A stretch of 64,000 nt of DNA, taken from positions 372,001 to 436,000 of the forward strand of contig NZ_FQYR01000004.1 of NCBI RefSeq assembly GCF_900141815.1, read 5' to 3'. Origin of the DNA: Rubritalea squalenifaciens DSM 18772. GTDB lineage: Bacteria; Verrucomicrobiota; Verrucomicrobiia; Verrucomicrobiales; Akkermansiaceae. The translations under genes were made by a program, and so were the position numbers. The notes under the pieces were generated by a model that saw nothing but the letters and a program-made list of their open reading frames with translations, ran no database searches and was not told where the DNA came from. This document shows positions 1-64,000 of this stretch, in pieces (the first letter of the stretch is position 1; each line of letters opens with the position of its first letter).

Positions 1-732
1 GGGTAGTCGGCCTTCCTTAGTGCCAATCGCGACCGTGTAGACGCGGATCCCCAGTTCTTTGGCTAGCTCAGCCGCAGTGATAGGAGACATACGGCCGGAA
101 TTGTTGGAGCCGTCTGTGATGAGAATAATGATTCGTGATTTGGAGTCTTCACGTTTGTCCAAGCGGACAGCTGAAGCGGCGATTGCGGAGCCGATTGCGG
201 TGCCTTGTGAAAGTTCCTGATTCGGTCTCACCGAGTCGAGCTTGGAGAGCAGCCAATCATGTTCCAGTGTAATGGGGGATTCCTGATAAGGCTGACCAGC
301 AAAGGGGATGAGGCCGATGCGGTCATTGGGTCTTAGCTGGATGAAGTTTCTGACGACTAATCTGGCGGCAGTGGTGCGGTCGACTCTCCGGCCATTGATG
401 ATGAAGTCATCGATCTCCATGGAAGTGGAGACGTCCATGGCGACGACAATATCGATGCCGCTGGCTTTTCTCTCTGTGTAGGTGTTAGAGAGCTGAGGGC
501 GTGCCAAGGCGATGGCTGCTGCAGTGATAGTTAGGATCAGGAAGGTGGAGGCAAAGGCCCCTGCTAGATTGCGTGGCTTTGAACCCAGAGTTCCCAGAAT
601 GGAAAGCGAGGAAAAGACGATGCTATTCTGCGTTCCGGCTCTATTTCTGAGCAACACCACGGGAATGATGGCCAGAAGCAGCAGAAGCCACCACGGGTTA
701 GCAAAGCTGAAGCGTTGGAAGAAATCGTCTAT
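1..732 (-). CDS. BatA-like von Willebrand factor A membrane protein, partial (C-terminus beyond window)
   Basis: The reading frame runs off the left edge. The N-terminus carries the FANPWW-LLLL opening typical of BatA proteins, followed by a second hydrophobic segment and then a VWA domain. The domain has a MIDAS-type motif (DIVVAMDVSTSM) and a later ITDGSNNSG stretch, which fit a metal-ion-dependent adhesion site facing the periplasm. It is the last visible gene of a DUF58-DUF4381-VWA run, the usual arrangement of the Bat or aerotolerance-type operon. No ATG, GTG or TTG is found near the expected N-terminus. The best-placed start is an ATA at 732-730 that overlaps the TAG stop of the upstream gene. 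The family call is firm and the start is uncertain. Confidence 0.85.
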   Translation of the reverse strand, partial: MDDFFQRFSFANPWWLLLLLAIIPVVLLRNRAGTQNSIVFSSLSILGTLGSKPRNLAGAFASTFLILTITAAAIALARPQLSNTYTERKASGIDIVVAMDVSTSMEIDDFIINGRRVDRTTAARLVVRNFIQLRPNDRIGLIPFAGQPYQESPITLEHDWLLSKLDSVRPNQELSQGTAIGSAIAASAVRLDKREDSKSRIIILITDGSNNSGRMSPITAAELAKELGIRVYTVAIGTKEGRLP

Positions 733-1271
733 GGTTGTGAGGTGTCTGGTAGTGGAGGAGGTCCTTGTGAGGGGAGCTCTGAGGAGATGGGCCGCGGGTT
801 GGTCGAATCCAAGCCTCTGAGCAGAGCATCCGTCATCTCGAGTAGAGAGCTTTGAATGGCCTTGGCGTCTATGGTAGGCGCGTACTTAAGATCAGAAAGT
901 TCTCCTAGGTAGATGGTGAGGCGGGAGGCTGCTTCGGGGGGGAGTCTTTTGAGGTGACTGGAGCGGGCATGGAACTCTTCATGAGTCTCGAACAATGCCG
1001 GATCCTCAAATTGTTTTTGTAGGTATGCCCTGATGATGATCGACAGCTGGATTGCCAGATCCTTGGTGGGTATACTCTGGTCCCGGAGTCGAGCGAGGCG
1101 ATCCAGGGCGTCCTTCAAGTTATCAGGCTTCGGGGGAGAGATCTTTTTGTTCTTCAGGAAGAAACGCAGTAAGAGTAGGAGACTGATGAAAATAATCGCA
1201 ATGCCGAGCCACTGCCACCACAAGAGGAGGGCAGGTTTTTGGGAGGTTTCGACAATGTCTTCGAGTTTCAA
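729..1271 (-). CDS. DUF4381 family membrane protein
   Basis: This 180-residue protein has one transmembrane segment near residues 18-40 (WWQWLGIAIIFISLLLLL). It is followed by a basic stretch and a helical cytoplasmic or periplasmic domain, and it ends in a Pro/Ser-rich tail. Size, topology and position between DUF58 and VWA genes match the DUF4381 family of Bat-type operons. Its biochemical role is not known. The frame opens with TTG at 1271, 21 bases after the DUF58 stop, and no ATG exists in this frame near that point. Its TAG stop overlaps the putative ATA start of the next gene, so translational coupling is likely. Confidence 0.8.
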   Translation of the reverse strand: MKLEDIVETSQKPALLLWWQWLGIAIIFISLLLLLRFFLKNKKISPPKPDNLKDALDRLARLRDQSIPTKDLAIQLSIIIRAYLQKQFEDPALFETHEEFHARSSHLKRLPPEAASRLTIYLGELSDLKYAPTIDAKAIQSSLLEMTDALLRGLDSTNPRPISSELPSQGPPPLPDTSQP

Positions 1272-1292
1272 AAGTGTCTGGTGTTGGGTTGA

Positions 1293-2174
1293 TTAAGCGT
1301 GTCTACTTGAGCGAGTTTTGAAAAGTTTGTGGAGATCGGGAAGGTAGTCCTGATCGGTAGGGGCATCGATGGAATCGATCTGGTATTTACGCAAAGTTTT
1401 CTGCAGCGCTTCAAGCCTGCGCTTGGTCAGCTTTTCGAATGCTTGGCGTACATTGTTGTTAGAGGTGTTGACCATGGTTTGCCAGCCCGTTTCTGGATCG
1501 GTGAGGTTGATCTTACCAACGTTAGGGAGATGTTCTTCTACAGGGTCAAACACCCGAATGGCGATGGTCTCATGTTTCTGGGCGAGGGTGCCGAGCTTTT
1601 TGTGGAAATCATGGTCGATGAAATCCGAAATCATGAAGACCAGCGACTTGCGTTTCAGGGTGCGATTGATGAAATCGCATGCCGTGCCGATGGAGGTGTC
1701 TCGCTTGGCAGGTGTGGTGGCGAGGATTTCCCGGATGATTCGCAAAGTGTGCTTGGTTCCCTTCTGAGGCGGGAGAAAAAGCACCGGCTCCGAGGTGAAG
1801 AGAAGAAGGCCGACCTTGTCGCCATTGTGCTTGGCTGAGAACGCGAGAACGGCAGCAATCTCCGCTGCCAGCTCCCGCTTGGAAAGATGTTGGGAGCCGA
1901 ATACGGAGGAGCCGGATATATCCACGGCGATGAGGACATTGAGTTCCCGCTCCTCGCGGAAGGTGCGGATGAAGGGGGCATTCATCCTGGCAGTTACATT
2001 CCAGTCGATGAAGCGGATTTCATCGCCGTGTTGGTACTCGCGGAAATCTTCGAAATCCAGCCCCTGTCCCTTGAAGGATGCATGATATTCGCCTGAGAAG
2101 GATTCACGCGAAAGCCGCCTCGCCTTGATCTCAAGGTGGTGGACTTTTCGCATGATTTCCTCGACTGACGCCAT
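1293..2174 (-). CDS. DUF58 domain-containing protein
   Basis: The 293-residue soluble protein shows the DUF58 signature around residues 35-62: FEDFREYQHGDEIRFIDW followed by NVTAR. A VWA-like fold follows, with DISGSSVFG as a degenerate MIDAS and a later MISDFID. DUF58 proteins normally work with a MoxR AAA ATPase and VWA membrane proteins in assembly or stress-linked complexes. Here DUF4381 and VWA partners follow directly, but the gene just upstream is an Mrp-type ATPase and not MoxR. The ATG at 2174 is the natural start. Confidence 0.88.
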   Translation of the reverse strand: MASVEEIMRKVHHLEIKARRLSRESFSGEYHASFKGQGLDFEDFREYQHGDEIRFIDWNVTARMNAPFIRTFREERELNVLIAVDISGSSVFGSQHLSKRELAAEIAAVLAFSAKHNGDKVGLLLFTSEPVLFLPPQKGTKHTLRIIREILATTPAKRDTSIGTACDFINRTLKRKSLVFMISDFIDHDFHKKLGTLAQKHETIAIRVFDPVEEHLPNVGKINLTDPETGWQTMVNTSNNNVRQAFEKLTKRRLEALQKTLRKYQIDSIDAPTDQDYLPDLHKLFKTRSSRHA

Positions 2175-2213
2175 AGATTCTCTGGTGATACGGAACAGGG
2201 TTGGGTAGTTCGC

Positions 2214-3257
2214 CTAGCGGTTGACCCGGGCAACTACCTTTTCCGCGGTTTCTTTGAAAGCGGCACTGACTGGAGATTCTGCCTCAGGAAGTAGTGCGAC
2301 AGGGGTGCCGCCGTCTGCGCAAGCACGGGTGTGGGCATCCAGAGGAATCTGGCCGAGCAGAGGGACTTTGAGTCTCTCGGCTTCACGAACACCGCCGCCA
2401 TCTCCAAAGATGTGGTATTTGGTGCCGTGCTCACATTCGAACCAAGCCATGTTTTCCACGACTCCAAGAATGTCTACATTGACCTTGGCGAACATGGAAA
2501 CAGCCTTGCGGGCATCGATGAGGGCCACTTCCTGTGGAGTGGTAACGATGACGGCGCCATCCAGAGCCACGGTCTGGACGATAGTGAGCTGAATGTCTCC
2601 AGTGCCTGGAGGGAGGTCGAGAATGAGATAATCCAGTTCACCCCAAGCGACTTGACGCAGGAATTGCTGGGTATAGCGGGTGGCTAGTGGGCCACGGACG
2701 ATGACTGGGGAATTCTCTTCAAGAAGGAAGGACATGGACATCAGTTTGATACCGTGAGCTTCGATCGGGATGATTTCATCGTTCTCATTGGCCATCGGTT
2801 GCTGGTTGGTGCCAAACATCTGGCCGGTAGATGGACCATAGAGATCGCAGTCACAGAGGCCTACTTTGGCGCCAGTCTTGGAGAGGGCGACAGCCAGATT
2901 GGTAGCGACGGTTGATTTGCCTACTCCGCCTTTGCCTGAAGCCACAGCGATGATCTTCTTGATGCCGGGAATGGCCGACTTGGCATTTGGATTACCAGGA
3001 GTGCCGGTAGCCTCGGGGTTCTTGACGTCAATATTGACGCGGGTAGTACCGATGCCGTCGATTGCGTTGAGGGCGTCCTGGCAATCTTTGAAAATAGTCT
3101 CCGGGACTTTAGGGTCCTTGGTCTGGACAGAAATGGTGACTTCGACGTTGTTGCCCGAAATGGCGATTTCCTTGACCAGGCCGAAGGCCACGATGTCACG
3201 GGAGAAGCCAGGATATTTAACGTTCGTAAGGGCTGATTTGATGATGTCTTCGGTCAT
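2214..3257 (-). CDS. mrp: Mrp/NBP35-family iron-sulfur carrier ATPase
   Basis: The 347-residue protein has an N-terminal DUF59/MIP18-like domain (residues 1-85), a linker, and then a ParA/MinD-type P-loop ATPase. Visible motifs are the deviant Walker A (GKGGVGKST), the VRGP segment and the LPPGTGD Walker B-like region. Family members load or transfer Fe-S clusters in the cytoplasm. One feature is unusual: where most Mrp proteins have a CPxC pair after ENM-x-x-F, this one reads ENMAWFECEHG, with a single cysteine. The gene precedes the DUF58 run by 38 bases on the same strand and may be co-transcribed with it. Confidence 0.9.
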   Translation of the reverse strand: MTEDIIKSALTNVKYPGFSRDIVAFGLVKEIAISGNNVEVTISVQTKDPKVPETIFKDCQDALNAIDGIGTTRVNIDVKNPEATGTPGNPNAKSAIPGIKKIIAVASGKGGVGKSTVATNLAVALSKTGAKVGLCDCDLYGPSTGQMFGTNQQPMANENDEIIPIEAHGIKLMSMSFLLEENSPVIVRGPLATRYTQQFLRQVAWGELDYLILDLPPGTGDIQLTIVQTVALDGAVIVTTPQEVALIDARKAVSMFAKVNVDILGVVENMAWFECEHGTKYHIFGDGGGVREAERLKVPLLGQIPLDAHTRACADGGTPVALLPEAESPVSAAFKETAEKVVARVNR

Positions 3258-3415
3258 TGCTAATGAGAATCAGTGATTGGATGGCGAATGATTGTGGGCT
3301 TTGCTAGGGGCAATCTAGTGGGATTCTCAGAATTTTGAATGATTCATTTCACCTTTTTCAGTGAAAAATGGGAAGATGGTCACGAATGAACCATGGCTGG
3401 TGCAGGTATTTTGCC

Positions 3416-4285
3416 TCAAGAGGCCTGTTGTTCGGGGTCCCGGAAGGATTTCAAGGGGACGTGGTCACATTCCTCGCAGTAGGCAGTCCCTGCTGAAAAG
3501 GTGGTCAAGCAGCAGGGGCAATATTGGCTGGAATCATCAGATTCTAGCACGGGGGGCTTGGTTAGATCTGACTGCTTTATGCCGGAGACTGCGAGAGTGG
3601 ATTTGACCTCTTCCAGAGTGAATTGGGGCTCTTTCCTGTAGATGGAATCCCGTAGGGCTTGGCCTAGATACGCAGTGCGTTCGCTGTCCTTGCAGAGGGA
3701 GGCCATGGTAAGAGGATGGATGGCCTGGAGCTTGCCCTGCATCAGGATGTCATCCGAGCAGCGCATGGCACTCCAGGGGGAGATGATGTTGAGCAGGAGG
3801 TGTTTGATGCGTTCGGCTTTTCTTTTGGGTACAAAGCGACGATGAATGCAGAAAAAACAGAGTGAGGCGTACAGAATCAGGAAAAAGGCGTAGCCGATGA
3901 CTAGTCTGGTACGGATGGAATCTCCGTCCAAATAATAAATGTAGGGGATGACGGCAAAGAAGAGCGCAAAGATCAGAAGGGAGATGAAGCGCAGGTGTGT
4001 GGTAGCGCGGTGTGTTAGCCGCAGCAGGCGCCAAGCCGAGGCTCTGGTGATTTTTGCAGATTGCTTGGCACAGGAGGACGAGAGCAAGATAGCCCCAGGC
4101 CAAGGAGATAGGGGTGCCAGATAGAGCGACTTTCCAACACCAGCCAAGGTGGCCATCGGCTGGCGGATAGACCACCCTTTGAGAAGGTTCTTTTTGATCG
4201 CGATCCCACCTGGAGCAGCTGACTTGATGCAGCTGCTCAGGTAGAATAGGGTAATCAGTAAGTAGAAGGTCTGACCTTCAGACAT
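3416..4285 (-). CDS. Uncharacterised membrane protein with C-terminal zinc ribbon
   Basis: I do not recognise the family. From the ATG at 4285 the product is 289 residues. It has a hydrophobic segment at the N-terminus (FYLLITLFYLSSC), two central transmembrane segments, a basic stretch, a helical region, and a C-terminal CPCC...CEEC four-cysteine cluster that looks like a zinc ribbon. A GTG further upstream at 4354 would overlap the neighbouring gene by 47 bases, so the ATG, 22 bases after that gene's stop, is preferred. Part of the N-terminal half is low in complexity and weakly conserved-looking. Function unknown; possibly a membrane-tethered sensor or quality-control protein. Confidence 0.6.
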   Translation of the reverse strand: MSEGQTFYLLITLFYLSSCIKSAAPGGIAIKKNLLKGWSIRQPMATLAGVGKSLYLAPLSPWPGAILLSSSCAKQSAKITRASAWRLLRLTHRATTHLRFISLLIFALFFAVIPYIYYLDGDSIRTRLVIGYAFFLILYASLCFFCIHRRFVPKRKAERIKHLLLNIISPWSAMRCSDDILMQGKLQAIHPLTMASLCKDSERTAYLGQALRDSIYRKEPQFTLEEVKSTLAVSGIKQSDLTKPPVLESDDSSQYCPCCLTTFSAGTAYCEECDHVPLKSFRDPEQQAS

Positions 4286-4307
4286 GCGAATCGAAAATGA
4301 TGACTGG

Positions 4308-5165
4308 TTAAGAGCGACCGAATAGTTTGCCGATGAAGCTTTTCGCGGCTGCACCTACCGCGACTACGCCGAAGGCAATCTGCTTCCAGAATTTCCAGAT
4401 GACGAAAGCGCCTCCTCCAGCGATGAGACCAGTAAGGCCATATTCAGCAATTTTGTCACCCGATTTGTACTCGGAGTATTTGTTTCCTGCGGTGTAGCTG
4501 AAGCCTTTAAGTACATTCGCTACTTTTGGCTCCAGTGCAGAAAACTGCTCAGGATCGCAGACTAGCTTGGCACTCATGACACCCTTACGGCCAAGGAGGC
4601 GAATATCATGATTGAGATGTGTTTGTCCTTGGTCGTCTCGAAGTAGGAGCCCCCATTCCAGATTGTTTGTTTGCTCGTTGTATTTCGGTGGGGTTTTCCA
4701 GCCTGTGATGTAGAGCTTTGGCTTACCTTGTTGACCACGGATTTCGTTAGCTTCCTTCTCTGACTCTTGCAGTTCACTAAGGATTTCTTTGGCGTCCAAG
4801 TCCTCTTTGTCTTCGTCTTTGACATAGCCAATGGAATCAAAAGTAAAAGTGACGAACCATTCTTCGTTCTTGTCTAACAGCATGCCTGACATGTTTGATG
4901 GCAGGTTGCCGATGGCCTGCATGTACTTCTGGGCGTCACTGGCACCGAGGTAGATAAGGCCCTCTTTGATTTCAATTTCAGCAATGTTTCCCAGTGCTCC
5001 AGTGCCTTCTAGCTTAGCACTGGGAAATTCGTTTTTGAGTTCTTTGAGGTAGAGTTGGTCTAGCAGTTCTGGTGATAGAGTAGCTTCGGGTTCTTGGCTT
5101 TCCTGAGCAACCAGGGGGAGAGCTAATGAGCTAACAACACACGCAACTTTGAATAAACTTTTCAT
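4308..5165 (-). CDS. DUF2167 family secreted/membrane protein
   Basis: The 285-residue protein starts with a signal peptide (MKSLFKVACVVSSLALPLVA). DUF2167-like signatures follow: a strand run ending FDSIGYVKDEDKEDLDA, then LYITGWKTPPKYNEQTNNLEWGL. One transmembrane segment lies near the C-terminus with a short basic tail. DUF2167 proteins are envelope proteins of unknown activity. The ATG at 5165 gives the better signal peptide than a TTG at 5183. The gene lies just upstream of the zinc-ribbon membrane protein on the same strand, so the two probably form a transcription unit. Confidence 0.8.
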   Translation of the reverse strand: MKSLFKVACVVSSLALPLVAQESQEPEATLSPELLDQLYLKELKNEFPSAKLEGTGALGNIAEIEIKEGLIYLGASDAQKYMQAIGNLPSNMSGMLLDKNEEWFVTFTFDSIGYVKDEDKEDLDAKEILSELQESEKEANEIRGQQGKPKLYITGWKTPPKYNEQTNNLEWGLLLRDDQGQTHLNHDIRLLGRKGVMSAKLVCDPEQFSALEPKVANVLKGFSYTAGNKYSEYKSGDKIAEYGLTGLIAGGGAFVIWKFWKQIAFGVVAVGAAAKSFIGKLFGRS

Positions 5166-5249
5166 TACGGTAGCAGACTTCAAAAGATAGAGCCTGCTGT
5201 CGAGAATGTAATTCCGAGGATTCAGCCACGGTGTTGTCTGAGCCTCTCT

Positions 5250-6611
5250 CTATTTCTTTCGCTTTTGTTTTTTGCCGGAGCTAGCGTGGTCTGGAGTCGT
5301 GTAGTTGGGACTTGGAGTATGTTCGCGTGTCAGAATTTGCTCCATTTGCTTCACTACCTCAGGGTGTTGCTCAGCGATGTTTTTCGTCTCAGCAGGGTCT
5401 GTAGAGAGATCATAGAGTTCGGCTGGATCCTTCAGGCCTCGGCGGTAGGCTTTCCATTTCCCCATGCGCAGGCATTGCTGGAATTTTCCTTCGTAAAGTT
5501 CGAAGTAGAGGAACTCGTGACCACTTTGTTCTTTGCCCAGAAGGGTGGGGAGAAATGAGGCGCCGTCTTTGGCGGGTGCTTTGATATCTAGCATGTCAGC
5601 AGCTGTAGCCATGAGGTCCAGATGGCCGACCAAGAGGTCGCTTTGTGTGCCGGGTTTAATCTTTCCGGGCCAGCGTGCCACGAATGGAGCGCGGATACCA
5701 CCTTCGTACAGAGAGCGCTTGCCACCCTTCAGGCCGCCATTGCTATTCAGCGCTTTGATGAAGGGGCCATTGGCTCCGTTGTCAGAGGTGTAGATCACCA
5801 AGGTGTTGTCATCGATTCCGAGTTCTTTGAGCTTATCAAGGACGCGGCCCACACCTTGATCGAGAAGACTCACCATACCCGCATAGTTTTTGACGGTTTG
5901 GTTCCACGGTTTGTCTTTGTAGAGCTGGAGATTAGGGTCATCCTGGGGAATGACGTACTGACCATGAGGTGGAGTCCAGGCCGCATAGCAGAAGAATGGG
6001 CGGTCCTTATTATCCTCGATGAATTTGAGGGTTTCTGCCTCGATAAGGTAGTGGGTGTACTGACCTTTGGCCCCTTTTTTGTTTCCAGGAAGCTCGATGC
6101 GCTCGCTGTTTTTGACCAGATACTCTGGGTAGTAGTCGTGAGCGTGCTTTTGGTCATAGTAGCCATACCAGAGGTCAAATCCGTGTTTCTCGGGGACTCC
6201 AGTGGTGCCGGGATTTCCCAGTCCCCACTTGCCGAAGCCGCCTGTGGCGTAACCAGCCTTCTTAAGCATGCTTGCTACAGTGGGGGTTCGGGCAGCTAGT
6301 GGTAACAGGCCCTTGTTTGACTGATTGGCGCGGCGGATGACATGACCGGGGTGCTTGCCTGTCATGAGGGTGCAGCGGGTAGGGGCGCAGACAGCGTTGC
6401 CGCTGTAGGCGTTGTTGAACTGCATGCCCTCAGCGGCCATTTTCTTCATGATGGGAGTGCTCAGGTGCTTACCTCCATAGTTTTCGAAGTCTCCGATGCC
6501 GGCATCATCGACCATGATAAAGATGATATTCGGCTTTTCAGCAGCGAATCCAGAGGCTGCAGAGGCACAGAGAATGAAACAGGATACAAAGGTGGAGAAT
6601 AATTTTTTCAT
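5250..6611 (-). CDS. Secreted sulfatase (arylsulfatase family)
   Basis: The 453-residue protein has a signal peptide (residues 1-23). Sulfatase motifs include the metal-binding MVDDAGIGDFENYG segment, the formylglycine motif CAPTR at Cys75, and the later GKWGLG. The C-terminus is a short basic tail (GKKQKRKK). A formylglycine-generating enzyme must convert Cys75, and none is visible in this window. It hydrolyses sulfate esters, probably on polysaccharides, in the periplasm or at the cell surface. It is divergent from the ECF sigma factor/FecR pair that starts 165 bases away, a grouping common in Planctomycetota and Verrucomicrobiota. Confidence 0.9.
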   Translation of the reverse strand: MKKLFSTFVSCFILCASAASGFAAEKPNIIFIMVDDAGIGDFENYGGKHLSTPIMKKMAAEGMQFNNAYSGNAVCAPTRCTLMTGKHPGHVIRRANQSNKGLLPLAARTPTVASMLKKAGYATGGFGKWGLGNPGTTGVPEKHGFDLWYGYYDQKHAHDYYPEYLVKNSERIELPGNKKGAKGQYTHYLIEAETLKFIEDNKDRPFFCYAAWTPPHGQYVIPQDDPNLQLYKDKPWNQTVKNYAGMVSLLDQGVGRVLDKLKELGIDDNTLVIYTSDNGANGPFIKALNSNGGLKGGKRSLYEGGIRAPFVARWPGKIKPGTQSDLLVGHLDLMATAADMLDIKAPAKDGASFLPTLLGKEQSGHEFLYFELYEGKFQQCLRMGKWKAYRRGLKDPAELYDLSTDPAETKNIAEQHPEVVKQMEQILTREHTPSPNYTTPDHASSGKKQKRKK

Positions 6612-6776
6612 AGACGATTGCGAGTAGTGACCCAGTGATGATTTTCACTTTGAGGATTGAGCAATAGACTGGGTTCTCTAGAATGATGCATTCTCTGGAA
6701 ATATTACACCCCATCATGATTGCACATTTGAGTGGTACACAGAAAATATCTTTATTCTGTCAGGTAATATTTTTAG

Positions 6777-7322
6777 GTGAAATGCCATTCAATAGGTGAA
6801 GTGAAATCTCCGAGACAGCCCAGCCGAGAATATCTGCAACTGATTGCCAGTCATCAGGGGCTGATCTATTCGCATATTCGGAAGATGGTGATGGATGCCC
6901 ATGGGGCTCAGGATGTTCTCCAGGAAACCAATCTGATGCTTTGGCAAAAGTTCGATAAATATGAGATGGGGACCAATTTTGGAGCCTTTGCCTGCAAGGT
7001 AGCCTATTTCAAAGCCTTGGAATACATTCGCAAACGCAAGCGCAGTGAGTTTTTGAGCTTTGACTCGGATATCGTGGAGGCTCTGGGGGAGCAGGCTGAG
7101 GTAGCTTCCGTTGAGCAAGACTACGAGGACGCACTCAATACCTGTATGCAGAAGCTGAATCCAAAGGAGCAGAAGCTATTGAAGATGCGCTATTATGATA
7201 AGGCGACCGTGAGAGGAATTGCCGAGGAAATGGAATGCTCCGAGGGATCACTGCAGCAGTTATTTTTTAGAATTCGGAAAGCCCTGAAAATTTGTATAGA
7301 ACATTCGGTCTCAGAAGCATGA
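6777..7322 (+). CDS. ECF-type RNA polymerase sigma factor
   Basis: The 181-residue protein has region 2 (DVLQETNLMLWQKFDKYEMGTNFGAFACKVAYFKALEYIRKRKR) and region 4 (LRMRYYDKATVRGIAEEMECSEGSLQQLFFRIRKAL helix-turn-helix). It resembles the Rhodopirellula/Verrucomicrobium ECF group. The frame opens with GTG at 6777; a second GTG at 6801 is an alternative start. Its TGA stop overlaps the ATG of the FecR-like gene (ATGA), so the two are translationally coupled. It probably directs expression of surface or polysaccharide-related genes, the divergent sulfatase being the nearest candidate. Confidence 0.92.
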   Translation: MKCHSIGEVKSPRQPSREYLQLIASHQGLIYSHIRKMVMDAHGAQDVLQETNLMLWQKFDKYEMGTNFGAFACKVAYFKALEYIRKRKRSEFLSFDSDIVEALGEQAEVASVEQDYEDALNTCMQKLNPKEQKLLKMRYYDKATVRGIAEEMECSEGSLQQLFFRIRKALKICIEHSVSEA

Positions 7323-8989
7323 ACAAGTCGCACATGGAATCTATCGATCGTCTCTTGGAAGGGACCTTGCCTCGTGAGGAGTTTGATCTCCTGCAGGAGG
7401 CTATGCGGAATGACCCTCTTCTGCTCAGCTACTACAAGGAGCAGGCGGAGCTTAATGCCCGGCTGGAATGGATGCTGGGGGACTTCCAGATGGCTGAAAA
7501 CGTGGTGGAGATGCATCCCCCCGTGAGAAAATGGTATCAGTTCAGCAAATCTACGGCCATCGCGGCCGCGCTGATCCTAGCTGGAGGAATCGGCATTGGC
7601 CTGATGGTGGATCGCTATGTGGCTAGGGAGCCTGCTACTGTGATTGCGGATGCTTCTGAGGAGGCTCAAATACAGGAGAAAGAGTTTGGACTTCCAATTG
7701 TAGAGCTTGGTCCGGTGGCCAGAGTGACGAATGCCAAAAATGCTGTTTTTGGCAACAAGGAGATTTCTATGGGGTCATGGCTGATTCCGGATCAGCTGGA
7801 GCTGAAGTCGGGAAGAGCCCAGATTACGATGGATTCTGGTGCCGTGGTGTCCATGAGTGCGGGAGCGAAGGTGAATATCGTTGATCCCCATCGAGTTCAG
7901 TTGGTGTCAGGGCAAATGACTGTGCAGGTGCCCAGTTCTCGTAGGGAGTTTATTTGTCTAGTAGGAGATACCCTAGTGTCTACAGAGCAGGGGAGTTATG
8001 TGCTGTCTAGTAAAGCTGCTGGACAGGATGAAACGCTCAAGATCAAAAATGGTTTGGTGACTGTCTCCAATCCTGGATTTCTGGCAGACCTGACAGGGGG
8101 GGAGGGTGTCGTTTTTGGTGACGGTATCAAGTATCTCCATGAGGTGGAAAAGCCGGTTACGCCGGAATGGGATAAAGTCGCCTCAGAAGAGCTGCACTAC
8201 ATCTACTGGAGTTTTAATGAGATGCAGCAGGCATCAGAAGAGGATGAGGTGATTTTTACGAGTGAGAGTCAGTGGTATGATGGTGATGAGTTTGTCCTGC
8301 GCAAGCGTATCTTGCCAGACATGATGCTTACCAAAGAAATGCATCAAAGTGGGGGCAAGTATGGTAAGTCCTTACGTTTGGCTGGCAGAGGAGCTTACTT
8401 TGAGTCCGACTTTCCGGGGATTTCTGGAGATAAGGAAAGGACCATTGCTTGCTGGGTGAGAACGCCGACCAATCCGGATCTGAAGAATGCATACAGTATC
8501 GTGAGCTGGGGCTTGAGGCGCTCTAAAGATAGCAAGTTCCAAGTGAGCTGGAATACTGGCCGGGATACTTCCAAAGGAGTGAAGGGGGCTCTGAGAGTGG
8601 AGACTGGTTTTTCTGGTCACGTGATTGGAGAGACCGTCATCAATGATGGCAAGTGGCATCACATTGCCTGCGTGGTACTGCCTAGTTCAGATCCCCAAGA
8701 ATTCGGAAATATCAAACTGTATGTCGATGGCCAGTTGGAGAAAATAACTGGCTACTCGAAAATGAGTATCAATACGGATGTCGAGTCTCCAGAGGCAGAG
8801 CCTTTGTCGATAGGTCTACGCCTGGAGCGGATCAATCCAAGATTCCGTGGTTTGCAGCATAATAACTTCAAAGGGCGTATCGATGAGTTTTATATTTTTG
8901 ATGCGGCTTTGACTCCCAGACAGATCAAACAACTGTACTTGAAGAATAAGCCAGCTCGGAGAACGGCAGCAGATTCTGAGCAGAACTAA
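7319..8989 (+). CDS. FecR-like anti-sigma regulator with C-terminal LamG domain
   Basis: The 556-residue protein has a short cytoplasmic helical N-terminus (residues 1-75), which is the expected sigma-binding part. One transmembrane helix follows near residues 78-98 (AIAAALILAGGIGIGLM). A FecR-type periplasmic beta domain covers about 130-265, and a concanavalin/LamG jelly roll ends the protein (GKWHHIACV, ...YVDGQLE). This fits a surface-signalling anti-sigma factor whose LamG domain could sense carbohydrate. The ATG at 7319 overlaps the sigma factor stop. Its TAA stop overlaps the stop of the convergent phosphoesterase gene. Confidence 0.88.
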   Translation: MNKSHMESIDRLLEGTLPREEFDLLQEAMRNDPLLLSYYKEQAELNARLEWMLGDFQMAENVVEMHPPVRKWYQFSKSTAIAAALILAGGIGIGLMVDRYVAREPATVIADASEEAQIQEKEFGLPIVELGPVARVTNAKNAVFGNKEISMGSWLIPDQLELKSGRAQITMDSGAVVSMSAGAKVNIVDPHRVQLVSGQMTVQVPSSRREFICLVGDTLVSTEQGSYVLSSKAAGQDETLKIKNGLVTVSNPGFLADLTGGEGVVFGDGIKYLHEVEKPVTPEWDKVASEELHYIYWSFNEMQQASEEDEVIFTSESQWYDGDEFVLRKRILPDMMLTKEMHQSGGKYGKSLRLAGRGAYFESDFPGISGDKERTIACWVRTPTNPDLKNAYSIVSWGLRRSKDSKFQVSWNTGRDTSKGVKGALRVETGFSGHVIGETVINDGKWHHIACVVLPSSDPQEFGNIKLYVDGQLEKITGYSKMSINTDVESPEAEPLSIGLRLERINPRFRGLQHNNFKGRIDEFYIFDAALTPRQIKQLYLKNKPARRTAADSEQN

Positions 8990-9810
8990 GCGGATATTAC
9001 CGTGTCCCAGCGGTTCCCAATTTTACGGAAGTGTTTGATTTCGGTGTGGGAGAATGCGTTCTGATACCAAGAGAAATACTCGATAGAGATCGATTGCTTT
9101 TCAGGGGCGAGGTGAATGAGGTGGAAGCCAGCAGGTTCTCCTTTGAGGCGAGTAGAGCAGCATGTTGGGGCTTGCGAGACGATGACATTTCTCTGTTTGT
9201 AATGGAGGTCTATGAGTCCAGCATAGGACTGATGGAAGTGTCCGGCGAAGACGATATCTACCTGGCCTGTAGCGAGTGCATGCTGGATGAGAGTCAAAGG
9301 GTGGATCAGTATCCGGGTGGATTCCCCCTTGCGGTGTAGTGGGTGATGGAAGGCCACGAATCGGAAAAGGTTTTCATCAACCCCATCGAAGGCTGTTTCT
9401 ATGCGCCTGCCTTGGGCTGGGGTGAGGAACCCACGTGACCAATCGATATGCAGGCCAAATGGAGTGGATGAGTTGAGACCGATGATTTTACCTACTGGCA
9501 ACAGTTCGGCGGGTTCTAACTGAGGTTCAATATAGGCTTTGTAGCGACCAAATGAATTGAAGAAGCGGTCATAGAGATGGTTTAGGAGTGGGACGTCATG
9601 GTTACCGGGGATCGCCATTCTGGGTGTAGGTAGCTTGAGGTACCACTCAGCGGCATCACGCATTTCCCGACGGCGTGCACGCATGGAAAAATCTCCAGTA
9701 ACGAGTGTGAAGTCAGGATTAAGTTTCCCTGCTGTCTCCACAATAGCATCGGCTTGTTGTCTATTGGCTGCCCCGAAGTGTGGGTCTGAGAGATGGAGAA
9801 TACGATACAC
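8986..9810 (-). CDS. Calcineurin-like metallophosphoesterase
   Basis: The 274-residue cytoplasmic protein carries the full metallophosphoesterase motif set in order: LSDPHFG, VTGDFS, IPGNHD, FHHP and AGHFHQ. These residues bind the two catalytic metals. The substrate cannot be read from sequence; relatives act on cyclic nucleotides, UDP-diacylglucosamine or phosphoproteins. It starts with GTG at 9810 and no better start is seen. It converges on the FecR-like gene and shares the CTAA tetranucleotide for both stops. Confidence 0.88.
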   Translation of the reverse strand: MYRILHLSDPHFGAANRQQADAIVETAGKLNPDFTLVTGDFSMRARRREMRDAAEWYLKLPTPRMAIPGNHDVPLLNHLYDRFFNSFGRYKAYIEPQLEPAELLPVGKIIGLNSSTPFGLHIDWSRGFLTPAQGRRIETAFDGVDENLFRFVAFHHPLHRKGESTRILIHPLTLIQHALATGQVDIVFAGHFHQSYAGLIDLHYKQRNVIVSQAPTCCSTRLKGEPAGFHLIHLAPEKQSISIEYFSWYQNAFSHTEIKHFRKIGNRWDTVISA

Positions 9811-9855
9811 CAGCGGCAGTCTAAACGCAAAACAGCATATTGTCTAAAACTGGTC

Positions 9856-10758
9856 TCAAAGCTGAGGGTGTAAGATACGCAGCGACTCTGGTTCTAGACT
9901 CAATTTGATAGGGTTGGGGAGCTGCAAAACCTCTCCATCTATCAGTGTCTTGATTTCTTTTTTCCTGCCGAAATCCAGGCTGGCTTTGGTAGCCGAAAGC
10001 ACCTGCATGTCGTCATCATTTGCGAGCTTGCCAGCGAGGAACGCGAAGATGCCGCGGAGCATGGCGATGCGGGTCCGGTGCTTGAAGATATAGAGGGTGA
10101 GAGACAGAGGAGTGGTAGAGGTGCGCTCAGGGATGATTCCCAGGCTATCACGGTAGGCGCCAGGCACAATAGCTAGCATGCGTGAGCGGTACTCCAAGGA
10201 TGAGGTGTCGGTCTCATACGTAAACTCGTAAAGGGGGGATTTGGTAAAACGGACAACTGAGACTTTAAAGATGTTCCAGGTTTTACGCCACCATTGGGTG
10301 CCATGATACTCGTCCAATATGCGGGTCATGCGAGGGTAGAAGCCAATGATGCAGGTGCAGAGGCAAGGTTGCCCGGAGACGCGCAGCAGTGAGGTAGTCA
10401 CAGGGCTGGCTTTAGCCAGAACATGCAGAGCTTCCTCCAGGTCCAAAGGGATCTCATGGTCTCTAGCCGCGAGATTAAACGTGCCCATCGGGAGAATGCC
10501 TAGGGAGATGTTGGTGCTCTCTAACAGTCCTGCAGCAGTCGCTATCGTTCCATCTCCTCCTCCTACGATGAGGCTTTCCGGCTTTTCGGTGATGGCTTGA
10601 CGAATAGAGTCTTCCACTTGCGCTCCATCGACGAGTTGGATGGATGGCGTGATAAGGTAGCTGCCTAGGATCTCCCGAATCGTGTCGCAAAAGTCTGCGA
10701 GGTCAATAGAGCGTGCCGTACCGGATTGTTGATTGATGAGAACGGTGACGGCACGCAT
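9856..10758 (-). CDS. Diacylglycerol/lipid kinase family protein
   Basis: From the ATG at 10,758 the protein has 300 residues and the normal DagK/YegS layout. An N-terminal NQQSG motif, the catalytic GGGDGT motif and an MGTFNLAARD segment are visible. The second half is the all-beta domain of this family. It phosphorylates a lipid or sphingoid-type substrate at the membrane using ATP. A longer in-frame opening exists upstream but would run 119 bases into tyrS, so the downstream ATG, 7 bases after the tyrS stop, is preferred. It is probably co-transcribed with tyrS. Confidence 0.88.
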   Translation of the reverse strand: MRAVTVLINQQSGTARSIDLADFCDTIREILGSYLITPSIQLVDGAQVEDSIRQAITEKPESLIVGGGDGTIATAAGLLESTNISLGILPMGTFNLAARDHEIPLDLEEALHVLAKASPVTTSLLRVSGQPCLCTCIIGFYPRMTRILDEYHGTQWWRKTWNIFKVSVVRFTKSPLYEFTYETDTSSLEYRSRMLAIVPGAYRDSLGIIPERTSTTPLSLTLYIFKHRTRIAMLRGIFAFLAGKLANDDDMQVLSATKASLDFGRKKEIKTLIDGEVLQLPNPIKLSLEPESLRILHPQL

Positions 10759-10765
10759 AGATGGG

Positions 10766-11929
10766 TTAGACGAATTTGACAGTATGTTTCTTACTGAGGC
10801 GCAGAACGTCTCCTTCTGCAACTGAAACTGTCGCATTCGGGTCGGTGAGCTTTTCGCCGTTGAGTTGAATGGCTCCAGGAGCAATGGCCTGTTTCTTCAG
10901 TTCACCGTTGGACTTCTTCACATTGAAGCCAACTTGAAATGCTGTTGAAGCGAGGGAGAGTACAGTGAGCTCTCCGCTAAACTCTGAGAGGGGCACTTCA
11001 GTGGCACCTGACTCCTGGTTACCTGCTGCACGCTCGATCCAGAGTTTCACTGCTTCCTCAGCGGAAGCGTCATCGTGGTAGCGAGCGGCGATGCGGCGGG
11101 CTAGCTCGAGCTTGGCATCGCGAGGGTGAGCATTCTCATCACGGCTCTCACCGAGCAACATCAGGTAGTACTTGTCCATGAGCTCGTCGGAAATAGACAT
11201 GAGCTTGTTGACCATTTCTGTGGCAGGCTCGGAGACACCAACGTAGTTGCCGGAGGACTTGGACATTTTCTTCACGCCGTCCAGGCCTTCGAGTAGTGGC
11301 ATGAGCATGACCACTTGCTGAGGCATGCCTTCTTCCTTTTGGAAATCACGGCCAACGAGGATGTTGAAAAGCTGGTCGGTACCGCCGATCTCGACATCGG
11401 ATTTGACCATTACTGAGTCCCAGCCCTGCATGATCGGGTACTGGATTTCGTGCAGGCGCACTTCCTTGCCTTCTGCTAGGCGGGTCTTGAAGTCCTCGCG
11501 CTGAAGCATCTGTTGCATGGTGACCCTAGCATTGAGCTTGAGTACCTCGACGTAGGTCATCTTGTTGAACCAATCGCCGTTGTAGACCACTTCGGTTTTT
11601 TCCGGATCCAGGATCTTGAAAGCTTGGGTAGTGTAGGTCTCTGCGTTAGCCAGCACTTCCTCGCGGGTAATCGGTGGGCGAGCGGTGGAGCGCCCGGTAG
11701 GGTCACCTACAGTGGCGGTGAAGTCGCCGATGATCAGTACGGCAGTGTGGCCGAGCTTCTGGAACTGGCGAAGTTTCTCGATGGCTACGGTATGGCCGAG
11801 GTGGATGTCCGGAGCTGTCGGGTCGACACCAAGCTTGATGCGCAGCGGGCGGCCGAGCTTGAGTTTTTCCTCCAGTTCTTTTTCAGAAAGGACCTTTGCT
11901 GTGCCTGCGATGAGTTGCTCTAGGGACAT
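10766..11929 (-). CDS. tyrS: Tyrosyl-tRNA synthetase
   Basis: The 387-residue class I synthetase shows HLGHT (HIGH motif, about residues 42-46), GDFTATVGDPTGRS, the QGWDSVMVKSDVEIGGTDQ tyrosine/AMP pocket, and KMSKSS. A C-terminal S4-like RNA-binding domain closes the protein. Spacing and motif wording fit the TyrS2-type branch. It charges tRNA-Tyr in the cytoplasm. The upstream 175-base gap is free of genes and should hold its promoter. Confidence 0.96.
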   Translation of the reverse strand: MSLEQLIAGTAKVLSEKELEEKLKLGRPLRIKLGVDPTAPDIHLGHTVAIEKLRQFQKLGHTAVLIIGDFTATVGDPTGRSTARPPITREEVLANAETYTTQAFKILDPEKTEVVYNGDWFNKMTYVEVLKLNARVTMQQMLQREDFKTRLAEGKEVRLHEIQYPIMQGWDSVMVKSDVEIGGTDQLFNILVGRDFQKEEGMPQQVVMLMPLLEGLDGVKKMSKSSGNYVGVSEPATEMVNKLMSISDELMDKYYLMLLGESRDENAHPRDAKLELARRIAARYHDDASAEEAVKLWIERAAGNQESGATEVPLSEFSGELTVLSLASTAFQVGFNVKKSNGELKKQAIAPGAIQLNGEKLTDPNATVSVAEGDVLRLSKKHTVKFV

Positions 11930-12104
11930 GACGAGTGATGGAAATGGATTATGATGGGTGCGCTAGTGCGCTCTTGCTGAGGCGTTATTTAACGGGGGGA
12001 GCGAGAATTGAAAATGAATTATTCAGATTTCCTCGGCAGCGGGTGGATTTTCCCTAGGAATTTGTAATAGCTGGGAGAATTGATGAGCGGATAGGCTCTA
12101 TTTC

Positions 12105-12425
12105 ATGAAGGAAGATGATGTATTTCTGAAAACGGGCACCCAGCTCTCCAGGATGAGAACGCATCGCTCGAAGCGGGGCAGCAAGGCTATCCCCAATGAG
12201 TTCAAACAGACGAACATCGGCCGCATCTTCTGCTGGCTGGCCTTTATCGTGGTCGGTTTGTTCACGATGGCTTCGGTTGGGAATAGCTGGCCCTCGAAGT
12301 CGATCAATCTGGCTATTGGGGCCATGCTGATTGTGAGCTTTTGCTGGAAAGATAACAAAGTCTTCGTGTTTTTGCTCTGGTGTCTGTTTCTGACAGGAAT
12401 TGTCCTGCGCTACTGGGGCGCTTGA
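12105..12425 (+). CDS. Small membrane protein with two transmembrane helices, family unknown
   Basis: The 106-residue protein has a basic N-terminal 35 residues, then helices around 40-60 (IFCWLAFIVVGLFTMASV), 68-80 and 85-104 (VFVFLLWCLFLTGIVLRYWG). It has no recognised domain. Its importance lies in its context: a decayed second copy of its 3' two-thirds lies at 17,641-17,862, so the giant gene 12,505-17,604 is sandwiched between the copies. The decay of the second copy in frame, together with the intact first copy, supports that this is a real gene. Confidence 0.6.
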   Translation: MKEDDVFLKTGTQLSRMRTHRSKRGSKAIPNEFKQTNIGRIFCWLAFIVVGLFTMASVGNSWPSKSINLAIGAMLIVSFCWKDNKVFVFLLWCLFLTGIVLRYWGA

Positions 12426-12504
12426 CGGATGATGGGGAACCTAGGTGTCGTTTCTTTCCTATCGGCTGGACACGAAGTGTCTAAAGTTCTTACAACCCCC
12501 CTAC

Positions 12505-15500
12505 ATGGAAAAAGTAATGCAGCTTTACAGATCATGTGCCGCGATTTTGGCATTTATGCTCATATGTCAGACATCTGGTGCGGTGGATCTGAATGATGGT
12601 CTGATTGCGCATTACCCCCTGACCAGCGATGCCGCTGATGCCTCGGGCAATGGGATGACGGGAACGGTGATGTCCGGCGTCTCCTTCAACAATGGCTATG
12701 CGGATTTCGACGGGACCACCAATGCCTGGATCGATCTGCCGGACGGGTTTGACAGTTTCACCAACGGTTTCAGCTTTTCCGGCTGGGTGCGCTATGACTC
12801 ATTTGCTGAAAACTATTCCCGCATCTTCGATTTCAGCGTAGGAGCCGACACCAACAACATTCTCATGGGGCATGTCGGGACGACGGATGGTTTGGTCTAC
12901 GATGTTCGGAACGGCGGAGGGTGGGATGTGCCGGATTTTTTCGTCACAGGAGAATGGGTCCACATTACATTGGTGCATGCGGCCAATGGCCAGGTATCTC
13001 TCTATCGAAACGGCGTAGACACCGGATTAAATACCACCCGAGCTTTACCAGCCTCCTCCGTACGCACGATTAACTATCTGGGGCGATCCCCTTGGGCGGT
13101 GGACGGATATCTCGACGGTGCGTTAAAGGATCTGCGCTTCTACAATCGGCCACTGAGTGCTTTGGAAGTGGTGGCCTTGACTCCGGACGGGGACAGCGAT
13201 GAGGACGGGTTGAGCAATCAGTATGAGTCGGACAACGGGCTCGATCCGCTGGACCGGGACAGTGATGAGGACGGGATCACCGATTATATTGAGGTCCATT
13301 ATACCAAGACCAATCCACTTCTTTCAGACAGCGATGCTGATGGTCTGGATGATTCCGAGGAGTTGCCGCAGCTGAGCACCTCGGGAAGAAATAACTACGG
13401 ACAGACGACCATTCCGGGATCCGCCACAAACGTGGTTGCGGTGTCAGCGGGTGTTTATCATAGTCTGGCTCTTCTGGCCGATGGTTCGGTGGTCGCTTGG
13501 GGGCGTAACGATTCTGGTCAGACTTCGGTGCCCGCCTCGGCAAGCAATGCAATCGCTATTGCCGCCGGGGAATCCCACAGCCTCGCCGTCTTGGCAGATG
13601 GGAGCGTGGTCGGATGGGGAAACACCTTTTCAGGCAAGATTGATATTCTGTCTTCTGTGAAGAATGCTGTGGGGGTCGCGGCCGGCAGATTTCATAGTCT
13701 GGCTCTGTTGGTCGATGGTTCGGTGATTGGATGGGGTGGAAATCTTTACGGACAGGCCACCGTTCCGGCCACGGCGACCAATGTCGAGGCCATCTCGGCT
13801 GGGGCGTATCACAGCTTGGCCTTGCGCGCCGACGGTTCGGTGATTGCGTGGGGTGACAGCTCACTGGGGCAGAACTCGGTTCCCGGCACGGCAATCAATG
13901 TGGCGGGCATTTCCGCCGGTGAAAATCACGGTCTGGCGGTGCTGGATGATGGAACCGTCATCGCTTGGGGCGACAATTCCCAGTCTCAGATAGCCATCCC
14001 GTCCACGATAACGAATGCCGTGGCCGTTTCCGGCGGCAACGATCACAGCCTCGTCCTGCATGATGATGGCACGGTTAGCGGATGGGGGAATGACATCTAT
14101 GGCCAAACTTCGGGGGTCGCTTCCGTGTCTCATGGGGTGGCCATTTCAGCCGGAGGCTTTCATAATCTTATTCTCTCGCTGCCGCTCGACCCGCTGGACG
14201 GTGACATGGATTCCGATGGTTTGATGGATGGCGAAGAAGTCAACACGCATAGCACGGATCCACGGGATGCTGACTCCGATGACGATGGCCTGACTGATAA
14301 GCAGGAGTTGGATAACGGACTCGATCCGCTCACCAGCAACATCGGTCTCGATTCCGATTCGGATAACCTGAGCGATATCGATGAAGTCAATACCCACGGT
14401 ACCAACCCGCTGAGTGACGACTCCGACGCGGACGGGTTAACCGATGACGAAGAAATCAACACCCACGGCACCGACCCACTGGATGATGATTCCGATGACG
14501 ATGACCTGACCGACGGTGAAGAGGTTAACAACCATGGCACCGATCCGCTGGATGCCGACTCCGATGACGATGGTTTAACCGATGAGGAAGAAGTGAGCAC
14601 CCATGGCACCAACCCACTGGATGCCGACCCCGATGCCGATGGCCTCACTGATAAGCAGGAGGTGGAAAACGGCCTTGATCCGTCTGTCAGCAACATTGGG
14701 CTGGATTCGGATTCAGACACCTTGAGCGACATTGATGAGGTGCTCACCCACGGCACCAATCCTTTGGAAGACGACACAGATTCAGATGGCCTGACCGACC
14801 CTAATGAATTGACTCTCGGGCTCGACCCGCTGGTCAGCAACATCGGGCAGGATTCTGATTTGGACGGCTTGAAGGATCTCGCCGAAGTGCTCACCCATGG
14901 GACCGACCCGCTCAAGCGTGACAGTGATGACGATACCCTTTCCGACTATTTTGAAATCCATTACTTCAAAACCAACCCTCTCGATGCGGACACCGATGCT
15001 GATGGTATCGATGACCAGGATGAAATGCCGAAGGTGGTGGCATTCGGCAGAAATGCGGAGGGTCAGATAAGCATTCCGAATTTCTCATCCCAGGTGGTGA
15101 CCGTTGATGGCGGTGGATATCACAGCCTGGCTCTTCTGGCCGATGGTTCGGTGGTGGGCTGGGGTCAAAACACGTATGGTCAGGTCTCGGTTCCGGCTTC
15201 CGCCACCAACGTAGTGGCGATTTCTGCGGGGCTTGAGCACAGTCTAGCATTGAAGGCCGACGGCACCGTGATTGCCTGGGGGCGGAATCAATCCGGCCAA
15301 AGTAGCGTGCCAGGCTCTTTGACGGATGCTACAGCGATTTCTGCCGGATTTTATCACAGCTTAGCATTGAAGGCCGACGGTACCGTGATTGGTTGGGGAT
15401 CCAATAGTTCTGGCCAGATCACGACACCTAGCTCAGTGATTAATCCGGTGGACATTGCCGCGGGAGATGGTCACAGCCTGGCACTCAATGCCGACGGTTC

Positions 15501-17604
15501 CGTCATTGCGTGGGGGTATGATCACCTGGGGCAAGCGACGGTGCCCGGGGCGGTCACCCAGGCGGTGGCGATCGATACCAACAGGTATCATAGTTTAGCG
15601 ATGCAGTCCGACGGCACGCTCATCGGTTGGGGAGACAACTCCCACAATCAAAGCACCGGACCTTCCTCGGTGAACAATGCGGCAGCCATCGCATGCGGTG
15701 GGCAGTACAATCTGGCGCTCCTCGACGATGGCTCCGTGGTCGGGTGGGGAAAAAATTTATACCATCAGGTTTCGGAGCCTGGAACGGTCGCGAATGCCAT
15801 GGCAATCTCGGCTGGGTATTATCACAGTTTGGTGCTTTCGCTGGATCTGGATCCGCTCAATCCCGACTCGGATGGCGACGGGCTACTGGATGGTGAAGAA
15901 GGAAGCAGCTATGGAACCGATCCCTTGAATCCAGACTCGGATGGGGACGGGTTCTCCGATGGCGATGAGGTCAATATCCATGGGACCGATCCTACGGATC
16001 TGGACGCCGATGACGATGGCCTTATCAACAGCCTGGAAATTGAACTCGGATTCGATCCCTTTGTCAGCAATATCGGCGTCGACACAGATTCAGACGGGAT
16101 CGATGATGTCGATGAGTTGTTAGTCCACGAAACGAACCCGTTGATTGACGACACGGATGAGGATGGCTTGCTCGATGGAGCAGAAGTCAACACGCTTGGA
16201 ACCGACCCATTGGATGCCGATACGGATGAGGATGGCTTGTCCGATAGCGCGGAAGTGAACACCTATGGTACCAGTCCGCTTCTGCGCGATACAGATGCGG
16301 ATAAGATCACGGACTACCTGGAAATCCGTTATCTGGGAACCAATCCGCTCGATGTCGATAGCGACTCCGACGGTCTGGATGATGCGGATGAGCTGCCTGA
16401 GTTGGTGGCCTTCGGGAACAATGGTGTGGGACAGGGTCAGGTGCCTTCTGCCGCGGCCAAGGTGATCGATGTCGGAGCGGGAAAGTTTCACAACATCGCC
16501 CTGCTGGCGGATGGCTCATTGGTCGGATGGGGAGATAATGATTATGGGCAATCCACCATTCCGTCAGGGGTGACCAATGTGATCGCCATTTACGTGGGTG
16601 CTTATCACAACCTGGCGCTTTTGGGGGATGGTTCGCTCGTCGGCTGGGGAAGAAATGAAGACGGCCAAGCAACGATCCCTGCAACAGTGACGAATCCGAA
16701 AGCGATCGCTGCAGGAGAATCCCACAATCTGGCCATCCAGCCGGACAACTCGGTCGTCGCATGGGGGAGTGATCTTGCTCTTGCAGCGACGGTTCCTTCA
16801 TCAGTGACCGATGCGGCGGCTATCTCTGCAGGCTCGGGCTACAGCCTAGCGCTGCTGAACGATGGTTCTGTCATCTCTTGGGCTAAGACCAGTTTCGGTA
16901 TCAACAATGTCCCGGAATTTGGGGCCGATGTGGAAGCGATTGCAGCTGGAGACCTTCATGCTTTGGCTCTCTTAGCGGACGGCACGGTGGTTGCATGGGG
17001 AAATAATCAATTCGGTCAGACGAGCATTCCCCCAGATCTCAGCAATGCCGTACAGATTTCAGCAGGTGGACTCCATAGCCTCGCGCTCCTTGAAGACGGC
17101 ACCGTGATTGGATGGGGACACAATACCTCCGGACAGACCACCATCCCGAGCGTAGTGAGTCATGCAAAGGCCATCCGCGCTGGGGGTAATCACAGCCTGA
17201 TCATCATCCAAAAGCTGGATCCTTTGAATCCTGACTCGGATGCGGATGGTATGGCCGATGGCTGGGAAGTGGACCGGGGGCTCGATCCCACCGATGCCGC
17301 GGATGCCACTCCCGATGCTGACGGTGATGGCGCATCTGCCTACGACGAGTATGTGGCAGATACCAACCCGTTTGATACCGCGGATCGCTTTCGCATTTTG
17401 GCCTTGGAAAGAGGTGAAACCATCACCATCACGGTTCCGACATCGTCGGTGAGATCCTACACGCTCCTGCGCAGCACAGACCTGCAGGAGTGGACTCCGG
17501 TTCCGGGACAGACCGCTATACCGGGCACTGGGAATAATCTCATTTTTTCAGGCACAACCTTAGATTCATCCGCTTTCTACAAGGTAGAAGTGGCGATTCC
17601 GTAG
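12505..17604 (+). CDS. Giant secreted LamG / RCC1-repeat / thrombospondin-type-3-repeat protein
   Basis: The 1,699-residue protein has a signal peptide (QLYRSCAAILAFMLICQTSGA). A LamG domain follows (about 30-230). Then come three large RCC1-type beta-propeller blocks encoded at about 13,380-14,170, 15,030-15,840 and 16,400-17,210, built of repeats such as HSLALLADGSVVAWG. Aspartate-rich calcium-binding DSDxDGLxD repeats (thrombospondin type 3-like) precede, separate and follow the blocks. Each propeller is introduced by the same module (DYxEIxYxxTNPL ... ELP), so the unit was triplicated. The C-terminus is a small beta domain (SYTLLRSTDLQEWTPV). It is probably a surface adhesin or matrix protein. 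A GTG at 12,445 is possible, but ATG 12,505 or 12,517 gives a clean signal peptide. Base composition looks richer in G+C than the flanks. Confidence 0.85.
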   Translation: MEKVMQLYRSCAAILAFMLICQTSGAVDLNDGLIAHYPLTSDAADASGNGMTGTVMSGVSFNNGYADFDGTTNAWIDLPDGFDSFTNGFSFSGWVRYDSFAENYSRIFDFSVGADTNNILMGHVGTTDGLVYDVRNGGGWDVPDFFVTGEWVHITLVHAANGQVSLYRNGVDTGLNTTRALPASSVRTINYLGRSPWAVDGYLDGALKDLRFYNRPLSALEVVALTPDGDSDEDGLSNQYESDNGLDPLDRDSDEDGITDYIEVHYTKTNPLLSDSDADGLDDSEELPQLSTSGRNNYGQTTIPGSATNVVAVSAGVYHSLALLADGSVVAWGRNDSGQTSVPASASNAIAIAAGESHSLAVLADGSVVGWGNTFSGKIDILSSVKNAVGVAAGRFHSLALLVDGSVIGWGGNLYGQATVPATATNVEAISAGAYHSLALRADGSVIAWGDSSLGQNSVPGTAINVAGISAGENHGLAVLDDGTVIAWGDNSQSQIAIPSTITNAVAVSGGNDHSLVLHDDGTVSGWGNDIYGQTSGVASVSHGVAISAGGFHNLILSLPLDPLDGDMDSDGLMDGEEVNTHSTDPRDADSDDDGLTDKQELDNGLDPLTSNIGLDSDSDNLSDIDEVNTHGTNPLSDDSDADGLTDDEEINTHGTDPLDDDSDDDDLTDGEEVNNHGTDPLDADSDDDGLTDEEEVSTHGTNPLDADPDADGLTDKQEVENGLDPSVSNIGLDSDSDTLSDIDEVLTHGTNPLEDDTDSDGLTDPNELTLGLDPLVSNIGQDSDLDGLKDLAEVLTHGTDPLKRDSDDDTLSDYFEIHYFKTNPLDADTDADGIDDQDEMPKVVAFGRNAEGQISIPNFSSQVVTVDGGGYHSLALLADGSVVGWGQNTYGQVSVPASATNVVAISAGLEHSLALKADGTVIAWGRNQSGQSSVPGSLTDATAISAGFYHSLALKADGTVIGWGSNSSGQITTPSSVINPVDIAAGDGHSLALNADGSVIAWGYDHLGQATVPGAVTQAVAIDTNRYHSLAMQSDGTLIGWGDNSHNQSTGPSSVNNAAAIACGGQYNLALLDDGSVVGWGKNLYHQVSEPGTVANAMAISAGYYHSLVLSLDLDPLNPDSDGDGLLDGEEGSSYGTDPLNPDSDGDGFSDGDEVNIHGTDPTDLDADDDGLINSLEIELGFDPFVSNIGVDTDSDGIDDVDELLVHETNPLIDDTDEDGLLDGAEVNTLGTDPLDADTDEDGLSDSAEVNTYGTSPLLRDTDADKITDYLEIRYLGTNPLDVDSDSDGLDDADELPELVAFGNNGVGQGQVPSAAAKVIDVGAGKFHNIALLADGSLVGWGDNDYGQSTIPSGVTNVIAIYVGAYHNLALLGDGSLVGWGRNEDGQATIPATVTNPKAIAAGESHNLAIQPDNSVVAWGSDLALAATVPSSVTDAAAISAGSGYSLALLNDGSVISWAKTSFGINNVPEFGADVEAIAAGDLHALALLADGTVVAWGNNQFGQTSIPPDLSNAVQISAGGLHSLALLEDGTVIGWGHNTSGQTTIPSVVSHAKAIRAGGNHSLIIIQKLDPLNPDSDADGMADGWEVDRGLDPTDAADATPDADGDGASAYDEYVADTNPFDTADRFRILALERGETITITVPTSSVRSYTLLRSTDLQEWTPVPGQTAIPGTGNNLIFSGTTLDSSAFYKVEVAIP

Positions 17605-17640
17605 GTTGTCGGTCATCATCGAGTCCATCCCATGTGGGCT

Positions 17641-17862
17641 GCAGGGCTATCCCGAACGAGTTCAAGCTGATGAATATTGGCCAGTTTGTTCACGATGGCT
17701 TCTATGTGGAATAGCTGGTCCCCGAAGTCGATCAATCTGGCTATTGGGGTGTGAGCTATTGCAGGAAGGAGAGTAAAGCCTTCGTTCCGTTGCTCTGGTG
17801 TCTGTATCTGACTGGAATTGGTCTGCGCTACTGGGGTGCTTGACGGATGAGGGGGAACCTAG
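17641..17862 (+). pseudogene. Decayed duplicate of the small membrane protein gene at 12,105
   Basis: This stretch aligns with 12,181-12,444 for most of its length. Long stretches are identical or nearly so, for example around GTTTGTTCACGATGGCTTC, TCGATCAATCTGGCTATTGG and TTGACGGATGA. Internal deletions occur after the GGCC near 17,682 and after CTATTGGG near 17,747. The frame (RAIPNEFKLMNIG...) shifts and soon reaches a stop, so no product is expected. The copy also retains the sequence that follows the stop of the intact gene (TGACGGATGA...GGGGAACCTAG), which now leads into the next gene at 17,875. It is the remnant of a duplication that flanks the giant gene. Confidence 0.85.
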
Positions 17863-17874
17863 TTTTCTGAGACT

Positions 17875-19263
17875 ATGCTTGATAAGCTAAAAGATTTTGC
17901 GGTGAAGAAGGGCTACGACATCGCCCGTTCTAAAGGAGTAAAGTGCCCGAAGTGTGCGCAGAAACTCCTGCTTCCCCCTGTGATGCCCAAGGAGGGGCTG
18001 GATGCCGAATTTGACTGTGCTAGCTGCGGCTGGAGCGGAAGTCTCTCACAGGTGATGGAGGAGCGCAGGGAGCAGCGTGACGGAAAGTTAGGGGAGGCTG
18101 TGCCGAAACCGGAAAAATCAAAAATAGTAGAGGCGGATATAGATGGAGGGAAGAGCTGGCTCATCCCGGCGAAGAAGGGGGTAGGCTTTCTCATGGTGTT
18201 CGGCGCTATCTGGTTAAGTTTTACTCTCTTTATGAGCTTGATGTTCATATTTGGGGATCCGGTAGACTCGAATACTGGTGAGCCTGCTAGCAAATGGACT
18301 ATTTTGTTCTTTGTCCCATTCTGGCTAGTAGGGATCGGGGTGCTTTATGCAGGTCTACGTATGCGCTACACGGAGGTAATGGTACTGGCGGACGAGCATC
18401 GTGTGCGGATGATGAAGCGCTTCTTTAGCAAGGTGAAGGAGACTACCTTGGAGATAGAGCAGGTCGACTTTGTGAGTTTGAAGGAGAGTTACAGAAGCAA
18501 TGACCGGCCAGTGTACGCCGTAAGTATTTCCGAAAAGGAAGGCGGCAAAGGATTAAGTTTCGGCAGTGAATTGAGCGATGATGAGAAACGCTGGTTAGTC
18601 AGCAGTATCCAACAGGTGTTACCGTCTTCCCGTATGGTTGATAGCTCAGGTAGTCTCCAGATCGCTAGCAGTGCCGACAAGGAGGAGTTTTCTCACAAAG
18701 GAATGAAGCTGGAGAGAATCGGTCAAGATGGCTTTCGTTTCACGCGCCTGAACCAAGGCGGGAAGTGGGCAATGCTTATCGGCATTGTCTTCATGGTGGT
18801 GAGTTTTATTGTGGTACGATCCGGACTCGATGGATTCGGGCCTGATACGGACAACTGGTTTGAGCTGATCTTTACTATTTTTGAGATCATACCATTTCTC
18901 ATCGGGACGGTCTTCGGTGTCGTGGGCTTGCTGCTCGTATTAGGTGGCTTCAGTTCCATCGGGCGCGAGGAAGTCTTTGAGTTTGGCAAAGACTCGCTGG
19001 TGGTGGAGACCCGCAAGAAGGGGGCTGTAGTGAAGAGTGTCACTCATCCGAGGGACAGCTTTCGATCCGTGGATAGCACAAATTCAGGGCACGTGAATAA
19101 CAGCCCGAGATACCGGGTGAAGCTGAAAGGAAAGAAGTTCGTCAAACTCTGCAGCTTTGTACCGGAGGAAGTGGCTGCAGACTTGCAGGCCTGGGTGGAA
19201 GGCTGGCTGATCAAGAAGCCAGAGCCTTCCACTGCAAAATATGGTGAGTCAATGAAGGCCTAG
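17875..19263 (+). CDS. Uncharacterised zinc-ribbon membrane protein
   Basis: The 462-residue protein starts with an amphipathic helix and a CPKC...CASC zinc ribbon (residues 24-58). Two transmembrane helices lie near 105-155, followed by a PH-like or DUF-type beta region with a TTLEIEQV segment. Two further helices lie near 300-365 and a second beta region follows. The two halves look similar in layout (helix pair, then strands), as in bPH-type membrane proteins, but no named family is certain. Its stop TAG overlaps the TAG of the convergent RlpA gene. Function unknown. Confidence 0.75.
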   Translation: MLDKLKDFAVKKGYDIARSKGVKCPKCAQKLLLPPVMPKEGLDAEFDCASCGWSGSLSQVMEERREQRDGKLGEAVPKPEKSKIVEADIDGGKSWLIPAKKGVGFLMVFGAIWLSFTLFMSLMFIFGDPVDSNTGEPASKWTILFFVPFWLVGIGVLYAGLRMRYTEVMVLADEHRVRMMKRFFSKVKETTLEIEQVDFVSLKESYRSNDRPVYAVSISEKEGGKGLSFGSELSDDEKRWLVSSIQQVLPSSRMVDSSGSLQIASSADKEEFSHKGMKLERIGQDGFRFTRLNQGGKWAMLIGIVFMVVSFIVVRSGLDGFGPDTDNWFELIFTIFEIIPFLIGTVFGVVGLLLVLGGFSSIGREEVFEFGKDSLVVETRKKGAVVKSVTHPRDSFRSVDSTNSGHVNNSPRYRVKLKGKKFVKLCSFVPEEVAADLQAWVEGWLIKKPEPSTAKYGESMKA

Positions 19264-19712
19264 GATTCCTCCTGGTCTTTATTGTCTTCAGATATTTCCT
19301 CAAGGACCTCCACCTTGCATGGGACGACTCCATCCTTATAAAAGGCAAGTTTCTCATTTTTGGACATGCCGACAGCGACGTCGATGATACGTCCTGGCTT
19401 GTAGGGACCTCGGTCATTGATGCGAAGAATGCTGGATTTGCCATTCTTCAGATTGGTGACACGAACCATAGTGCCCATTTTGAGCTTCTTATGGGCAGCC
19501 GTAGGTTTGAAATTGCAGAACTTTTCACCAGAGGCGGTAGCGGTTCCATAGTTAGTCTTCACGGAGTACCAGGACATCTTGCCTGTCTCCGTCTTCACGA
19601 CCTTGTATTTTCCGTTGATCAACTCCTCATCCGAAGAGGTGCTGGTGAGAGAACTGTTGGCGCAGCTGACGCAAATTAGGGGGAACAACAGCATGAGGAT
19701 TCGAATAGTCAT
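19260..19712 (-). CDS. RlpA-like double-psi beta-barrel lipoprotein
   Basis: The 150-residue precursor begins with a lipoprotein signal and a lipobox-like LICVSC near residue 17. The RlpA core follows: GKMSWYSVKTNYGTATASGE, TAAHKKLKMGTMVRVTNL, INDRGPY and GRIIDVA. RlpA proteins act on denuded peptidoglycan glycans or aid septal and wall integrity in the envelope. There is no SPOR domain, so it is the short form. It converges with the zinc-ribbon gene, both stops sharing CTAG. Confidence 0.88.
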   Translation of the reverse strand: MTIRILMLLFPLICVSCANSSLTSTSSDEELINGKYKVVKTETGKMSWYSVKTNYGTATASGEKFCNFKPTAAHKKLKMGTMVRVTNLKNGKSSILRINDRGPYKPGRIIDVAVGMSKNEKLAFYKDGVVPCKVEVLEEISEDNKDQEES

Positions 19713-19833
19713 CTTGTTTTGCTTGTAGTTCAGATAGAAAGAATTGGAGCTTTGTATCCAATGTCAGGATGCCCGTTTAGATTTCTGGGATGGCTGGATC
19801 AAGCACCAAATTCCCTCTGTCTGTGTCTGTATG

Positions 19834-19862
19834 AAAAAAAGCCCGCCAGATAAGTGGCGGGC
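19834..19862 (-). terminator. Rho-independent terminator of topB
   Basis: On the minus strand an 8-bp G+C-rich stem (GCCCGCCA/TGGCGGGC at 19,841-19,862, 6-base loop) is followed by seven T residues. It lies 30 bases after the topoisomerase stop codon. Confidence 0.9.
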
Positions 19863-19891
19863 TTAGGGAAAAAGATATTGGCTTATGAGCC

Positions 19892-22498
19892 TTACTCTTC
19901 GGTCTTCTTCGCGGCCTTCTTAGCGGCTTTCTTAGCGGCTTTCTTAGCGGCTTTCTTAGCGGCTTTCTTAGCGGCTTTCTTGGCCGCTTTTTTCTTTGGC
20001 TCACGTGGCGGGAAGTCAAAGTTCGGGCGAGCATTTTCGAAATCGTAGATCAGGAAGGCCTTAAATTTACGCTTTGTGCGGTTGGAGACAAAGTCGGTCA
20101 TCAAGGATGACTTCTCGCCATTGAATAGCTTGATGGCATCCTCACGGGAGATCTCCTGCTGCAGCATGACCTTGGAAAGTTTGAGTCCATTCGGCGCCTT
20201 GTTGTTCTTGAAGGAAGGTGCTAGGTAGGACTTTTCGGTCTCGTAGATCTTGTGCTCTTGACCGTCTTTGGTGAAGGAGCCGATGATTTGATCTTCGGAC
20301 AGGTCTTCCTCATCCTCTTCATCACGGTCAAAGACGAAGGCCACTTTGTACTTCTTATCGATCTCCAAACCAGCATCGAAGGGGCGGTTGAAGCGTGACT
20401 TGAAGCCCTCTAGGGGGCCTACGAATTTCTTCGTGCAGAGTTCTTTGGCTTCATCCTCTGAAATGAGGCGGGATGCCACATACTTGCTCATGCGGAAGCC
20501 GCATTCTGGATCATGACATTCGTACGTAGCGTCGGTCTGTTTGAGGGTCTCGGCGCCACATTTAGGGCATGGGGCCTTGATGTCAGGGAATACCTTGTTC
20601 TTGAGTTCGGCGGCGTAAGCCTTGGCACGTTCGACGATGTCTTCAGTGTATGCGATGATCTCGCGCATGAATTCCGGACGTTCCAGTTTACCCTGCTCCA
20701 TTTCGTGAAGCTTGTATTCCCAGTCACCCGTCATTTCTGGAGAGGTCAACCCGTCGACACCGATCTCGTGAAGGGTGCTGATGAGCTTGAGGCCGGATCC
20801 GGTCACGTGGATGTCACGGCCATCACGGGCGATGTATTTCTGGCGGATGAGCGTCTCAATGATGACAGCACGAGTCGCTGGAGTACCGAGGCCGCGCTCA
20901 GCCATCGCTTCGCGTAGTTCTTCGTCTTCCACCAGCTTGCCTGCACCTTCCATGGCTGAAAGCAGGGTAGCTTCGTTGTAGCGCGCTGGAGGCTTGGTTT
21001 CGTCCTCGACTACTTCGATGTGCTCAACCTGTGCGGTTTCACCTTCGGAGACAGAGCAGAGCTCATCCTTACCTGCTGCTACACCAACCTTGCGGCCGTA
21101 AACGGCCATCCAGCCTGGTTCGACGAGTACCTTACCTGTGGTGAGGAAGGTGTCTGCGGTTCCCTCGGAGTGAGAGATGGTAGTCTCACGGCGGGTATTT
21201 TCGAAGACCGCGTGAGGGAAGTGAACGGCGAGGAAGCGCTTGCAGACCAGATCGAAGATCTTCTGCTCAGGCTCGGAGAGTTTGACGAAGCGGCCAGTAG
21301 GAATGATCGCGAAGTGATCAGAGATCTTGGCGTTGTTGAAAATACGCTTGGAAGTATTCAGCCCCTTGTTGTCGAGGATGTCCTTGGCGTATTCTGAGAG
21401 ATCATCGTAATCCTTGGCAATGGAAGAGATCGTGGACTTGACGGTGGGTACGTAGTCTTCCGGAAGGTAGCGGGAGTCCGTTCTCGGGTAGGTTAGCATT
21501 TTGTGGCGCTCGTAGAGAGCCTGAGCCAGCTTGAGTGTATTGCCTGCTGAGAAACCGAAGCGAGAAGATGCCTCACGCTGTAGCGTGGTGAGGTCATAAA
21601 GCTGAGGCGCTACCTGCTTGGTTGGCTTCTTGGTTTCTGTGACTGTGCCTGATTTGCCCTCACAGCGGTTCTTAATCGCCTCGGCGTCAGGGGTTTTCCA
21701 GATGCGTTCCGCTTTGGAGTGTGGGTTGCTGGAGTCTTTGCTCCAGTTTGTGTCGATCCACTTGCCGGAATAGCTTCCTGCGGAAACTGAGAAATCCGCA
21801 TGGACTTCAGCATAAGGTGTAGGCTTGAAATTTCTGATCTCCAGCTCGCGCTTGGCCAGAATGGCCAGAGTAGGAGTCTGCACACGGCCTGCGGAAGTGA
21901 TGTTGAACCCACCATGGCGGGAACGGAAGCAGGTCAGGGCGCGGGTAGAGTTCAGGCCTACCAGCCAGTCGGACTCTGAGCGGCACTTGGCAGCGGCTGT
22001 CAGATTGGCCATATCCTCGTCATCGCGCAGCTCGCTCCAGGCATCGAGCACTGCCTGGGTAGTCATGGAACGCATCCAGAGGCGCTTGACTGGCTTGTCG
22101 ATATTACCCAGTTCGAGAATGTACTTGAAGATGAGCTCACCTTCACGGCCGGCATCGCATGCATTGACAATCATGTCGATATCCTTGCGGCGGGCTAGCT
22201 TGAGGACTTGCTTGAGGCGTGTCTCGGATTGCTCGATCGGCTCAAGCTCAAATTTTTTAGGGACGGCGGGAAGGACGTCGAATTTCCATGGCAGGTTCTT
22301 GCCATTCGGCCCAGTGGGCATCTTGAGCTGTACCAAATGACCTACCGCTGATGTGATCACGTGAGTGTCGTTCTCGTAGTAAATATCCCGGCCTTTGCCT
22401 TTTTTCTCGAATTTACCGATGTCGGGGGCCTTCGCGAGTGTGCGTGAAAGGTCGGTTGCGACGGACGGCTTTTCGGCGATGATCAGAGTTTTGGACAT
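19892..22498 (-). CDS. topB: Type IA DNA topoisomerase III with Lys/Ala-rich tail
   Basis: The 868-residue enzyme opens with the Toprim domain ([10 protein letters not shown], then [15 protein letters not shown]). It continues with the type IA core, with catalytic Tyr in [17 protein letters not shown] zinc finger follows near residues 660-690 (CPKCGAET...CHDPECGF), then two C-terminal topoisomerase repeats. It ends in about 30 residues of repeating KKAA units, a histone H1-like DNA-binding tail. It relaxes or decatenates single-stranded DNA regions. The wording of the Toprim motif favours TopB over TopA. ATG at 22,498. It is divergent from malQ across 182 bases. Confidence 0.9.
19918..19981 (-). 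repeat. In-gene 12-bp tandem repeat encoding the KKAA tail of topB
   Basis: A 12-bp unit (CTTAGCGGCTTT on the plus strand) repeats about five times without change. It encodes alternating Lys-Lys-Ala-Ala at the C-terminus of topoisomerase III. Such a perfect repeat is prone to length change by slippage, always in frame. Confidence 0.9.
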
Positions 22499-22680
22499 GC
22501 TTGGGACTGGGATTAGGGATGGAATCGTGGTTTGGGAAGCAAATTCTGAGTGATTAAGTAATACGAAATAGTGAGATTCCCTATTTGAGGGTATGTCATG
22601 GCTTGGCTAGGGGAGGAGCCAATGTGCCACGAGAATTAGCGTTGCCAAGAAGAAGTTCCGGGTATTTATAATAGTAGTCT

Positions 22681-24396
22681 ATGGTCAAAGCCTTTGAGAA
22701 TGTGGCTCGTTCTGCTGGACTTTTGTTTCCAGTTTTTTCGATGCGCCGCAGTGGTGATCTGGGGATTGGTGATACCTCCACGGTGAAACTGTGTCTGGAT
22801 TGGCTGGCCAAGCACAAGGTGGGCTTCCTGCAGCTGTTGCCTATCAATGTGAGTGGAATGGATAACAGTCCCTATGCGGCGATCAGTTCGGTAGCCTTGG
22901 ATTTTATTTATGTGGATGTCTCGCGCATTCCGGAAATAGGCCAGGATGATATCGAGGATTTGTTGGACGAGTTTGGGCGCAAGTGGTTGGAAAGTGATAG
23001 AGTGGATTACCACACGGTGAAGCTCGTCAAAGGGAGGTTGCTGCGGAAAGCCTATCAGCGTTACGTGGCCAACGGGGATGAGGATCCTGAGTTTACGCAT
23101 TTCTGCAAGCAGGAGAAAGACTGGTTGCAGCCATATTGTCGGTATCGTTGGTTGATGGAGGAGGCAAACTGTGAGGAGGATTGGACCCGGTGGCCTGAGG
23201 AATTCAATACCGCGGAGAAGGCCTTAGCGTATGAGAAGAAAAAGCAGAAGCTCACTGATGGAGGGCCTGAAGGAGTGCAGCTCTACTACGCCTGGGTACA
23301 GTGGCATGCCTTCAAGCAATGGTGGGAGGTGAGGGATTACGCGGATGACTTGGGAATCAAGCTGATGGGGGACATCCCCATCGGAGTTAGTTGTGCCAGC
23401 GCTGACGTGTTTTTTGAACAGCAGTGGTTTGATTTGGATTGGTTTGGTGGAGCACCACCTGAGAAGGTATTTAAAGATGATCCCTTTGCCTGCAAGTGGG
23501 GGCAAAACTGGGGTGTGCCTCTCTACAACTGGGATAAGCTCCAGAAAGATAAATATTCCTGGTGGTGTCGGCGCATTGAAAAGCTCACTGATGTGTTTCA
23601 TATTTTCCGGATCGATCACATTCTGGGGTTTTACCGTATCTATGCCTTCCCTTGGCACCCCAAACGTAATGCCGAGTTCTTGCCCCTGTCAGAGGCTGAG
23701 GCCAAGGCGCTCACCGGTGGAAGACTGCCGCAGTTCATGCCTAGGCCTGATGATACAATGAAGCATAAGGCGCAGAACCTCATGGATGGCGACCGCTACC
23801 TGAAAGCTGTGCTCAAAGCGGCTGATGGATATGAGGTCGTAGGCGAGGATCTGGGCTGTGTTCCTGATTATGTCAGGCCTCACTTGGAGGAGCTGGGTGT
23901 CGCTGGATTTAAAATTTGTCATTGGGAGACTGACCAGGCCGGACGCGCGCAACCACCGGAGAGTCATCATGAGTGCTCATTTGCTACTTACACCACACAT
24001 GACCATCCGCCTATCAAAGGGATCTGGGAAGAGCTGAGAAAAAATGTCGCTGATGGCTGCGCTGGTAGTGGGGATGGGCTCCGGATTTTATGTGAGTATG
24101 CCGGGATGCCTGTGATGAAAAACGCCAAGGACTACGGGCCTTTTGATAATGTCCTGAAGTGGGAGTTGCTGGAGGCCTTGCTGAAAAGCAACGCCCGCTA
24201 CGCCTGCATGATGTACACAGATTTGCTGGGAAGTGATGTCCGCATTAATACACCAGCGACTGTGGGGGACCATAACTGGACGTGTAGAGCTGAGTGGCTG
24301 CTAGACGATATCCCGGATGAGGTGGAGCGCGAGGCGTCCAAGTTAGCAGTCTATATTGATATGTATCATCGTAATGTGTATCAAAGGGTCAAATGA
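22681..24396 (+). CDS. malQ: 4-alpha-glucanotransferase (GH77 amylomaltase)
   Basis: The 571-residue protein has the GH77 opening GLLFPVFSMRRSGDLGIGD and LLPINVSGMDNSPYAAIS. The catalytic region contains FRIDHILGFYR (nucleophile Asp), the acid/base segment VVGEDLGCVPDYVRPHLEELG, and a THDHPPIKG motif. It transfers glucan chains between maltodextrins in the cytoplasm. The stop overlaps the next start (ATGA at 24,393-24,396), so it is coupled to the GH13 gene. The amylase and the nearby glucokinase support a role in storage-glucan or maltodextrin use. Confidence 0.94.
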   Translation: MVKAFENVARSAGLLFPVFSMRRSGDLGIGDTSTVKLCLDWLAKHKVGFLQLLPINVSGMDNSPYAAISSVALDFIYVDVSRIPEIGQDDIEDLLDEFGRKWLESDRVDYHTVKLVKGRLLRKAYQRYVANGDEDPEFTHFCKQEKDWLQPYCRYRWLMEEANCEEDWTRWPEEFNTAEKALAYEKKKQKLTDGGPEGVQLYYAWVQWHAFKQWWEVRDYADDLGIKLMGDIPIGVSCASADVFFEQQWFDLDWFGGAPPEKVFKDDPFACKWGQNWGVPLYNWDKLQKDKYSWWCRRIEKLTDVFHIFRIDHILGFYRIYAFPWHPKRNAEFLPLSEAEAKALTGGRLPQFMPRPDDTMKHKAQNLMDGDRYLKAVLKAADGYEVVGEDLGCVPDYVRPHLEELGVAGFKICHWETDQAGRAQPPESHHECSFATYTTHDHPPIKGIWEELRKNVADGCAGSGDGLRILCEYAGMPVMKNAKDYGPFDNVLKWELLEALLKSNARYACMMYTDLLGSDVRINTPATVGDHNWTCRAEWLLDDIPDEVEREASKLAVYIDMYHRNVYQRVK

Positions 24397-26096
24397 GTGA
24401 TAGGGTAAGGATCTACCAGCTGTTTGTCCGCCACTTCGGAAATACGAATGAGAGCAGAGTTCCGGGTGGTGCGATTGTGCAAAACGGCTGCGGCAAGTTC
24501 GCGGATATCACCGAGCGGGCACTTGAGGAGATCAAGGAGATGGGATTTACCCATCTGTGGCTCACAGGTGTGTTAGAGCATGCGAGCGGTACAAGCTATC
24601 CTAACCGCCCAGCTGATAATCCTGTTTTGCTGAAAGGGCGCGCTGGGAGCCCCTATGCTGTGAAGGACTACTTCGATGTCTGCCCTGACTATGCCTGTGA
24701 CCCTGAGAATAGGCTGGAGGAATTTAAGGAGTTGTTAGCCCGTTGTAGGAGCGTAGGCCTGAAAGTGGTGATCGATTTTGTTCCAAACCATGTGGCGAGA
24801 AGCTATGGCAGCGACGTAGAGCCAGATTTGAGTTTTGGAAAAGGAGATGATGTGAGGCAGTTTTTCCATAGGGAAAACCACTTTTTTTATTTGGAGGGAG
24901 AGTGGAAGATGCAGCTTCCCGGTGGTTTGTATGAGCCAGAAGTTCATGGTCGAGTCACCGGAAATAACGCGGCTACCTGGTCTCCCTCTCCGAATGATTG
25001 GTATGAGACGGTGAAGCTCAACTATGGCCATGACTTTCGCACGGGTAGGGATACATCCCATATGCCGGAGCCAGAGGCTGAGTTGCATGAGGTACCAAAA
25101 ACCTGGAGAACGATGGATGCCATTCTCTCCTATTGGCAGCTCATGGGGGTAGACGGTTTCCGCTGTGATATGGCGCACATGGTGCCCATGGAGTTCTGGC
25201 GCTGGGCGGTGAGGCAGGCTAGATGGAGAAATCCCGAGGTCTACTTCATGGCGGAAGCCTATGATGGTGATCGGGCTAAGCTGACTGATGAAAATGTTCT
25301 GCATGCCTTGTTAGATTCAGGTTTCGACTCCGTATATGACGGGGACAGCTATGAGCTGGTCAAGCAGATCTATGAGGGAGACAAATGGGCGAATGACCTG
25401 GATGATATTTTGTGGGATGAACGGAAGTTAAACCAGATGCTGCGCTATGCTGAAAACCATGATGAGGTAAGGATTGCTTCGCCTAAGCATTGGGGAGGGC
25501 ATGGCCTGAAGGTCGGGGTGCCTGTGACCGCGTTTCTCCTGGGTGTTGGCCGTGGCCCCTGTATGCTCTACAATGGTCAGGAAGTCGGTGAGCCGGCGAT
25601 TGGTTCAGAAGGCTTTAGCGGAGATGATGGACGGAGCAGTATCTTTGATTACTGGAGCCTGCCGGAATTTTGTAAGTGGGTGCATGGCGGGAGTTATGAC
25701 GGAGCCTTGCTGTCTGAGCAGCAGAAGGAACTCCGTGATTGGTACGCCGGATGGATCCAGCTGATGGGGGAGCCGGCTTTCTCCAGAGGGGAGGTTTTTG
25801 GGCTCAACTACATCAATAGGGATAACGAACACTTTGGCAGAGCTGAGGGGGAGCATGTTTCCGGGAAATGGATGTATGCCTTTCTGCGAAGGGATCGGAA
25901 ATCAGGACAAGCCTTTCTGGTGGTGATTCATTTCAACCCCTGGCAGACAGCTCAGGAAGTAGAAGTGCGGCTCTCTCAGGAGGCCCGGGAATGGATAGGT
26001 CATGAGGTGGCTCACAAGGTAGTGATCGGAGAGATGGCTCCTTGTAGTGTGGAGGTTGTGGAGTTTTGGGGAGACTTCGAAGTAGAGGAGATCTAG
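24393..26096 (+). CDS. GH13 alpha-amylase family glycoside hydrolase
   Basis: The 567-residue protein has no signal peptide and carries the four GH13 regions. These are VIDFVPNHV (region I), DGFRCDMAH with the catalytic Asp (II), YFMAEAYD with the acid Glu (III) and ENHDEVR (IV). A C-terminal beta domain follows. It acts on alpha-1,4 or alpha-1,6 glucans in the cytoplasm; the exact bond preference cannot be read. It is translationally coupled to malQ. Confidence 0.92.
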   Translation: MSDRVRIYQLFVRHFGNTNESRVPGGAIVQNGCGKFADITERALEEIKEMGFTHLWLTGVLEHASGTSYPNRPADNPVLLKGRAGSPYAVKDYFDVCPDYACDPENRLEEFKELLARCRSVGLKVVIDFVPNHVARSYGSDVEPDLSFGKGDDVRQFFHRENHFFYLEGEWKMQLPGGLYEPEVHGRVTGNNAATWSPSPNDWYETVKLNYGHDFRTGRDTSHMPEPEAELHEVPKTWRTMDAILSYWQLMGVDGFRCDMAHMVPMEFWRWAVRQARWRNPEVYFMAEAYDGDRAKLTDENVLHALLDSGFDSVYDGDSYELVKQIYEGDKWANDLDDILWDERKLNQMLRYAENHDEVRIASPKHWGGHGLKVGVPVTAFLLGVGRGPCMLYNGQEVGEPAIGSEGFSGDDGRSSIFDYWSLPEFCKWVHGGSYDGALLSEQQKELRDWYAGWIQLMGEPAFSRGEVFGLNYINRDNEHFGRAEGEHVSGKWMYAFLRRDRKSGQAFLVVIHFNPWQTAQEVEVRLSQEAREWIGHEVAHKVVIGEMAPCSVEVVEFWGDFEVEEI

Positions 26097-26182
26097 GCAG
26101 ATGGATGACTATCTGTGATGAAATTGGCACAAATAGTGGAGATATTTGACAATTTGAGGGGAATGTGAAACAGAGAGCGCCT

Positions 26183-27886
26183 ATGCACACGCTCTCTCCA
26201 CATAAACTCGACAATACGGTTTCTGACCGCTTCCAGGAAAATCTGGATGAATTAAGAAGACTTTTTTTCTCCAGGGACAAGGCTGTCTGGCCGGTCTTCG
26301 GGGATCCAGGGATTGAGCAGGTGCTGAACTTCAGGAAAAAGCATGTGCCCAGCCATCGTGTGGTAGATGAATATCCCGGTGGTGCTGCTCTGCACCAGCA
26401 AATGATGCTGAACTCCAAGCTGAACCAGGCATGGCGCTCTCCAGAAGATGGCATCGATCCTCTATTGGTCTTTGCTGCCGCCACTTCAAAAAACTGGGAA
26501 GATCCGGCGTCAGTGGAAAATGTGATCTGCGCACCATCGGATGCCGCGATCTACGGCGCCTTCATGGGAACTGTTGCTAACCCAAACCTCGTCTACAGTG
26601 AGTATGCTGGTATGGCTGAGGACTTCGAGCGCATGGTGATCAGAAAGATTGCCAGACTCGTAGGCTACAATGAAGAGTCTGCCACAGGCTTGTTCACCCA
26701 GGGAGGAACCTTCTGTAACCTCTATGGCTATCTATTCGGACTGAGAAAGTCTCTGCCGGACTCACTGCATCTCGGTCTAGAGTACGGCCAGGACTATCGC
26801 ATCATGTATTCCCAAGGTGGACATTACTCCAACACCACAAACCTTTCCGTCCTCGGAGTGAACATTGACAAGAAGACCATCAAGATCAAGCTGACCGACG
26901 ACAACGATATGGACATGCTGGATTTGGAGCAGCAGCTCACAGCTTGCTTCCGTCTCGGCTGTGTAGTGCCTACAATCATGTTGACCATGGGGACCACAGA
27001 TACCTTTGGTGTGGATAAGGTAAAGCCGGTGTCCGATCTTTTGGACCGCCTGTGCAAGCAGTTCCGCATGGTGCGTCCGCACATCCACGTGGATGCGGCA
27101 GTGGGCTGGCCGCTGATCTTCTTCCTCGGATATGACTTTGATCAAAATCCACTCGAAATCAATGAGGCTACTCTTACTGGCTTGAAACGCAATGTAGCGC
27201 GCTTTCAGGAGCTGAAGTATGCGGACAGCTTCACGGTAGACTTCCAGAAGTGGGGCTTTGTTCCCTACACCTCCAGCCTGGTGATGGTGAAGGACAAGAG
27301 TTCCATGCAGGCTCTGGAGCATGATCCAGAGAATTTCTCTTACTTCGAGAATGATGTACAAGGGCAGACTCACTTGCAGTCTACTGTGGAATGTTCTCGC
27401 GGTGCCGCTGGGATGTTTGGAGCCTATTCTGCCCTACAGTACATGGGGGTGGAAGGCTATCAAATGCTGATTGCGCACGGTCTGCAGAATGCCAACTACT
27501 TCCGTGAAAAGCTCTCCGAAGTGCCTGGTGCTCTGATCGTGGCCGGCCAGAACCAGGGGCCAAGTGTGGGCTTCCGTCTTTATGATCCTAAGAAGGTGAG
27601 CGATGTCGAAGCCGAGTATGAAATGGAGAAGAAGCTTTCCGACTCTCCTGAGTACAGACAGCGCCTCCGGGAGAACACGGCTTATCATCGCCACATCTTC
27701 AAAGCCAGAGGTAAGAAGCACCTCTACACGAACTGGATCGAATTTGTGAGTCACACAAACTACGATGAGTACGGCAACTGGGAGCCAATCCCAGGAGAGA
27801 AGGCTGTCTTCATGAATCCTCTAACAAGCAGGGAAAACATCGACGCCTACATCGCTGGAGTTCACGGGGCAGTGGACGCCTACTAA
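26183..27886 (+). CDS. Group II PLP-dependent decarboxylase (glutamate/aspartate decarboxylase-like)
   Basis: The 567-residue protein has the fold-type I decarboxylase layout. A LFTQGGTFCNLYG stretch holds the cofactor phosphate region, HVDAAVGWP contains the PLP-ring Asp, and the Schiff-base Lys sits in DFQKWGFVPYTSS. Most family members have His-Lys at the last site; here it is Gln-Lys. The closest general types are glutamate decarboxylase and the PanP-like aspartate 1-decarboxylases, so the product could be GABA, beta-alanine or an amine. A GTG at 26,165 is an alternative start. It follows the GH13 gene by 86 bases on the same strand. Confidence 0.82.
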   Translation: MHTLSPHKLDNTVSDRFQENLDELRRLFFSRDKAVWPVFGDPGIEQVLNFRKKHVPSHRVVDEYPGGAALHQQMMLNSKLNQAWRSPEDGIDPLLVFAAATSKNWEDPASVENVICAPSDAAIYGAFMGTVANPNLVYSEYAGMAEDFERMVIRKIARLVGYNEESATGLFTQGGTFCNLYGYLFGLRKSLPDSLHLGLEYGQDYRIMYSQGGHYSNTTNLSVLGVNIDKKTIKIKLTDDNDMDMLDLEQQLTACFRLGCVVPTIMLTMGTTDTFGVDKVKPVSDLLDRLCKQFRMVRPHIHVDAAVGWPLIFFLGYDFDQNPLEINEATLTGLKRNVARFQELKYADSFTVDFQKWGFVPYTSSLVMVKDKSSMQALEHDPENFSYFENDVQGQTHLQSTVECSRGAAGMFGAYSALQYMGVEGYQMLIAHGLQNANYFREKLSEVPGALIVAGQNQGPSVGFRLYDPKKVSDVEAEYEMEKKLSDSPEYRQRLRENTAYHRHIFKARGKKHLYTNWIEFVSHTNYDEYGNWEPIPGEKAVFMNPLTSRENIDAYIAGVHGAVDAY

Positions 27887-27913
27887 GCAAAGATGGATGA
27901 GGGAGCATGCCTA

Positions 27914-28603
27914 TCAAGCGTGCTCTTCACCCCAGAGCCTGAATCCACCCGTGAAGGCCGCGCCGTTATCGGTGCGGCGTGTGCCTTTCGGCATGGGATC
28001 TAGCAGCTTGGCATTGCCACCACCGATGACGATGTCTTCAGCATTGAAAGCGTCGCGCAGGATCTTGATGACTTTGCGCACGTGCTTCTCCCATTTTTCC
28101 GCGCCTAGTTTGTTGAAGCCCTTTTTACCTACGTATTGTTCGAAGGATTTCTTCTTTCTATAGGGAAGGTGGCCAGCCTCTAGCGGGATGATGGTGCCAT
28201 CGCAGATGAGTGTGGTACCAAGTCCAGTACCGAAGCCCAAGAAGAGCATGGTGCCGCCATGGTAGCAGCCATAGGCCTGCATGGCCGCATCATTGATCAC
28301 CTTGGTAGGAACGCCAAACGCTTTTTCGAAATCAAAACCGATCCATCCTTTGCCTAGGTTGACCGGATTAGTCGCCGGTTCACCGTGTAGGACCACACAT
28401 GGAATGCCGAGCGCTACGTGATCATAGTCCCATTCCGCTGTGGCTTCCTGCACTAGTTTGATCATCTGCTCGGGAGTCATGTCAGGTTCGGAGGGGATTT
28501 TGATCCGCTCTTCCTGACCGGTCGCGATCATCTTAATATTCGAGCCCCCTACATCGATGACGAGGATTTGAGGTTTTGTGTTCTTCTGAGAGTTAGCAGC
28601 CAT
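27914..28603 (-). CDS. ppgK: ROK-family glucokinase, polyphosphate glucokinase type
   Basis: The 229-residue protein shows the ROK phosphate motif IDVGGSNIK, the sugar site (GKGWIGFDFEKAFGVPTKVINDA), and LGFGTGLGT. The PPGK-type run EAGHLPY...FEQYVGKKGFNKLGAEKWEKHV follows. It phosphorylates glucose with polyphosphate and/or ATP. It converges on the decarboxylase gene. With malQ and GH13 it completes a path from glucan to glucose 6-phosphate. It is the last chromosomal gene before the island. Confidence 0.9.
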   Translation of the reverse strand: MAANSQKNTKPQILVIDVGGSNIKMIATGQEERIKIPSEPDMTPEQMIKLVQEATAEWDYDHVALGIPCVVLHGEPATNPVNLGKGWIGFDFEKAFGVPTKVINDAAMQAYGCYHGGTMLFLGFGTGLGTTLICDGTIIPLEAGHLPYRKKKSFEQYVGKKGFNKLGAEKWEKHVRKVIKILRDAFNAEDIVIGGGNAKLLDPMPKGTRRTDNGAAFTGGFRLWGEEHA

Positions 28604-28842
28604 TCGAGAATCAGTGTCCGATGCCGGATTCTACCAGAAGATCTACCCTGATAGGAAGAACTCACTGGGGAAATCCCACATATGCTTCAAAGATTCACAA
28701 AATCTGTGCCGGGGGTACAACAAAATCTCACGACGAAATTGCCACGTGGTGATTAGAGATCAGGGCAAGATAGAGCTAAGCTTTGCTATAGACTCAGAGT
28801 AGAGGAACTGCGTTCGCATCCCTCAGGATCCTGATATCAAAA
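28604..28842. other. Intergenic stretch left of the island
   Basis: This holds the ppgK promoter region and no convincing gene. A short open frame on the plus strand (28,614-28,802) has no recognisable features and is probably chance. Confidence 0.5.
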
Positions 28843-28864
28843 AAGCCATCTTAGTAGATGGCTT
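28839..28864 (-). terminator. Terminator hairpin beside the left att site
   Basis: A 9-bp stem (AAGCCATCT/AGATGGCTT, loop TAGT, 28,843-28,864) is followed on the minus strand by T residues. It lies 6 bases beyond the tRNA-Ser fragment. It is best read as the original terminator of the chromosomal tRNA-Ser gene, separated from the tRNA when the island inserted. Confidence 0.8.
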
Positions 28865-28870
28865 CATTTT

Positions 28871-28905
28871 AAAATGGCGGACAGGGAGGGATTCGAACCC
28901 TCGGT
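28871..28905 (-). repeat. Left att site: isolated tRNA-Ser 3' fragment
   Basis: The 35 bases are identical to 62,827-62,861. Read on the minus strand they give the T arm, acceptor 3' strand, discriminator G and CCA of tRNA-Ser. The 5' part of a tRNA is missing, and sequence identity stops abruptly at both ends. Confidence 0.93.
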
Positions 28906-29003
28906 TCGGGAATGGAGTGTCCACAGTTGTCCGTGGTATTCTATGAATATTGATTTATATAGGTTTTTGGTTCTTCTGTGAATTTCGTTGGACGGATGTG
29001 GAT

Positions 29004-29023
29004 GGTTCCACTATAGGTTCCAC
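29004..29023. promoter_or_regulatory. Paired GGTTCCAC repeats, possible integrase arm-type sites
   Basis: GGTTCCAC occurs twice with a 12-bp period just before the integrase ATG. A matching pair, GGTTCCAC plus GGTTACCC with the same 12-bp period, lies at 62,750-62,769 near the other island end. The common spacing and location near both ends suggest recombinase or accessory-factor binding. Confidence 0.45.
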
Positions 29024-30183
29024 ATGGCTTTTGTGTACCAGAAATCCAATTCGAAGTACTGGATTGCCCATTTTACGACAAGGACGGGAAGAGGTGCAGC
29101 CGTAGTACCAAGGTAGTTAGAAAGGGAGTAAGTTCCCGGAGGGAGGCTCAGAAGATCGCTGATGATTATGAAGAGGCTGCACGCAAGAAAAGGACCGCAA
29201 AGCAGACCCGGGAGGTAATTGCCTCTCTACACCAGAAGATCACTGGAGAGGATCTACCTACCATTTCCCTGGAAAAGCATCTCAAGTCCTGGCTTGAGAG
29301 AAAGAGACCGGAAGTGTCTGATGCTACCTTTGCATTCTATGCCGGGGTGCAGAAGAAACTGGAAGCCTACTTCGGAGATAAACTCGGTGAAGACATCAAC
29401 AACTTCAGTCGGCAGGAGATCACGAACTTCAGGAATCATCTATCCAAGAAACTCGCGGCCAAGACAGTCAACCACCAGATCAAGGCATTGAAGTCGATTT
29501 TCAGGGATGCCCTGCGGGATGGTTTTCTGCTTGAGAACCCGGCTGAGCATGTGGATTCAGTTAAGGATGACAAGAGCACTAAGGAGCAGCGAAAGCCCTT
29601 CACCGTCGATGAACTTAAGCTGGTGATGGAGCATGCCAATTCCGAGTGGAGAAGCATGGTGTTGTTCGGGCTCTACACAGGCCAGCGTCTAGGAGACATC
29701 GTCAAGCTGAGATGGTCTAACATCGACCTCAACCGGGGCATGATCAACTTGGTCACAGGTAAGACCGGAAAACGCCTACACATCCCAATCGCCAAGCCTC
29801 TACTGGACCACATAGAAAGATTGCCCGTAGGTGACGATCCCCAGGCATGCATTCACCCTAAGTCATGCGAGACCCTCCAGAATGCCAACTGGCAAGTATC
29901 GACTCTCAGTAACCAGTTTACCAAGATCCTGGAACATGCCGGGTTGAGGGAAAAGACCACCCACCAGAAGAAGGGACAGGGGAGATCCGCAAAACGCCAG
30001 GCTATGCAGCTCTCTTACCACTCTCTGCGCCACACTGCAGTCAGTCTCATGCATGAAGCCGGTATTCCCGCCGCCTCCGTCCAAGCCCTCATCGGCCACG
30101 ACTCGGAAGCAGTCCACCAAGCATACACGCACATCGGAGATGATGCATTACGTAAGGCTGCTGACTCACTGCCGAAATTATAG
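29024..30183 (+). pseudogene. Tyrosine recombinase (phage-type integrase), single-base frameshift
   Basis: Translation from ATG 29,024 gives MAFVYQKSNSKYWIAHFTTR, a typical integrase N-terminus, then shifts and stops at 29,114. The rest continues in the next frame from about 29,083 (DGKRCSRSTKVVRK...). The 1,160-base length is one base short of a 386-residue protein, so a one-base loss near 29,081-29,083 explains it. The catalytic part is intact in the downstream frame: Arg in TGQRLGDIVKLRW, HSLRHT (H-x-x-R), GHD, and Tyr in AYTHIGDD. A truncated product from GTG 29,314 would lack the N-terminal arm-binding domain. It lies directly beside the left att site. Confidence 0.88.
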
Positions 30184-30290
30184 CTAGCGGTGTATAGTTT
30201 TCCCAGAGTTTGCTCCTCTAGTTGAGCATGCTCAAGATGAGTTTCTTAGAAGTACTACTTTTGTGGCATTCAGGTAAATGGCCATTCGCT

Positions 30291-31127
30291 CTATGGTTTT
30301 CTATGCTTTCGCATAAGTAGGCCGAAACAAACCAGGCTGATTAGGCTCAAAGATGACGGCTCTGGGATGGAAGTGAGTGTATAATCACCGGTGCCAGCAG
30401 TGCCACTAGTAATAAAGTGATCAGCGAAGAGACCCGCATTGCTGCCATTGTAGGTCAAGATGCCTTCATTCCAAAGCGTTTCCCAAGTAACCGCATTATT
30501 GCTACCGCCTGTGTTTCTTCTTCCTACCCGGCCTTCTACGGTAGAGCCAGCTCCGTTGATGTTAAGAGAAAAGCTATTTCCTGCTGCATCTGTATCCCAG
30601 AACCAGATGCCAACCACGCCGTTGGCATCAATGGTAGAATTCGTGAGGTTGACTGAGACAACTTGGTTTCCTGTATTATTGTTGTGGCCAAACCAAAGCT
30701 CACCACCAATGCTGAAATTGCTGTTTACTGCATTGATGCCGCTATTATTGTCTGTGTTAAAGGCGAGTACTACATTGCCGCCTGCACGGCTGAAAGTACT
30801 ATCGTTGAGGGTGAGTGTGCCATTGTTGATTCTAGCCCAATTACTGGCAGTCTGAGTAAGTGTTGAGCCGCCGCTAACAGTGACACTGCCTCCGTCAACG
30901 GTCAGATCTCCGCCGGGCACATATGTGACAGTATCTCCATTGCTGATTGTTATATCGTCAGCGGCTGTTGGTACGCTATTCGTATCCCAGTTTAATCCTG
31001 TTTGCCAAATGCCATCACTACCTTCACCGTCCCAAGCAATTGATGCTGCGTGAGCTCCTGTTGTGAGAATGCCTGTTGATACTATGGCCAGTAGGAATGG
31101 TAACTTGAAACTTTGTTTATCCATCAT
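30291..31127 (-). CDS. PEP-CTERM secreted protein
   Basis: The 278-residue precursor has a signal peptide (about residues 1-27, ...GILTTGAHA). A beta-rich body of short repeats follows, opening with WDGEGSDGIWQTGLNWDTNSVP, an autotransporter/pectate-lyase-like repeat style. It ends in a PEP-CTERM sorting signal (IPEPSS, hydrophobic run, RKHRKP). PEP-CTERM proteins are processed by an exosortase and exported to the surface or matrix. A TTG further upstream (31,190) is unlikely. An island 17-bp operator copy lies 90 bases upstream, shared with the divergent sulfatase. Confidence 0.85.
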   Translation of the reverse strand: MMDKQSFKLPFLLAIVSTGILTTGAHAASIAWDGEGSDGIWQTGLNWDTNSVPTAADDITISNGDTVTYVPGGDLTVDGGSVTVSGGSTLTQTASNWARINNGTLTLNDSTFSRAGGNVVLAFNTDNNSGINAVNSNFSIGGELWFGHNNNTGNQVVSVNLTNSTIDANGVVGIWFWDTDAAGNSFSLNINGAGSTVEGRVGRRNTGGSNNAVTWETLWNEGILTYNGSNAGLFADHFITSGTAGTGDYTLTSIPEPSSLSLISLVCFGLLMRKHRKP

Positions 31128-31216
31128 AGTTGGGGATGTTTTTGCTAGAATTGCAATTTTTACAATAGCTCTGAGATGAGTTAGTTGCAAGGTCTACTTT
31201 AGGTTAAAGTACATAT

Positions 31217-31233
31217 TGTCTAATGAGTAGACA
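31217..31233. promoter_or_regulatory. Island 17-bp operator, copy 1 (TGTCTAATGAGTAGACA)
   Basis: A perfect TGTCTA-5-TAGACA inverted repeat between the divergent PEP-CTERM and sulfatase genes, 51 bases before the sulfatase ATG. Confidence 0.7.
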
Positions 31234-31283
31234 GCTGGATTTTTGCTATTTTTCGTAGTGATGACTCACGTATAGTGGGAGAT

Positions 31284-33035
31284 ATGATTTTTAGACTGCT
31301 ATGGTTGTTCGCTCTGGGTATCGGGCTTTGCTATGGGGCGGAGAGGCCGAATGTCATTTTAGTGATGACAGATGATCAGGGTTACGGGGACTTTGGATTC
31401 ATGGGCAACGATTTGATTAAGACTCCGGAACTGGATGCGATGGTACAACGTGGTGCGATCTGGAGTGAGTTTTATGTGAGCCCGGTGTGTTCCCCAACGA
31501 GGGCGTGTCTGATGACTGGAAGATATAACCACCGGACGAAGTGCATTGATACCTATCTGGGTAGGTCAATGATGTCGACTGATGAGTATACTCTGGCGGA
31601 GGCTCTGCGTGATGCTGGCTATGCTACGGGGATTTTTGGCAAATGGCATCTGGGTGATAACTATCCTATGCGCCCCAGTGATCAGGGTTTCGAATATTCC
31701 TTCATTCACAAGGGTGGAGGGCTAGGACAGCCGGCTGATCCCCGTGATAATGCATCACGGTATACAGATGCTCTGTTATTCGAGAATGATCGTGAGGTAG
31801 AGACGCGGGGATACTGCACGGATGTGTTTTTTGGGAGGAGTTTCTCTTTTATGGAGAAGTGCCGGCAGGATGGGAAGCCGTTCTTTGTCTACCTGGCACC
31901 CAACGCGCCTCACTCTCCATTCCACGATGTACCGGTGGAGCTCTATAATAAGTACAAGAAGGTAGATTTCAGTGGAATTATGGTGGGAATAAAGGAAGGG
32001 CAAAGAGCAATAGAGAACGACAAACTGGCCCGTATTGCGGCGATGATTACCAATATCGATGATAATATGGGTAAGTTATTCAAACGTCTCGACAGGATGG
32101 GGGTTACTGAGAATACCATAGTGATTTTTCTAACAGACAATGGTCCAAATACGCGACGATACGTGGGGAGGTTCCGTGGTAAGAAATCCGAGCTTTATGA
32201 AGGGGGAGTTCGGACGCCGCTTCTAATCCAGTGGCCGGGGGGGATCAAACAGGGAACAAAGGTCAAGCATTCGGTTGCTGCGCATATCGATCTCATGCCT
32301 ACTGTGCTGGCTGTGTGTGGGGTTGAGGATTTGCCGCAGAATCTGGATGGGAGAAGTATTCTGTCCCAGCTGAAAGCTCCTTATACGAGTATGGAGGAGC
32401 GCCCGATTATCATTCAATATCATCGTGGTGATGAAATCAGTAAATACCACAGCTGCATGGTGCGAAGGGGTAAATGGAAGCTGGTGCATCCGAGCGGTAC
32501 TCAGAGGGAGAGCTTTGTCGGGGAGCCTAAGTGGGAGCTGTATGATCTGGAGAAGGATCCGGGAGAGGTGAATGATTTGTCAGTGAGCCATCCCGATGTA
32601 GTTGCTGAACTCGTGGCTATCTACGAAGCATGGTATACAGACGTAAGTTCCGAGCGGAAAGATCAGCCAAGCCCGCCATACATTCTCATTGATAAAGATA
32701 AGGAGAATCCTTCAGTACTTACCTGGCAGGACATGATTGAGGGCACGTGGCGGCCTAACAAAGTAGGTTTTTACAAAGTCGATTTTGTGCATGACGGAAG
32801 ATATGACATCCGTTTCGAGGGAGCACATCAGCATAAGATGGATGCCAATAAGAAATGGACAGCTATCCTGCAACTTGGAAAGAAGAGTTACTCTGCCCCC
32901 TTTGATCCCGAGAGGAAGCTGGCCATCTTTGAAGCGCTTTCGATTCCTGCCGGGAAATACACGTTGAAGCCCAAGGTTGTGTCAGATGACGGAGAGGAAT
33001 GGTCGGTCTACCATACGCGCATACTTCATCGCTAA
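31284..33035 (+). CDS. Secreted sulfatase with C-terminal accessory domain
   Basis: The 583-residue protein has a signal peptide (LLWLFALGIGLCYGA). Sulfatase motifs are MTDDQGYGDFGF, CSPTR with the formylglycine Cys69, GKWHLG and FLTDNGP. After the catalytic core (to about residue 470) comes a roughly 100-residue beta domain, often seen in polysaccharide sulfatases. The start ATG 31,284 has a GGGAG ribosome-binding sequence just upstream. It probably removes sulfate from host or algal glycans before the GH20 and GH38 enzymes act. A good operator copy lies in its promoter. Confidence 0.92.
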   Translation: MIFRLLWLFALGIGLCYGAERPNVILVMTDDQGYGDFGFMGNDLIKTPELDAMVQRGAIWSEFYVSPVCSPTRACLMTGRYNHRTKCIDTYLGRSMMSTDEYTLAEALRDAGYATGIFGKWHLGDNYPMRPSDQGFEYSFIHKGGGLGQPADPRDNASRYTDALLFENDREVETRGYCTDVFFGRSFSFMEKCRQDGKPFFVYLAPNAPHSPFHDVPVELYNKYKKVDFSGIMVGIKEGQRAIENDKLARIAAMITNIDDNMGKLFKRLDRMGVTENTIVIFLTDNGPNTRRYVGRFRGKKSELYEGGVRTPLLIQWPGGIKQGTKVKHSVAAHIDLMPTVLAVCGVEDLPQNLDGRSILSQLKAPYTSMEERPIIIQYHRGDEISKYHSCMVRRGKWKLVHPSGTQRESFVGEPKWELYDLEKDPGEVNDLSVSHPDVVAELVAIYEAWYTDVSSERKDQPSPPYILIDKDKENPSVLTWQDMIEGTWRPNKVGFYKVDFVHDGRYDIRFEGAHQHKMDANKKWTAILQLGKKSYSAPFDPERKLAIFEALSIPAGKYTLKPKVVSDDGEEWSVYHTRILHR

Positions 33036-33067
33036 GTGATAGTATTCATGGTTGGAGAGGAGTAGGC

Positions 33068-33084
33068 TGACTACAGAAGGGACA
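33068..33084. promoter_or_regulatory. Island 17-bp operator, copy 2 (TGACTACAGAAGGGACA)
   Basis: A match to the island motif 97 bases before the second PEP-CTERM gene. The right half GGGACA is exact. Confidence 0.6.
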
Positions 33085-33181
33085 GCTGCTAAATAGTGGC
33101 GTTAGATGAGGATGGTTCTACAAGTGTATAAAGATCATTACCTAATGGTAGTGTGATGATTACAAACATAATCCTCAAGAT

Positions 33182-34012
33182 ATGAACTCAAGAAACATAC
33201 TCATGACTCTGGCCACTGCAGGCCTACTTACAGCTTCCAGTCAGGCAGCCCTCGTCCTCTGGGACGGTGGCACAGGAAGCTGGAGTGACTCCAACTGGAA
33301 CGGCGGCGGAGCAGCACCGGCCATGGATGGTACCGACGATGCACAGATTGACTCAGGTCTGGTAACTTATACGCCAGGCGGTGATTTTGGTCTAGGCTTT
33401 GGTAGCTCCAATGTAACTGTGAGCGGCGGTGAGCTGACTCAAACCGTAAGTAACTGGTGGCAGTTTGATGGCTCTACAGTGTTCACTGTTAGCGGCGGAG
33501 TTGTCAACACCTCAGCAAACAACGTACAGTTTGGTAACTCTGGCGCAGACACCGCTAGTCTGGTGATAACATCTGGTGAATTTAACCATACTGGTAATGG
33601 TGAGTTTAAATTACGAGGTGGAAATACGATGACGGTATCAGGAGGTAGCTTTTCGTCACGCTTTCTGAGTTTAGGTGATTTTGGTGCAGCTACCATTGAT
33701 GTGTCTGGTGGCGTTTTCAAAATCAACGATGGCAGCATCGGTGCCAATGGTATCTATATCGGTTCTGCTGGTTCCTATATCGATATTACAGCCAATGGAG
33801 TGATGAATGTCGGCAACATTAGCGTTTCTGATGCCATCACAGCATATCTCGACAGCGACAAAGTGCGATTTGGGGGGGATATTGATAATGCGTTGCTTTC
33901 AGTTACTGATGACGGTGCAGGTGGTGTGAACATTTCAGCTATCCCAGAGCCTGCAGCAAGCTCTCTAATCGGTATGGCTGGGCTGCTTTTGTTGTTACGT
34001 AGACGCAGATAA
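33182..34012 (+). CDS. PEP-CTERM secreted protein, beta-helix-like
   Basis: The 276-residue precursor has a signal peptide (to about residue 22, TASSQA). A body of short VSGG-type repeats follows (VTVSGGELTQT, FTVSGGVVNT, MTVSGGSFS, IDVSGGVF), suggesting a right-handed beta-helix. The C-terminus is a PEP-CTERM signal (IPEPAASS, hydrophobic run, RRRR). It resembles the 30,291 protein in its opening (LVLWDGGTGSWSDSNWN) and both probably belong to one surface system. A hairpin follows the gene. Confidence 0.85.
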   Translation: MNSRNILMTLATAGLLTASSQAALVLWDGGTGSWSDSNWNGGGAAPAMDGTDDAQIDSGLVTYTPGGDFGLGFGSSNVTVSGGELTQTVSNWWQFDGSTVFTVSGGVVNTSANNVQFGNSGADTASLVITSGEFNHTGNGEFKLRGGNTMTVSGGSFSSRFLSLGDFGAATIDVSGGVFKINDGSIGANGIYIGSAGSYIDITANGVMNVGNISVSDAITAYLDSDKVRFGGDIDNALLSVTDDGAGGVNISAIPEPAASSLIGMAGLLLLLRRRR

Positions 34013-34055
34013 GTTTTCTGTGCGTGTATTAGAGAGCATATAGGTACAAAGAGAA

Positions 34056-34090
34056 TTACTCCCACTCAGGTATAATTTGAGTGGGAGTAA
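34056..34090 (+). terminator. Stem-loop after the second PEP-CTERM gene
   Basis: A 13-bp perfect stem (TTACTCCCACTCA at 34,056-34,068 and TGAGTGGGAGTAA at 34,078-34,090) has a 9-base loop. No long T run follows on the plus strand, so termination may be imperfect. Confidence 0.7.
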
Positions 34091-34127
34091 ATCGTCTTAT
34101 GGGTATGATACAGTTATGCTAGCAGCG

Positions 34128-35036
34128 ATGAATAGATTTAGCCTTATGGCAATCCTATTGGTATGTGGTTTTTGCCTAGGGGGGAGTGTGCGGGCCGAGG
34201 TAGGAAGTGGTTCTCCACAGGCCAAGGTTTTCAGAGTGATGACTTATAATATCTGGAATGTCTTTGATAATAAGAATCAACTGGAGAATGGTGTTCGATG
34301 GATCAAGGAACAGGATGTAGATGTTCTGGCGTTACAAGAGCTGACCAATGTTAAGCCTGAATTTCTAGGTAGCATAGCAAAGCGATGGGGGCATGAGTAT
34401 TCGGCATTATTGAAAACGTCAGGCTACTCGGTTGGTTTGACATCACGTACTCCTATTGAGATCAGAGACAAGAGGCTCAAGGGGATGCATCACGGTTACC
34501 TTCATGCGAGCACAGCCAACCTGGAGGTATTTGTCGTTCATTTGTCCCCGTTCAAGTACGAGGTGCGGACTAGGGAGGCAGAAATCCTGGTGGAGCAAAT
34601 CAAACCGCTACTTGAGCAGAAGAAGCGAGTCATCGTTATGGGGGATTTCAATGCGCTGAGCCCGAGCGACAGATTATTTCTAGATAAGAATGAAGAGGCG
34701 CTGAAGGCAGCGAGTGAGACCGACACCAAACACGCGCACGTTCAGAACCTAAAGGATGGTAAGTTCGACTACGGGGTGATGGCTCACTTTCTCAACGCTG
34801 GTCTGCATGATGTCGTCGATAAACAGCTTCCTTTGAACGCCGTGGACAGGGTGACTTGTCCGACAGGGATTTTTGCGGACAAAAAAACGGTTCCGGCGAA
34901 TGGACAGAGGGTCGATTTTATATTGGTCAGCCCGAATTTATACCATCGCATTAGTAAAAGTTTTATCCCGAGAGATGAAATCTTGAATCGTATTTCAGAT
35001 CACTATCCGGTTTCTGTAGAATTCAAGAGTAACTAG
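34128..35036 (+). CDS. Endonuclease/exonuclease/phosphatase (EEP) superfamily secreted protein
   Basis: The 302-residue protein has a signal peptide (FSLMAILLVCGFCLGGSVRA). EEP motifs are present: MTYNIWNVFD, DVLALQE, VHLSP, VMGDFNA and SDHYPVSVEF. It is a secreted metal-dependent phosphodiesterase or phosphatase, and its substrate could be DNA, a phospholipid or a phosphosugar. ATG 34,116 is an equal alternative start. It precedes a second phosphoesterase gene, so release of phosphate from polymers is plausible. Confidence 0.88.
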   Translation: MNRFSLMAILLVCGFCLGGSVRAEVGSGSPQAKVFRVMTYNIWNVFDNKNQLENGVRWIKEQDVDVLALQELTNVKPEFLGSIAKRWGHEYSALLKTSGYSVGLTSRTPIEIRDKRLKGMHHGYLHASTANLEVFVVHLSPFKYEVRTREAEILVEQIKPLLEQKKRVIVMGDFNALSPSDRLFLDKNEEALKAASETDTKHAHVQNLKDGKFDYGVMAHFLNAGLHDVVDKQLPLNAVDRVTCPTGIFADKKTVPANGQRVDFILVSPNLYHRISKSFIPRDEILNRISDHYPVSVEFKSN

Positions 35037-35253
35037 TTACTGATTTTGTTGTGATTCTGGTGATTGGCCTATCGCTTATTGATTTGGAATCTAGCTTATA
35101 AATCAGAGCTATATGTTCATGTGTCTCGTATGTTTTACATATGTGGCGTAATGACGAGCTGAGGGGGCTGTCATAATGCAAGGTGTTGAATGTTTTTGGA
35201 AGCTGCTGAACTGTAAGTTATATGAAATATAATCGTCTCTATATGTATAGATT

Positions 35254-36225
35254 ATGAAAAGAAGGAGTGCTCTGAAGATGTTGTCCACTGGGGTTGTAAG
35301 TATCGCTTTGCCCCAGGAGGTTTTGGCTAAGCTTGGAAAAATAAACCGAGTTGTGAGGTTGGGTGTAATCACGGATTTGCACCATGATATAATGCATGAT
35401 GGACACAAACGTCTTGCGACCTTTCTAGAGGAGATGAAAAAGATCAGACCAGACGCTATATTGCAGATGGGTGATTTTGCTATTCCCAAAAAGGAGAGTC
35501 AGGGCTTGGTGGATGATTTTAATAGAGCACATGATACTGTCATGCATGTGATAGGGAATCATGATACGGATCTTGGTTATTCAACAGAGCAGGTGCTAAA
35601 GGCGTGGGGGATTGAAAACCGTTATTACCACAAGGATGTGGACGGATTGCGTTTCTTTGTACTAGATGGGAATGATAAGGGATCTCCAACGCACAAGGGA
35701 GGCTATGCCAATTATGTAGGTTCAGAACAGCTGGAGTGGTTGGAAACGGGATTAAAGCAGTATGACGGACCTTGTGTGATCGTTTCCCATCAGCCGTTAG
35801 GCGGGCCGGACGCGGTAGATAATGCTGCGGATATTCAGAAAATTTTAAGTTCACATAAGGACAAGGTCGTGATTGCTATTAATGGTCACACGCATATTGA
35901 TTACGTGGTGAAACTGGGTGGCATCCATTACCTGCATATTAATTCGGCCTCTTATTATTGGGTGGGAGGAAAGTACAGGCACGAGAGCTATTCTAAGAAA
36001 GTTCATGCTCAGTACCACCATCTTGCTTCGACATGTCCGTACAAAGATGCTGTTTTTACCACTCTAGAATTTGATTCTCATTCAGGGGTTGTAAAGGTGG
36101 GAGGTAAGATGAGCGAGTGGGTGGGTAAATCCCCACAGCAGCTTGATCCTTCAAAGGCTGCAAAGAATGGCGAAGATGATATGATCGTACCTGGTGTAAG
36201 AAGGCGGGTAGTCAGTAAGGTGTAG
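35254..36225 (+). CDS. Secreted calcineurin-like phosphoesterase
   Basis: The 323-residue protein starts MKRRSALKMLSTGVVSIALP, which resembles a Tat signal though the twin Arg motif is short. Phosphoesterase motifs appear in order: ITDLHHD, MGDFA, GNHD, VSHQPL and NGHTHID. It is probably exported. It follows the EEP gene by 217 bases. The substrate is unknown. Confidence 0.87.
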   Translation: MKRRSALKMLSTGVVSIALPQEVLAKLGKINRVVRLGVITDLHHDIMHDGHKRLATFLEEMKKIRPDAILQMGDFAIPKKESQGLVDDFNRAHDTVMHVIGNHDTDLGYSTEQVLKAWGIENRYYHKDVDGLRFFVLDGNDKGSPTHKGGYANYVGSEQLEWLETGLKQYDGPCVIVSHQPLGGPDAVDNAADIQKILSSHKDKVVIAINGHTHIDYVVKLGGIHYLHINSASYYWVGGKYRHESYSKKVHAQYHHLASTCPYKDAVFTTLEFDSHSGVVKVGGKMSEWVGKSPQQLDPSKAAKNGEDDMIVPGVRRRVVSKV

Positions 36226-36293
36226 GTTTTTTCTACTCAATGAAGAATCGATGCGGTCTGGGTACTAACAGTATATAGTTTGTTTTAATTTTG

Positions 36294-36348
36294 TTGCCCG
36301 CTGAACGGGAATATCAGACTTTTGAAAGTTTTTTAGTTCAGCGGGCAA
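36294..36348. terminator. Long stem-loop between convergent genes
   Basis: A 13-bp stem (TTGCCCGCTGAAC/GTTCAGCGGGCAA) encloses a 29-base loop that itself contains a small ACTTT/AAAGT hairpin. It follows the phosphoesterase gene and could terminate from either side. Confidence 0.75.
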
Positions 36349-36385
36349 TATTACGCAATGAATCTTATGTGACTCAGACTATGCG

Positions 36386-36417
36386 ATAAACTTCAGTCCA
36401 TAGATGCTGAAGTTTAT
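36386..36417 (-). terminator. Stem-loop after the GH20/peptidase gene
   Basis: An 11-bp inverted repeat (ATAAACTTCAG/CTGAAGTTTAT, 10-base loop) lies 10 bases beyond the stop of the minus-strand hexosaminidase gene. Confidence 0.6.
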
Positions 36418-36426
36418 AAAGTGTAT

Positions 36427-39400
36427 CTACAATGTAGGCTTCCAATTTGATTTCTGATATTCAGTGGTTAGCTCTTCAAGAGTGTGACCTGTTAGCTCCT
36501 TCCAGATTCCTTCGTGGTAGGTTTTGTCGCGAAGGGAAGAAGAAACGGTTTTCACGATGGGTTTCTGGTATTTATCCTCCAGATAGAGAAGGAAAGCAGC
36601 TGAAGCCCAATAGGCTCCTAGAGGCTTATTGTAGTTGATGTGCTGGCTGTTGTGCTTTGCCCATCCGTCGTTATTGATCACTTTAAAACGGACATAGTCT
36701 GCAACGCCTTCGATGAACCAACCCGGCCCAGAGTGATTCTGGATGATATGGGTTAGTTCGTGCACGAAGACTCCTTTTGCATCACTCTTATTTCTCCTGA
36801 GATGGCCACTAGACATGGTGATGGTGTCGCCAAAGGCGTGAGCAGGATGCTTGATCTTATCGTTGAAAACGATGTTCACAGTGGTTCTGGTCTTGTGAAC
36901 AGGAGCATCGATAAGGTGAATGATCTTTGGCCAGGCATCGAAGTAGAGGGACGCTATTTCATCAAAGTGTGGTTGTAGGTCTTCAAATCCCTCCATATGG
37001 CCTATCAGTCTGATGGTGTGGTTGGTTCCCTTATAGCGCACTTTGCCAGTCTTGACCGAGAGGGGAGATTGGTCAGTGATTTCAAATTCCCTAACAGCAA
37101 CCCAGTGAGGGATGTCTTGCGTTGCTCTTAGTCTGAAGTGCTTCAAAGGACGTGTGAGCTTTGCTGCCAGTATGCCACCTGTTTCTTGAGCCAGCACAGC
37201 CCATGTTTTACCATCGAGTGATCCTTCTAACACGCCATTATCAAACTGATCACCTCCATCAGGTAAGCCGGTATGGACCACGACAGTCTTACCTCTGGCA
37301 ATTGGTGTACTGAGCTTCAAGTTGATGGTTTCATTTTTGCTCACCTTTCGAGCTACCCAGAAATAGGTGCCTCTATTTCCATCGATGATGTGACTTGCCG
37401 TGTGTTTTCCTGAGGCTGGTAGTTCGGTGGTCAAATTGGTGTTGGTTGAGAGTGCTCCTTCTTTGTGGAACAAGATGCTGGCTGGCAGGTCGCCTGTGCT
37501 TCCACCTGGGGTGGTTACTTTGATATCAAGACGCTCAGCGCCACCTACTTCTAAGTAGCCGATATCGATTGGATAGATGCCGGTCTGCAGTAGTACGGTG
37601 CCTGTCTTTGCGGAGTATCCATGTGGGCCGTCGTGATCAATGATGGTATTGCCGCCAATACGAAGCAGAGACCCATCGTCACTGGCTAGAGAGAAAGTGT
37701 AGGGTCCGGATTGGGGTATTTTGATATAACCGGTGAAACGGCATGCGAAGTTGTCATTCCTCTTGCGGATATCCAAATTAGGAGTCTGAACCACGGAGGA
37801 ACTGACGTCTGATAAAGTAGCAAAATCAGGTACTTTCTTCCACTTACCTTCAGCATACTGGGCAGTGAGGCCGGGTTTTAGGTCAGAGACTTTGATTGGT
37901 GAGAACTTCGAGCAATGGATGGCTGTGATTTCACTGTGGCGATCACTCTTGGCCATCATAGATTTTACTGTGAGCGGCTTATCCACCTTGATTGGGGTGG
38001 TGTAGACTGGCGAGTCCATGGTAGGTTCAGAACCGTCAGTGGTGTAATGGATTTGAAAGCCTTTAGGTGGCTCTTGGAATGTAACACTCGTGCTTTCACT
38101 GAACAGGTGAGTGGTGGCGTTGGGCTCAGGATTTGGTATGCGGTAGTTTACATCCCAGTGATCTAGGTAGCTGAAGTGGTGAGTGAGACGAGATTTGAAT
38201 GAGCGAAGATCTTTCTTGTCTTTGCTAGTCCAAAGAGTTTCAGCCATGGCGATCATGCGGGGCATGACCATATATTCCACACGGTCTGAGGTCTCCATCC
38301 ATTCCGTCCAGACGTTCCCTTGTGCGCCCAGGAATTGCTTTTCGTAAGCACTCCCCATGAATTCCTCTGGCACAGGGTTCCAATTATAAACGCGTTCAGT
38401 AGAGTTGCTGCTGTAAGCATAGTCGAAATAACAAGGGGACATGGGAGTCATGATTACGTTGTGGCCTTTTTTGACCGTCTCAGGTACGGCTCCCATCCCG
38501 ATCCAGAACATGACAGTGGCATTCGGAGCTAGACCGCCGTGGGTAATCTCATCCCAGCCTATCAGGTGCCTGTTGTGGGCATTGATATATTTCTCCATGC
38601 GCCGGATGAAGTAGCTCTGTAGTTCATTGGTGTTTTTAATACGTTCCTTACGCATCTGAGCCTGGCAATGTGGACACTGGTCCCAGAATTTTTTGATAAC
38701 TTCGTCTCCACCGATGTGGATGTATTCGTCTGGGAATAGTGCCATAACTTCGGTCAGCACATCCTCAAGGAAAGTGTAGGTAGCCTCTTTGCCCGCGCAG
38801 TAGGAGTTCTGGCTAGATGGTGTCCAACCTTCGCCGTCATCTTTTAAGTCTCCGCCACAGGCGAGCTCGGGATAGGCTGAGATAGCTGGAAGACTGTGGC
38901 CCGGCATTTCGATTTCCGGGATGACCCTGACATTTCTGAGCTTGGCGTAGGCTACAATTTCCTTGATATCTTCTTGGGTGTAAAAGCCTCCGTACCAATC
39001 GCCGGACTTGAGGTCTTGTTCTGACTTGGGGAATTCTAACTCGGTTACTCTCCACCCTGCAGCTGTGCCTTTGCGGAAGCCGCCCAATTTGGTCAGCTTC
39101 GGATACTTTTTGATTTCCAACCTCCACCCGCCGTCATCAATCAGATGCCAATGAAAGACATTCATTTTATAGGCAGCGAGAAGGTCTATGTACTTCTTTA
39201 CAAAGTCTTTGCCGTAGAAGTGGCGGGATTCATCCAGGTGCATTCCTCTCCACTGGAAGCGTGGGGAGTCCTTGATTTTGACCTCAGGCAAGGTTGCATC
39301 TTGCTTTAGTTCGTCCGGCAGTAGTTGGAGAAAGCTCTGGAATCCATAGAAGTGGCCGGCAGGGGATGATGCTGTGATCGTGATGCCTTTGCTCTGCGAA

Positions 39401-39696
39401 ATCTCGAGCAGGTAGTCTTCTTTTCCAAGTTTTTGATGTGCAGTGGCTTCTAGGAGCCTGATCTTAGTGGTGTCGCCCTTGTGAGTAACAGGGAATCTGG
39501 CGTTTAGAGTTTCCTGACAAAGATCGACTAGAGGAGCAAGATCAACAGCTTCAGAATGGATGGTTAGGGAGGTGCCAAGCTGGAATGACTTCTGGCTTTC
39601 CTGAACCTCCTGAGGTTGTGGAATGATGGTAATAGATGCCGCCTCCATGAGTGGCGGCAAGGCTACTAGTAGCGATAGGAGTGAGTGTTTGTTCAT
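36427..39696 (-). CDS. GH20 beta-N-acetylhexosaminidase fused to PA14, F5/8-type and BSP metallopeptidase domains
   Basis: The 1,089-residue secreted protein has a signal peptide and a GH20b domain. The GH20 catalytic barrel follows, with the Asp-Glu pair in HIGGDEV (Asp331-Glu332). A PA14 domain (about 620-760, ASDDGSLLRIGG) and a discoidin-like module (about 770-880) come next. The last 200 residues resemble basic secretory proteins/bacterial BSP peptidases: VFVHELTHIIQ...GPGWFIEGVADYVRF, where HELTH is the zinc motif. It would remove terminal GlcNAc/GalNAc and may also cut protein. An upstream GTG (39,735) is unlikely. An operator copy lies 80 bases upstream. Confidence 0.9.
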   Translation of the reverse strand: MNKHSLLSLLVALPPLMEAASITIIPQPQEVQESQKSFQLGTSLTIHSEAVDLAPLVDLCQETLNARFPVTHKGDTTKIRLLEATAHQKLGKEDYLLEISQSKGITITASSPAGHFYGFQSFLQLLPDELKQDATLPEVKIKDSPRFQWRGMHLDESRHFYGKDFVKKYIDLLAAYKMNVFHWHLIDDGGWRLEIKKYPKLTKLGGFRKGTAAGWRVTELEFPKSEQDLKSGDWYGGFYTQEDIKEIVAYAKLRNVRVIPEIEMPGHSLPAISAYPELACGGDLKDDGEGWTPSSQNSYCAGKEATYTFLEDVLTEVMALFPDEYIHIGGDEVIKKFWDQCPHCQAQMRKERIKNTNELQSYFIRRMEKYINAHNRHLIGWDEITHGGLAPNATVMFWIGMGAVPETVKKGHNVIMTPMSPCYFDYAYSSNSTERVYNWNPVPEEFMGSAYEKQFLGAQGNVWTEWMETSDRVEYMVMPRMIAMAETLWTSKDKKDLRSFKSRLTHHFSYLDHWDVNYRIPNPEPNATTHLFSESTSVTFQEPPKGFQIHYTTDGSEPTMDSPVYTTPIKVDKPLTVKSMMAKSDRHSEITAIHCSKFSPIKVSDLKPGLTAQYAEGKWKKVPDFATLSDVSSSVVQTPNLDIRKRNDNFACRFTGYIKIPQSGPYTFSLASDDGSLLRIGGNTIIDHDGPHGYSAKTGTVLLQTGIYPIDIGYLEVGGAERLDIKVTTPGGSTGDLPASILFHKEGALSTNTNLTTELPASGKHTASHIIDGNRGTYFWVARKVSKNETINLKLSTPIARGKTVVVHTGLPDGGDQFDNGVLEGSLDGKTWAVLAQETGGILAAKLTRPLKHFRLRATQDIPHWVAVREFEITDQSPLSVKTGKVRYKGTNHTIRLIGHMEGFEDLQPHFDEIASLYFDAWPKIIHLIDAPVHKTRTTVNIVFNDKIKHPAHAFGDTITMSSGHLRRNKSDAKGVFVHELTHIIQNHSGPGWFIEGVADYVRFKVINNDGWAKHNSQHINYNKPLGAYWASAAFLLYLEDKYQKPIVKTVSSSLRDKTYHEGIWKELTGHTLEELTTEYQKSNWKPTL

Positions 39697-39776
39697 CGTA
39701 AATGTGTGTTTCGTTGCGAGCAATAAGCTCTTCACACACTACGTGTCAGGTTCCCTCGATTCGACGAATTGCCGAG

Positions 39777-39793
39777 TGTCTCATTTGGGGACA
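39777..39793. promoter_or_regulatory. Island 17-bp operator, copy 3 (TGTCTCATTTGGGGACA)
   Basis: A match that overlaps the stop codon of the regulator gene, 80 bases before the GH20/peptidase gene, so it could control that gene separately inside the cluster. Confidence 0.65.
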
Positions 39794-40875
39794 GGTGGGG
39801 GTGCGACAGACTTCCCGTTGAAGTATTCCATCAGCAGTAGCTTGTTCTCGCTTGAGAGGGTTTTGGTCTTCAAGAGCTGCCGGATCATTTTTGCCAGTGC
39901 GTTTGCGAGCGACCTGTGATCCGTGCTGTAGAAGCTCAGCTTGGGGTGGAACAATGGGAGCAGTGGATCGGAACCTGCTATGACGACACTGATATCTTCA
40001 GGTATTTTCAAGTTCAGCTCCAATAGTACCGAATAGAGAGTAATTACTGCATCCATACCATTGATGATCACTCCGGTGGGGCGTTCCTTTGAGGTGAGAA
40101 GTTTGTGCAAAATCCCATAGAGTTCCTCGGGGTCGTTTTCCCAGCATGGCGTATTGTAGTTTGCGGAGAATGGTAGCTTTCTCGAACTTAATTCTTCAGC
40201 GAAAGCCTCAATGCGGTTTTTTCTTTTGTAGTGCATCGGGGATGTGATGCGGGTGTGGCCTGCACGGGTGAGTACTCCGATCGCATGCCTGAGAGTAGCG
40301 ACACCGTCATAGGCAAGGTATGGGAGGCGTGACTTGAACGCTGGGCCGCCGCAGATGATCGCTGGAATTTTTTTCTTTTCAAAGTATCTGGCAATGGGCT
40401 TAGAAGCTTCGTAGAGTAGCCAGACATCAGCCTTTGACTGGCTAGTGATGGTATCCAGACGGCTGTCCGGACTAGCCAGATGATAGATGTGATGATGGAG
40501 ATAGGTGACGCTTACCTCATCACTTTTTATGTTGTTAGATAGTTCGCGTAAAAAGTCCTGAGTGCCTGAAGCTAGCTGCTCAACTGGACGAGGCAGGAGA
40601 GTGATGAGAGTTTTGTGCTGGGTGTTTTGCTTTTGCTCGGGAGGAGACTTTCTTACCTTTCTCGGGCATCCAGTCTTGGCCTTGGTTATCGTCCCGTCCT
40701 TCTCAAGTATGTCGAGAGCGTTGCGGAGAGTTCTCCTGGCCACGCCAAGTGTTTTGGCTAGGCGTGGCTCTCCCGGCAGCAAGGGGCCAATTTCCCCATT
40801 GTTAATAGAATTACGTATGGTTTCCACCGTACGTTGCACAAGAGAGTCTGGCCTGGGTACTTTCATACTTAACAT
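39781..40875 (-). CDS. GntR-type winged-helix regulator with LacI-like sensor domain
   Basis: The 364-residue protein has an N-terminal winged helix (residues 10-65, LLPGEPRLAKTLGVARRTLRNALDILEKDG). It is joined to a periplasmic-binding-protein-like domain that binds effector in LacI/GalR regulators (VVIAGSDPLLPLFHPKLSF, then DHRSLANALAKM). It is the only obvious transcription factor in the island. It lies between the two GH20 genes on the same strand, with 84-base gaps on both sides. The likely inducer is a sugar released by these enzymes. It is the best candidate to read the eight 17-bp repeats; no copy precedes its own start. ATG 40,866 is an alternative start. Confidence 0.85.
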   Translation of the reverse strand: MLSMKVPRPDSLVQRTVETIRNSINNGEIGPLLPGEPRLAKTLGVARRTLRNALDILEKDGTITKAKTGCPRKVRKSPPEQKQNTQHKTLITLLPRPVEQLASGTQDFLRELSNNIKSDEVSVTYLHHHIYHLASPDSRLDTITSQSKADVWLLYEASKPIARYFEKKKIPAIICGGPAFKSRLPYLAYDGVATLRHAIGVLTRAGHTRITSPMHYKRKNRIEAFAEELSSRKLPFSANYNTPCWENDPEELYGILHKLLTSKERPTGVIINGMDAVITLYSVLLELNLKIPEDISVVIAGSDPLLPLFHPKLSFYSTDHRSLANALAKMIRQLLKTKTLSSENKLLLMEYFNGKSVAPPPVPK

Positions 40876-40959
40876 GGGAAATCACAAAATTTGAGTAGGA
40901 GTGTATTTAGTATAGAAGCCACAAATCTCCGTTTTATCAAAGATATTTCATCTAGCCTT

Positions 40960-43605
40960 TTACTTAACTATCATCTCTTTAATTACTAACCAGGCAGTTT
41001 GGTTGGCAGTACACCGAATTCTGATGTGTGATACTTGCTGATTCACTAAAGCACCAGCTTGGCCATCCTTGAAGTTGGCTACCTCCTTCCAGTTTGTACC
41101 ATCTTGGGAAATTTCAAGCACACCGCTCTCAAGTCGGTCACTACCTCCATTCCCTGTAATCACGAGTACTTCTTTTACCAGTTTGTCTGAAGTCACTTCG
41201 AGTGTGAAATGATCTCCTTTTTGTGGGGCGGCTGCTGACCAGAACTTGCTTACTTCAGAATCATCCATCGCTTTCTCTGGTATATTGTCCCCATAGGTTG
41301 GGAGACTAGTTGATATATTTACGGAGAAGACTTCCGGTGGCTTCTTGCTTCTGAGAAGCCAGTCCGCTGGTATAGGCTGCTCCGCCATACGTGAGGAAGC
41401 GATGGTGACGTCAAGCTTGGAAGCGCCTTCACCTTCGAGATAAGCGATTCGTATCGGGTACATGCCTTTCTCCAGATAGACCTTGCTGCTTTCTTTTTTG
41501 TAAGAATGTAGCCCATCGTTATCCACGATTCGAATGCCAGAGATGTCCAGTATCGAACCATCGTCACTACCTAGATTGAAAGTATAGGTGTCGCTTACTG
41601 GTACGCGAATTAGACCTGAATAATCTAGAAGGAAATTTTTCTTACTCAACGCATGGCTGATGGAAATATTGGATACCTGCTCTGTCTGGAGAGGAAGAAC
41701 AAAGCGTGGAGCCGGAATGTGATTCCATTTACCCTCCGTGTAGGAGACCCAGAGTCCGGGCTCAGTTTTGAGGTTATCTAGAGGGTATAGTTCCTTCACC
41801 AGTTTGATCGCCGCCGGATAGCTGTGGTGATCGGCTGATTCAAAACGGGAGATGAGTAGTTTACCGTTCTCTTTGGCTGTAATGGGGCGCTTGGGAGAAT
41901 TGTCAGTGATGGATGGATCTGTCCCATCCAGTGTATATTTTAAGCTGTCAGGTTTTTGAAATCCAGTGACTGGAATTGTGACCGATTTTCTAAAAATAGC
42001 TGTTTTGAATGGTAAGTTTGGGCGTTGGACTTCGAAGTGAATACCCTGGTTGGTCATTCTCCGCTTGTGAGCGTTGACTCGATCAAGAAATGCATCCCAC
42101 TCATTCTCTTCTTGTTTGGGGGACCAGAAGGTTTCCGCGAGAGCTAAAAGGCGAGGGTACATAAGCCAGTCGACATCCTTTTCTCTGGGGATGTATTCGG
42201 TCCAGATACAGGATTGACCCCCGAGGATGTTTTTTGCCTCCTGAGTTGTGAGATTCTGAGATGGATTCCAGAGAAATGAGCGCTTCAGGGTTACGTTATA
42301 GTAGCCGTGACCAGGGAATGAGGCTAGTGGATCATGGTTGTAATTGAGGTAACATTCAGGGAGAGGAGCTGCGATGGTTTTGTAGCCGTCTTTAGCACTC
42401 AGAGTTTCAAAGTTAGAGTTTCTCCACGCCATCATTACGATGTCTTTCGGGGCATTGTGGTCCCTGAGCTCATCCCAGCCAATCGTGGTGATTCTCTTTT
42501 GATCTAGATGCTTCTTGATCTGAAGGGTCATCCAGTCTTGTAGCTTTTTCGGGTCGTCCTCAATTCCCAGCTCTTTCATACGCTGAATAGAATCGGGATC
42601 TTCAGACCAGGCGTTGTGACCCACCTCGTCACCGCCAATGTGCAGGTAGGGCATCGGGAAAAGATCAGTAATCTCATCGAGAACGTCGCACATGAATGTG
42701 ATGCCCTTGTCCGAGGCTGAAATCACATTTGAGTTACCCGCCGTATATTCTGGGTAGGACTTGTTTACCGCGCCGCAATGGCCGGGGAAATCGATTTCAG
42801 GAAGTATCTGGACATGCCTTTTAGCTGCGTAATCGATGATTTCTTTGATCTCTTCCTGGGTGTAGAAACCCCCGTACAGGTTATCATTGTTGATGTACTT
42901 ATCTGGTTCCAGCGTGGAATCTACGCGTGCGCCACGGTTCCTCCATGCACCCACGCTGGTGAGCTTGGGGTACTTTTTAATCTCGATTCTCCAGCCGTCA
43001 TCGTCAGTAAGATGCCAGTGGAACACATTCATCTTTAAGGATGCGATGCGATCGATGAAGCGCTTCACAGTTTCTATATCATGGAAATGCCTGGAGACAT
43101 CCAGATGGGCGCCTCTCCAATGATAACGTGGCTGATCCTCTACCGAGCAATGCGCTATGCTCCAATTGACACTATCTACAGGGCTACTGGAATAGACCTC
43201 AGAAGGCAGTAGCTGGAGTAATGTTCTGGTGCCGTAGAAAATGCCTGCGGGGTGTGAAGCTGTGATTCTTACGCTATTTCCATCAACATTCAGGCTGTAT
43301 GCTTCTCTATTGTTAGGGTTCGTGTTAGTGGTTTGTAGGATGATGTGTGAGCCGCTTTGAACTAAATTATTGTTGAGGGGTCTTAGTGGGAATGGCCAGC
43401 CTGTGGACGCGCGCAGTTGATCTGCCAAGAGTCCGGCTTCATTAGCTAGTGATGGACTGAAGTAGATGGTGGTGGATTTTTTCAAGCTAAGCTTTTTGCC
43501 TTCAGATATCTCAGAGTTTGCTGGAGATGGGATGAGGGTGTGGGCAGTCAAGGAGCTAAAGCAAACCAGTAATGAGCTGGCGATTAGAATAGGTGTATTA
43601 GTCAT
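40960..43605 (-). CDS. GH20 beta-N-acetylhexosaminidase with PA14 and discoidin-like domains
   Basis: The 881-residue secreted enzyme has a signal peptide (residues 1-21) and a GH20b domain. The catalytic barrel holds HIGGDEV (Asp326-Glu327) and an NVFHWHLTDDDGWR segment. A chitobiase-type C-terminal piece, PA14 (LGSDDGSILDISG) and a discoidin-like module follow. It is a paralogue of the 36,427 enzyme without the peptidase domain. It removes N-acetylhexosamine from glycans in the periplasm or at the surface. Two operator copies lie upstream. Confidence 0.92.
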   Translation of the reverse strand: MTNTPILIASSLLVCFSSLTAHTLIPSPANSEISEGKKLSLKKSTTIYFSPSLANEAGLLADQLRASTGWPFPLRPLNNNLVQSGSHIILQTTNTNPNNREAYSLNVDGNSVRITASHPAGIFYGTRTLLQLLPSEVYSSSPVDSVNWSIAHCSVEDQPRYHWRGAHLDVSRHFHDIETVKRFIDRIASLKMNVFHWHLTDDDGWRIEIKKYPKLTSVGAWRNRGARVDSTLEPDKYINNDNLYGGFYTQEEIKEIIDYAAKRHVQILPEIDFPGHCGAVNKSYPEYTAGNSNVISASDKGITFMCDVLDEITDLFPMPYLHIGGDEVGHNAWSEDPDSIQRMKELGIEDDPKKLQDWMTLQIKKHLDQKRITTIGWDELRDHNAPKDIVMMAWRNSNFETLSAKDGYKTIAAPLPECYLNYNHDPLASFPGHGYYNVTLKRSFLWNPSQNLTTQEAKNILGGQSCIWTEYIPREKDVDWLMYPRLLALAETFWSPKQEENEWDAFLDRVNAHKRRMTNQGIHFEVQRPNLPFKTAIFRKSVTIPVTGFQKPDSLKYTLDGTDPSITDNSPKRPITAKENGKLLISRFESADHHSYPAAIKLVKELYPLDNLKTEPGLWVSYTEGKWNHIPAPRFVLPLQTEQVSNISISHALSKKNFLLDYSGLIRVPVSDTYTFNLGSDDGSILDISGIRIVDNDGLHSYKKESSKVYLEKGMYPIRIAYLEGEGASKLDVTIASSRMAEQPIPADWLLRSKKPPEVFSVNISTSLPTYGDNIPEKAMDDSEVSKFWSAAAPQKGDHFTLEVTSDKLVKEVLVITGNGGSDRLESGVLEISQDGTNWKEVANFKDGQAGALVNQQVSHIRIRCTANQTAWLVIKEMIVK

Positions 43606-43676
43606 AATAGGAGATGCGTGTGTATTGAGTTACGCAAAATTACGACGGCACACTTGAGATTACACTTAATCTCACC

Positions 43677-43693
43677 TGTCTAATGAAGAGACA
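43677..43693. promoter_or_regulatory. Island 17-bp operator, copy 4 (TGTCTAATGAAGAGACA)
   Basis: Lies 71 bases before the GH20 ATG. The flanks extend the palindrome to CCTGTC...GACAGG. The first ten bases are identical to copy 1, which stands 12 kb away. Confidence 0.75.
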
Positions 43694-43758
43694 GGCCAGA
43701 GGTGGTGAAGTATTAGTGCGTTTTGCGTCTCACGGCGGGATTGGGGTGTGAGTTCAGG

Positions 43759-43775
43759 TGTCTCTTGGGGGGACA
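43759..43775. promoter_or_regulatory. Island 17-bp operator, copy 5 (TGTCTCTTGGGGGGACA)
   Basis: A second match in the same divergent region, 153 bases before the GH20 start and 220 bases before the Verru_Chthon gene; it may serve either. Confidence 0.6.
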
Positions 43776-43995
43776 GCATTGAGTTGTTTAGACGTAAATG
43801 CTGAATTATGTGTAGGTGTTCTAAGCTTTATTTTACATGCTTAGGAGCGGATTAGTGATCGTAAAAAGACATGTCCTGTCATATAGTACAGGATACTCTG
43901 AATGGAAAAAATTCATTGTAAATACATCTATCGTCAGGATATTTCGAAGTACTTCATTGATTTGAAATACTCAAAATGAATACGAATTACTGAAT

Positions 43996-46900
43996 ATGTT
44001 TCCGCGAAAGAAAATAGTCGAACCGAAGGGATTTGCATTAGTGGCCACACTTAGTGTGACTGTGTTGATCATGCTTCTCGCTATGGGCATGCTAAGTTTG
44101 TCAAATCAGGAAAGCAGGATTGCCAGAGACCCAATGGTGGAGGCCCAGGCCAATGCAAGAATGGCCCTGATGATAGCGATTGGTGAATTGCAGGAAGCTG
44201 CAGGGCCGGACCAACGTATCACAGCAAATTCTAATATTTTGGGGTCAGGTGTGCAAAGGGAATATCTGCTTGGGACATGGAGAAGTATAGGAGATGGAGT
44301 GGATAAAACTGATGTTACTGATCTGGCAAATGACTATAGAGATAGTTATTCTGGCAAAGATAGAAATGGGCGCTTTCTGAAGTGGTTGGTCTCCGGTGAA
44401 AAGAAGGATGTAGAAGAGATTGATTTTGTCAAAGTGGAGTCCACGAATAATGAAGTGGCTTTGATCGGGCGCGGTTCGCTCGGTCTAGCACCAGACGCTT
44501 CGGTCTCTGGCGAGCTTGAGCGCAAGATTGTATCAGTGCCAAAGGTGCAAATCACGCAGGATTACCGAAAAGGGGCGTATGCTTGGATGGTATCTGGAGA
44601 GAGCTTGAAAGCTCGCATAGATTTTGAGAGATCAGAGAAAGATGATCGATCAACCCAGTTGGTTGCAAAAGCTGCCCACCCGAATACCAGCCTGGAGGCA
44701 TTTGACGGTCAGGGAGCACCTGCTCTTGCTGGAAAGTTTGTGACTACGGAAGGAGAACTGACTGAGAAATTTGGAAAAACTCATAGCTGGAAAACTCTAA
44801 AATTAGCTGCTGAGCAAGAAGTCGAAGATGGTGATATAGGTTATTATTATCATGATTTGTCAACGAAGTCAGTAGGTGTTCTAACAAATGTTAAGTGGGG
44901 AGGTCTGCGCAAAGACCTTAATATGATGATGGAGAGAGAAGCTTTGCCTCAGGAGATGCAGTTGTCTCCTGACATTGCAGCTCGAGTTTTTGAGGATGGC
45001 CCATTCTGGTATGATCTGAGAAACTATATGAGGGCCTACAAGCCTCTCTCTGAGGGGGGATTGTTGACTTGGGATGGGGATCAGCCCACTTATTCACTAG
45101 GTAATGATTGGCTAGACGTTTGTAGTAGAAGAGGCTGGCAACACCGTATGCCTGTAGTGAGCAAATGGCTGTGGCTAGTTTCATACTTTGGTGATCCAGT
45201 GTCAGCGGATAAGAGCCAGTTGTGTATGGTTGTTCAACCTATCATAGAACTGTGGAACCCTTTCAATATACAACTCTCACTTCCTCCTGATTCTCATTTC
45301 GATTTGAAATTCTGGAGCATGCCGCTTGCATTGAATGTCAGGCAGCCAGGTGTTGGAAACCTCATACAGAATCGGGCATTGCACCATCCTGTCCGAGAGA
45401 ATGAATCTTACGATTCATCTCAGCCTCAGATTGCAGCTCCAACAGTACGCTATGAGGTGAATTTGAAAGACCAATTCGGCAAGCCTAAGTCTATGGCTCC
45501 TGGAGAGGTGGTTCTCTATTCAGACGGTAGCAATAGGCCCAAGCTGCCGAGCTCGAGGGTTATTCCTCTCAATAGAGGTTTCGAGGTTCGCGGTGGCACG
45601 TATTCTGCAAACATTGACCATTATGGTAATAAGCTGGTTTTGGATAGTAACGCTGCGATAGAAGTATACTACACCCGCCGGAATGAATGGTTCTATAGTG
45701 ATAACTACCTTGTCGGTCCACAGGGCTATCCAAACCAATGGTCTTACCAAGCCGACATCATGACTGTAGGGTCAATGAGGGCAACTTCTGTAGATCTTGA
45801 TCCTAATAAATCATTGTTCTCCCTGTCATCGACGTCCAAAGAGGATCCTCAGCCTTCTGTGTTAGTTGGGGCTGTGCTTAAGACGGAGCATTCAATTGCA
45901 GATATCTCCTTAGGTGATGAGCTAACTCTGTCTGAGCAGGTGGATTTTTCTCCTTTCCTCTTTTCTCCACTTACTCTGGGTCAGTGCTTCATCAGAGAGA
46001 ATAATGAGCACCAATTGACGACGAGTCCTTACAATTTCATAGTTCGACGAGTAAATGATTTTGATGACATCAAGCTCGCAATCGATGGTGACAATGGTCA
46101 CTTGGGCCGAAGTGTTGGCGTAGATGGTCAGTCCATGGTACCTGTCAGAGAAATTCCAGTGCAGCCGATTACATCAATGGCTCAGCTCCAGCATTCTGAT
46201 CTAGGTCACTATGCGGCGCGCTATGAACACAACCCCAAAGACCCCAGCCAAATATGTGACCTGAGTGATGACTATGGTACCTACAAGCTTAAGCCCTGGC
46301 ACCTAAAATCACACCCAAACATTAACTATGCATTTGCAAACTCATTTGCGAACCCATTCGTTTCACAGACAGATGTTGAACATAAGGGGGCTTCTCCATT
46401 GGGGGGATTTCATGGAGGTGACAATGGTTATTCTGTCACTTTACATGATAAATCATGGAAGCTGAACGAGGCTTTGTGGGATGACTGGTATACTAGTGGC
46501 TTGGGAAACTGGGATTCACCGCTTGTAGAGGATAAGAAATCCATGTCTCAACTTTTAGAAGAGCTATCTCAAGGTAAGAATTCTCTGCCCAACATGCGTT
46601 ATCATGTAGATGTTATCGACGCTGAGAAAGCGAAACTGGAACTAGAGGGGGATGATGGGTACAAAAAGCTTGCACAGTATCTAACGATTAAAGGTAGCTT
46701 CAATGTAAACTCAACATCGAAGCATGCTTGGAAAGCTTTGCTCAGTGGTTTGAACTATAAAGGCAATACTGTAGCCTTCCTGAATGCCCAGAATGGGGAG
46801 TGGGAGACCGAATCTCTGGATAATGGTTTTGCATTCTCACGTTTCACACTAGCAAACGGTTCCTCAGTGGAGGCCTCAGGTGGGGGGCAGTCTTATTGGC

Positions 46901-47484
46901 AGAAGCGCTGGTTTGGGTCTAGGAAATTAACAAGTTCTGAAATTGATGCCCTAGCTGAAGCAATTGTAAAACAGGTAAAAGCAAGAGGACCTTTCCTTAG
47001 TTTAGGTGAGTTTATGAACCGGCGTTTAGTGGATGGTGAGGATGGTCTCTGCGGAGCATTACAGGCAGCTATTGACGAATCAGGAATCAACAAAGATTGT
47101 GAGGCTGATTCCAAATTATATGATGAAGATTCCGTTGCGGGTTCATTTCAGAACAAAAAGGCCTTGGCTAATCCGAAAGGAATGACCGGGAAAGCTGCAC
47201 CAGGCTTCTTGACACAAGCGGATATACTGATGGGAATTGCGCCAGCTTTATCTGCTCGCTGTGATACCTTTACTGTCAGAGCATACGGAGAAGCCCATGA
47301 TCTTTCTGGGAAAATCGTGGCTAGAGCATGGTGCGAAGCCACCGTGCAGCGAGTACCAGAATTTGTGGACGCGGCTGATGAACCAGTGAACCAAGTAAGC
47401 TCATCACTGAATCCGATCAATCAGAAGCTTGGCCGTAAGATGCGCATGATATCTTTCCGCTGGTTGGCTGAAGATGAAGTTTAA
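43996..47484 (+). CDS. Verru_Chthon cassette protein A
   Basis: The 1,162-residue protein has a prepilin-like N-terminus (KGFALVATLSVTVLIMLLAMGMLSLS). The family-typical NARMALMIAIGELQEAAGPDQRITA segment follows, and then a very long extracytoplasmic part. This matches Verru_Chthon cassette protein A, found only in Verrucomicrobiota and normally encoded with B, C and D pseudopilin partners. None of those lies beside it; a small secreted protein gene follows by 28 bases. The role is thought to be a pilin-like surface or secretion assembly and remains unproven. Confidence 0.85.
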   Translation: MFPRKKIVEPKGFALVATLSVTVLIMLLAMGMLSLSNQESRIARDPMVEAQANARMALMIAIGELQEAAGPDQRITANSNILGSGVQREYLLGTWRSIGDGVDKTDVTDLANDYRDSYSGKDRNGRFLKWLVSGEKKDVEEIDFVKVESTNNEVALIGRGSLGLAPDASVSGELERKIVSVPKVQITQDYRKGAYAWMVSGESLKARIDFERSEKDDRSTQLVAKAAHPNTSLEAFDGQGAPALAGKFVTTEGELTEKFGKTHSWKTLKLAAEQEVEDGDIGYYYHDLSTKSVGVLTNVKWGGLRKDLNMMMEREALPQEMQLSPDIAARVFEDGPFWYDLRNYMRAYKPLSEGGLLTWDGDQPTYSLGNDWLDVCSRRGWQHRMPVVSKWLWLVSYFGDPVSADKSQLCMVVQPIIELWNPFNIQLSLPPDSHFDLKFWSMPLALNVRQPGVGNLIQNRALHHPVRENESYDSSQPQIAAPTVRYEVNLKDQFGKPKSMAPGEVVLYSDGSNRPKLPSSRVIPLNRGFEVRGGTYSANIDHYGNKLVLDSNAAIEVYYTRRNEWFYSDNYLVGPQGYPNQWSYQADIMTVGSMRATSVDLDPNKSLFSLSSTSKEDPQPSVLVGAVLKTEHSIADISLGDELTLSEQVDFSPFLFSPLTLGQCFIRENNEHQLTTSPYNFIVRRVNDFDDIKLAIDGDNGHLGRSVGVDGQSMVPVREIPVQPITSMAQLQHSDLGHYAARYEHNPKDPSQICDLSDDYGTYKLKPWHLKSHPNINYAFANSFANPFVSQTDVEHKGASPLGGFHGGDNGYSVTLHDKSWKLNEALWDDWYTSGLGNWDSPLVEDKKSMSQLLEELSQGKNSLPNMRYHVDVIDAEKAKLELEGDDGYKKLAQYLTIKGSFNVNSTSKHAWKALLSGLNYKGNTVAFLNAQNGEWETESLDNGFAFSRFTLANGSSVEASGGGQSYWQKRWFGSRKLTSSEIDALAEAIVKQVKARGPFLSLGEFMNRRLVDGEDGLCGALQAAIDESGINKDCEADSKLYDEDSVAGSFQNKKALANPKGMTGKAAPGFLTQADILMGIAPALSARCDTFTVRAYGEAHDLSGKIVARAWCEATVQRVPEFVDAADEPVNQVSSSLNPINQKLGRKMRMISFRWLAEDEV

Positions 47485-47512
47485 AGCATACAACGACTAT
47501 TGATTATTGATC

Positions 47513-48301
47513 ATGAAAAGAGTACCTAGTTTATCTTGTTGCATTCTTCAAATTCTAGTTGGGCTGCTTACCATTCTTAATTGTTATACTGTTAACGCTG
47601 AATCTTCAGGAAGGGAGCAAGCGCAAATTGAGCTTAGCATTCTGTCGGTTGGTGGTGGAGATGTTCCCGAGAGGCTACACTGGTTGGATGCAAGTGGTAA
47701 GTTGGCCAAGGATTCAGGAAGTAGCTTGCTAGTCTCTACTTCAACTATTCTGGCTCCGGTTAAGTATACCGGTCCTAAAATCTTGACGATTTGTGTGCCC
47801 GACGAAAGCGAAGCAGGTTTCAAAGTTCTGTCTAAACTAAAGCTGCCCGAAGATTCATCTAAACTAGTGGTTGTACTAGTTCCAAATCGAAAAGCTGACA
47901 ATGAAGCCCAGAGCTACAGGGCGTTGGCATTACCCTCTGATCAAGCTCGCTTTTCAGGAGGCACGCGCATGGTATTAAATTTCACCTCAACTAGATTGAG
48001 AGGGGTGATTGGTAAGACACCTTTTGATCCTAATGCTAAGTCTAATAAGTTTTTTTATGTGGATGCCAACGCTAGCAAATTTATCTCTGAAGTGGATTCT
48101 CATGCCAAGGCTGGAGAAGGATACCAAGTCTATTTGGAATACTATGACCAGACAGACAAGAAATGGGTTCGATTCGTGACTTCCCGCTGGTTTCATAATC
48201 CTTCCAAGAAGAAATATCTATTCGTCTACCAGACTAGGCATAACAACTCTCCTGAATTGAAAGTAGTATCGGAGAAGATCAAACCTGCACAGGTAGAATA
48301 G
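47513..48301 (+). CDS. Secreted protein of unknown function, partner of Verru_Chthon A
   Basis: The 262-residue protein has a signal peptide (SCCILQILVGLLTILNCYTVNA) and a beta-rich body without a recognised domain. It contains SILSVGGGDVPERLHWLDASG and a later EYYDQTDKKWVRFVTSRWF. It begins 28 bases after the Verru_Chthon gene on the same strand, so the two are likely co-transcribed and may act together. The ATG 47,513 is used; a TTG two codons earlier is possible. Confidence 0.65.
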   Translation: MKRVPSLSCCILQILVGLLTILNCYTVNAESSGREQAQIELSILSVGGGDVPERLHWLDASGKLAKDSGSSLLVSTSTILAPVKYTGPKILTICVPDESEAGFKVLSKLKLPEDSSKLVVVLVPNRKADNEAQSYRALALPSDQARFSGGTRMVLNFTSTRLRGVIGKTPFDPNAKSNKFFYVDANASKFISEVDSHAKAGEGYQVYLEYYDQTDKKWVRFVTSRWFHNPSKKKYLFVYQTRHNNSPELKVVSEKIKPAQVE

Positions 48302-48605
48302 GTTTATAGACAGTGTGACGTTAACTGGTGTGCGCAGCCTGTCCCTGGGTGGCACATTCGCATTTGGGTAGAATACTCAGCCTTGTGCTCGTAAAACATG
48401 CTCACAGTGCGCAACGGAAGGTATGTTTGATAAACGATCCTTTATGCGGAGTGATTGTTTGGGCTAGCGTAGAGATCTTCAAAAAAGTTTTTCATACACA
48501 TGTAATAGAGAGCAAATAGTACAGCGTGTGATACACATAATAACCCCATCCATAGCGTGTTGGATGGGGTTATTAATTTTTAGGGACGTAGGTGAATTGT
48601 TTTGA
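48302..48605. other. Convergent intergenic region
   Basis: This 304-base gap holds a terminator and no credible gene. A weak reverse-orientation match to the island operator (48,340-48,356) is present. Confidence 0.6.
48539..48574. terminator. Bidirectional terminator
   Basis: A 14-bp perfect stem (AATAACCCCATCCA/TGGATGGGGTTATT) with an 8-base loop is followed by T-rich sequence (AATTTTTAG). It lies between the convergent Verru_Chthon unit and the GH38 gene. Confidence 0.88.
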
Positions 48606-51600
48606 TTACGAGACCAGCATAAATGTTCTGATGGAGAAAGGATCTATGTCAAAATGTAGGGTTTGGCCGTCAGCTGTTGAACCGTCTATTTCTCTCTCAA
48701 GCAAGTCTGTCTCTCTTAGGCTAGTCACCGGAAGCTGCGTTTGTATCTCAGCGGTGCCTCTGGAGCTGTATGCCTCATAGACCCTCGCTATCAAAGCATC
48801 GGATTTTTCAGCCTTCTTGAGGCTCTCTAGAATAACGCCGGGCCGATCTATGGTTATGAATGAATGTATCCTTGGTAGGCGTGCTTTCTCGTTCATCGTG
48901 TCAGATGACCGTGGTGCTGGTGTGACCAAGAGTGGGCTGTTGAATGCGTATGCTTCCTCGATCACTTTGCCTTGTTGTAAGCTCCCTTTGTGAGGGAATA
49001 GAGAGTATGAGAAGGTGTGCACGCCTCGGTCTGCTTCAGGATCAGGTGCGCAGGCTGATTTTAATAGGGTTAGGCGCATATTGCTGCCATGAATGTCTGC
49101 TCCGTACTTGCAGTTGTTCAGAAGGGCTACCCCGTAGTCGGATTCGCTGAGATCCATCCATTTGTGCACGGGGACTTCAAACTGGGCGACATCCCAGCTT
49201 GAATTACCGTGTGTGGACCTTTCCACGTGTCCGAACTGCGTGTCGTATGTAGCACGTAGGCTGCGCACGTTCACTGGGAATGATACCTTCAGTAGTTTGT
49301 TGCGTTCTTGCCAGTTGACTTGTGTATGAAAATCCACCCTCTTGCTGCCGGCGTTAAGAACGATATCCTGTGATAGATGAGAGTCTCCGAAATGATGCTC
49401 TACTTGCACAGTGACCCTGAGTTCGGAGTGTGCCTTGATCTTTACACGTGTAGTTCCACTGATTTCTTGGGTGCTCTCATTGATGAAATGGTCAATGTCC
49501 CAAGCATTCCAGAAGTTAGGGATGTCCTTGTGTATTTGGAAGACGTTTGCTCTTTGTCCAGGAGTCAAGACCTCTCTCTGCATCTCGTGATCAAAGAGTG
49601 ATATTAGACGTCCATTTTCATCAATAGATACGCTGACAAGACCGTTTGTCAGTTTGATCAATCCATCATCTTCTTGATAGCTTACGGGGGGTAACTCGTC
49701 ATGACTTTGTCCCTGATTCTGATCTATCACTGTGTATCCACAGGGGGGGACGAGGCAATGCATAAGTTCACCATTCGGTAGTTCAACGACTTCTGTGCGT
49801 TCGTGAGACAGTGTGTTGAAGATTCCAGCTGGCTGCTCCATTTTGCCTGTGTCGATCACGGATAGGATGCTCTCCAAGCTCTTGTTTTTTACGGCATCAG
49901 CCAAAGTACGAATGTTGGCGTAGTCTACTTTGCTATCCTGATAGACCCAGTGTATGGATGAGCCTGGGATAATGTCATGGAATTGATTCAAGAGGAGAAG
50001 TTTCCATGCGCGGTCCAGACAGCGAGCATTCATGTCTTTGTCTTTTCCTGTGATATGGGCGTCTACATCCCATACGGGGCGTTGCGTTTCTGGTATAGAC
50101 TCTAACATGCCATCCAGACCAAGCCCCCTAGAAACAGCATCAAAGAATTCAGCATCTCTGAGAAGAAGCTCGCATTCCCGGTTTTTCTGCTTGTTGTATG
50201 CCTGACTGGTAAGAGTGCCTCGATGGAGTTCCAAATAAAGCTCTCCGTTCCACACCGGTAGGTCAATAGCATCGTCTTTTGCTTCGGTGAAGAATTCGGA
50301 GACCTTACCCATTTTGACTTTGGGAAGTCCTTCGAAGTCCTCCCAGCGTCGGCATTTCTCGATGTGATCGATAGTTGGGCCGCCGCCTCCATCGCCATTG
50401 CCAAATGGGATAAGTGCTGCTGTGGCACGATCATTCTCTTGGAAATTATGCATGGAGTGCATCAGGTCTTTAGCCCCCATCTGGCAGTTGTATGTGTCGA
50501 CCGGAGGGAAGTGGGTGAAGATGCGTGATCCATCTAGACCTTCCCACCAGAATGTGTGATGAGGGAATTTGTTAGTATCGTTCCATGAGATCTTCTGAGT
50601 GAGAAACCATTGAATGCCAGCTTTCTGAAGTATCTGCGGCAAGGCTGCGGCGTAACCAAACACATCGGGAAGCCATAGGTCCTTTACCTCAATACCGAAT
50701 TCTTCTTCATAAAAATTCTTGCCGTGGATAAGTTGTCGGATCAGCGACTCACCCGAACTGATATTGCAATCAGCCTCAATCCACATGCCACCAACAGGTT
50801 CCCATTGACCTCGAGCTACCGCTTTTTTGATGTCGGCGTAGATGCTTGGGTAATATTTCTTCATCCAAGAATATTGTTGGGGCTGGGAGCAGGCGAACTG
50901 ATAGTCAGGATATTTCTCCATGTAGCGTAGAGCTGTGGAGAATGTCCGAGCACATTTGCGAATTGTTTCCCTGAGCGGCCAGAGCCAGGCCGTATCGATA
51001 TGCGCGTGTCCCACTGCAGTGATACTGTGGTTCGTGTCACCATTTTTGCGGGACATGACTTTTTCGAGAACTGCACGAGCCGGGACAATCGAAGTTGAAT
51101 CTCCAAGTTCTAAAACAGAGCAAGCCTGGTTTAGTGCACGATAGAGCTGGCCTCGTCTCGGCTCATTATCAGGTAGTGCCAGCATCGCTTCATGGCACAC
51201 CTCGTAATCCAACTTCAGCTGATGTGCTTCTCTATTGAATGTAGCCAGCCTTGCTTTCTCCATGCTGAACAGGGGAGGTGTGGAGTAATCAGGCATTAGC
51301 AAATCGTTGTCACCCCATCCCATCTGAGCTGCGGGGTTGGCAGCGGCTTCGATGTAGAATTCAATTTTCTCTCCGCCCTCGGCATTCTCGATGAGAGGGA
51401 TATCACTTCGCGCTCTATTGATAGCAATGGTTGGCTGACCGTCTATATACACGAGCCCCTCGCGGCCAAAGCCTTCATGCTTGGCGTAACTCAAGTTGAT
51501 AGAGGCAACCACTGATTCACCCTTCCAGTCATCAGGCACTTCAGCACATACACGGAACCATACAGTGTCCCAGATACTGCCCCAACGATCACCTTCATTG

Positions 51601-51767
51601 AATGGAGAGAAGGGTCTTTGTATGGCTTCTTCATAGGAGATGGGTTCGCTTCCTACTTTCATGGCAGATACTTGTAGCGGGATTTCTTTTCCATGTATCA
51701 TCGGCTCGATGATGCGCTCTGGGGTAACTGCGATGCGTTTTTCGTAAACTTGAGTGATCTTCTCCAT
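48606..51767 (-). CDS. GH38 alpha-mannosidase
   Basis: The 1,053-residue protein has no signal peptide and is probably cytoplasmic. An N-terminal domain precedes the GH38 catalytic part, with zinc ligands in GHAHIDTAWLWPLRE (His254 and Asp256). The nucleophile is Asp368 in LWLPDVFGY, and QFACSQPQQY is also seen. The C-terminal beta domains of the family follow, including FEGLPKVK and HDIIPGSSIHWVYQDS. It removes alpha-linked mannose from imported oligosaccharides, such as N-glycan cores. Its presence with GH20 genes points to mannose- and GlcNAc-containing substrates. An operator lies 65 bases before its ATG. Confidence 0.93.
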   Translation of the reverse strand: MEKITQVYEKRIAVTPERIIEPMIHGKEIPLQVSAMKVGSEPISYEEAIQRPFSPFNEGDRWGSIWDTVWFRVCAEVPDDWKGESVVASINLSYAKHEGFGREGLVYIDGQPTIAINRARSDIPLIENAEGGEKIEFYIEAAANPAAQMGWGDNDLLMPDYSTPPLFSMEKARLATFNREAHQLKLDYEVCHEAMLALPDNEPRRGQLYRALNQACSVLELGDSTSIVPARAVLEKVMSRKNGDTNHSITAVGHAHIDTAWLWPLRETIRKCARTFSTALRYMEKYPDYQFACSQPQQYSWMKKYYPSIYADIKKAVARGQWEPVGGMWIEADCNISSGESLIRQLIHGKNFYEEEFGIEVKDLWLPDVFGYAAALPQILQKAGIQWFLTQKISWNDTNKFPHHTFWWEGLDGSRIFTHFPPVDTYNCQMGAKDLMHSMHNFQENDRATAALIPFGNGDGGGGPTIDHIEKCRRWEDFEGLPKVKMGKVSEFFTEAKDDAIDLPVWNGELYLELHRGTLTSQAYNKQKNRECELLLRDAEFFDAVSRGLGLDGMLESIPETQRPVWDVDAHITGKDKDMNARCLDRAWKLLLLNQFHDIIPGSSIHWVYQDSKVDYANIRTLADAVKNKSLESILSVIDTGKMEQPAGIFNTLSHERTEVVELPNGELMHCLVPPCGYTVIDQNQGQSHDELPPVSYQEDDGLIKLTNGLVSVSIDENGRLISLFDHEMQREVLTPGQRANVFQIHKDIPNFWNAWDIDHFINESTQEISGTTRVKIKAHSELRVTVQVEHHFGDSHLSQDIVLNAGSKRVDFHTQVNWQERNKLLKVSFPVNVRSLRATYDTQFGHVERSTHGNSSWDVAQFEVPVHKWMDLSESDYGVALLNNCKYGADIHGSNMRLTLLKSACAPDPEADRGVHTFSYSLFPHKGSLQQGKVIEEAYAFNSPLLVTPAPRSSDTMNEKARLPRIHSFITIDRPGVILESLKKAEKSDALIARVYEAYSSRGTAEIQTQLPVTSLRETDLLEREIDGSTADGQTLHFDIDPFSIRTFMLVS

Positions 51768-51832
51768 GTTGCTCTGGTGCTGGAACCAAATAGTAGGCTG
51801 ATGATCACGCTAGTTCACAAGGTCAAGCTAGC

Positions 51833-51849
51833 TGACTCACGGAGGGACA
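51833..51849. promoter_or_regulatory. Island 17-bp operator, copy 6 (TGACTCACGGAGGGACA)
   Basis: Lies 65 bases before the GH38 ATG in the divergent region shared with the cytochrome gene. Confidence 0.65.
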
Positions 51850-51897
51850 GGTGGAGATGTTTTGCCATCTGATTTTGCCGAGTGAAGGTGTGCATGT

Positions 51898-51914
51898 TGT
51901 ACCACATTGGGACA
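51898..51914. promoter_or_regulatory. Island 17-bp operator, copy 7 (TGTACCACATTGGGACA)
   Basis: Lies 90 bases before the cytochrome ATG. The right half GGGACA is exact and the left half is weaker. Confidence 0.55.
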
Positions 51915-52004
51915 GGTTCAACTCTCTGGACTCACTGGTAAGGTGCTATTACTCATCCACGGGTCCATTAAATGGCCTCACACAACATCACAACTTGGTT
52001 CTAA

Positions 52005-54044
52005 ATGACTAAAATAAAAAAGATAATGGCTCAGCTTGAGGCGTATGGGGCAGTAAGCAGAAAACTGCATCTAGTGCATGTTATTGCCCCGATACTTGTT
52101 TGCGGAAGTACAGTTTCAGGACAGGATGCACCGGCTGGAACGCAAGGTCTCAGGCTGACCCTTACTCAAGGTCAGGCTGGTGATGTCCGTGAAAGCCGCC
52201 AGGCTGCACTCACCGTCCAGAAGGGCGAGGCTGTGAGTGCGCTGCTGCCGGCTGGGCAGTACGATGCGGTGTGGGAAGGGTTCCTGAAAGTAGACAAGAG
52301 AAGCCGCGTCTACTTTTCCTTTGAGGGGCAGGGAAGTGCTGAGTTGTTCATTGATGGCGAGAGCATTCTCAAGGAGGATGGTGAATTTGGCAAAGAGGAG
52401 AGCAAGCGTCTGCGCCTGAACAGCGGCGAGGTTCAGGTGAAGGTGATATACAAGAGTGGCCCGGAGGGGGCAGGCAGGCTGCGCCTGATGTGGCGCGGGA
52501 GGGATTTTGCCAAGGAGCCAGTTCCGCATTCGCTGTTAGGTCACAAGATGGATGAGAAGCTTACGCAGTCCCAGTTGATCCGCAAGGGACGCGGGTTGTT
52601 CGCCGAGTTGAAATGTTCAGCCTGTCACGACGGAGGCAAAGGGATGCCCGAAGCTACTGAGATGGCTCCATCCCTTGCTGGTATCGGTAGTAGGCTGGAC
52701 GAGAGCTGGATGGCCGAGTGGCTTACAGATCCAAGTGCCATGCGCAAGCACGCCCGTATGCCCAAAGTGGTGGCCAGTGAGGAGGAGGCTGCGAATATTG
52801 CAGCCTATCTGAAGACTCTCAAGGCGGATGCGCCTGACAAGGCGGTTGCCGGTGACGCCGCAGAAGGCGGTAAGGTTTTTGATCAGTTAGGCTGTATCGC
52901 TTGTCATCAGACGGAGCAGGGGCAGGATCTGGCCAAGTGGGGCGAGGGGGTGCCGATCGAGCTTTTCCATGCAGGCGGCAAGTATGAGCCAGGTGCTTTG
53001 GCAGCTTTCCTCAAGGAGCCCGGCAAGCACCATGCCTCGACCCGCATGCCTGATTTCGCCGTGAGTGACAAAGAGGCCGCGGATCTAGCTGATTTTGTTA
53101 GAGGTCTGGATAAGGCCGGGAAGAATGCGGCTGGAGCCAAAGATGCCGTGAAAGGCAAGGAGCTGGTGAAGAGTGCCCATTGTTCAAGCTGTCATGATGG
53201 CTTGCCGCAGGATGCTGTAGCTGAGGTCGGCTTTACGCCACTTTCAGGTCTGGCAAAGAATGGCATGAAGGGCTGCCTGATTGGTGAAGGCAAGGCGCCG
53301 AAATACAATTTATCGGAAGGGGACAAGAAAGCGTTGGCGGCATTCATGCAGAGTGAGCAGGCGGTGAAGTCTTTGCTCAACTTCAACCGGGCCGAGTATG
53401 CATCCCGCCAGTTCAAGAATTTGAATTGTGCAGCTTGCCATACCAAGGATGGGCAGGGCGCGAGGCTCGATGCTGTGCACTCCCTTTCCGCGGCGTATGC
53501 CAGAGGTGAGCACAAGAAGGGCGGCCATGGCACAACTCCGCCGGACCTGACCTACGTGGGTGAAAAGCTCAAGACGGAGTGGATGGAGAAGTTATTCAAG
53601 GGGGAGCTAGGCTATACTACCCGCCCGTGGCTGAAACAACGGATGCCTGATTATCACAGCCGCGCCAAGGTGCTGGCGGAGGGCCTGGCCGCACAGTACG
53701 GCGTAGGTGAGGAACCTGCGAAGGTGGAGTCGAAGGAGGATCCAGGCAAAACCTTATTCGGTATGCAGGGTGGCTTTGGTTGTGCTGCCTGCCATGGTGC
53801 AGCGGAAGCGAAGCCGGTGGCTGTGTTTGAAGCGCCGGGGGTGAACCTGCTCTATGCAGGGCAGCGCCTGAGGACTGACTATTACCACCGCTGGATGAGA
53901 GACCCGCGCCGCATCGATCCGCTGACGATCATGCCGAAATATTTCGTGGAGGAGAACACCACCACGCTGGCCCAGCCTCTGGACGGTGACGGGCAGAAGC
54001 AGATGGAGGCCATCCTCCAATGGATGAAGTCTCTCGATAAATAA
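52005..54044 (+). CDS. Five-haem cytochrome c protein with PA14-like N-terminus
   Basis: The 679-residue protein has an N-terminal hydrophobic export segment (LVHVIAPILVCGSTVSG) and a PA14-like beta domain (about 45-175). Five c-type haem motifs of CxxCH type follow, at Cys204, Cys297, Cys393, Cys475 and Cys593. Such cytochromes are common in Planctomycetota/Verrucomicrobiota surface degradation loci. They are thought to accept electrons from periplasmic sugar oxidation, though the partner dehydrogenase is not visible here. The neighbouring 3-keto-disaccharide-hydrolase-like gene fits an oxidative route. The start may also be ATG 52,026. Confidence 0.9.
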   Translation: MTKIKKIMAQLEAYGAVSRKLHLVHVIAPILVCGSTVSGQDAPAGTQGLRLTLTQGQAGDVRESRQAALTVQKGEAVSALLPAGQYDAVWEGFLKVDKRSRVYFSFEGQGSAELFIDGESILKEDGEFGKEESKRLRLNSGEVQVKVIYKSGPEGAGRLRLMWRGRDFAKEPVPHSLLGHKMDEKLTQSQLIRKGRGLFAELKCSACHDGGKGMPEATEMAPSLAGIGSRLDESWMAEWLTDPSAMRKHARMPKVVASEEEAANIAAYLKTLKADAPDKAVAGDAAEGGKVFDQLGCIACHQTEQGQDLAKWGEGVPIELFHAGGKYEPGALAAFLKEPGKHHASTRMPDFAVSDKEAADLADFVRGLDKAGKNAAGAKDAVKGKELVKSAHCSSCHDGLPQDAVAEVGFTPLSGLAKNGMKGCLIGEGKAPKYNLSEGDKKALAAFMQSEQAVKSLLNFNRAEYASRQFKNLNCAACHTKDGQGARLDAVHSLSAAYARGEHKKGGHGTTPPDLTYVGEKLKTEWMEKLFKGELGYTTRPWLKQRMPDYHSRAKVLAEGLAAQYGVGEEPAKVESKEDPGKTLFGMQGGFGCAACHGAAEAKPVAVFEAPGVNLLYAGQRLRTDYYHRWMRDPRRIDPLTIMPKYFVEENTTTLAQPLDGDGQKQMEAILQWMKSLDK

Positions 54045-54072
54045 TTTCTAAACGCACTACTATACTCGATAC

Positions 54073-57021
54073 ATGAACAACGTGACTCACAAAATGATGT
54101 TAGCCATGACAGGGCTGACACTCGGTACAACTCCCATGCTGCTGGCCAAGCAGCCAGTTCCCCTGACAGAGGAGGAGCAGGTGCAGGGCTGGAAGCTGCT
54201 CTTCAACGGTGAAAACCTGCAGGGAGTGAAAAGCTGGAAGACCAAAGCTGACCTGCAAACTGGGGCTTGGCAGGCAGTGGACGGGGAGCTGAGGCTGGTG
54301 AAGCCGGCCGGCGAGGACATCTACTTTGCTCCAGCCTACGAGAACTACGAGCTGGAGCTTGAATGGAAGTCCGAGGGTAACAGCGGGATTCTTCTGCGCG
54401 TGAACCCGGGCTCCAAGGGGGCCATCTGGCAGGGTGCGCTTGAGATGCAGGTGATGAACGATACCGCCGAAGCAACAGACAAGCATTCCGCGGGTGCGCT
54501 CTACGACATGATCGCTCCGCCGAAGGGCAAGAAGGTGATCAACAAGGACGGCTGGAACAAGGTGAAGATCGTGTGTGAGAATGGTACTTTTACCCACTGG
54601 TTCAACGGCCAGAAGCTATATACCTACACGGTGGGTGACGAAACCTGGAATGATACTCTGCTGGCTAACAGTAAATTTAAGGCAAACAAAGCATTCGGTA
54701 CCTTCAAGAAAGGTGTCATCGGTCTGCAAGACCATGGTGACAAGGTTGCTTACCGCAACATCAAGATACGCCCGATCACTGCCAAGGCATCCCTCAGCAA
54801 AGAGGAGAAGTTAAGAAACGATATCTACAAGAGCAATGGCCCGGTAGTAGCGACTGTCCTCTCTGCCAAGAATGGTGCTTACGATGTGAACCGTGGTTAT
54901 GTAGTCACTCTTGACGGGGGTGATGGAGATGCGGGAGTGGTATTCAATGCAGATACCATGCAGCTCTCCGGAGGCTGGCTCAACGGCGGCGGGGTCGCTT
55001 TCAAAGGACTTCCGTTCCAGTCGGGCCACGGTGCGACTCCGGTGTGGAATGAAAAGCAGGCGCTCTTTGCTTCCAAGAATGCGCCAGGCTGGCTCTCCCC
55101 TGACGGTAAGTGGGACGACCCGCGTGCCGGTGGTGGTAACCCGCCGCTCGGAACTCTTCCGAAGGAATGGGCGAAGTTCAAAGGCTACTACGTGCACGGA
55201 AAGGATGTCGTCTTCTCCTACAGTGTGGGAGAGGCGGATGTGCTGGATCACTCGGCAAGCATGGATGGAGCACTCGTCAGGGAGCTGAAGTTCTGTAGCC
55301 TCAAGAAGGACAAGGTGATGGTTTTAGCCGAGGCGGCCAATGTTGAAATCGGTGACGGTGGCAAGACTGCCAAGGCAGGTGATGCCTTCTTCACCATTAA
55401 TGGCAGCGCAGGCTTCGAGTCAAAGGACGGCAAGCTCTTGCTTAAGGTGCCGGCGGACCAGGCTGAGAAGCTGGTGCAGGTGGCGGTTAGCAAAGGTTCT
55501 GCACCCGTAGGTCTGGCTGAAAAACTTGCCAAGCTGAAGCCGGTCGATGAAATGCTCAAAGGGGGCCCAAGCCGTTACAAGACAGACGAGCCTATCATCA
55601 CCAAAGGCCAGGTCTCCGACAAGAAGGACTCCTATGTAGTGGACCGTCTGACGCTTCCTAACAAAAATCCGTTTGGCAAGCAGCTTCGTGTGGGTGGCTT
55701 TGATTTCTTCTCCGATGGGAAGAGTCTGGCCTTCTGTACTTGGGACGGAGATCTCTGGAAGGCGACTGGCATCGATAAGAATCTTGGCAAGCTGGAGTAC
55801 CAGCTCATCGCCACAGGTCTGCACGAGTCACTTGGCCTGACTATTGTTAACGATGAGATCTACACGCTGGGCAACGACCAGATTACCAGGCACGTCGACC
55901 TCAATAGCGATGGAGAGACTGATTTCTACCAGTGCTTCAACAACGACTGGCCGATCAACAAGGGCTTCCACATCTTCAGCTTTGACCTGAAGAACGACAA
56001 GGACGGTAACTTCTGGTTCGCGCAGGGCTCACCTGTTCGTGCTGGTGGCCGAGGCTTCGAGCGTGTCGGTGCAATGAACGGCAGCATTCTCAAGATCAGC
56101 AAGGACGGCTCCAGGCTGGAGCAGTATGCCTCCGGCCTCCGTGCGCCAAACGGCATAGGAGTAGGACCGAACGGCGAGATCACCGCGGGTGATAATGAGG
56201 GGACTTTTATTCCACGATGCCCGATCCACTGGATCACCCCTGGCTACTTCGGGGGGGTAGTGGACACTTTCAGCAAGAAAGGAGAATTAAACACTGTAGT
56301 GTGGACGGATGACAGCCATAAGCATGACCCGAGCGAGATGCCCAAGCCGTTGGCCTGGCTGCCACGTGATGTTGATAACTCAGGAGGTGTCCAGATCTGG
56401 GTACCTGACGACAAGTGGGGCATGCCCAAGGGCCAGATGCTGCACTGCTCCTACGGCACCAGCTCCATCTACACCGTATACCACGAGACCGTGGACGGAC
56501 TGATTCAGGGCGGGGTGGTGAAGATTCCGGTAAGACTGACATCCTCTGCTATGCGTGCACGTTTCAACCCGGCGGACGGCCAGCTCTATGTGGGAGGTCT
56601 TCGCGGCTGGCAGACCAATGCGGCCGAGCTCGGTGGCATCGACCGTATTCGCTACACAGGTGAACCAGCTCACACACTCACATCCGTGGAAGCCAAGGAA
56701 GGCGGCCTGAAGCTGAGTTTTAACTTCACGCTCGACGACGAACTGGCGGAAGACCCTGAGAGCTACGCGATCAAGGCAGCAAACATCAAGTGGAGCCGTG
56801 AGTACGGCACCAAGGAGTACAAGGTAGACGGAAGCGGTGAGGGCTGGTCCAAGATGAAAGTGACGGATGCCAAGATGTCCGAAGATGGCAAGTCCGTCTT
56901 CATCAAGGTGAAGGGTCTCAAGCCGGTGCATGAGCTGCAGCTCGATATCGACGTCGAAACAGAAGATGGCGACGAAGTCCTCTTCCCGACTTGGATGACG
57001 ATTCACAAGCTTGGTAAGTAA
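54073..57021 (+). CDS. DUF1080 (3-keto-disaccharide hydrolase-like) and beta-propeller fusion protein
   Basis: The 982-residue secreted protein begins with a signal peptide. A DUF1080 jelly roll (about 30-240) shows GWKLLFNGENLQG, GNSGILLRV and GLQDHGDKVAYRNIKIRP. A DUF6797-like segment follows (about 260-470). The last half is a beta-propeller of the PQQ/sorbosone dehydrogenase-like type (GLHESLGL, GLRAPNGIGVGPNGEI, GYFGG). DUF1080 is annotated as 3-keto-disaccharide hydrolase, which cleaves glycosides after C3 oxidation. It begins 28 bases after the cytochrome gene, so the two form one unit. Redox activity of the propeller is inferred. Confidence 0.85.
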   Translation: MNNVTHKMMLAMTGLTLGTTPMLLAKQPVPLTEEEQVQGWKLLFNGENLQGVKSWKTKADLQTGAWQAVDGELRLVKPAGEDIYFAPAYENYELELEWKSEGNSGILLRVNPGSKGAIWQGALEMQVMNDTAEATDKHSAGALYDMIAPPKGKKVINKDGWNKVKIVCENGTFTHWFNGQKLYTYTVGDETWNDTLLANSKFKANKAFGTFKKGVIGLQDHGDKVAYRNIKIRPITAKASLSKEEKLRNDIYKSNGPVVATVLSAKNGAYDVNRGYVVTLDGGDGDAGVVFNADTMQLSGGWLNGGGVAFKGLPFQSGHGATPVWNEKQALFASKNAPGWLSPDGKWDDPRAGGGNPPLGTLPKEWAKFKGYYVHGKDVVFSYSVGEADVLDHSASMDGALVRELKFCSLKKDKVMVLAEAANVEIGDGGKTAKAGDAFFTINGSAGFESKDGKLLLKVPADQAEKLVQVAVSKGSAPVGLAEKLAKLKPVDEMLKGGPSRYKTDEPIITKGQVSDKKDSYVVDRLTLPNKNPFGKQLRVGGFDFFSDGKSLAFCTWDGDLWKATGIDKNLGKLEYQLIATGLHESLGLTIVNDEIYTLGNDQITRHVDLNSDGETDFYQCFNNDWPINKGFHIFSFDLKNDKDGNFWFAQGSPVRAGGRGFERVGAMNGSILKISKDGSRLEQYASGLRAPNGIGVGPNGEITAGDNEGTFIPRCPIHWITPGYFGGVVDTFSKKGELNTVVWTDDSHKHDPSEMPKPLAWLPRDVDNSGGVQIWVPDDKWGMPKGQMLHCSYGTSSIYTVYHETVDGLIQGGVVKIPVRLTSSAMRARFNPADGQLYVGGLRGWQTNAAELGGIDRIRYTGEPAHTLTSVEAKEGGLKLSFNFTLDDELAEDPESYAIKAANIKWSREYGTKEYKVDGSGEGWSKMKVTDAKMSEDGKSVFIKVKGLKPVHELQLDIDVETEDGDEVLFPTWMTIHKLGK

Positions 57022-57130
57022 GTCGGCTTACTGCGCATTATAGTTCTCGCGGACATAGGCCAGGCCTTGTTCGCGAGATGTGATGTTTTATTATGTTTTA
57101 AGTTATATTAATATATTTTGTTATGCGCGC

Positions 57131-57147
57131 TGTTTCATATGGAGACA
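57131..57147. promoter_or_regulatory. Island 17-bp operator, copy 8 (TGTTTCATATGGAGACA)
   Basis: Lies 124 bases before the large metalloprotease-like gene. Confidence 0.55.
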
Positions 57148-57271
57148 AGCGGCATCATTTTGCATGGGTGGGGGATGTTGTAGTATTAAATGGGTTGAAT
57201 GATCAGTGTATCGATATTCGGTTTCACTGATTTGTTAGGGAGATCACTCCTGAAATATAAATAAACCCATC

Positions 57272-60200
57272 ATGAAACACACAACACATAGAAGACTTCT
57301 AAGTCGAGATGCTATCGTTGCGGCCGCACTTGCATTTCCACAAGTAGTTGTTGGAGCTCCAGCGGCCCCGGGTGGCGGAGCAGGAGCTTGGACGAGCTTC
57401 AATGAAGAGGTGCCCTCTTGGGTCACTTTTGCTCCTAATGGCATGCCGATACTTCACAGCTCTCCTAGTTCGAAAGCTCAAGTATATTTGGATTTTGACG
57501 GTGATCCAAACCGCATTGGAGATGACGGTAACCCAGTAAGAGCCATCGATTTTGATGGTGATCCAACTACGTTTAACGCGTATGAGCAGCAGTATATCTA
57601 CAACTGGTGGCTTTCGACTTCAGCCATGTATTCTATGTTTGATATTGATGTCACTACAGAGGTTGATCTCAATGACCCTCGTTCTTGGAATCTTGTCTCC
57701 CCGTCATGGAATGGAGGTGCAGCAGGATTCGGTTCCTTTGGGATGACTGAGGGTACCTCTGTTATATCTACTGGGTTTGGGCCATATTCTACAGTAATTG
57801 GGCATGAAGGTGGGCACACATTTGGTCTTCCTCATGCGATTAACTGGGATAAGTACGGTGATCTGACAGAAGCTTATTACGGCAACCCGGATAACTTGCG
57901 GGCAGCAGTGATGGGGTCAGCCGATAATGTCCAAAATAAATGGTATAACAAAAACCATTGGGGGTATGATGATACTATTTTTGATGATATCTCACGGGTC
58001 ATAAGCACTGTGCAGTCTCATGTTCCTGCGAGTTCAGGATACCGACCAGATGATCATGCCGATGCGCTTGGAAGTGCTGCTGCTCTGACCGCGCAAGGTA
58101 CAGGCTTCCGTGGGGAAGGGGTTATCGAGCAAATGTCCGATGTAGATATGTTCAGTTTTACCTGGGCTGGAGGACGCATGTCCTTGCATACTGCAGCTGT
58201 TGAGATTTCCCCTGTATGTTTGAAGGTGAGCTTGCTGGACTCAAACGGAGATGTGATTGCTCATGTTGATAATGGTAAGAACATTCAATGGCTTCAGGAC
58301 GACCTAGCCGCAGGCACTTATTATCTTAAGCTTGAGAGTGCAGGCAGGTATAGTGACTTGGGTAGTTACCGCATCTATGTGGATGCGACGCCTAATGACT
58401 GGTATGCTCAGAATGTTGGAAATGTTCGCTTGGCCCGTGAGAATTATTATGACTCCGCAACAGGTGAGTGGTCATTGGATGTAGCCAGTCGTGATGTGTG
58501 GGGTGCGGGAGACAGTTTCATGTTTACCTACCAGAGACTAGATGGGGATGGAGAGATTATCGCACATTTGAAGTCTCAGGAGTACATTGATAATGCGTGG
58601 ACTAAAAGTGGTGTGATGATTCGTGAGTCTCTAGACCATGATTCCAAACACGTCTTTGCGCTATCTTCTTCCTCCAATGGGACACGTGTGCAATACCGCT
58701 CAGCTACAAGCGGTAGTTCGTCTGATGTTAATGGTGGTAACTCGAACAAATGGCTCCGCTTGGTGCGCTCCGGAGATACTGTCAGCTCCTATGCATCAGC
58801 TGATGGTACAAACTGGACTTTGATGAATAGCCAGAGCATTCCAATGGCCCAGCAGGTGTACATTGGCTTGGCGAATTGCTCCAATAATCACACGCGTGCT
58901 GTGACTGCTATTTTTGATAATGTGACCGTCACTGGAACTCTGGTGAATGAGGATCCAGCCACCAACTCCCTCTCTGTGCCAGCGGTTGTGAATGTAACTT
59001 CTTCCACGCACGACAGTGTGGACTTGAGTTGGGATTCGGTATCAGGTGCTACAGGCTATACCATTGAAAAATCAATGAATGGTGTGGACTTCGTCAGTGC
59101 TGGTATCGTTGCTAGCGGGACTACCTCTTATCAGGTCACTGGACTAGATGATGGGCGACTTCACTTTTTCCGCATCAGGGCTAACGATGGGAATACCGTT
59201 TCTGCCGCATCTGTAGCTGTAGAGTCTACAACACGTCCGGGACCAGTACGTGACCTGCGCCTCATTTCTCTTAGTACCACTACCATTGTATTGGACTGGG
59301 AGGAGCCTTTTGGTGAGACAGGATATCGCATTGAGCGCTCTCTTGATGGCGTGAATTACACGACTGTCGGAACTGCTGTGCAGCATGGTCGTAAGTTCGT
59401 GGACTCATGGGCATTCTCAGGGTTGCGCTATTACTATCGTGTGGTGACACTTGATGAGTATGGTGACTCCGCATCTATCGTAATACGTCGCGATGAAGAT
59501 CCATTGATCGATGACGATGGGTCCACTGGTATCATGCCTTGGGTCAGAGAAATTGAGTACGGTACTCCAGCCTTGGTAAAGCAAGGAAGTATAGCTGGAA
59601 ATAGAACGAAGGCAGTGGATCTATCAGCTATTAACGGTGATGCCTCCTATGAGTTTCTAGTGGAGGCCATAGATGATGGGCAGACGAGTGTCAACCTGCT
59701 GGAGGGGAATGGTTTCGCCTTGAAGTTCGAACAATGGAATGACCGTAATGAATTCGGCGTTACTCAGTTCGGTGCTGCTGATTGGTCTTTTACTGCAGTA
59801 AACGGACAATCTGTGGCCAGTCCTTATGGTTCAGTTCAACATGTGGTCTTTACCGTAGATACCACGCTAAATGAAACACGTTTGTATGTGGATGGAGTGC
59901 ATGTTGGTAGCTTTAGCCAGGCTGTAGAGCTTGGCGGTGGGGCTGCAACACTTGGTCAAAGCAACATGCGCAGTGATGGTGCCACAGGAATCCATGCATT
60001 TGCAGCTTATAACACGATATTGAGTGTGTCTGAAATGTTGGCTCGCAAGAATGCATGGTTCACCGGTGTTAATACAAACCAGGCTCCGACAGCAAGTGAT
60101 GCTGTATTCAGTGTGACTGAAAATAGTCTGGCTGGCACAGTAGTAGGATCAGTTGTAGCAATGGACCCGGATCAAGGTCAGGTATTGAGCTATGCCATCA

Positions 60201-62287
60201 CTGCGGGTAACTCTGGTGGAGAATTTAGTATCAATGCATCGACTGGTGAGATTACTACGGCGGCTTCATTAAACTATGAGTCAACAAGTCAGTATGTGCT
60301 AACTGTGGAAGTAAGCGATAACGGAAATCCGGCATTAAGTGACGTTGCGGAGATTTTTGTGAACGTGACGAACGTGAACGAAGCGCCTAGCGCTGCAGAT
60401 GGTAGTGGCAGCGTAGCCGAAAATGCATCTGCCGGTGCTATTGTTGCGACTGTAGGTACGAGTGACCCTGATGCTGGAGATGTGCTGAATTACGAAATCA
60501 CTTCTGGCAATACTGGCGGTGCCTTCTCCATCAACGGTACTGGCGAAATAGCGACTACTATGCCCCTGAACTATGAGGAGCTGAGTAGCTATAGCCTTAC
60601 TATTGCAGTAACGGATGCAGGTGGATTGAGCGATACTGCTACGATCACAGTAAGTGTTACGGATCTGAATGAAAGTACCCTGACTGGAGTACAGGCTTGG
60701 GAAGAGGCGGTTCATCAAGGTAGTGCTTTTGTGCACAAGCGTATCAGTCCTCTCTCTGGGAATACGACCACAACAGTCGACTTGTCCGCAATCAGTGGCA
60801 GTGCTACCTATGAGTTTGTAGTCGATGCTCAGGATCTAGGGCGTGCTGCAGTGCATTTGCTAGACGGTAACGGCTGGAGTTTGAGGTTTGAGCAGTGGAA
60901 CAATACCAATAAGCTTGGCGTCACCAAATATGGGGACAGTGACTATCTACTAACTCCAGAGTCAGGACAGTCTGTAGACTCACCTTATGGCGCGGTACAT
61001 CATATCGTGTATGTAGTCGATGTTGTTAATATTAAGACATCAGTATTCGTTGACGGATTTCTGGTAGGAACTGCCAATCAAGTTCCTGAACTCAACATAG
61101 CTTCCATCGTATTGGGAGACACCAATATGCGTAGCGATGCCTCTACGGGCATTCATGTCTTTGCCGCCTATGATGACGTCTTAGCGGGTGGTGAGATAGC
61201 CGCGCATTACCAGGCTTGGTCTGGGCAAACTCCTAACAGTGCACCAGTGATTGCTGGTCAGAGTTTCAGTATCGCTGAAAACAGTACCATTGGAACAGTG
61301 GTCGGTACTATAGTAGCCGCGGATCCGGATCAAGGGCAGTCGTTGAGCTATGCCATTACCGCTGGTAACACGGGTGGCGAGTTTACAGTCAACAGTGGCA
61401 CTGGTGAAATTACCACTACCACTGCACTAGACTATGAGAAAAACAGCCAGTACGTGCTGAGCGTGGAAGTGACCGACGCCGGGCTTCTCAGTGACACTGC
61501 AAGCATCACCGTGAACGTCAATGACGTGAACGAGGCTCCTGTGGCCAATGATCACAGTGGCTCTGTCTCAGAAGATGCTGTTGCGGGGACGACTGTGGTC
61601 ACAGTTACCTCAAGTGACGTGGACGCGGGAGATAGTGCAAGCTATGCCATCACCGGCGGCAACGTGGGAGGCTCTTTCTCCATCGACAGCGCGACAGGTG
61701 AAATTACCACCGCAGTAGCTCTGGATTATGAGATTACCACTGCCTATTTGCTGACGGTAAGTGTCACCGACGGAGGTGGTCTAACAGACTACGCATTGGT
61801 GGACATTTCTGTTAATGACGTGGCTGATCAGGTCACCTCCTACAGCAGTGATGCAGAGCTGGTCGTACTTGGCGGACAGATATCTGGTAGCTATCTGGAT
61901 ACACAGGCTTCAAACAACGTGTATGAGGTGCTACAGGAGGAGAAGACCTCAGGTAAGCCAAACACCCGTGTATCTAGCTTGGAACATACTTGGAGCTTCG
62001 ATATCGGTACCGCAGGTGCTCTGGTGGAACTGAGCGTGGAAGCTTTCCACAGCGCCAATAATGAAGGGGACGATTTCGTCTTCGGTTATTCCAAGGATGG
62101 CATCGTCTTCACAGATGTGATCACAGTGACCAAGACCTCGGATGATAACACTGCTCAGGTAGCCATGCTGCCAGCGGGTATCAGTGGGACCGTCTACATC
62201 CGTGTGATGGACACCGACCGCACTGTGGGTAGCGGCTCCCAGGACTCCATCAGCATCGATCAACTAAAGCTGGAGGTGACCCGCTAG
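57272..62287 (+). CDS. Large secreted metzincin-like protease with FnIII, LamG and cadherin modules
   Basis: The 1,671-residue protein has an export signal. A protease-like domain follows with HEGGHTFGLPH (His178, Glu179, His182, His188), the extended zinc motif HExxHxxGxxH of metzincins. A Met of the AVMGS segment could be the Met-turn. Then come a pre-peptidase-type beta domain, a DUF1349/LamG-like region, two fibronectin III domains, a LamG-like module, two cadherins, a second copy of the LamG module, two further cadherins, and a 150-residue C-terminal domain. The duplicated LamG modules are about 160 residues each, sharing for example YEFxVxAxDxG and NMRSDxxTGIH. It is probably a surface protein that binds and cuts host or algal glycoproteins. 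No PEP-CTERM ending is present. Confidence 0.85.
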   Translation: MKHTTHRRLLSRDAIVAAALAFPQVVVGAPAAPGGGAGAWTSFNEEVPSWVTFAPNGMPILHSSPSSKAQVYLDFDGDPNRIGDDGNPVRAIDFDGDPTTFNAYEQQYIYNWWLSTSAMYSMFDIDVTTEVDLNDPRSWNLVSPSWNGGAAGFGSFGMTEGTSVISTGFGPYSTVIGHEGGHTFGLPHAINWDKYGDLTEAYYGNPDNLRAAVMGSADNVQNKWYNKNHWGYDDTIFDDISRVISTVQSHVPASSGYRPDDHADALGSAAALTAQGTGFRGEGVIEQMSDVDMFSFTWAGGRMSLHTAAVEISPVCLKVSLLDSNGDVIAHVDNGKNIQWLQDDLAAGTYYLKLESAGRYSDLGSYRIYVDATPNDWYAQNVGNVRLARENYYDSATGEWSLDVASRDVWGAGDSFMFTYQRLDGDGEIIAHLKSQEYIDNAWTKSGVMIRESLDHDSKHVFALSSSSNGTRVQYRSATSGSSSDVNGGNSNKWLRLVRSGDTVSSYASADGTNWTLMNSQSIPMAQQVYIGLANCSNNHTRAVTAIFDNVTVTGTLVNEDPATNSLSVPAVVNVTSSTHDSVDLSWDSVSGATGYTIEKSMNGVDFVSAGIVASGTTSYQVTGLDDGRLHFFRIRANDGNTVSAASVAVESTTRPGPVRDLRLISLSTTTIVLDWEEPFGETGYRIERSLDGVNYTTVGTAVQHGRKFVDSWAFSGLRYYYRVVTLDEYGDSASIVIRRDEDPLIDDDGSTGIMPWVREIEYGTPALVKQGSIAGNRTKAVDLSAINGDASYEFLVEAIDDGQTSVNLLEGNGFALKFEQWNDRNEFGVTQFGAADWSFTAVNGQSVASPYGSVQHVVFTVDTTLNETRLYVDGVHVGSFSQAVELGGGAATLGQSNMRSDGATGIHAFAAYNTILSVSEMLARKNAWFTGVNTNQAPTASDAVFSVTENSLAGTVVGSVVAMDPDQGQVLSYAITAGNSGGEFSINASTGEITTAASLNYESTSQYVLTVEVSDNGNPALSDVAEIFVNVTNVNEAPSAADGSGSVAENASAGAIVATVGTSDPDAGDVLNYEITSGNTGGAFSINGTGEIATTMPLNYEELSSYSLTIAVTDAGGLSDTATITVSVTDLNESTLTGVQAWEEAVHQGSAFVHKRISPLSGNTTTTVDLSAISGSATYEFVVDAQDLGRAAVHLLDGNGWSLRFEQWNNTNKLGVTKYGDSDYLLTPESGQSVDSPYGAVHHIVYVVDVVNIKTSVFVDGFLVGTANQVPELNIASIVLGDTNMRSDASTGIHVFAAYDDVLAGGEIAAHYQAWSGQTPNSAPVIAGQSFSIAENSTIGTVVGTIVAADPDQGQSLSYAITAGNTGGEFTVNSGTGEITTTTALDYEKNSQYVLSVEVTDAGLLSDTASITVNVNDVNEAPVANDHSGSVSEDAVAGTTVVTVTSSDVDAGDSASYAITGGNVGGSFSIDSATGEITTAVALDYEITTAYLLTVSVTDGGGLTDYALVDISVNDVADQVTSYSSDAELVVLGGQISGSYLDTQASNNVYEVLQEEKTSGKPNTRVSSLEHTWSFDIGTAGALVELSVEAFHSANNEGDDFVFGYSKDGIVFTDVITVTKTSDDNTAQVAMLPAGISGTVYIRVMDTDRTVGSGSQDSISIDQLKLEVTR

Positions 62288-62310
62288 ACCTGCTTATCAA
62301 AACGAATTCC

Positions 62311-62345
62311 AAGGCTGCCGCGATTCACATCGCCGCAGCCTTTTT
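62311..62345 (+). terminator. Rho-independent terminator of the protease gene
   Basis: Stem AAGGCTGC/GCAGCCTT with an inner GCGAT/ATCGC stem and a short loop, followed by T5. It starts 24 bases after the stop codon. Confidence 0.9.
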
Positions 62346-62749
62346 CGTGATAGGGTCAGAGCAGTCGTATCAAGTTTAAAAGAACCTAAAAATAACTCAC
62401 CTGAGGCCTGTATTATGATCCTGGGAGAATAGTAGGTGTGAATTATTTATGTACTTATTGTTAAATGGTTGCGGTGGTGTCTTTCTGCTGCTTAAGTGCA
62501 TCTGTGGTACAGCAGTGGTTATTTTGTGTAGAACTCACAAGCCGGGTAACAATAGCTGGAGAACTTTTAAGGTGACTAAGATTGATTGTAAGAGGGATCC
62601 CGATTTACAGAGAGCTATTAATAGAAAGTAGTCATAAAATCATTTCTGAACGGCAGGTGGAGACGGGCATAATACGACACGTGGCTTTCATGCAGTGAAT
62701 GTGCGATCTTGAAGTACGTCTCTGGACAGTGTCGGACTCGTGCGCACAT
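62346..62749. other. Right island end, no credible gene
   Basis: A 60-codon open frame at 62,449-62,631 has a hydrophobic start but no recognisable features. The rest is AT-rich and unassigned. Confidence 0.5.
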
Positions 62750-62769
62750 GGTTCCACTGTGGGTTACCC
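62750..62769. promoter_or_regulatory. GGTTCCAC/GGTTACCC pair, possible recombinase arm site
   Basis: GGTTCCAC and GGTTACCC lie 12 bp apart, matching the pair at 29,004-29,023 at the other end of the island. Its position just inside the right att site supports a recombination role. Confidence 0.45.
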
Positions 62770-62785
62770 TTGGGGTTTTCGGAGA

Positions 62786-62821
62786 AATAAAAAACCGCTG
62801 AATCTATTGATTTACGGCGGT
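62786..62821 (-). terminator. Terminator after tRNA-Ser
   Basis: On the minus strand an ACCGC...GCGGT stem with a second inner AATC/GATT pairing is followed by a T run. It lies 9 bases beyond the CCA end of tRNA-Ser and would have been brought by the island. Confidence 0.75.
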
Positions 62822-62826
62822 CGAGG

Positions 62827-62861
62827 AAAATGGCGGACAGGGAGGGATTCGAACCCTCGGT
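62827..62861 (-). repeat. Right att site within tRNA-Ser
   Basis: Identical over 35 bases to 28,871-28,905. It covers the CCA end, acceptor 3' strand and T arm of the intact tRNA-Ser plus four flanking bases. Confidence 0.93.
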
Positions 62862-62920
62862 ACGCTTTCGCGCACACTCGCTTTCCAGGCGAGCCCATTC
62901 GACCACTCTGGCACCTGTCC
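62831..62920 (-). tRNA. tRNA-Ser (GGA anticodon)
   Basis: The 90-base gene reads GGACAGG at its 5' end, pairing with CCTGTCC at the 3' end, then discriminator G and an encoded CCA. The anticodon stem is CTCGC/GCGAG with loop CTGGAAA, giving anticodon GGA. A long variable arm (about GTGTGCGCGAAAGCGTAC) and a GGGTTCGAATCCC T arm are present, as expected for serine. It is the insertion target of the island and was left intact. Confidence 0.96.
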
Positions 62921-63059
62921 GTTATTAGGTGTATGGAAAAACTCCGGTGGTCGTCGGAGGGCGGGACGCTAACGAGATGGTGGGGTGGTGGCAATCCTTT
63001 TTTTAAGGAAAAATGGAATCGTTTTTGACGGAACTAGCTAGTGCCTTTAGGTACAAGGC

Positions 63060-63905
63060 ATGGGAGAAAAGCAGGAATGCGTGATATTGATGGACAATGG
63101 CTCGTTGAGGCCTGAAGCGACCCTGAGTTTGAGGGGCTTGGCTGAGGAGCTGGGAGCGAGAATTGAGCGCAAAGTGTTTCCGGTTTCCCTGCTGCACTCT
63201 AGTAAGGTGGATGCCGAGAAGTTGGGTGGGCAGAAGGCGGATGTGATGGTTCCCTTCCTGAAGAGGCAATATGCGGCGGGTGTGAGGCGCTTTTTGGTGG
63301 TGCCGCTGTTCTTCGGTCCGAGTGCGGCATTCAAGGAATATTTGCCTGGGAGGCTGGAGGAATTGAGGAATGAGGGATTGGCTGATCTTGTGGTGCAATT
63401 CGCTGAGCCGATGGTAGCTATGGATGAAGTGGATAGAGAGGTTGCAAAGGTGATGGCGGATCAGGTCAGGGCCACAATCTCTGGGCAAGGTCTGGATAAG
63501 CCGGCTGTAGCGATGGTAGATCATGGGACGCCTTTAAGAGCGGTGAATAAGGTGCGTGAGAGGGTGGCTGCACTACTGGCTGAAGAGCTGGGGGACGATG
63601 TGTCCAGCGTGAGAGCTTGCTCGATGGAGAGAAGAGAGGGGGAGGAGTACGATTTCAACGAGCCGCTGCTCGAGCGATTGCTGGGGAGTGAGGGGTATAC
63701 AACGGATGTCGTGACGTCTCTTCTCTTTGCGGCTCCTGGGCGCCACGCAGGTGATGGTGGAGACGTGGATCAAATCTGTAGGTCAGCGATGAGCTCTGAT
63801 CCCGGAATGAGAATCTTCCGGACAGGCCTCTTTTCTAATGATGCAAAAAAAGTGTCAGCAATCTTGGCTGAGCGGTATTTGAAGCTGACGAAGGGAGTTG
63901 TATAA
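63060..63905 (+). CDS. CbiX-family sirohydrochlorin chelatase-like protein
   Basis: The 281-residue protein has two chelatase-like halves. The C-terminal half has MVDHGTPL and LLFAAPGRHAGDGGD, typical CbiX/SirB motifs that line the metal site. The N-terminal half begins LMDNGSLRPEA where HGS is usual, so its first His is replaced by Asn. The family inserts Co or Fe into sirohydrochlorin for cobalamin or sirohaem synthesis. No other cobalamin gene is visible, so the assignment to that pathway is by family only. It is chromosomal DNA to the right of the island. Confidence 0.85.
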   Translation: MGEKQECVILMDNGSLRPEATLSLRGLAEELGARIERKVFPVSLLHSSKVDAEKLGGQKADVMVPFLKRQYAAGVRRFLVVPLFFGPSAAFKEYLPGRLEELRNEGLADLVVQFAEPMVAMDEVDREVAKVMADQVRATISGQGLDKPAVAMVDHGTPLRAVNKVRERVAALLAEELGDDVSSVRACSMERREGEEYDFNEPLLERLLGSEGYTTDVVTSLLFAAPGRHAGDGGDVDQICRSAMSSDPGMRIFRTGLFSNDAKKVSAILAERYLKLTKGVV

Positions 63906-64000
63906 TATCTCAGACATTCTAAGTTTATCTTGAAAGAAGACTTTGATAGACTTCGTTTTCTGAACTCAACTTCACGTTACTCACTCAGATAAACAGAAAA
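63906..64000. other. Right window edge, no feature seen
   Basis: These 95 bases after the CbiX-like gene show no gene start or clear hairpin. Confidence 0.5.

Follow-up and report, generated by a model that had tools for sequence, protein, structure and literature searches.

In the window, by which we mean the whole stretch of 64,000 nucleotides analysed here, an initial annotation had read one gene as a secreted hexosaminidase of family GH20 that ends in a metallopeptidase domain of the basic secretory protein (BSP) type. We asked whether both domains indeed lie in one chain with their active sites intact, how unusual such a chain is, and on what it might act.

Reading frame and origin of the fused gene

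Both domains are encoded by a single uninterrupted open reading frame (ORF), with no internal stop, and the following features were assigned.

36427..39696, minus strand: fused gene GH20-CHB_HEX_C-PA14-F5/8C-BSP, 1,089 aa, ATG at 39696 (ORF and Pfam)
39637..39696, minus strand: signal-peptide-like N-terminus of about 20 residues (sequence, judged by eye)
38224..39633, minus strand: GH20b and GH20 catalytic domain, residues 22-491 (Pfam, residue check, PDB sequence relative 6q63)
37924..38103, minus strand: CHB_HEX_C_1 / Fn3_assoc domain, residues 532-591 (Pfam)
37504..37779, minus strand: PA14 domain, residues 640-731 (Pfam)
37464..37465, minus strand: putative composite-gene junction, residue 744/745 (the G101 homologue stops at the residue aligned to 744)
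37060..37464, minus strand: F5/8C-like (discoidin) domain, residues 745-879 (Pfam match below cut-off, relatives, model)
36430..37059, minus strand: BSP (PF04450) metallopeptidase domain, residues 880-1089 (Pfam, 58-row alignment, model, fold match)

An alternative in-frame start upstream, a GTG at 39735, is possible and would give an ORF of 1,102 aa (36427-39735). Judging from its N-terminus, the fused protein is probably secreted. A false joining of two genes during assembly is highly improbable, because the gene is free of stops and lies in the interior of a 723,705-base contig of an assembly of 17 contigs (96.7% complete). The fusion was seen in no second genome among 260, which would suit a chimera, but the join is in frame, at a domain boundary and deep within that contig, and the GC content of the gene's segments (0.47-0.50) is close to that of the window (0.50).

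The gene looks like a composite of a GH20-CHB-PA14 gene and an F5/8C-BSP gene, as judged from the relatives of its two parts. In a genome from another family of the same order (G101), a stand-alone GH20-PA14 protein of 746 aa covers residues 1-744 and ends exactly there, with 71%, 52% and 55% identity over residues 20-505, 506-600 and 601-744, respectively. Residues 745-1089 match separate F5/8C-BSP proteins, among them a 363-aa protein of genome G052 (36% identity over residues 745-879 and 49% over residues 880-1089). The fusion probably originated when the first gene was joined to the second at the domain boundary.

Predicted active sites of the GH20 and BSP modules

The GH20 half bears out its initial description. 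Pfam matched GH20b at residues 22-143 (78.3 bits), GH20 (PF00728) at residues 147-491 (387.5 bits; cut-off, 22.3), CHB_HEX_C_1 at residues 532-589 (53.0 bits) and PA14 at residues 640-731 (58.9 bits). The HIGGDEV motif occupies residues 327-333 with the catalytic pair D331-E332 present, as are R158, D187/D188, H267, W463 and E465, and all of these are identical in a paralogue with 35% identity; the roles of these residues are those known for the family. The GH20 module is complete and its site looks intact from these letters, and hexosaminidase activity is predicted. The best PDB relative by sequence was 6q63, which we take to be B. thetaiotaomicron BT0459, an N-glycan enzyme. The two share the GH20b, GH20 and CHB_HEX_C region (residues 8-591) and the D-E catalytic pair, but the match stops at residue 591, whereas the fused protein continues with PA14, F5/8C and a BSP peptidase domain. 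BT0459 is described as a GH20 enzyme acting on N-glycan antenna GlcNAc (PMC10154615).

The F5_F8_type_C match (residues 761-838) scored 20.8 bits, under the Pfam cut-off of 28.2; the domain shares 30 to 38% identity with its counterparts in the paralogue and in four F5/8C-BSP relatives and is beta-rich in the predicted model. The BSP match (PF04450; residues 944-1080) reached 62.5 bits against a cut-off of 23.8 and spanned positions 62-207 of the 207-position profile, positions 1-61 being unmatched. Both motifs named in the initial annotation were found, with HELTHIIQ starting at H979 and GPGWFIEGVADYVRF containing E996; HExxH(12)E is kept, and the key residues are H979-E980-x-x-H983, E996, D1000, R1003 and Y1029. 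All 58 aligned BSP rows were identical at H979, E980, H983, Q986, W993, E996, G997, A999, R1003 and Y1029. When residues 745-1089 were shuffled 100,000 times, the pattern HExxH-x(8-16)-EGxAD never arose, and the Pfam score exceeds its cut-off by a wide margin, so the motif is not a product of chance. PF04450 above cut-off, HExxH and E996/R1003/Y1029 are shared with basic secretory proteins (plant PR17 and PRp27 and bacterial stand-alone BSP). What differs is the setting: in the fused protein BSP forms the C-terminal part of a glycosidase, while ORFs of at most 500 aa (some cut by contig ends) account for 69 of the 80 bacterial BSP loci named.

In a zinc-free AF2 model of the F5/8C plus BSP region, pLDDT was mostly between 90 and 98 for residues 880-1089. 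Foldseek alignments of this model spread across whole M1 proteins with an rmsd near 18 Å and were set aside, and VIA was therefore used for the fold comparison, in which the model matched the M1 peptidase 6ifg with a Z score of 14.8 (3.5 Å over 196 residues). The domain is thus predicted to adopt a gluzincin fold resembling the catalytic core of M1 zinc peptidases, rather than the fold without a zinc site that would have spoken against the initial reading. A full-length model (pTM, 0.45) was poor and was not used; its GH20 region was badly predicted because only two rows cover that region. A PDB sequence search with the BSP tail gave no match at E ≤ 1.

The predicted fold and HExxH(12)E are held in common with M1 zinc aminopeptidases, but only the core is present, without the other M1 domains, and the M1 exopeptidase motif GxMEN, located before HExxH, is missing. 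At its place the BSP domain has HPAHAFG (register set by eye), and the 58 rows mostly read G/A-V/P-A-x-A/T-x-G; the four commonest letters in the column of the GxMEN glutamate were Y (20), A (20), H (8) and E (5). Since this signature is missing, the BSP domain would probably be an endopeptidase.

Distribution of BSP fusions

Among the 260 family genomes searched, a GH20 protein fused to this type of BSP turned up in one. With the BSP tail as query (E ≤ 1e-20), 10 genomes matched; GH20 was absent by Pfam from the matches of G052 (two genes), G030 and G058, and the frames of G715, G716, G753, G008 and G754 (438 to 463 aa) were too short for GH20 plus BSP. A 1,091-aa frame of G290 was dropped, its long N-terminal part being antisense to a long ORF that by eye encodes a tRNA synthetase. 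For BSP types with matches weaker than 1e-20, coverage came solely from a PF04450 search of 97 genomes, of which 25 were positive, with an open frame above 1,000 aa in the genome under study (G000) alone.

Further afield, 35 of 294 Planctomycetota genomes were BSP positive. Two of their frames (G1455, 1,583 aa; G1251, 690 aa) showed BSP alone by Pfam, so that the remainder is probably frame read-through, and a third (G1365, 1,171 aa) scored 21.4 bits. Among 296 Bacteroidota genomes, 47 were positive; ten matches above 80 bits lay in frames of 232 to 367 aa, and the others, with 19 to 30 bits, mostly over profile positions 96-152 and usually within frames of some 700 to 1,190 aa, were not taken as BSP fusions. 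In the class sample around G382, the BSP frames included one of 724 aa (G594:C43), one of 695 aa (G513:C48) and one of 816 aa in which Pfam saw BSP alone (G347). Of 48 pattern matches in viral contigs none was a GH20 relative, and none of 338 plasmid records matching the fused protein did so across more than 80% of its length.

Searches of the open-licence PMC literature showed no described GH20-BSP fusion, in line with the initial annotation, but other polypeptides also join a glycosidase to BSP. GH92-BSP polypeptides exist in both domain orders, as do BSP-GH76 and BSP-GH16 proteins. Those with GH92-BSP-F5/8C, F5/8C-BSP-GH92 or BSP-GH92 come from f43 genomes, which probably belong to Kiritimatiellae, and from a single Verrucomicrobia metagenome-assembled genome. 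As in the fused protein, one chain carries both an exo-glycosidase and a BSP domain that has HExxH and the Glu, but the glycosidase is GH92, a family known for mannosides of glycoproteins, and the BSP tree separates their BSP domains from that of the GH20 fusion. Few BSP proteins carry such a fusion: when 11 of the 80 named loci were scanned with Pfam, a glycosidase family was present at two of them, L148 (GH92) and L169 (GH16). It seems that sugar enzymes and BSP were fused on more than one occasion, a hint that the poorly understood BSP family acts on sugar-coated proteins.

The two activities might instead be useful merely side by side, through co-secretion in a fixed ratio or a shared carbohydrate anchor, without cooperating on one substrate molecule. 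BSP is indeed also fused to non-sugar partners (endonuclease/phosphatase-like, aspartyl protease), G052 and G058 have F5/8C-BSP genes without GH20, and in G052 a GH20 frame of its own matches residues 86-904 of the fused protein. We nevertheless regard this as quite unlikely, as BSP is paired with two families able to act on glycoprotein glycans, GH20 and GH92.

Genomic neighbourhood, substrate and proposed function

The following neighbouring genes were assigned.

39781..40875, minus strand: GntR-HTH plus Peripla_BP_3 regulator between the two GH20 genes (Pfam; homologue in a G052 F5/8C-BSP locus)
40960..43605, minus strand: second GH20 gene, GH20b-GH20-PA14-F5/8C without BSP (Pfam, alignment)
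31275..33035, plus strand: sulfatase, closest of those observed near the fused gene (Pfam)

The second GH20 protein is the 35%-identical paralogue and ends where BSP starts in the fused protein. A GH38 gene is also among the neighbours. Nearby sulfatases fit sulfated glycoproteins as substrate, and a sulfatase neighbours the gene at three of four examined loci of near unfused BSP relatives; this adjacency is weak evidence, since these genomes hold 42 to 137 sulfatase matches each. No direct evidence pointed to mucin, named as an example in the initial annotation, as the specific substrate.

A chitin-protein matrix (arthropod cuticle or similar) is a credible though less likely substrate in place of mucin-like or N-glycosylated protein. 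GH20 would then finish chito-oligosaccharides and BSP free chitin from matrix protein, which would agree with the CHB_HEX_C domain within the GH20 protein and with an Andreprevotia ripae BSP-like protein with a CBM5/12 chitin-binding domain, expression of which rises on chitin; according to the same source, BLAST searches gave no link between its homologues and chitin-degrading bacteria (PMC8802321). None of the 20 window proteins scanned had a chitinase or chitin-binding Pfam match above cut-off, however, sulfatase and GH38 are among the neighbours, and the closest PDB entry by sequence, 6q63, is taken to be an N-glycan enzyme. A ChitinaseA_N match below cut-off was seen in a 1,671-aa cadherin protein of the window.

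It is likewise unlikely that the BSP domain binds zinc but is no peptidase of the GH20 substrate, serving small peptides, self-release or binding only, in a fusion that is a neutral joining of neighbours. According to one source, PRp27, a plant protein absent from MEROPS, uses its HExxH to bind a hydroxamate probe and needs no intact HExxH to suppress bacteria, barley Hv-PR17 cleaved neither casein nor gelatin, and the substrates and proteolytic activity of plant BSP/PR17 are still unsettled (PMC9322406); no assayed bacterial BSP was found in the open-licence PMC literature searched. The GH20 fusion was found in only one of the 260 genomes, and accidental joining in place is possible because the regulator and a 1,143/280-aa gene pair of the fused-gene locus recur at a BSP-bearing locus of G052. 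Against this, the catalytic letters are intact in the fusion and in all 58 aligned rows, and sugar-enzyme/BSP fusions occur elsewhere on the tree in both domain orders.

We favour, with moderate confidence, a secreted two-enzyme glycoprotein degrader in which GH20 and BSP cooperate. The GH20 module would take off terminal beta-linked GlcNAc/GalNAc (exposed HexNAc of glycoproteins), PA14 and F5/8C would keep the protein attached to glycan or glycoprotein, and the BSP zinc domain would then cleave the backbone of the same substrate at the trimmed sites, with H979, H983 and E996 as putative zinc ligands and E980 as putative base, by analogy. We infer that the BSP domain is proteolytic, that its substrates are glycoproteins, that both activities cooperate on a single substrate molecule and, again by analogy, what the single catalytic residues do. 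Bifunctional peptidoglycan hydrolases likewise combine glycosidase and endopeptidase within a single chain, and the general idea of one polypeptide cleaving sugar and peptide is the same, but families and substrate differ; among the 11 Pfam matches of the fused protein (E ≤ 0.001) there was no peptidoglycan-binding, NlpC/CHAP, M23 or M60-like mucinase family.

The architecture is new and the domains are known. A broader reading, possible but doubtful, is that BSP is a glycoprotein-directed peptidase family that bacteria have several times joined to exo-glycosidases or other sugar enzymes (GH20, GH92, GH76, GH16), giving single-chain "trim-and-cut" machines in which the peptide can be cut only once the sugar is gone. 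A preference for glycoproteins, if true, would explain the failure of plant PR17 on casein and gelatin. The glycosidase fusions point to a concrete substrate class for BSP, glycoproteins or glycopeptides, and each offers a construct, encoded by one gene, that allows either active site to be inactivated. Should the two steps cooperate, they would represent a natural design for breaking down protease-resistant glycoproteins.

The fused gene and its surroundings

One reading frame of 1,089 unbroken codons was found at 36427-39696 on the minus strand, and Pfam domains were ordered from the N to the C terminus as GH20b, GH20, CHB_HEX_C_1/Fn3_assoc, PA14, F5/8C (below cut-off), and BSP (PF04450). 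The letters of the GH20 site, with the roles that we take them to have, were all present, and the closest solved structure in a PDB sequence search was 6q63, matched over residues 8 to 591 (1.9e-126). The single frame, the Pfam domains, and the site letters thus bore out the initial annotation of GH20 and a BSP-type metallopeptidase in one polypeptide, which is real and intact. The fused protein is a new domain combination built from two known families. Searches of the open-licence PMC literature, covered mostly at the level of titles and abstract beginnings, showed no described fusion of a glycoside hydrolase with BSP; the initial annotation likewise knew of none for GH20.

Pfam analysis of 20 open reading frames of the window identified the following genes:

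From 31275: sulfatase
48606-51767: GH38 alpha-mannosidase
Further genes: GH77, alpha-amylase-type, endonuclease/phosphatase-like, and metallophosphoesterase
12445-17604: RCC1 repeats (matched in 16 stretches) together with TSP3 repeats and a LamG-like domain in a protein of 1,719 aa
52005-54044: one protein with cytochrome c domains and a PA14 domain

The GH38 alpha-mannosidase possibly belongs to the same glycoprotein-degrading repertoire. N-glycan antennae are given as the target of BT0459 and other GH20 enzymes in PMC10154615. Of 4 loci that carry close but unfused relatives of the BSP domain, 3 had a sulfatase as the next gene of at least 200 aa (L260, L262, and L111; a fifth clade member, L112, was left out), and none was present among the scanned genes of L261. 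Sulfatase matches are so numerous in these genomes (58 in that of the window, 42 in G058, 117 in G030, and 137 in G052) that this adjacency is a hint only.

The BSP peptidase domain

The BSP tail had no sequence relative in the PDB at an E value of ≤1. Residues 745 to 1089 were aligned with 57 rows chosen from the 80 loci of a genome-contig scan for two conserved BSP-domain motifs, HELxH-like and WxxEGxA-like. H979, E980, H983, Q986, W993, E996, G997, A999, R1003, and Y1029 were identical in 58 of 58 rows, the constancy of the motif residues being partly due to selection, since the scan itself looked for those motifs.

The AlphaFold2 model of residues 745 to 1089 had a mean pLDDT of 85.0, with the BSP part mostly at 90 to 98, and VIA-align matched it to the M1 peptidase 6ifg (Z of 14.8, 3.5 Å, 196 residues), many other M1 chains scoring close to this. 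The predicted fold thus matches the zinc peptidase core of M1, in agreement with the metallopeptidase assignment. M1 peptidases carry the signature GxMEN, whereas the fused protein has HPAHAFG in that place and its BSP relatives in the 58-row alignment have mostly small residues there. Because GxMEN is absent from an M1-like fold, the BSP domain is predicted to be a zinc core of the M1 kind that lacks the exopeptidase handle, and it can fairly be inferred to be an endopeptidase.

PMC9322406 reports that a hydroxamate probe labels PRp27, a BSP, only if HExxH is intact, that the effect of PRp27 on bacteria is independent of HExxH, that PRp27 is absent from MEROPS, and that barley Hv-PR17 did not cleave casein or gelatin. 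PR17 is given as a putative, poorly characterized aminopeptidase in PMC11327054, and PMC8802321 describes a BSP-like protein with CBM5/12 that increased on chitin.

Rarity and origin of the fusion

PF04450 was matched in 25 of 97 genomes of the family, and a frame of more than 1,000 aa occurred only in the genome of the window. A search with the BSP tail returned 10 of 260 family genomes at an E value of ≤1e-20, with no further GH20 fusion found among them. The full protein had matches at ≤1e-60 in 56 of 288 genomes of the order, and among the matches listed, with at most two candidates scored per genome, none except the window's own gene extended past query position 904.

The gene looks like a composite of two parts. 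In segment alignments with a 746-aa protein of G101, a genome from another family of the order, identity was 71% for residues 20 to 505, 52% for residues 506 to 600, and 55% for residues 601 to 744. The G101 protein ends at the position that aligns with residue 744. A BSP segment is missing from it, and the surrounding 19 kb showed no BSP-like motif. Residues 745 to 879 and 880 to 1089 were 36% and 49% identical, respectively, to a 363-aa F5/8C-BSP protein of G052 that starts signal-peptide-like, and 33% and 43% identical to an F5/8C-BSP protein of G058, of the same genus as G052. In the BSP tree the BSP sequence of the fused protein paired with the G052 protein (98/82), both within a 7-row clade (100/99). 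The neighbouring GH20 gene (40960-43605) has a similar architecture with no BSP and is 35% identical to the fused protein.

Homologues of the window's regulator (33%), of a 1,162-aa protein (43996-47484, 37%), and of a 264-aa protein (47507-48301, 33%) also occur at another locus of G052 that carries an F5/8C-BSP gene, so that the gene neighbourhood is partly shared. There the counterparts of the 1,162-aa/264-aa pair (L261, 4758-8186 and 3852-4691) lie next to the BSP gene. The fusion may therefore have formed from genes already living together, which is only suggestive because the closest relative is a different BSP protein. The N terminus of the 1,162-aa protein gave a weak Verru_Chthon cassette A match (17.7 bits, far below cut-off).

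Other fusions of BSP

In a class-level sample around G382, 28 of 240 genomes had BSP, and in 6 of them GH92 and BSP shared one frame. HExxH with a downstream Glu was read in 5 of these 6 fusions and found by pattern match in L258. Separately, 11 of 80 named BSP loci had open reading frames of >500 aa; the Pfam analysis covered 8 of them (L143, L174, and L181 were left out) together with 3 shorter ones. The Pfam architectures were as follows, the 11 named loci analysed being L148, L169, and those listed below L169:

L093 (G382), L098 (G485), L094 (G552), and L258 (G865, 5' end cut): GH92-BSP-F5/8C
L095 (G513) and L096 (G594, cut by the contig end): F5/8C-BSP-GH92
L148, 5818-8796: BSP-GH92
L097 (G599), 1476-3992: BSP-GH76-endonuclease/phosphatase-like, one 839-aa frame
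L259, 2273-4282: aspartyl protease and BSP, two peptidase types per chain, 670-aa frame
L169: BSP-3KDH-GH16
L117, L171, L136, and L156: BSP-3KDH
L146 and L123: DUF3472 present
L153: F5/8C match slightly below cut-off
L112 and L157: no further family above cut-off, save a weak eCIS_core match in L157

The joining of GH92 enzymes to BSP in both domain orders (L148, L093, L094, L095, L096, L098, and L258) counts as a separate finding. At L200 (4030-4857) in G078, of a genus that we guess to be Akkermansia, BSP stands alone in a 294-aa frame with a strong match (187.7 bits).

In a BSP tree of 105 rows, with a midpoint root for drawing only, the GH20 fusion fell on one side of a 99/97 branch and the seven GH92 fusions all on the other. 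Supported branches forced three changes of the GH92 label, for which one gain and two losses are possible; with only 10 labelled rows, this count alone is no evidence of clustering, since shuffled labels need no more changes. We read this as the joining of sugar enzymes to BSP at least twice, with GH20 and with GH92, and probably more often. BSP also has partners unrelated to sugar, and the GH20, GH92, and further fusions make glycosidase partners recurrent but rare. Proteolysis by the BSP domain and mucin as a substrate, as suggested in the initial annotation, are putative; the wider value lies in the recurring fusions of sugar enzymes with BSP, as a clue to the substrates of BSP peptidases.
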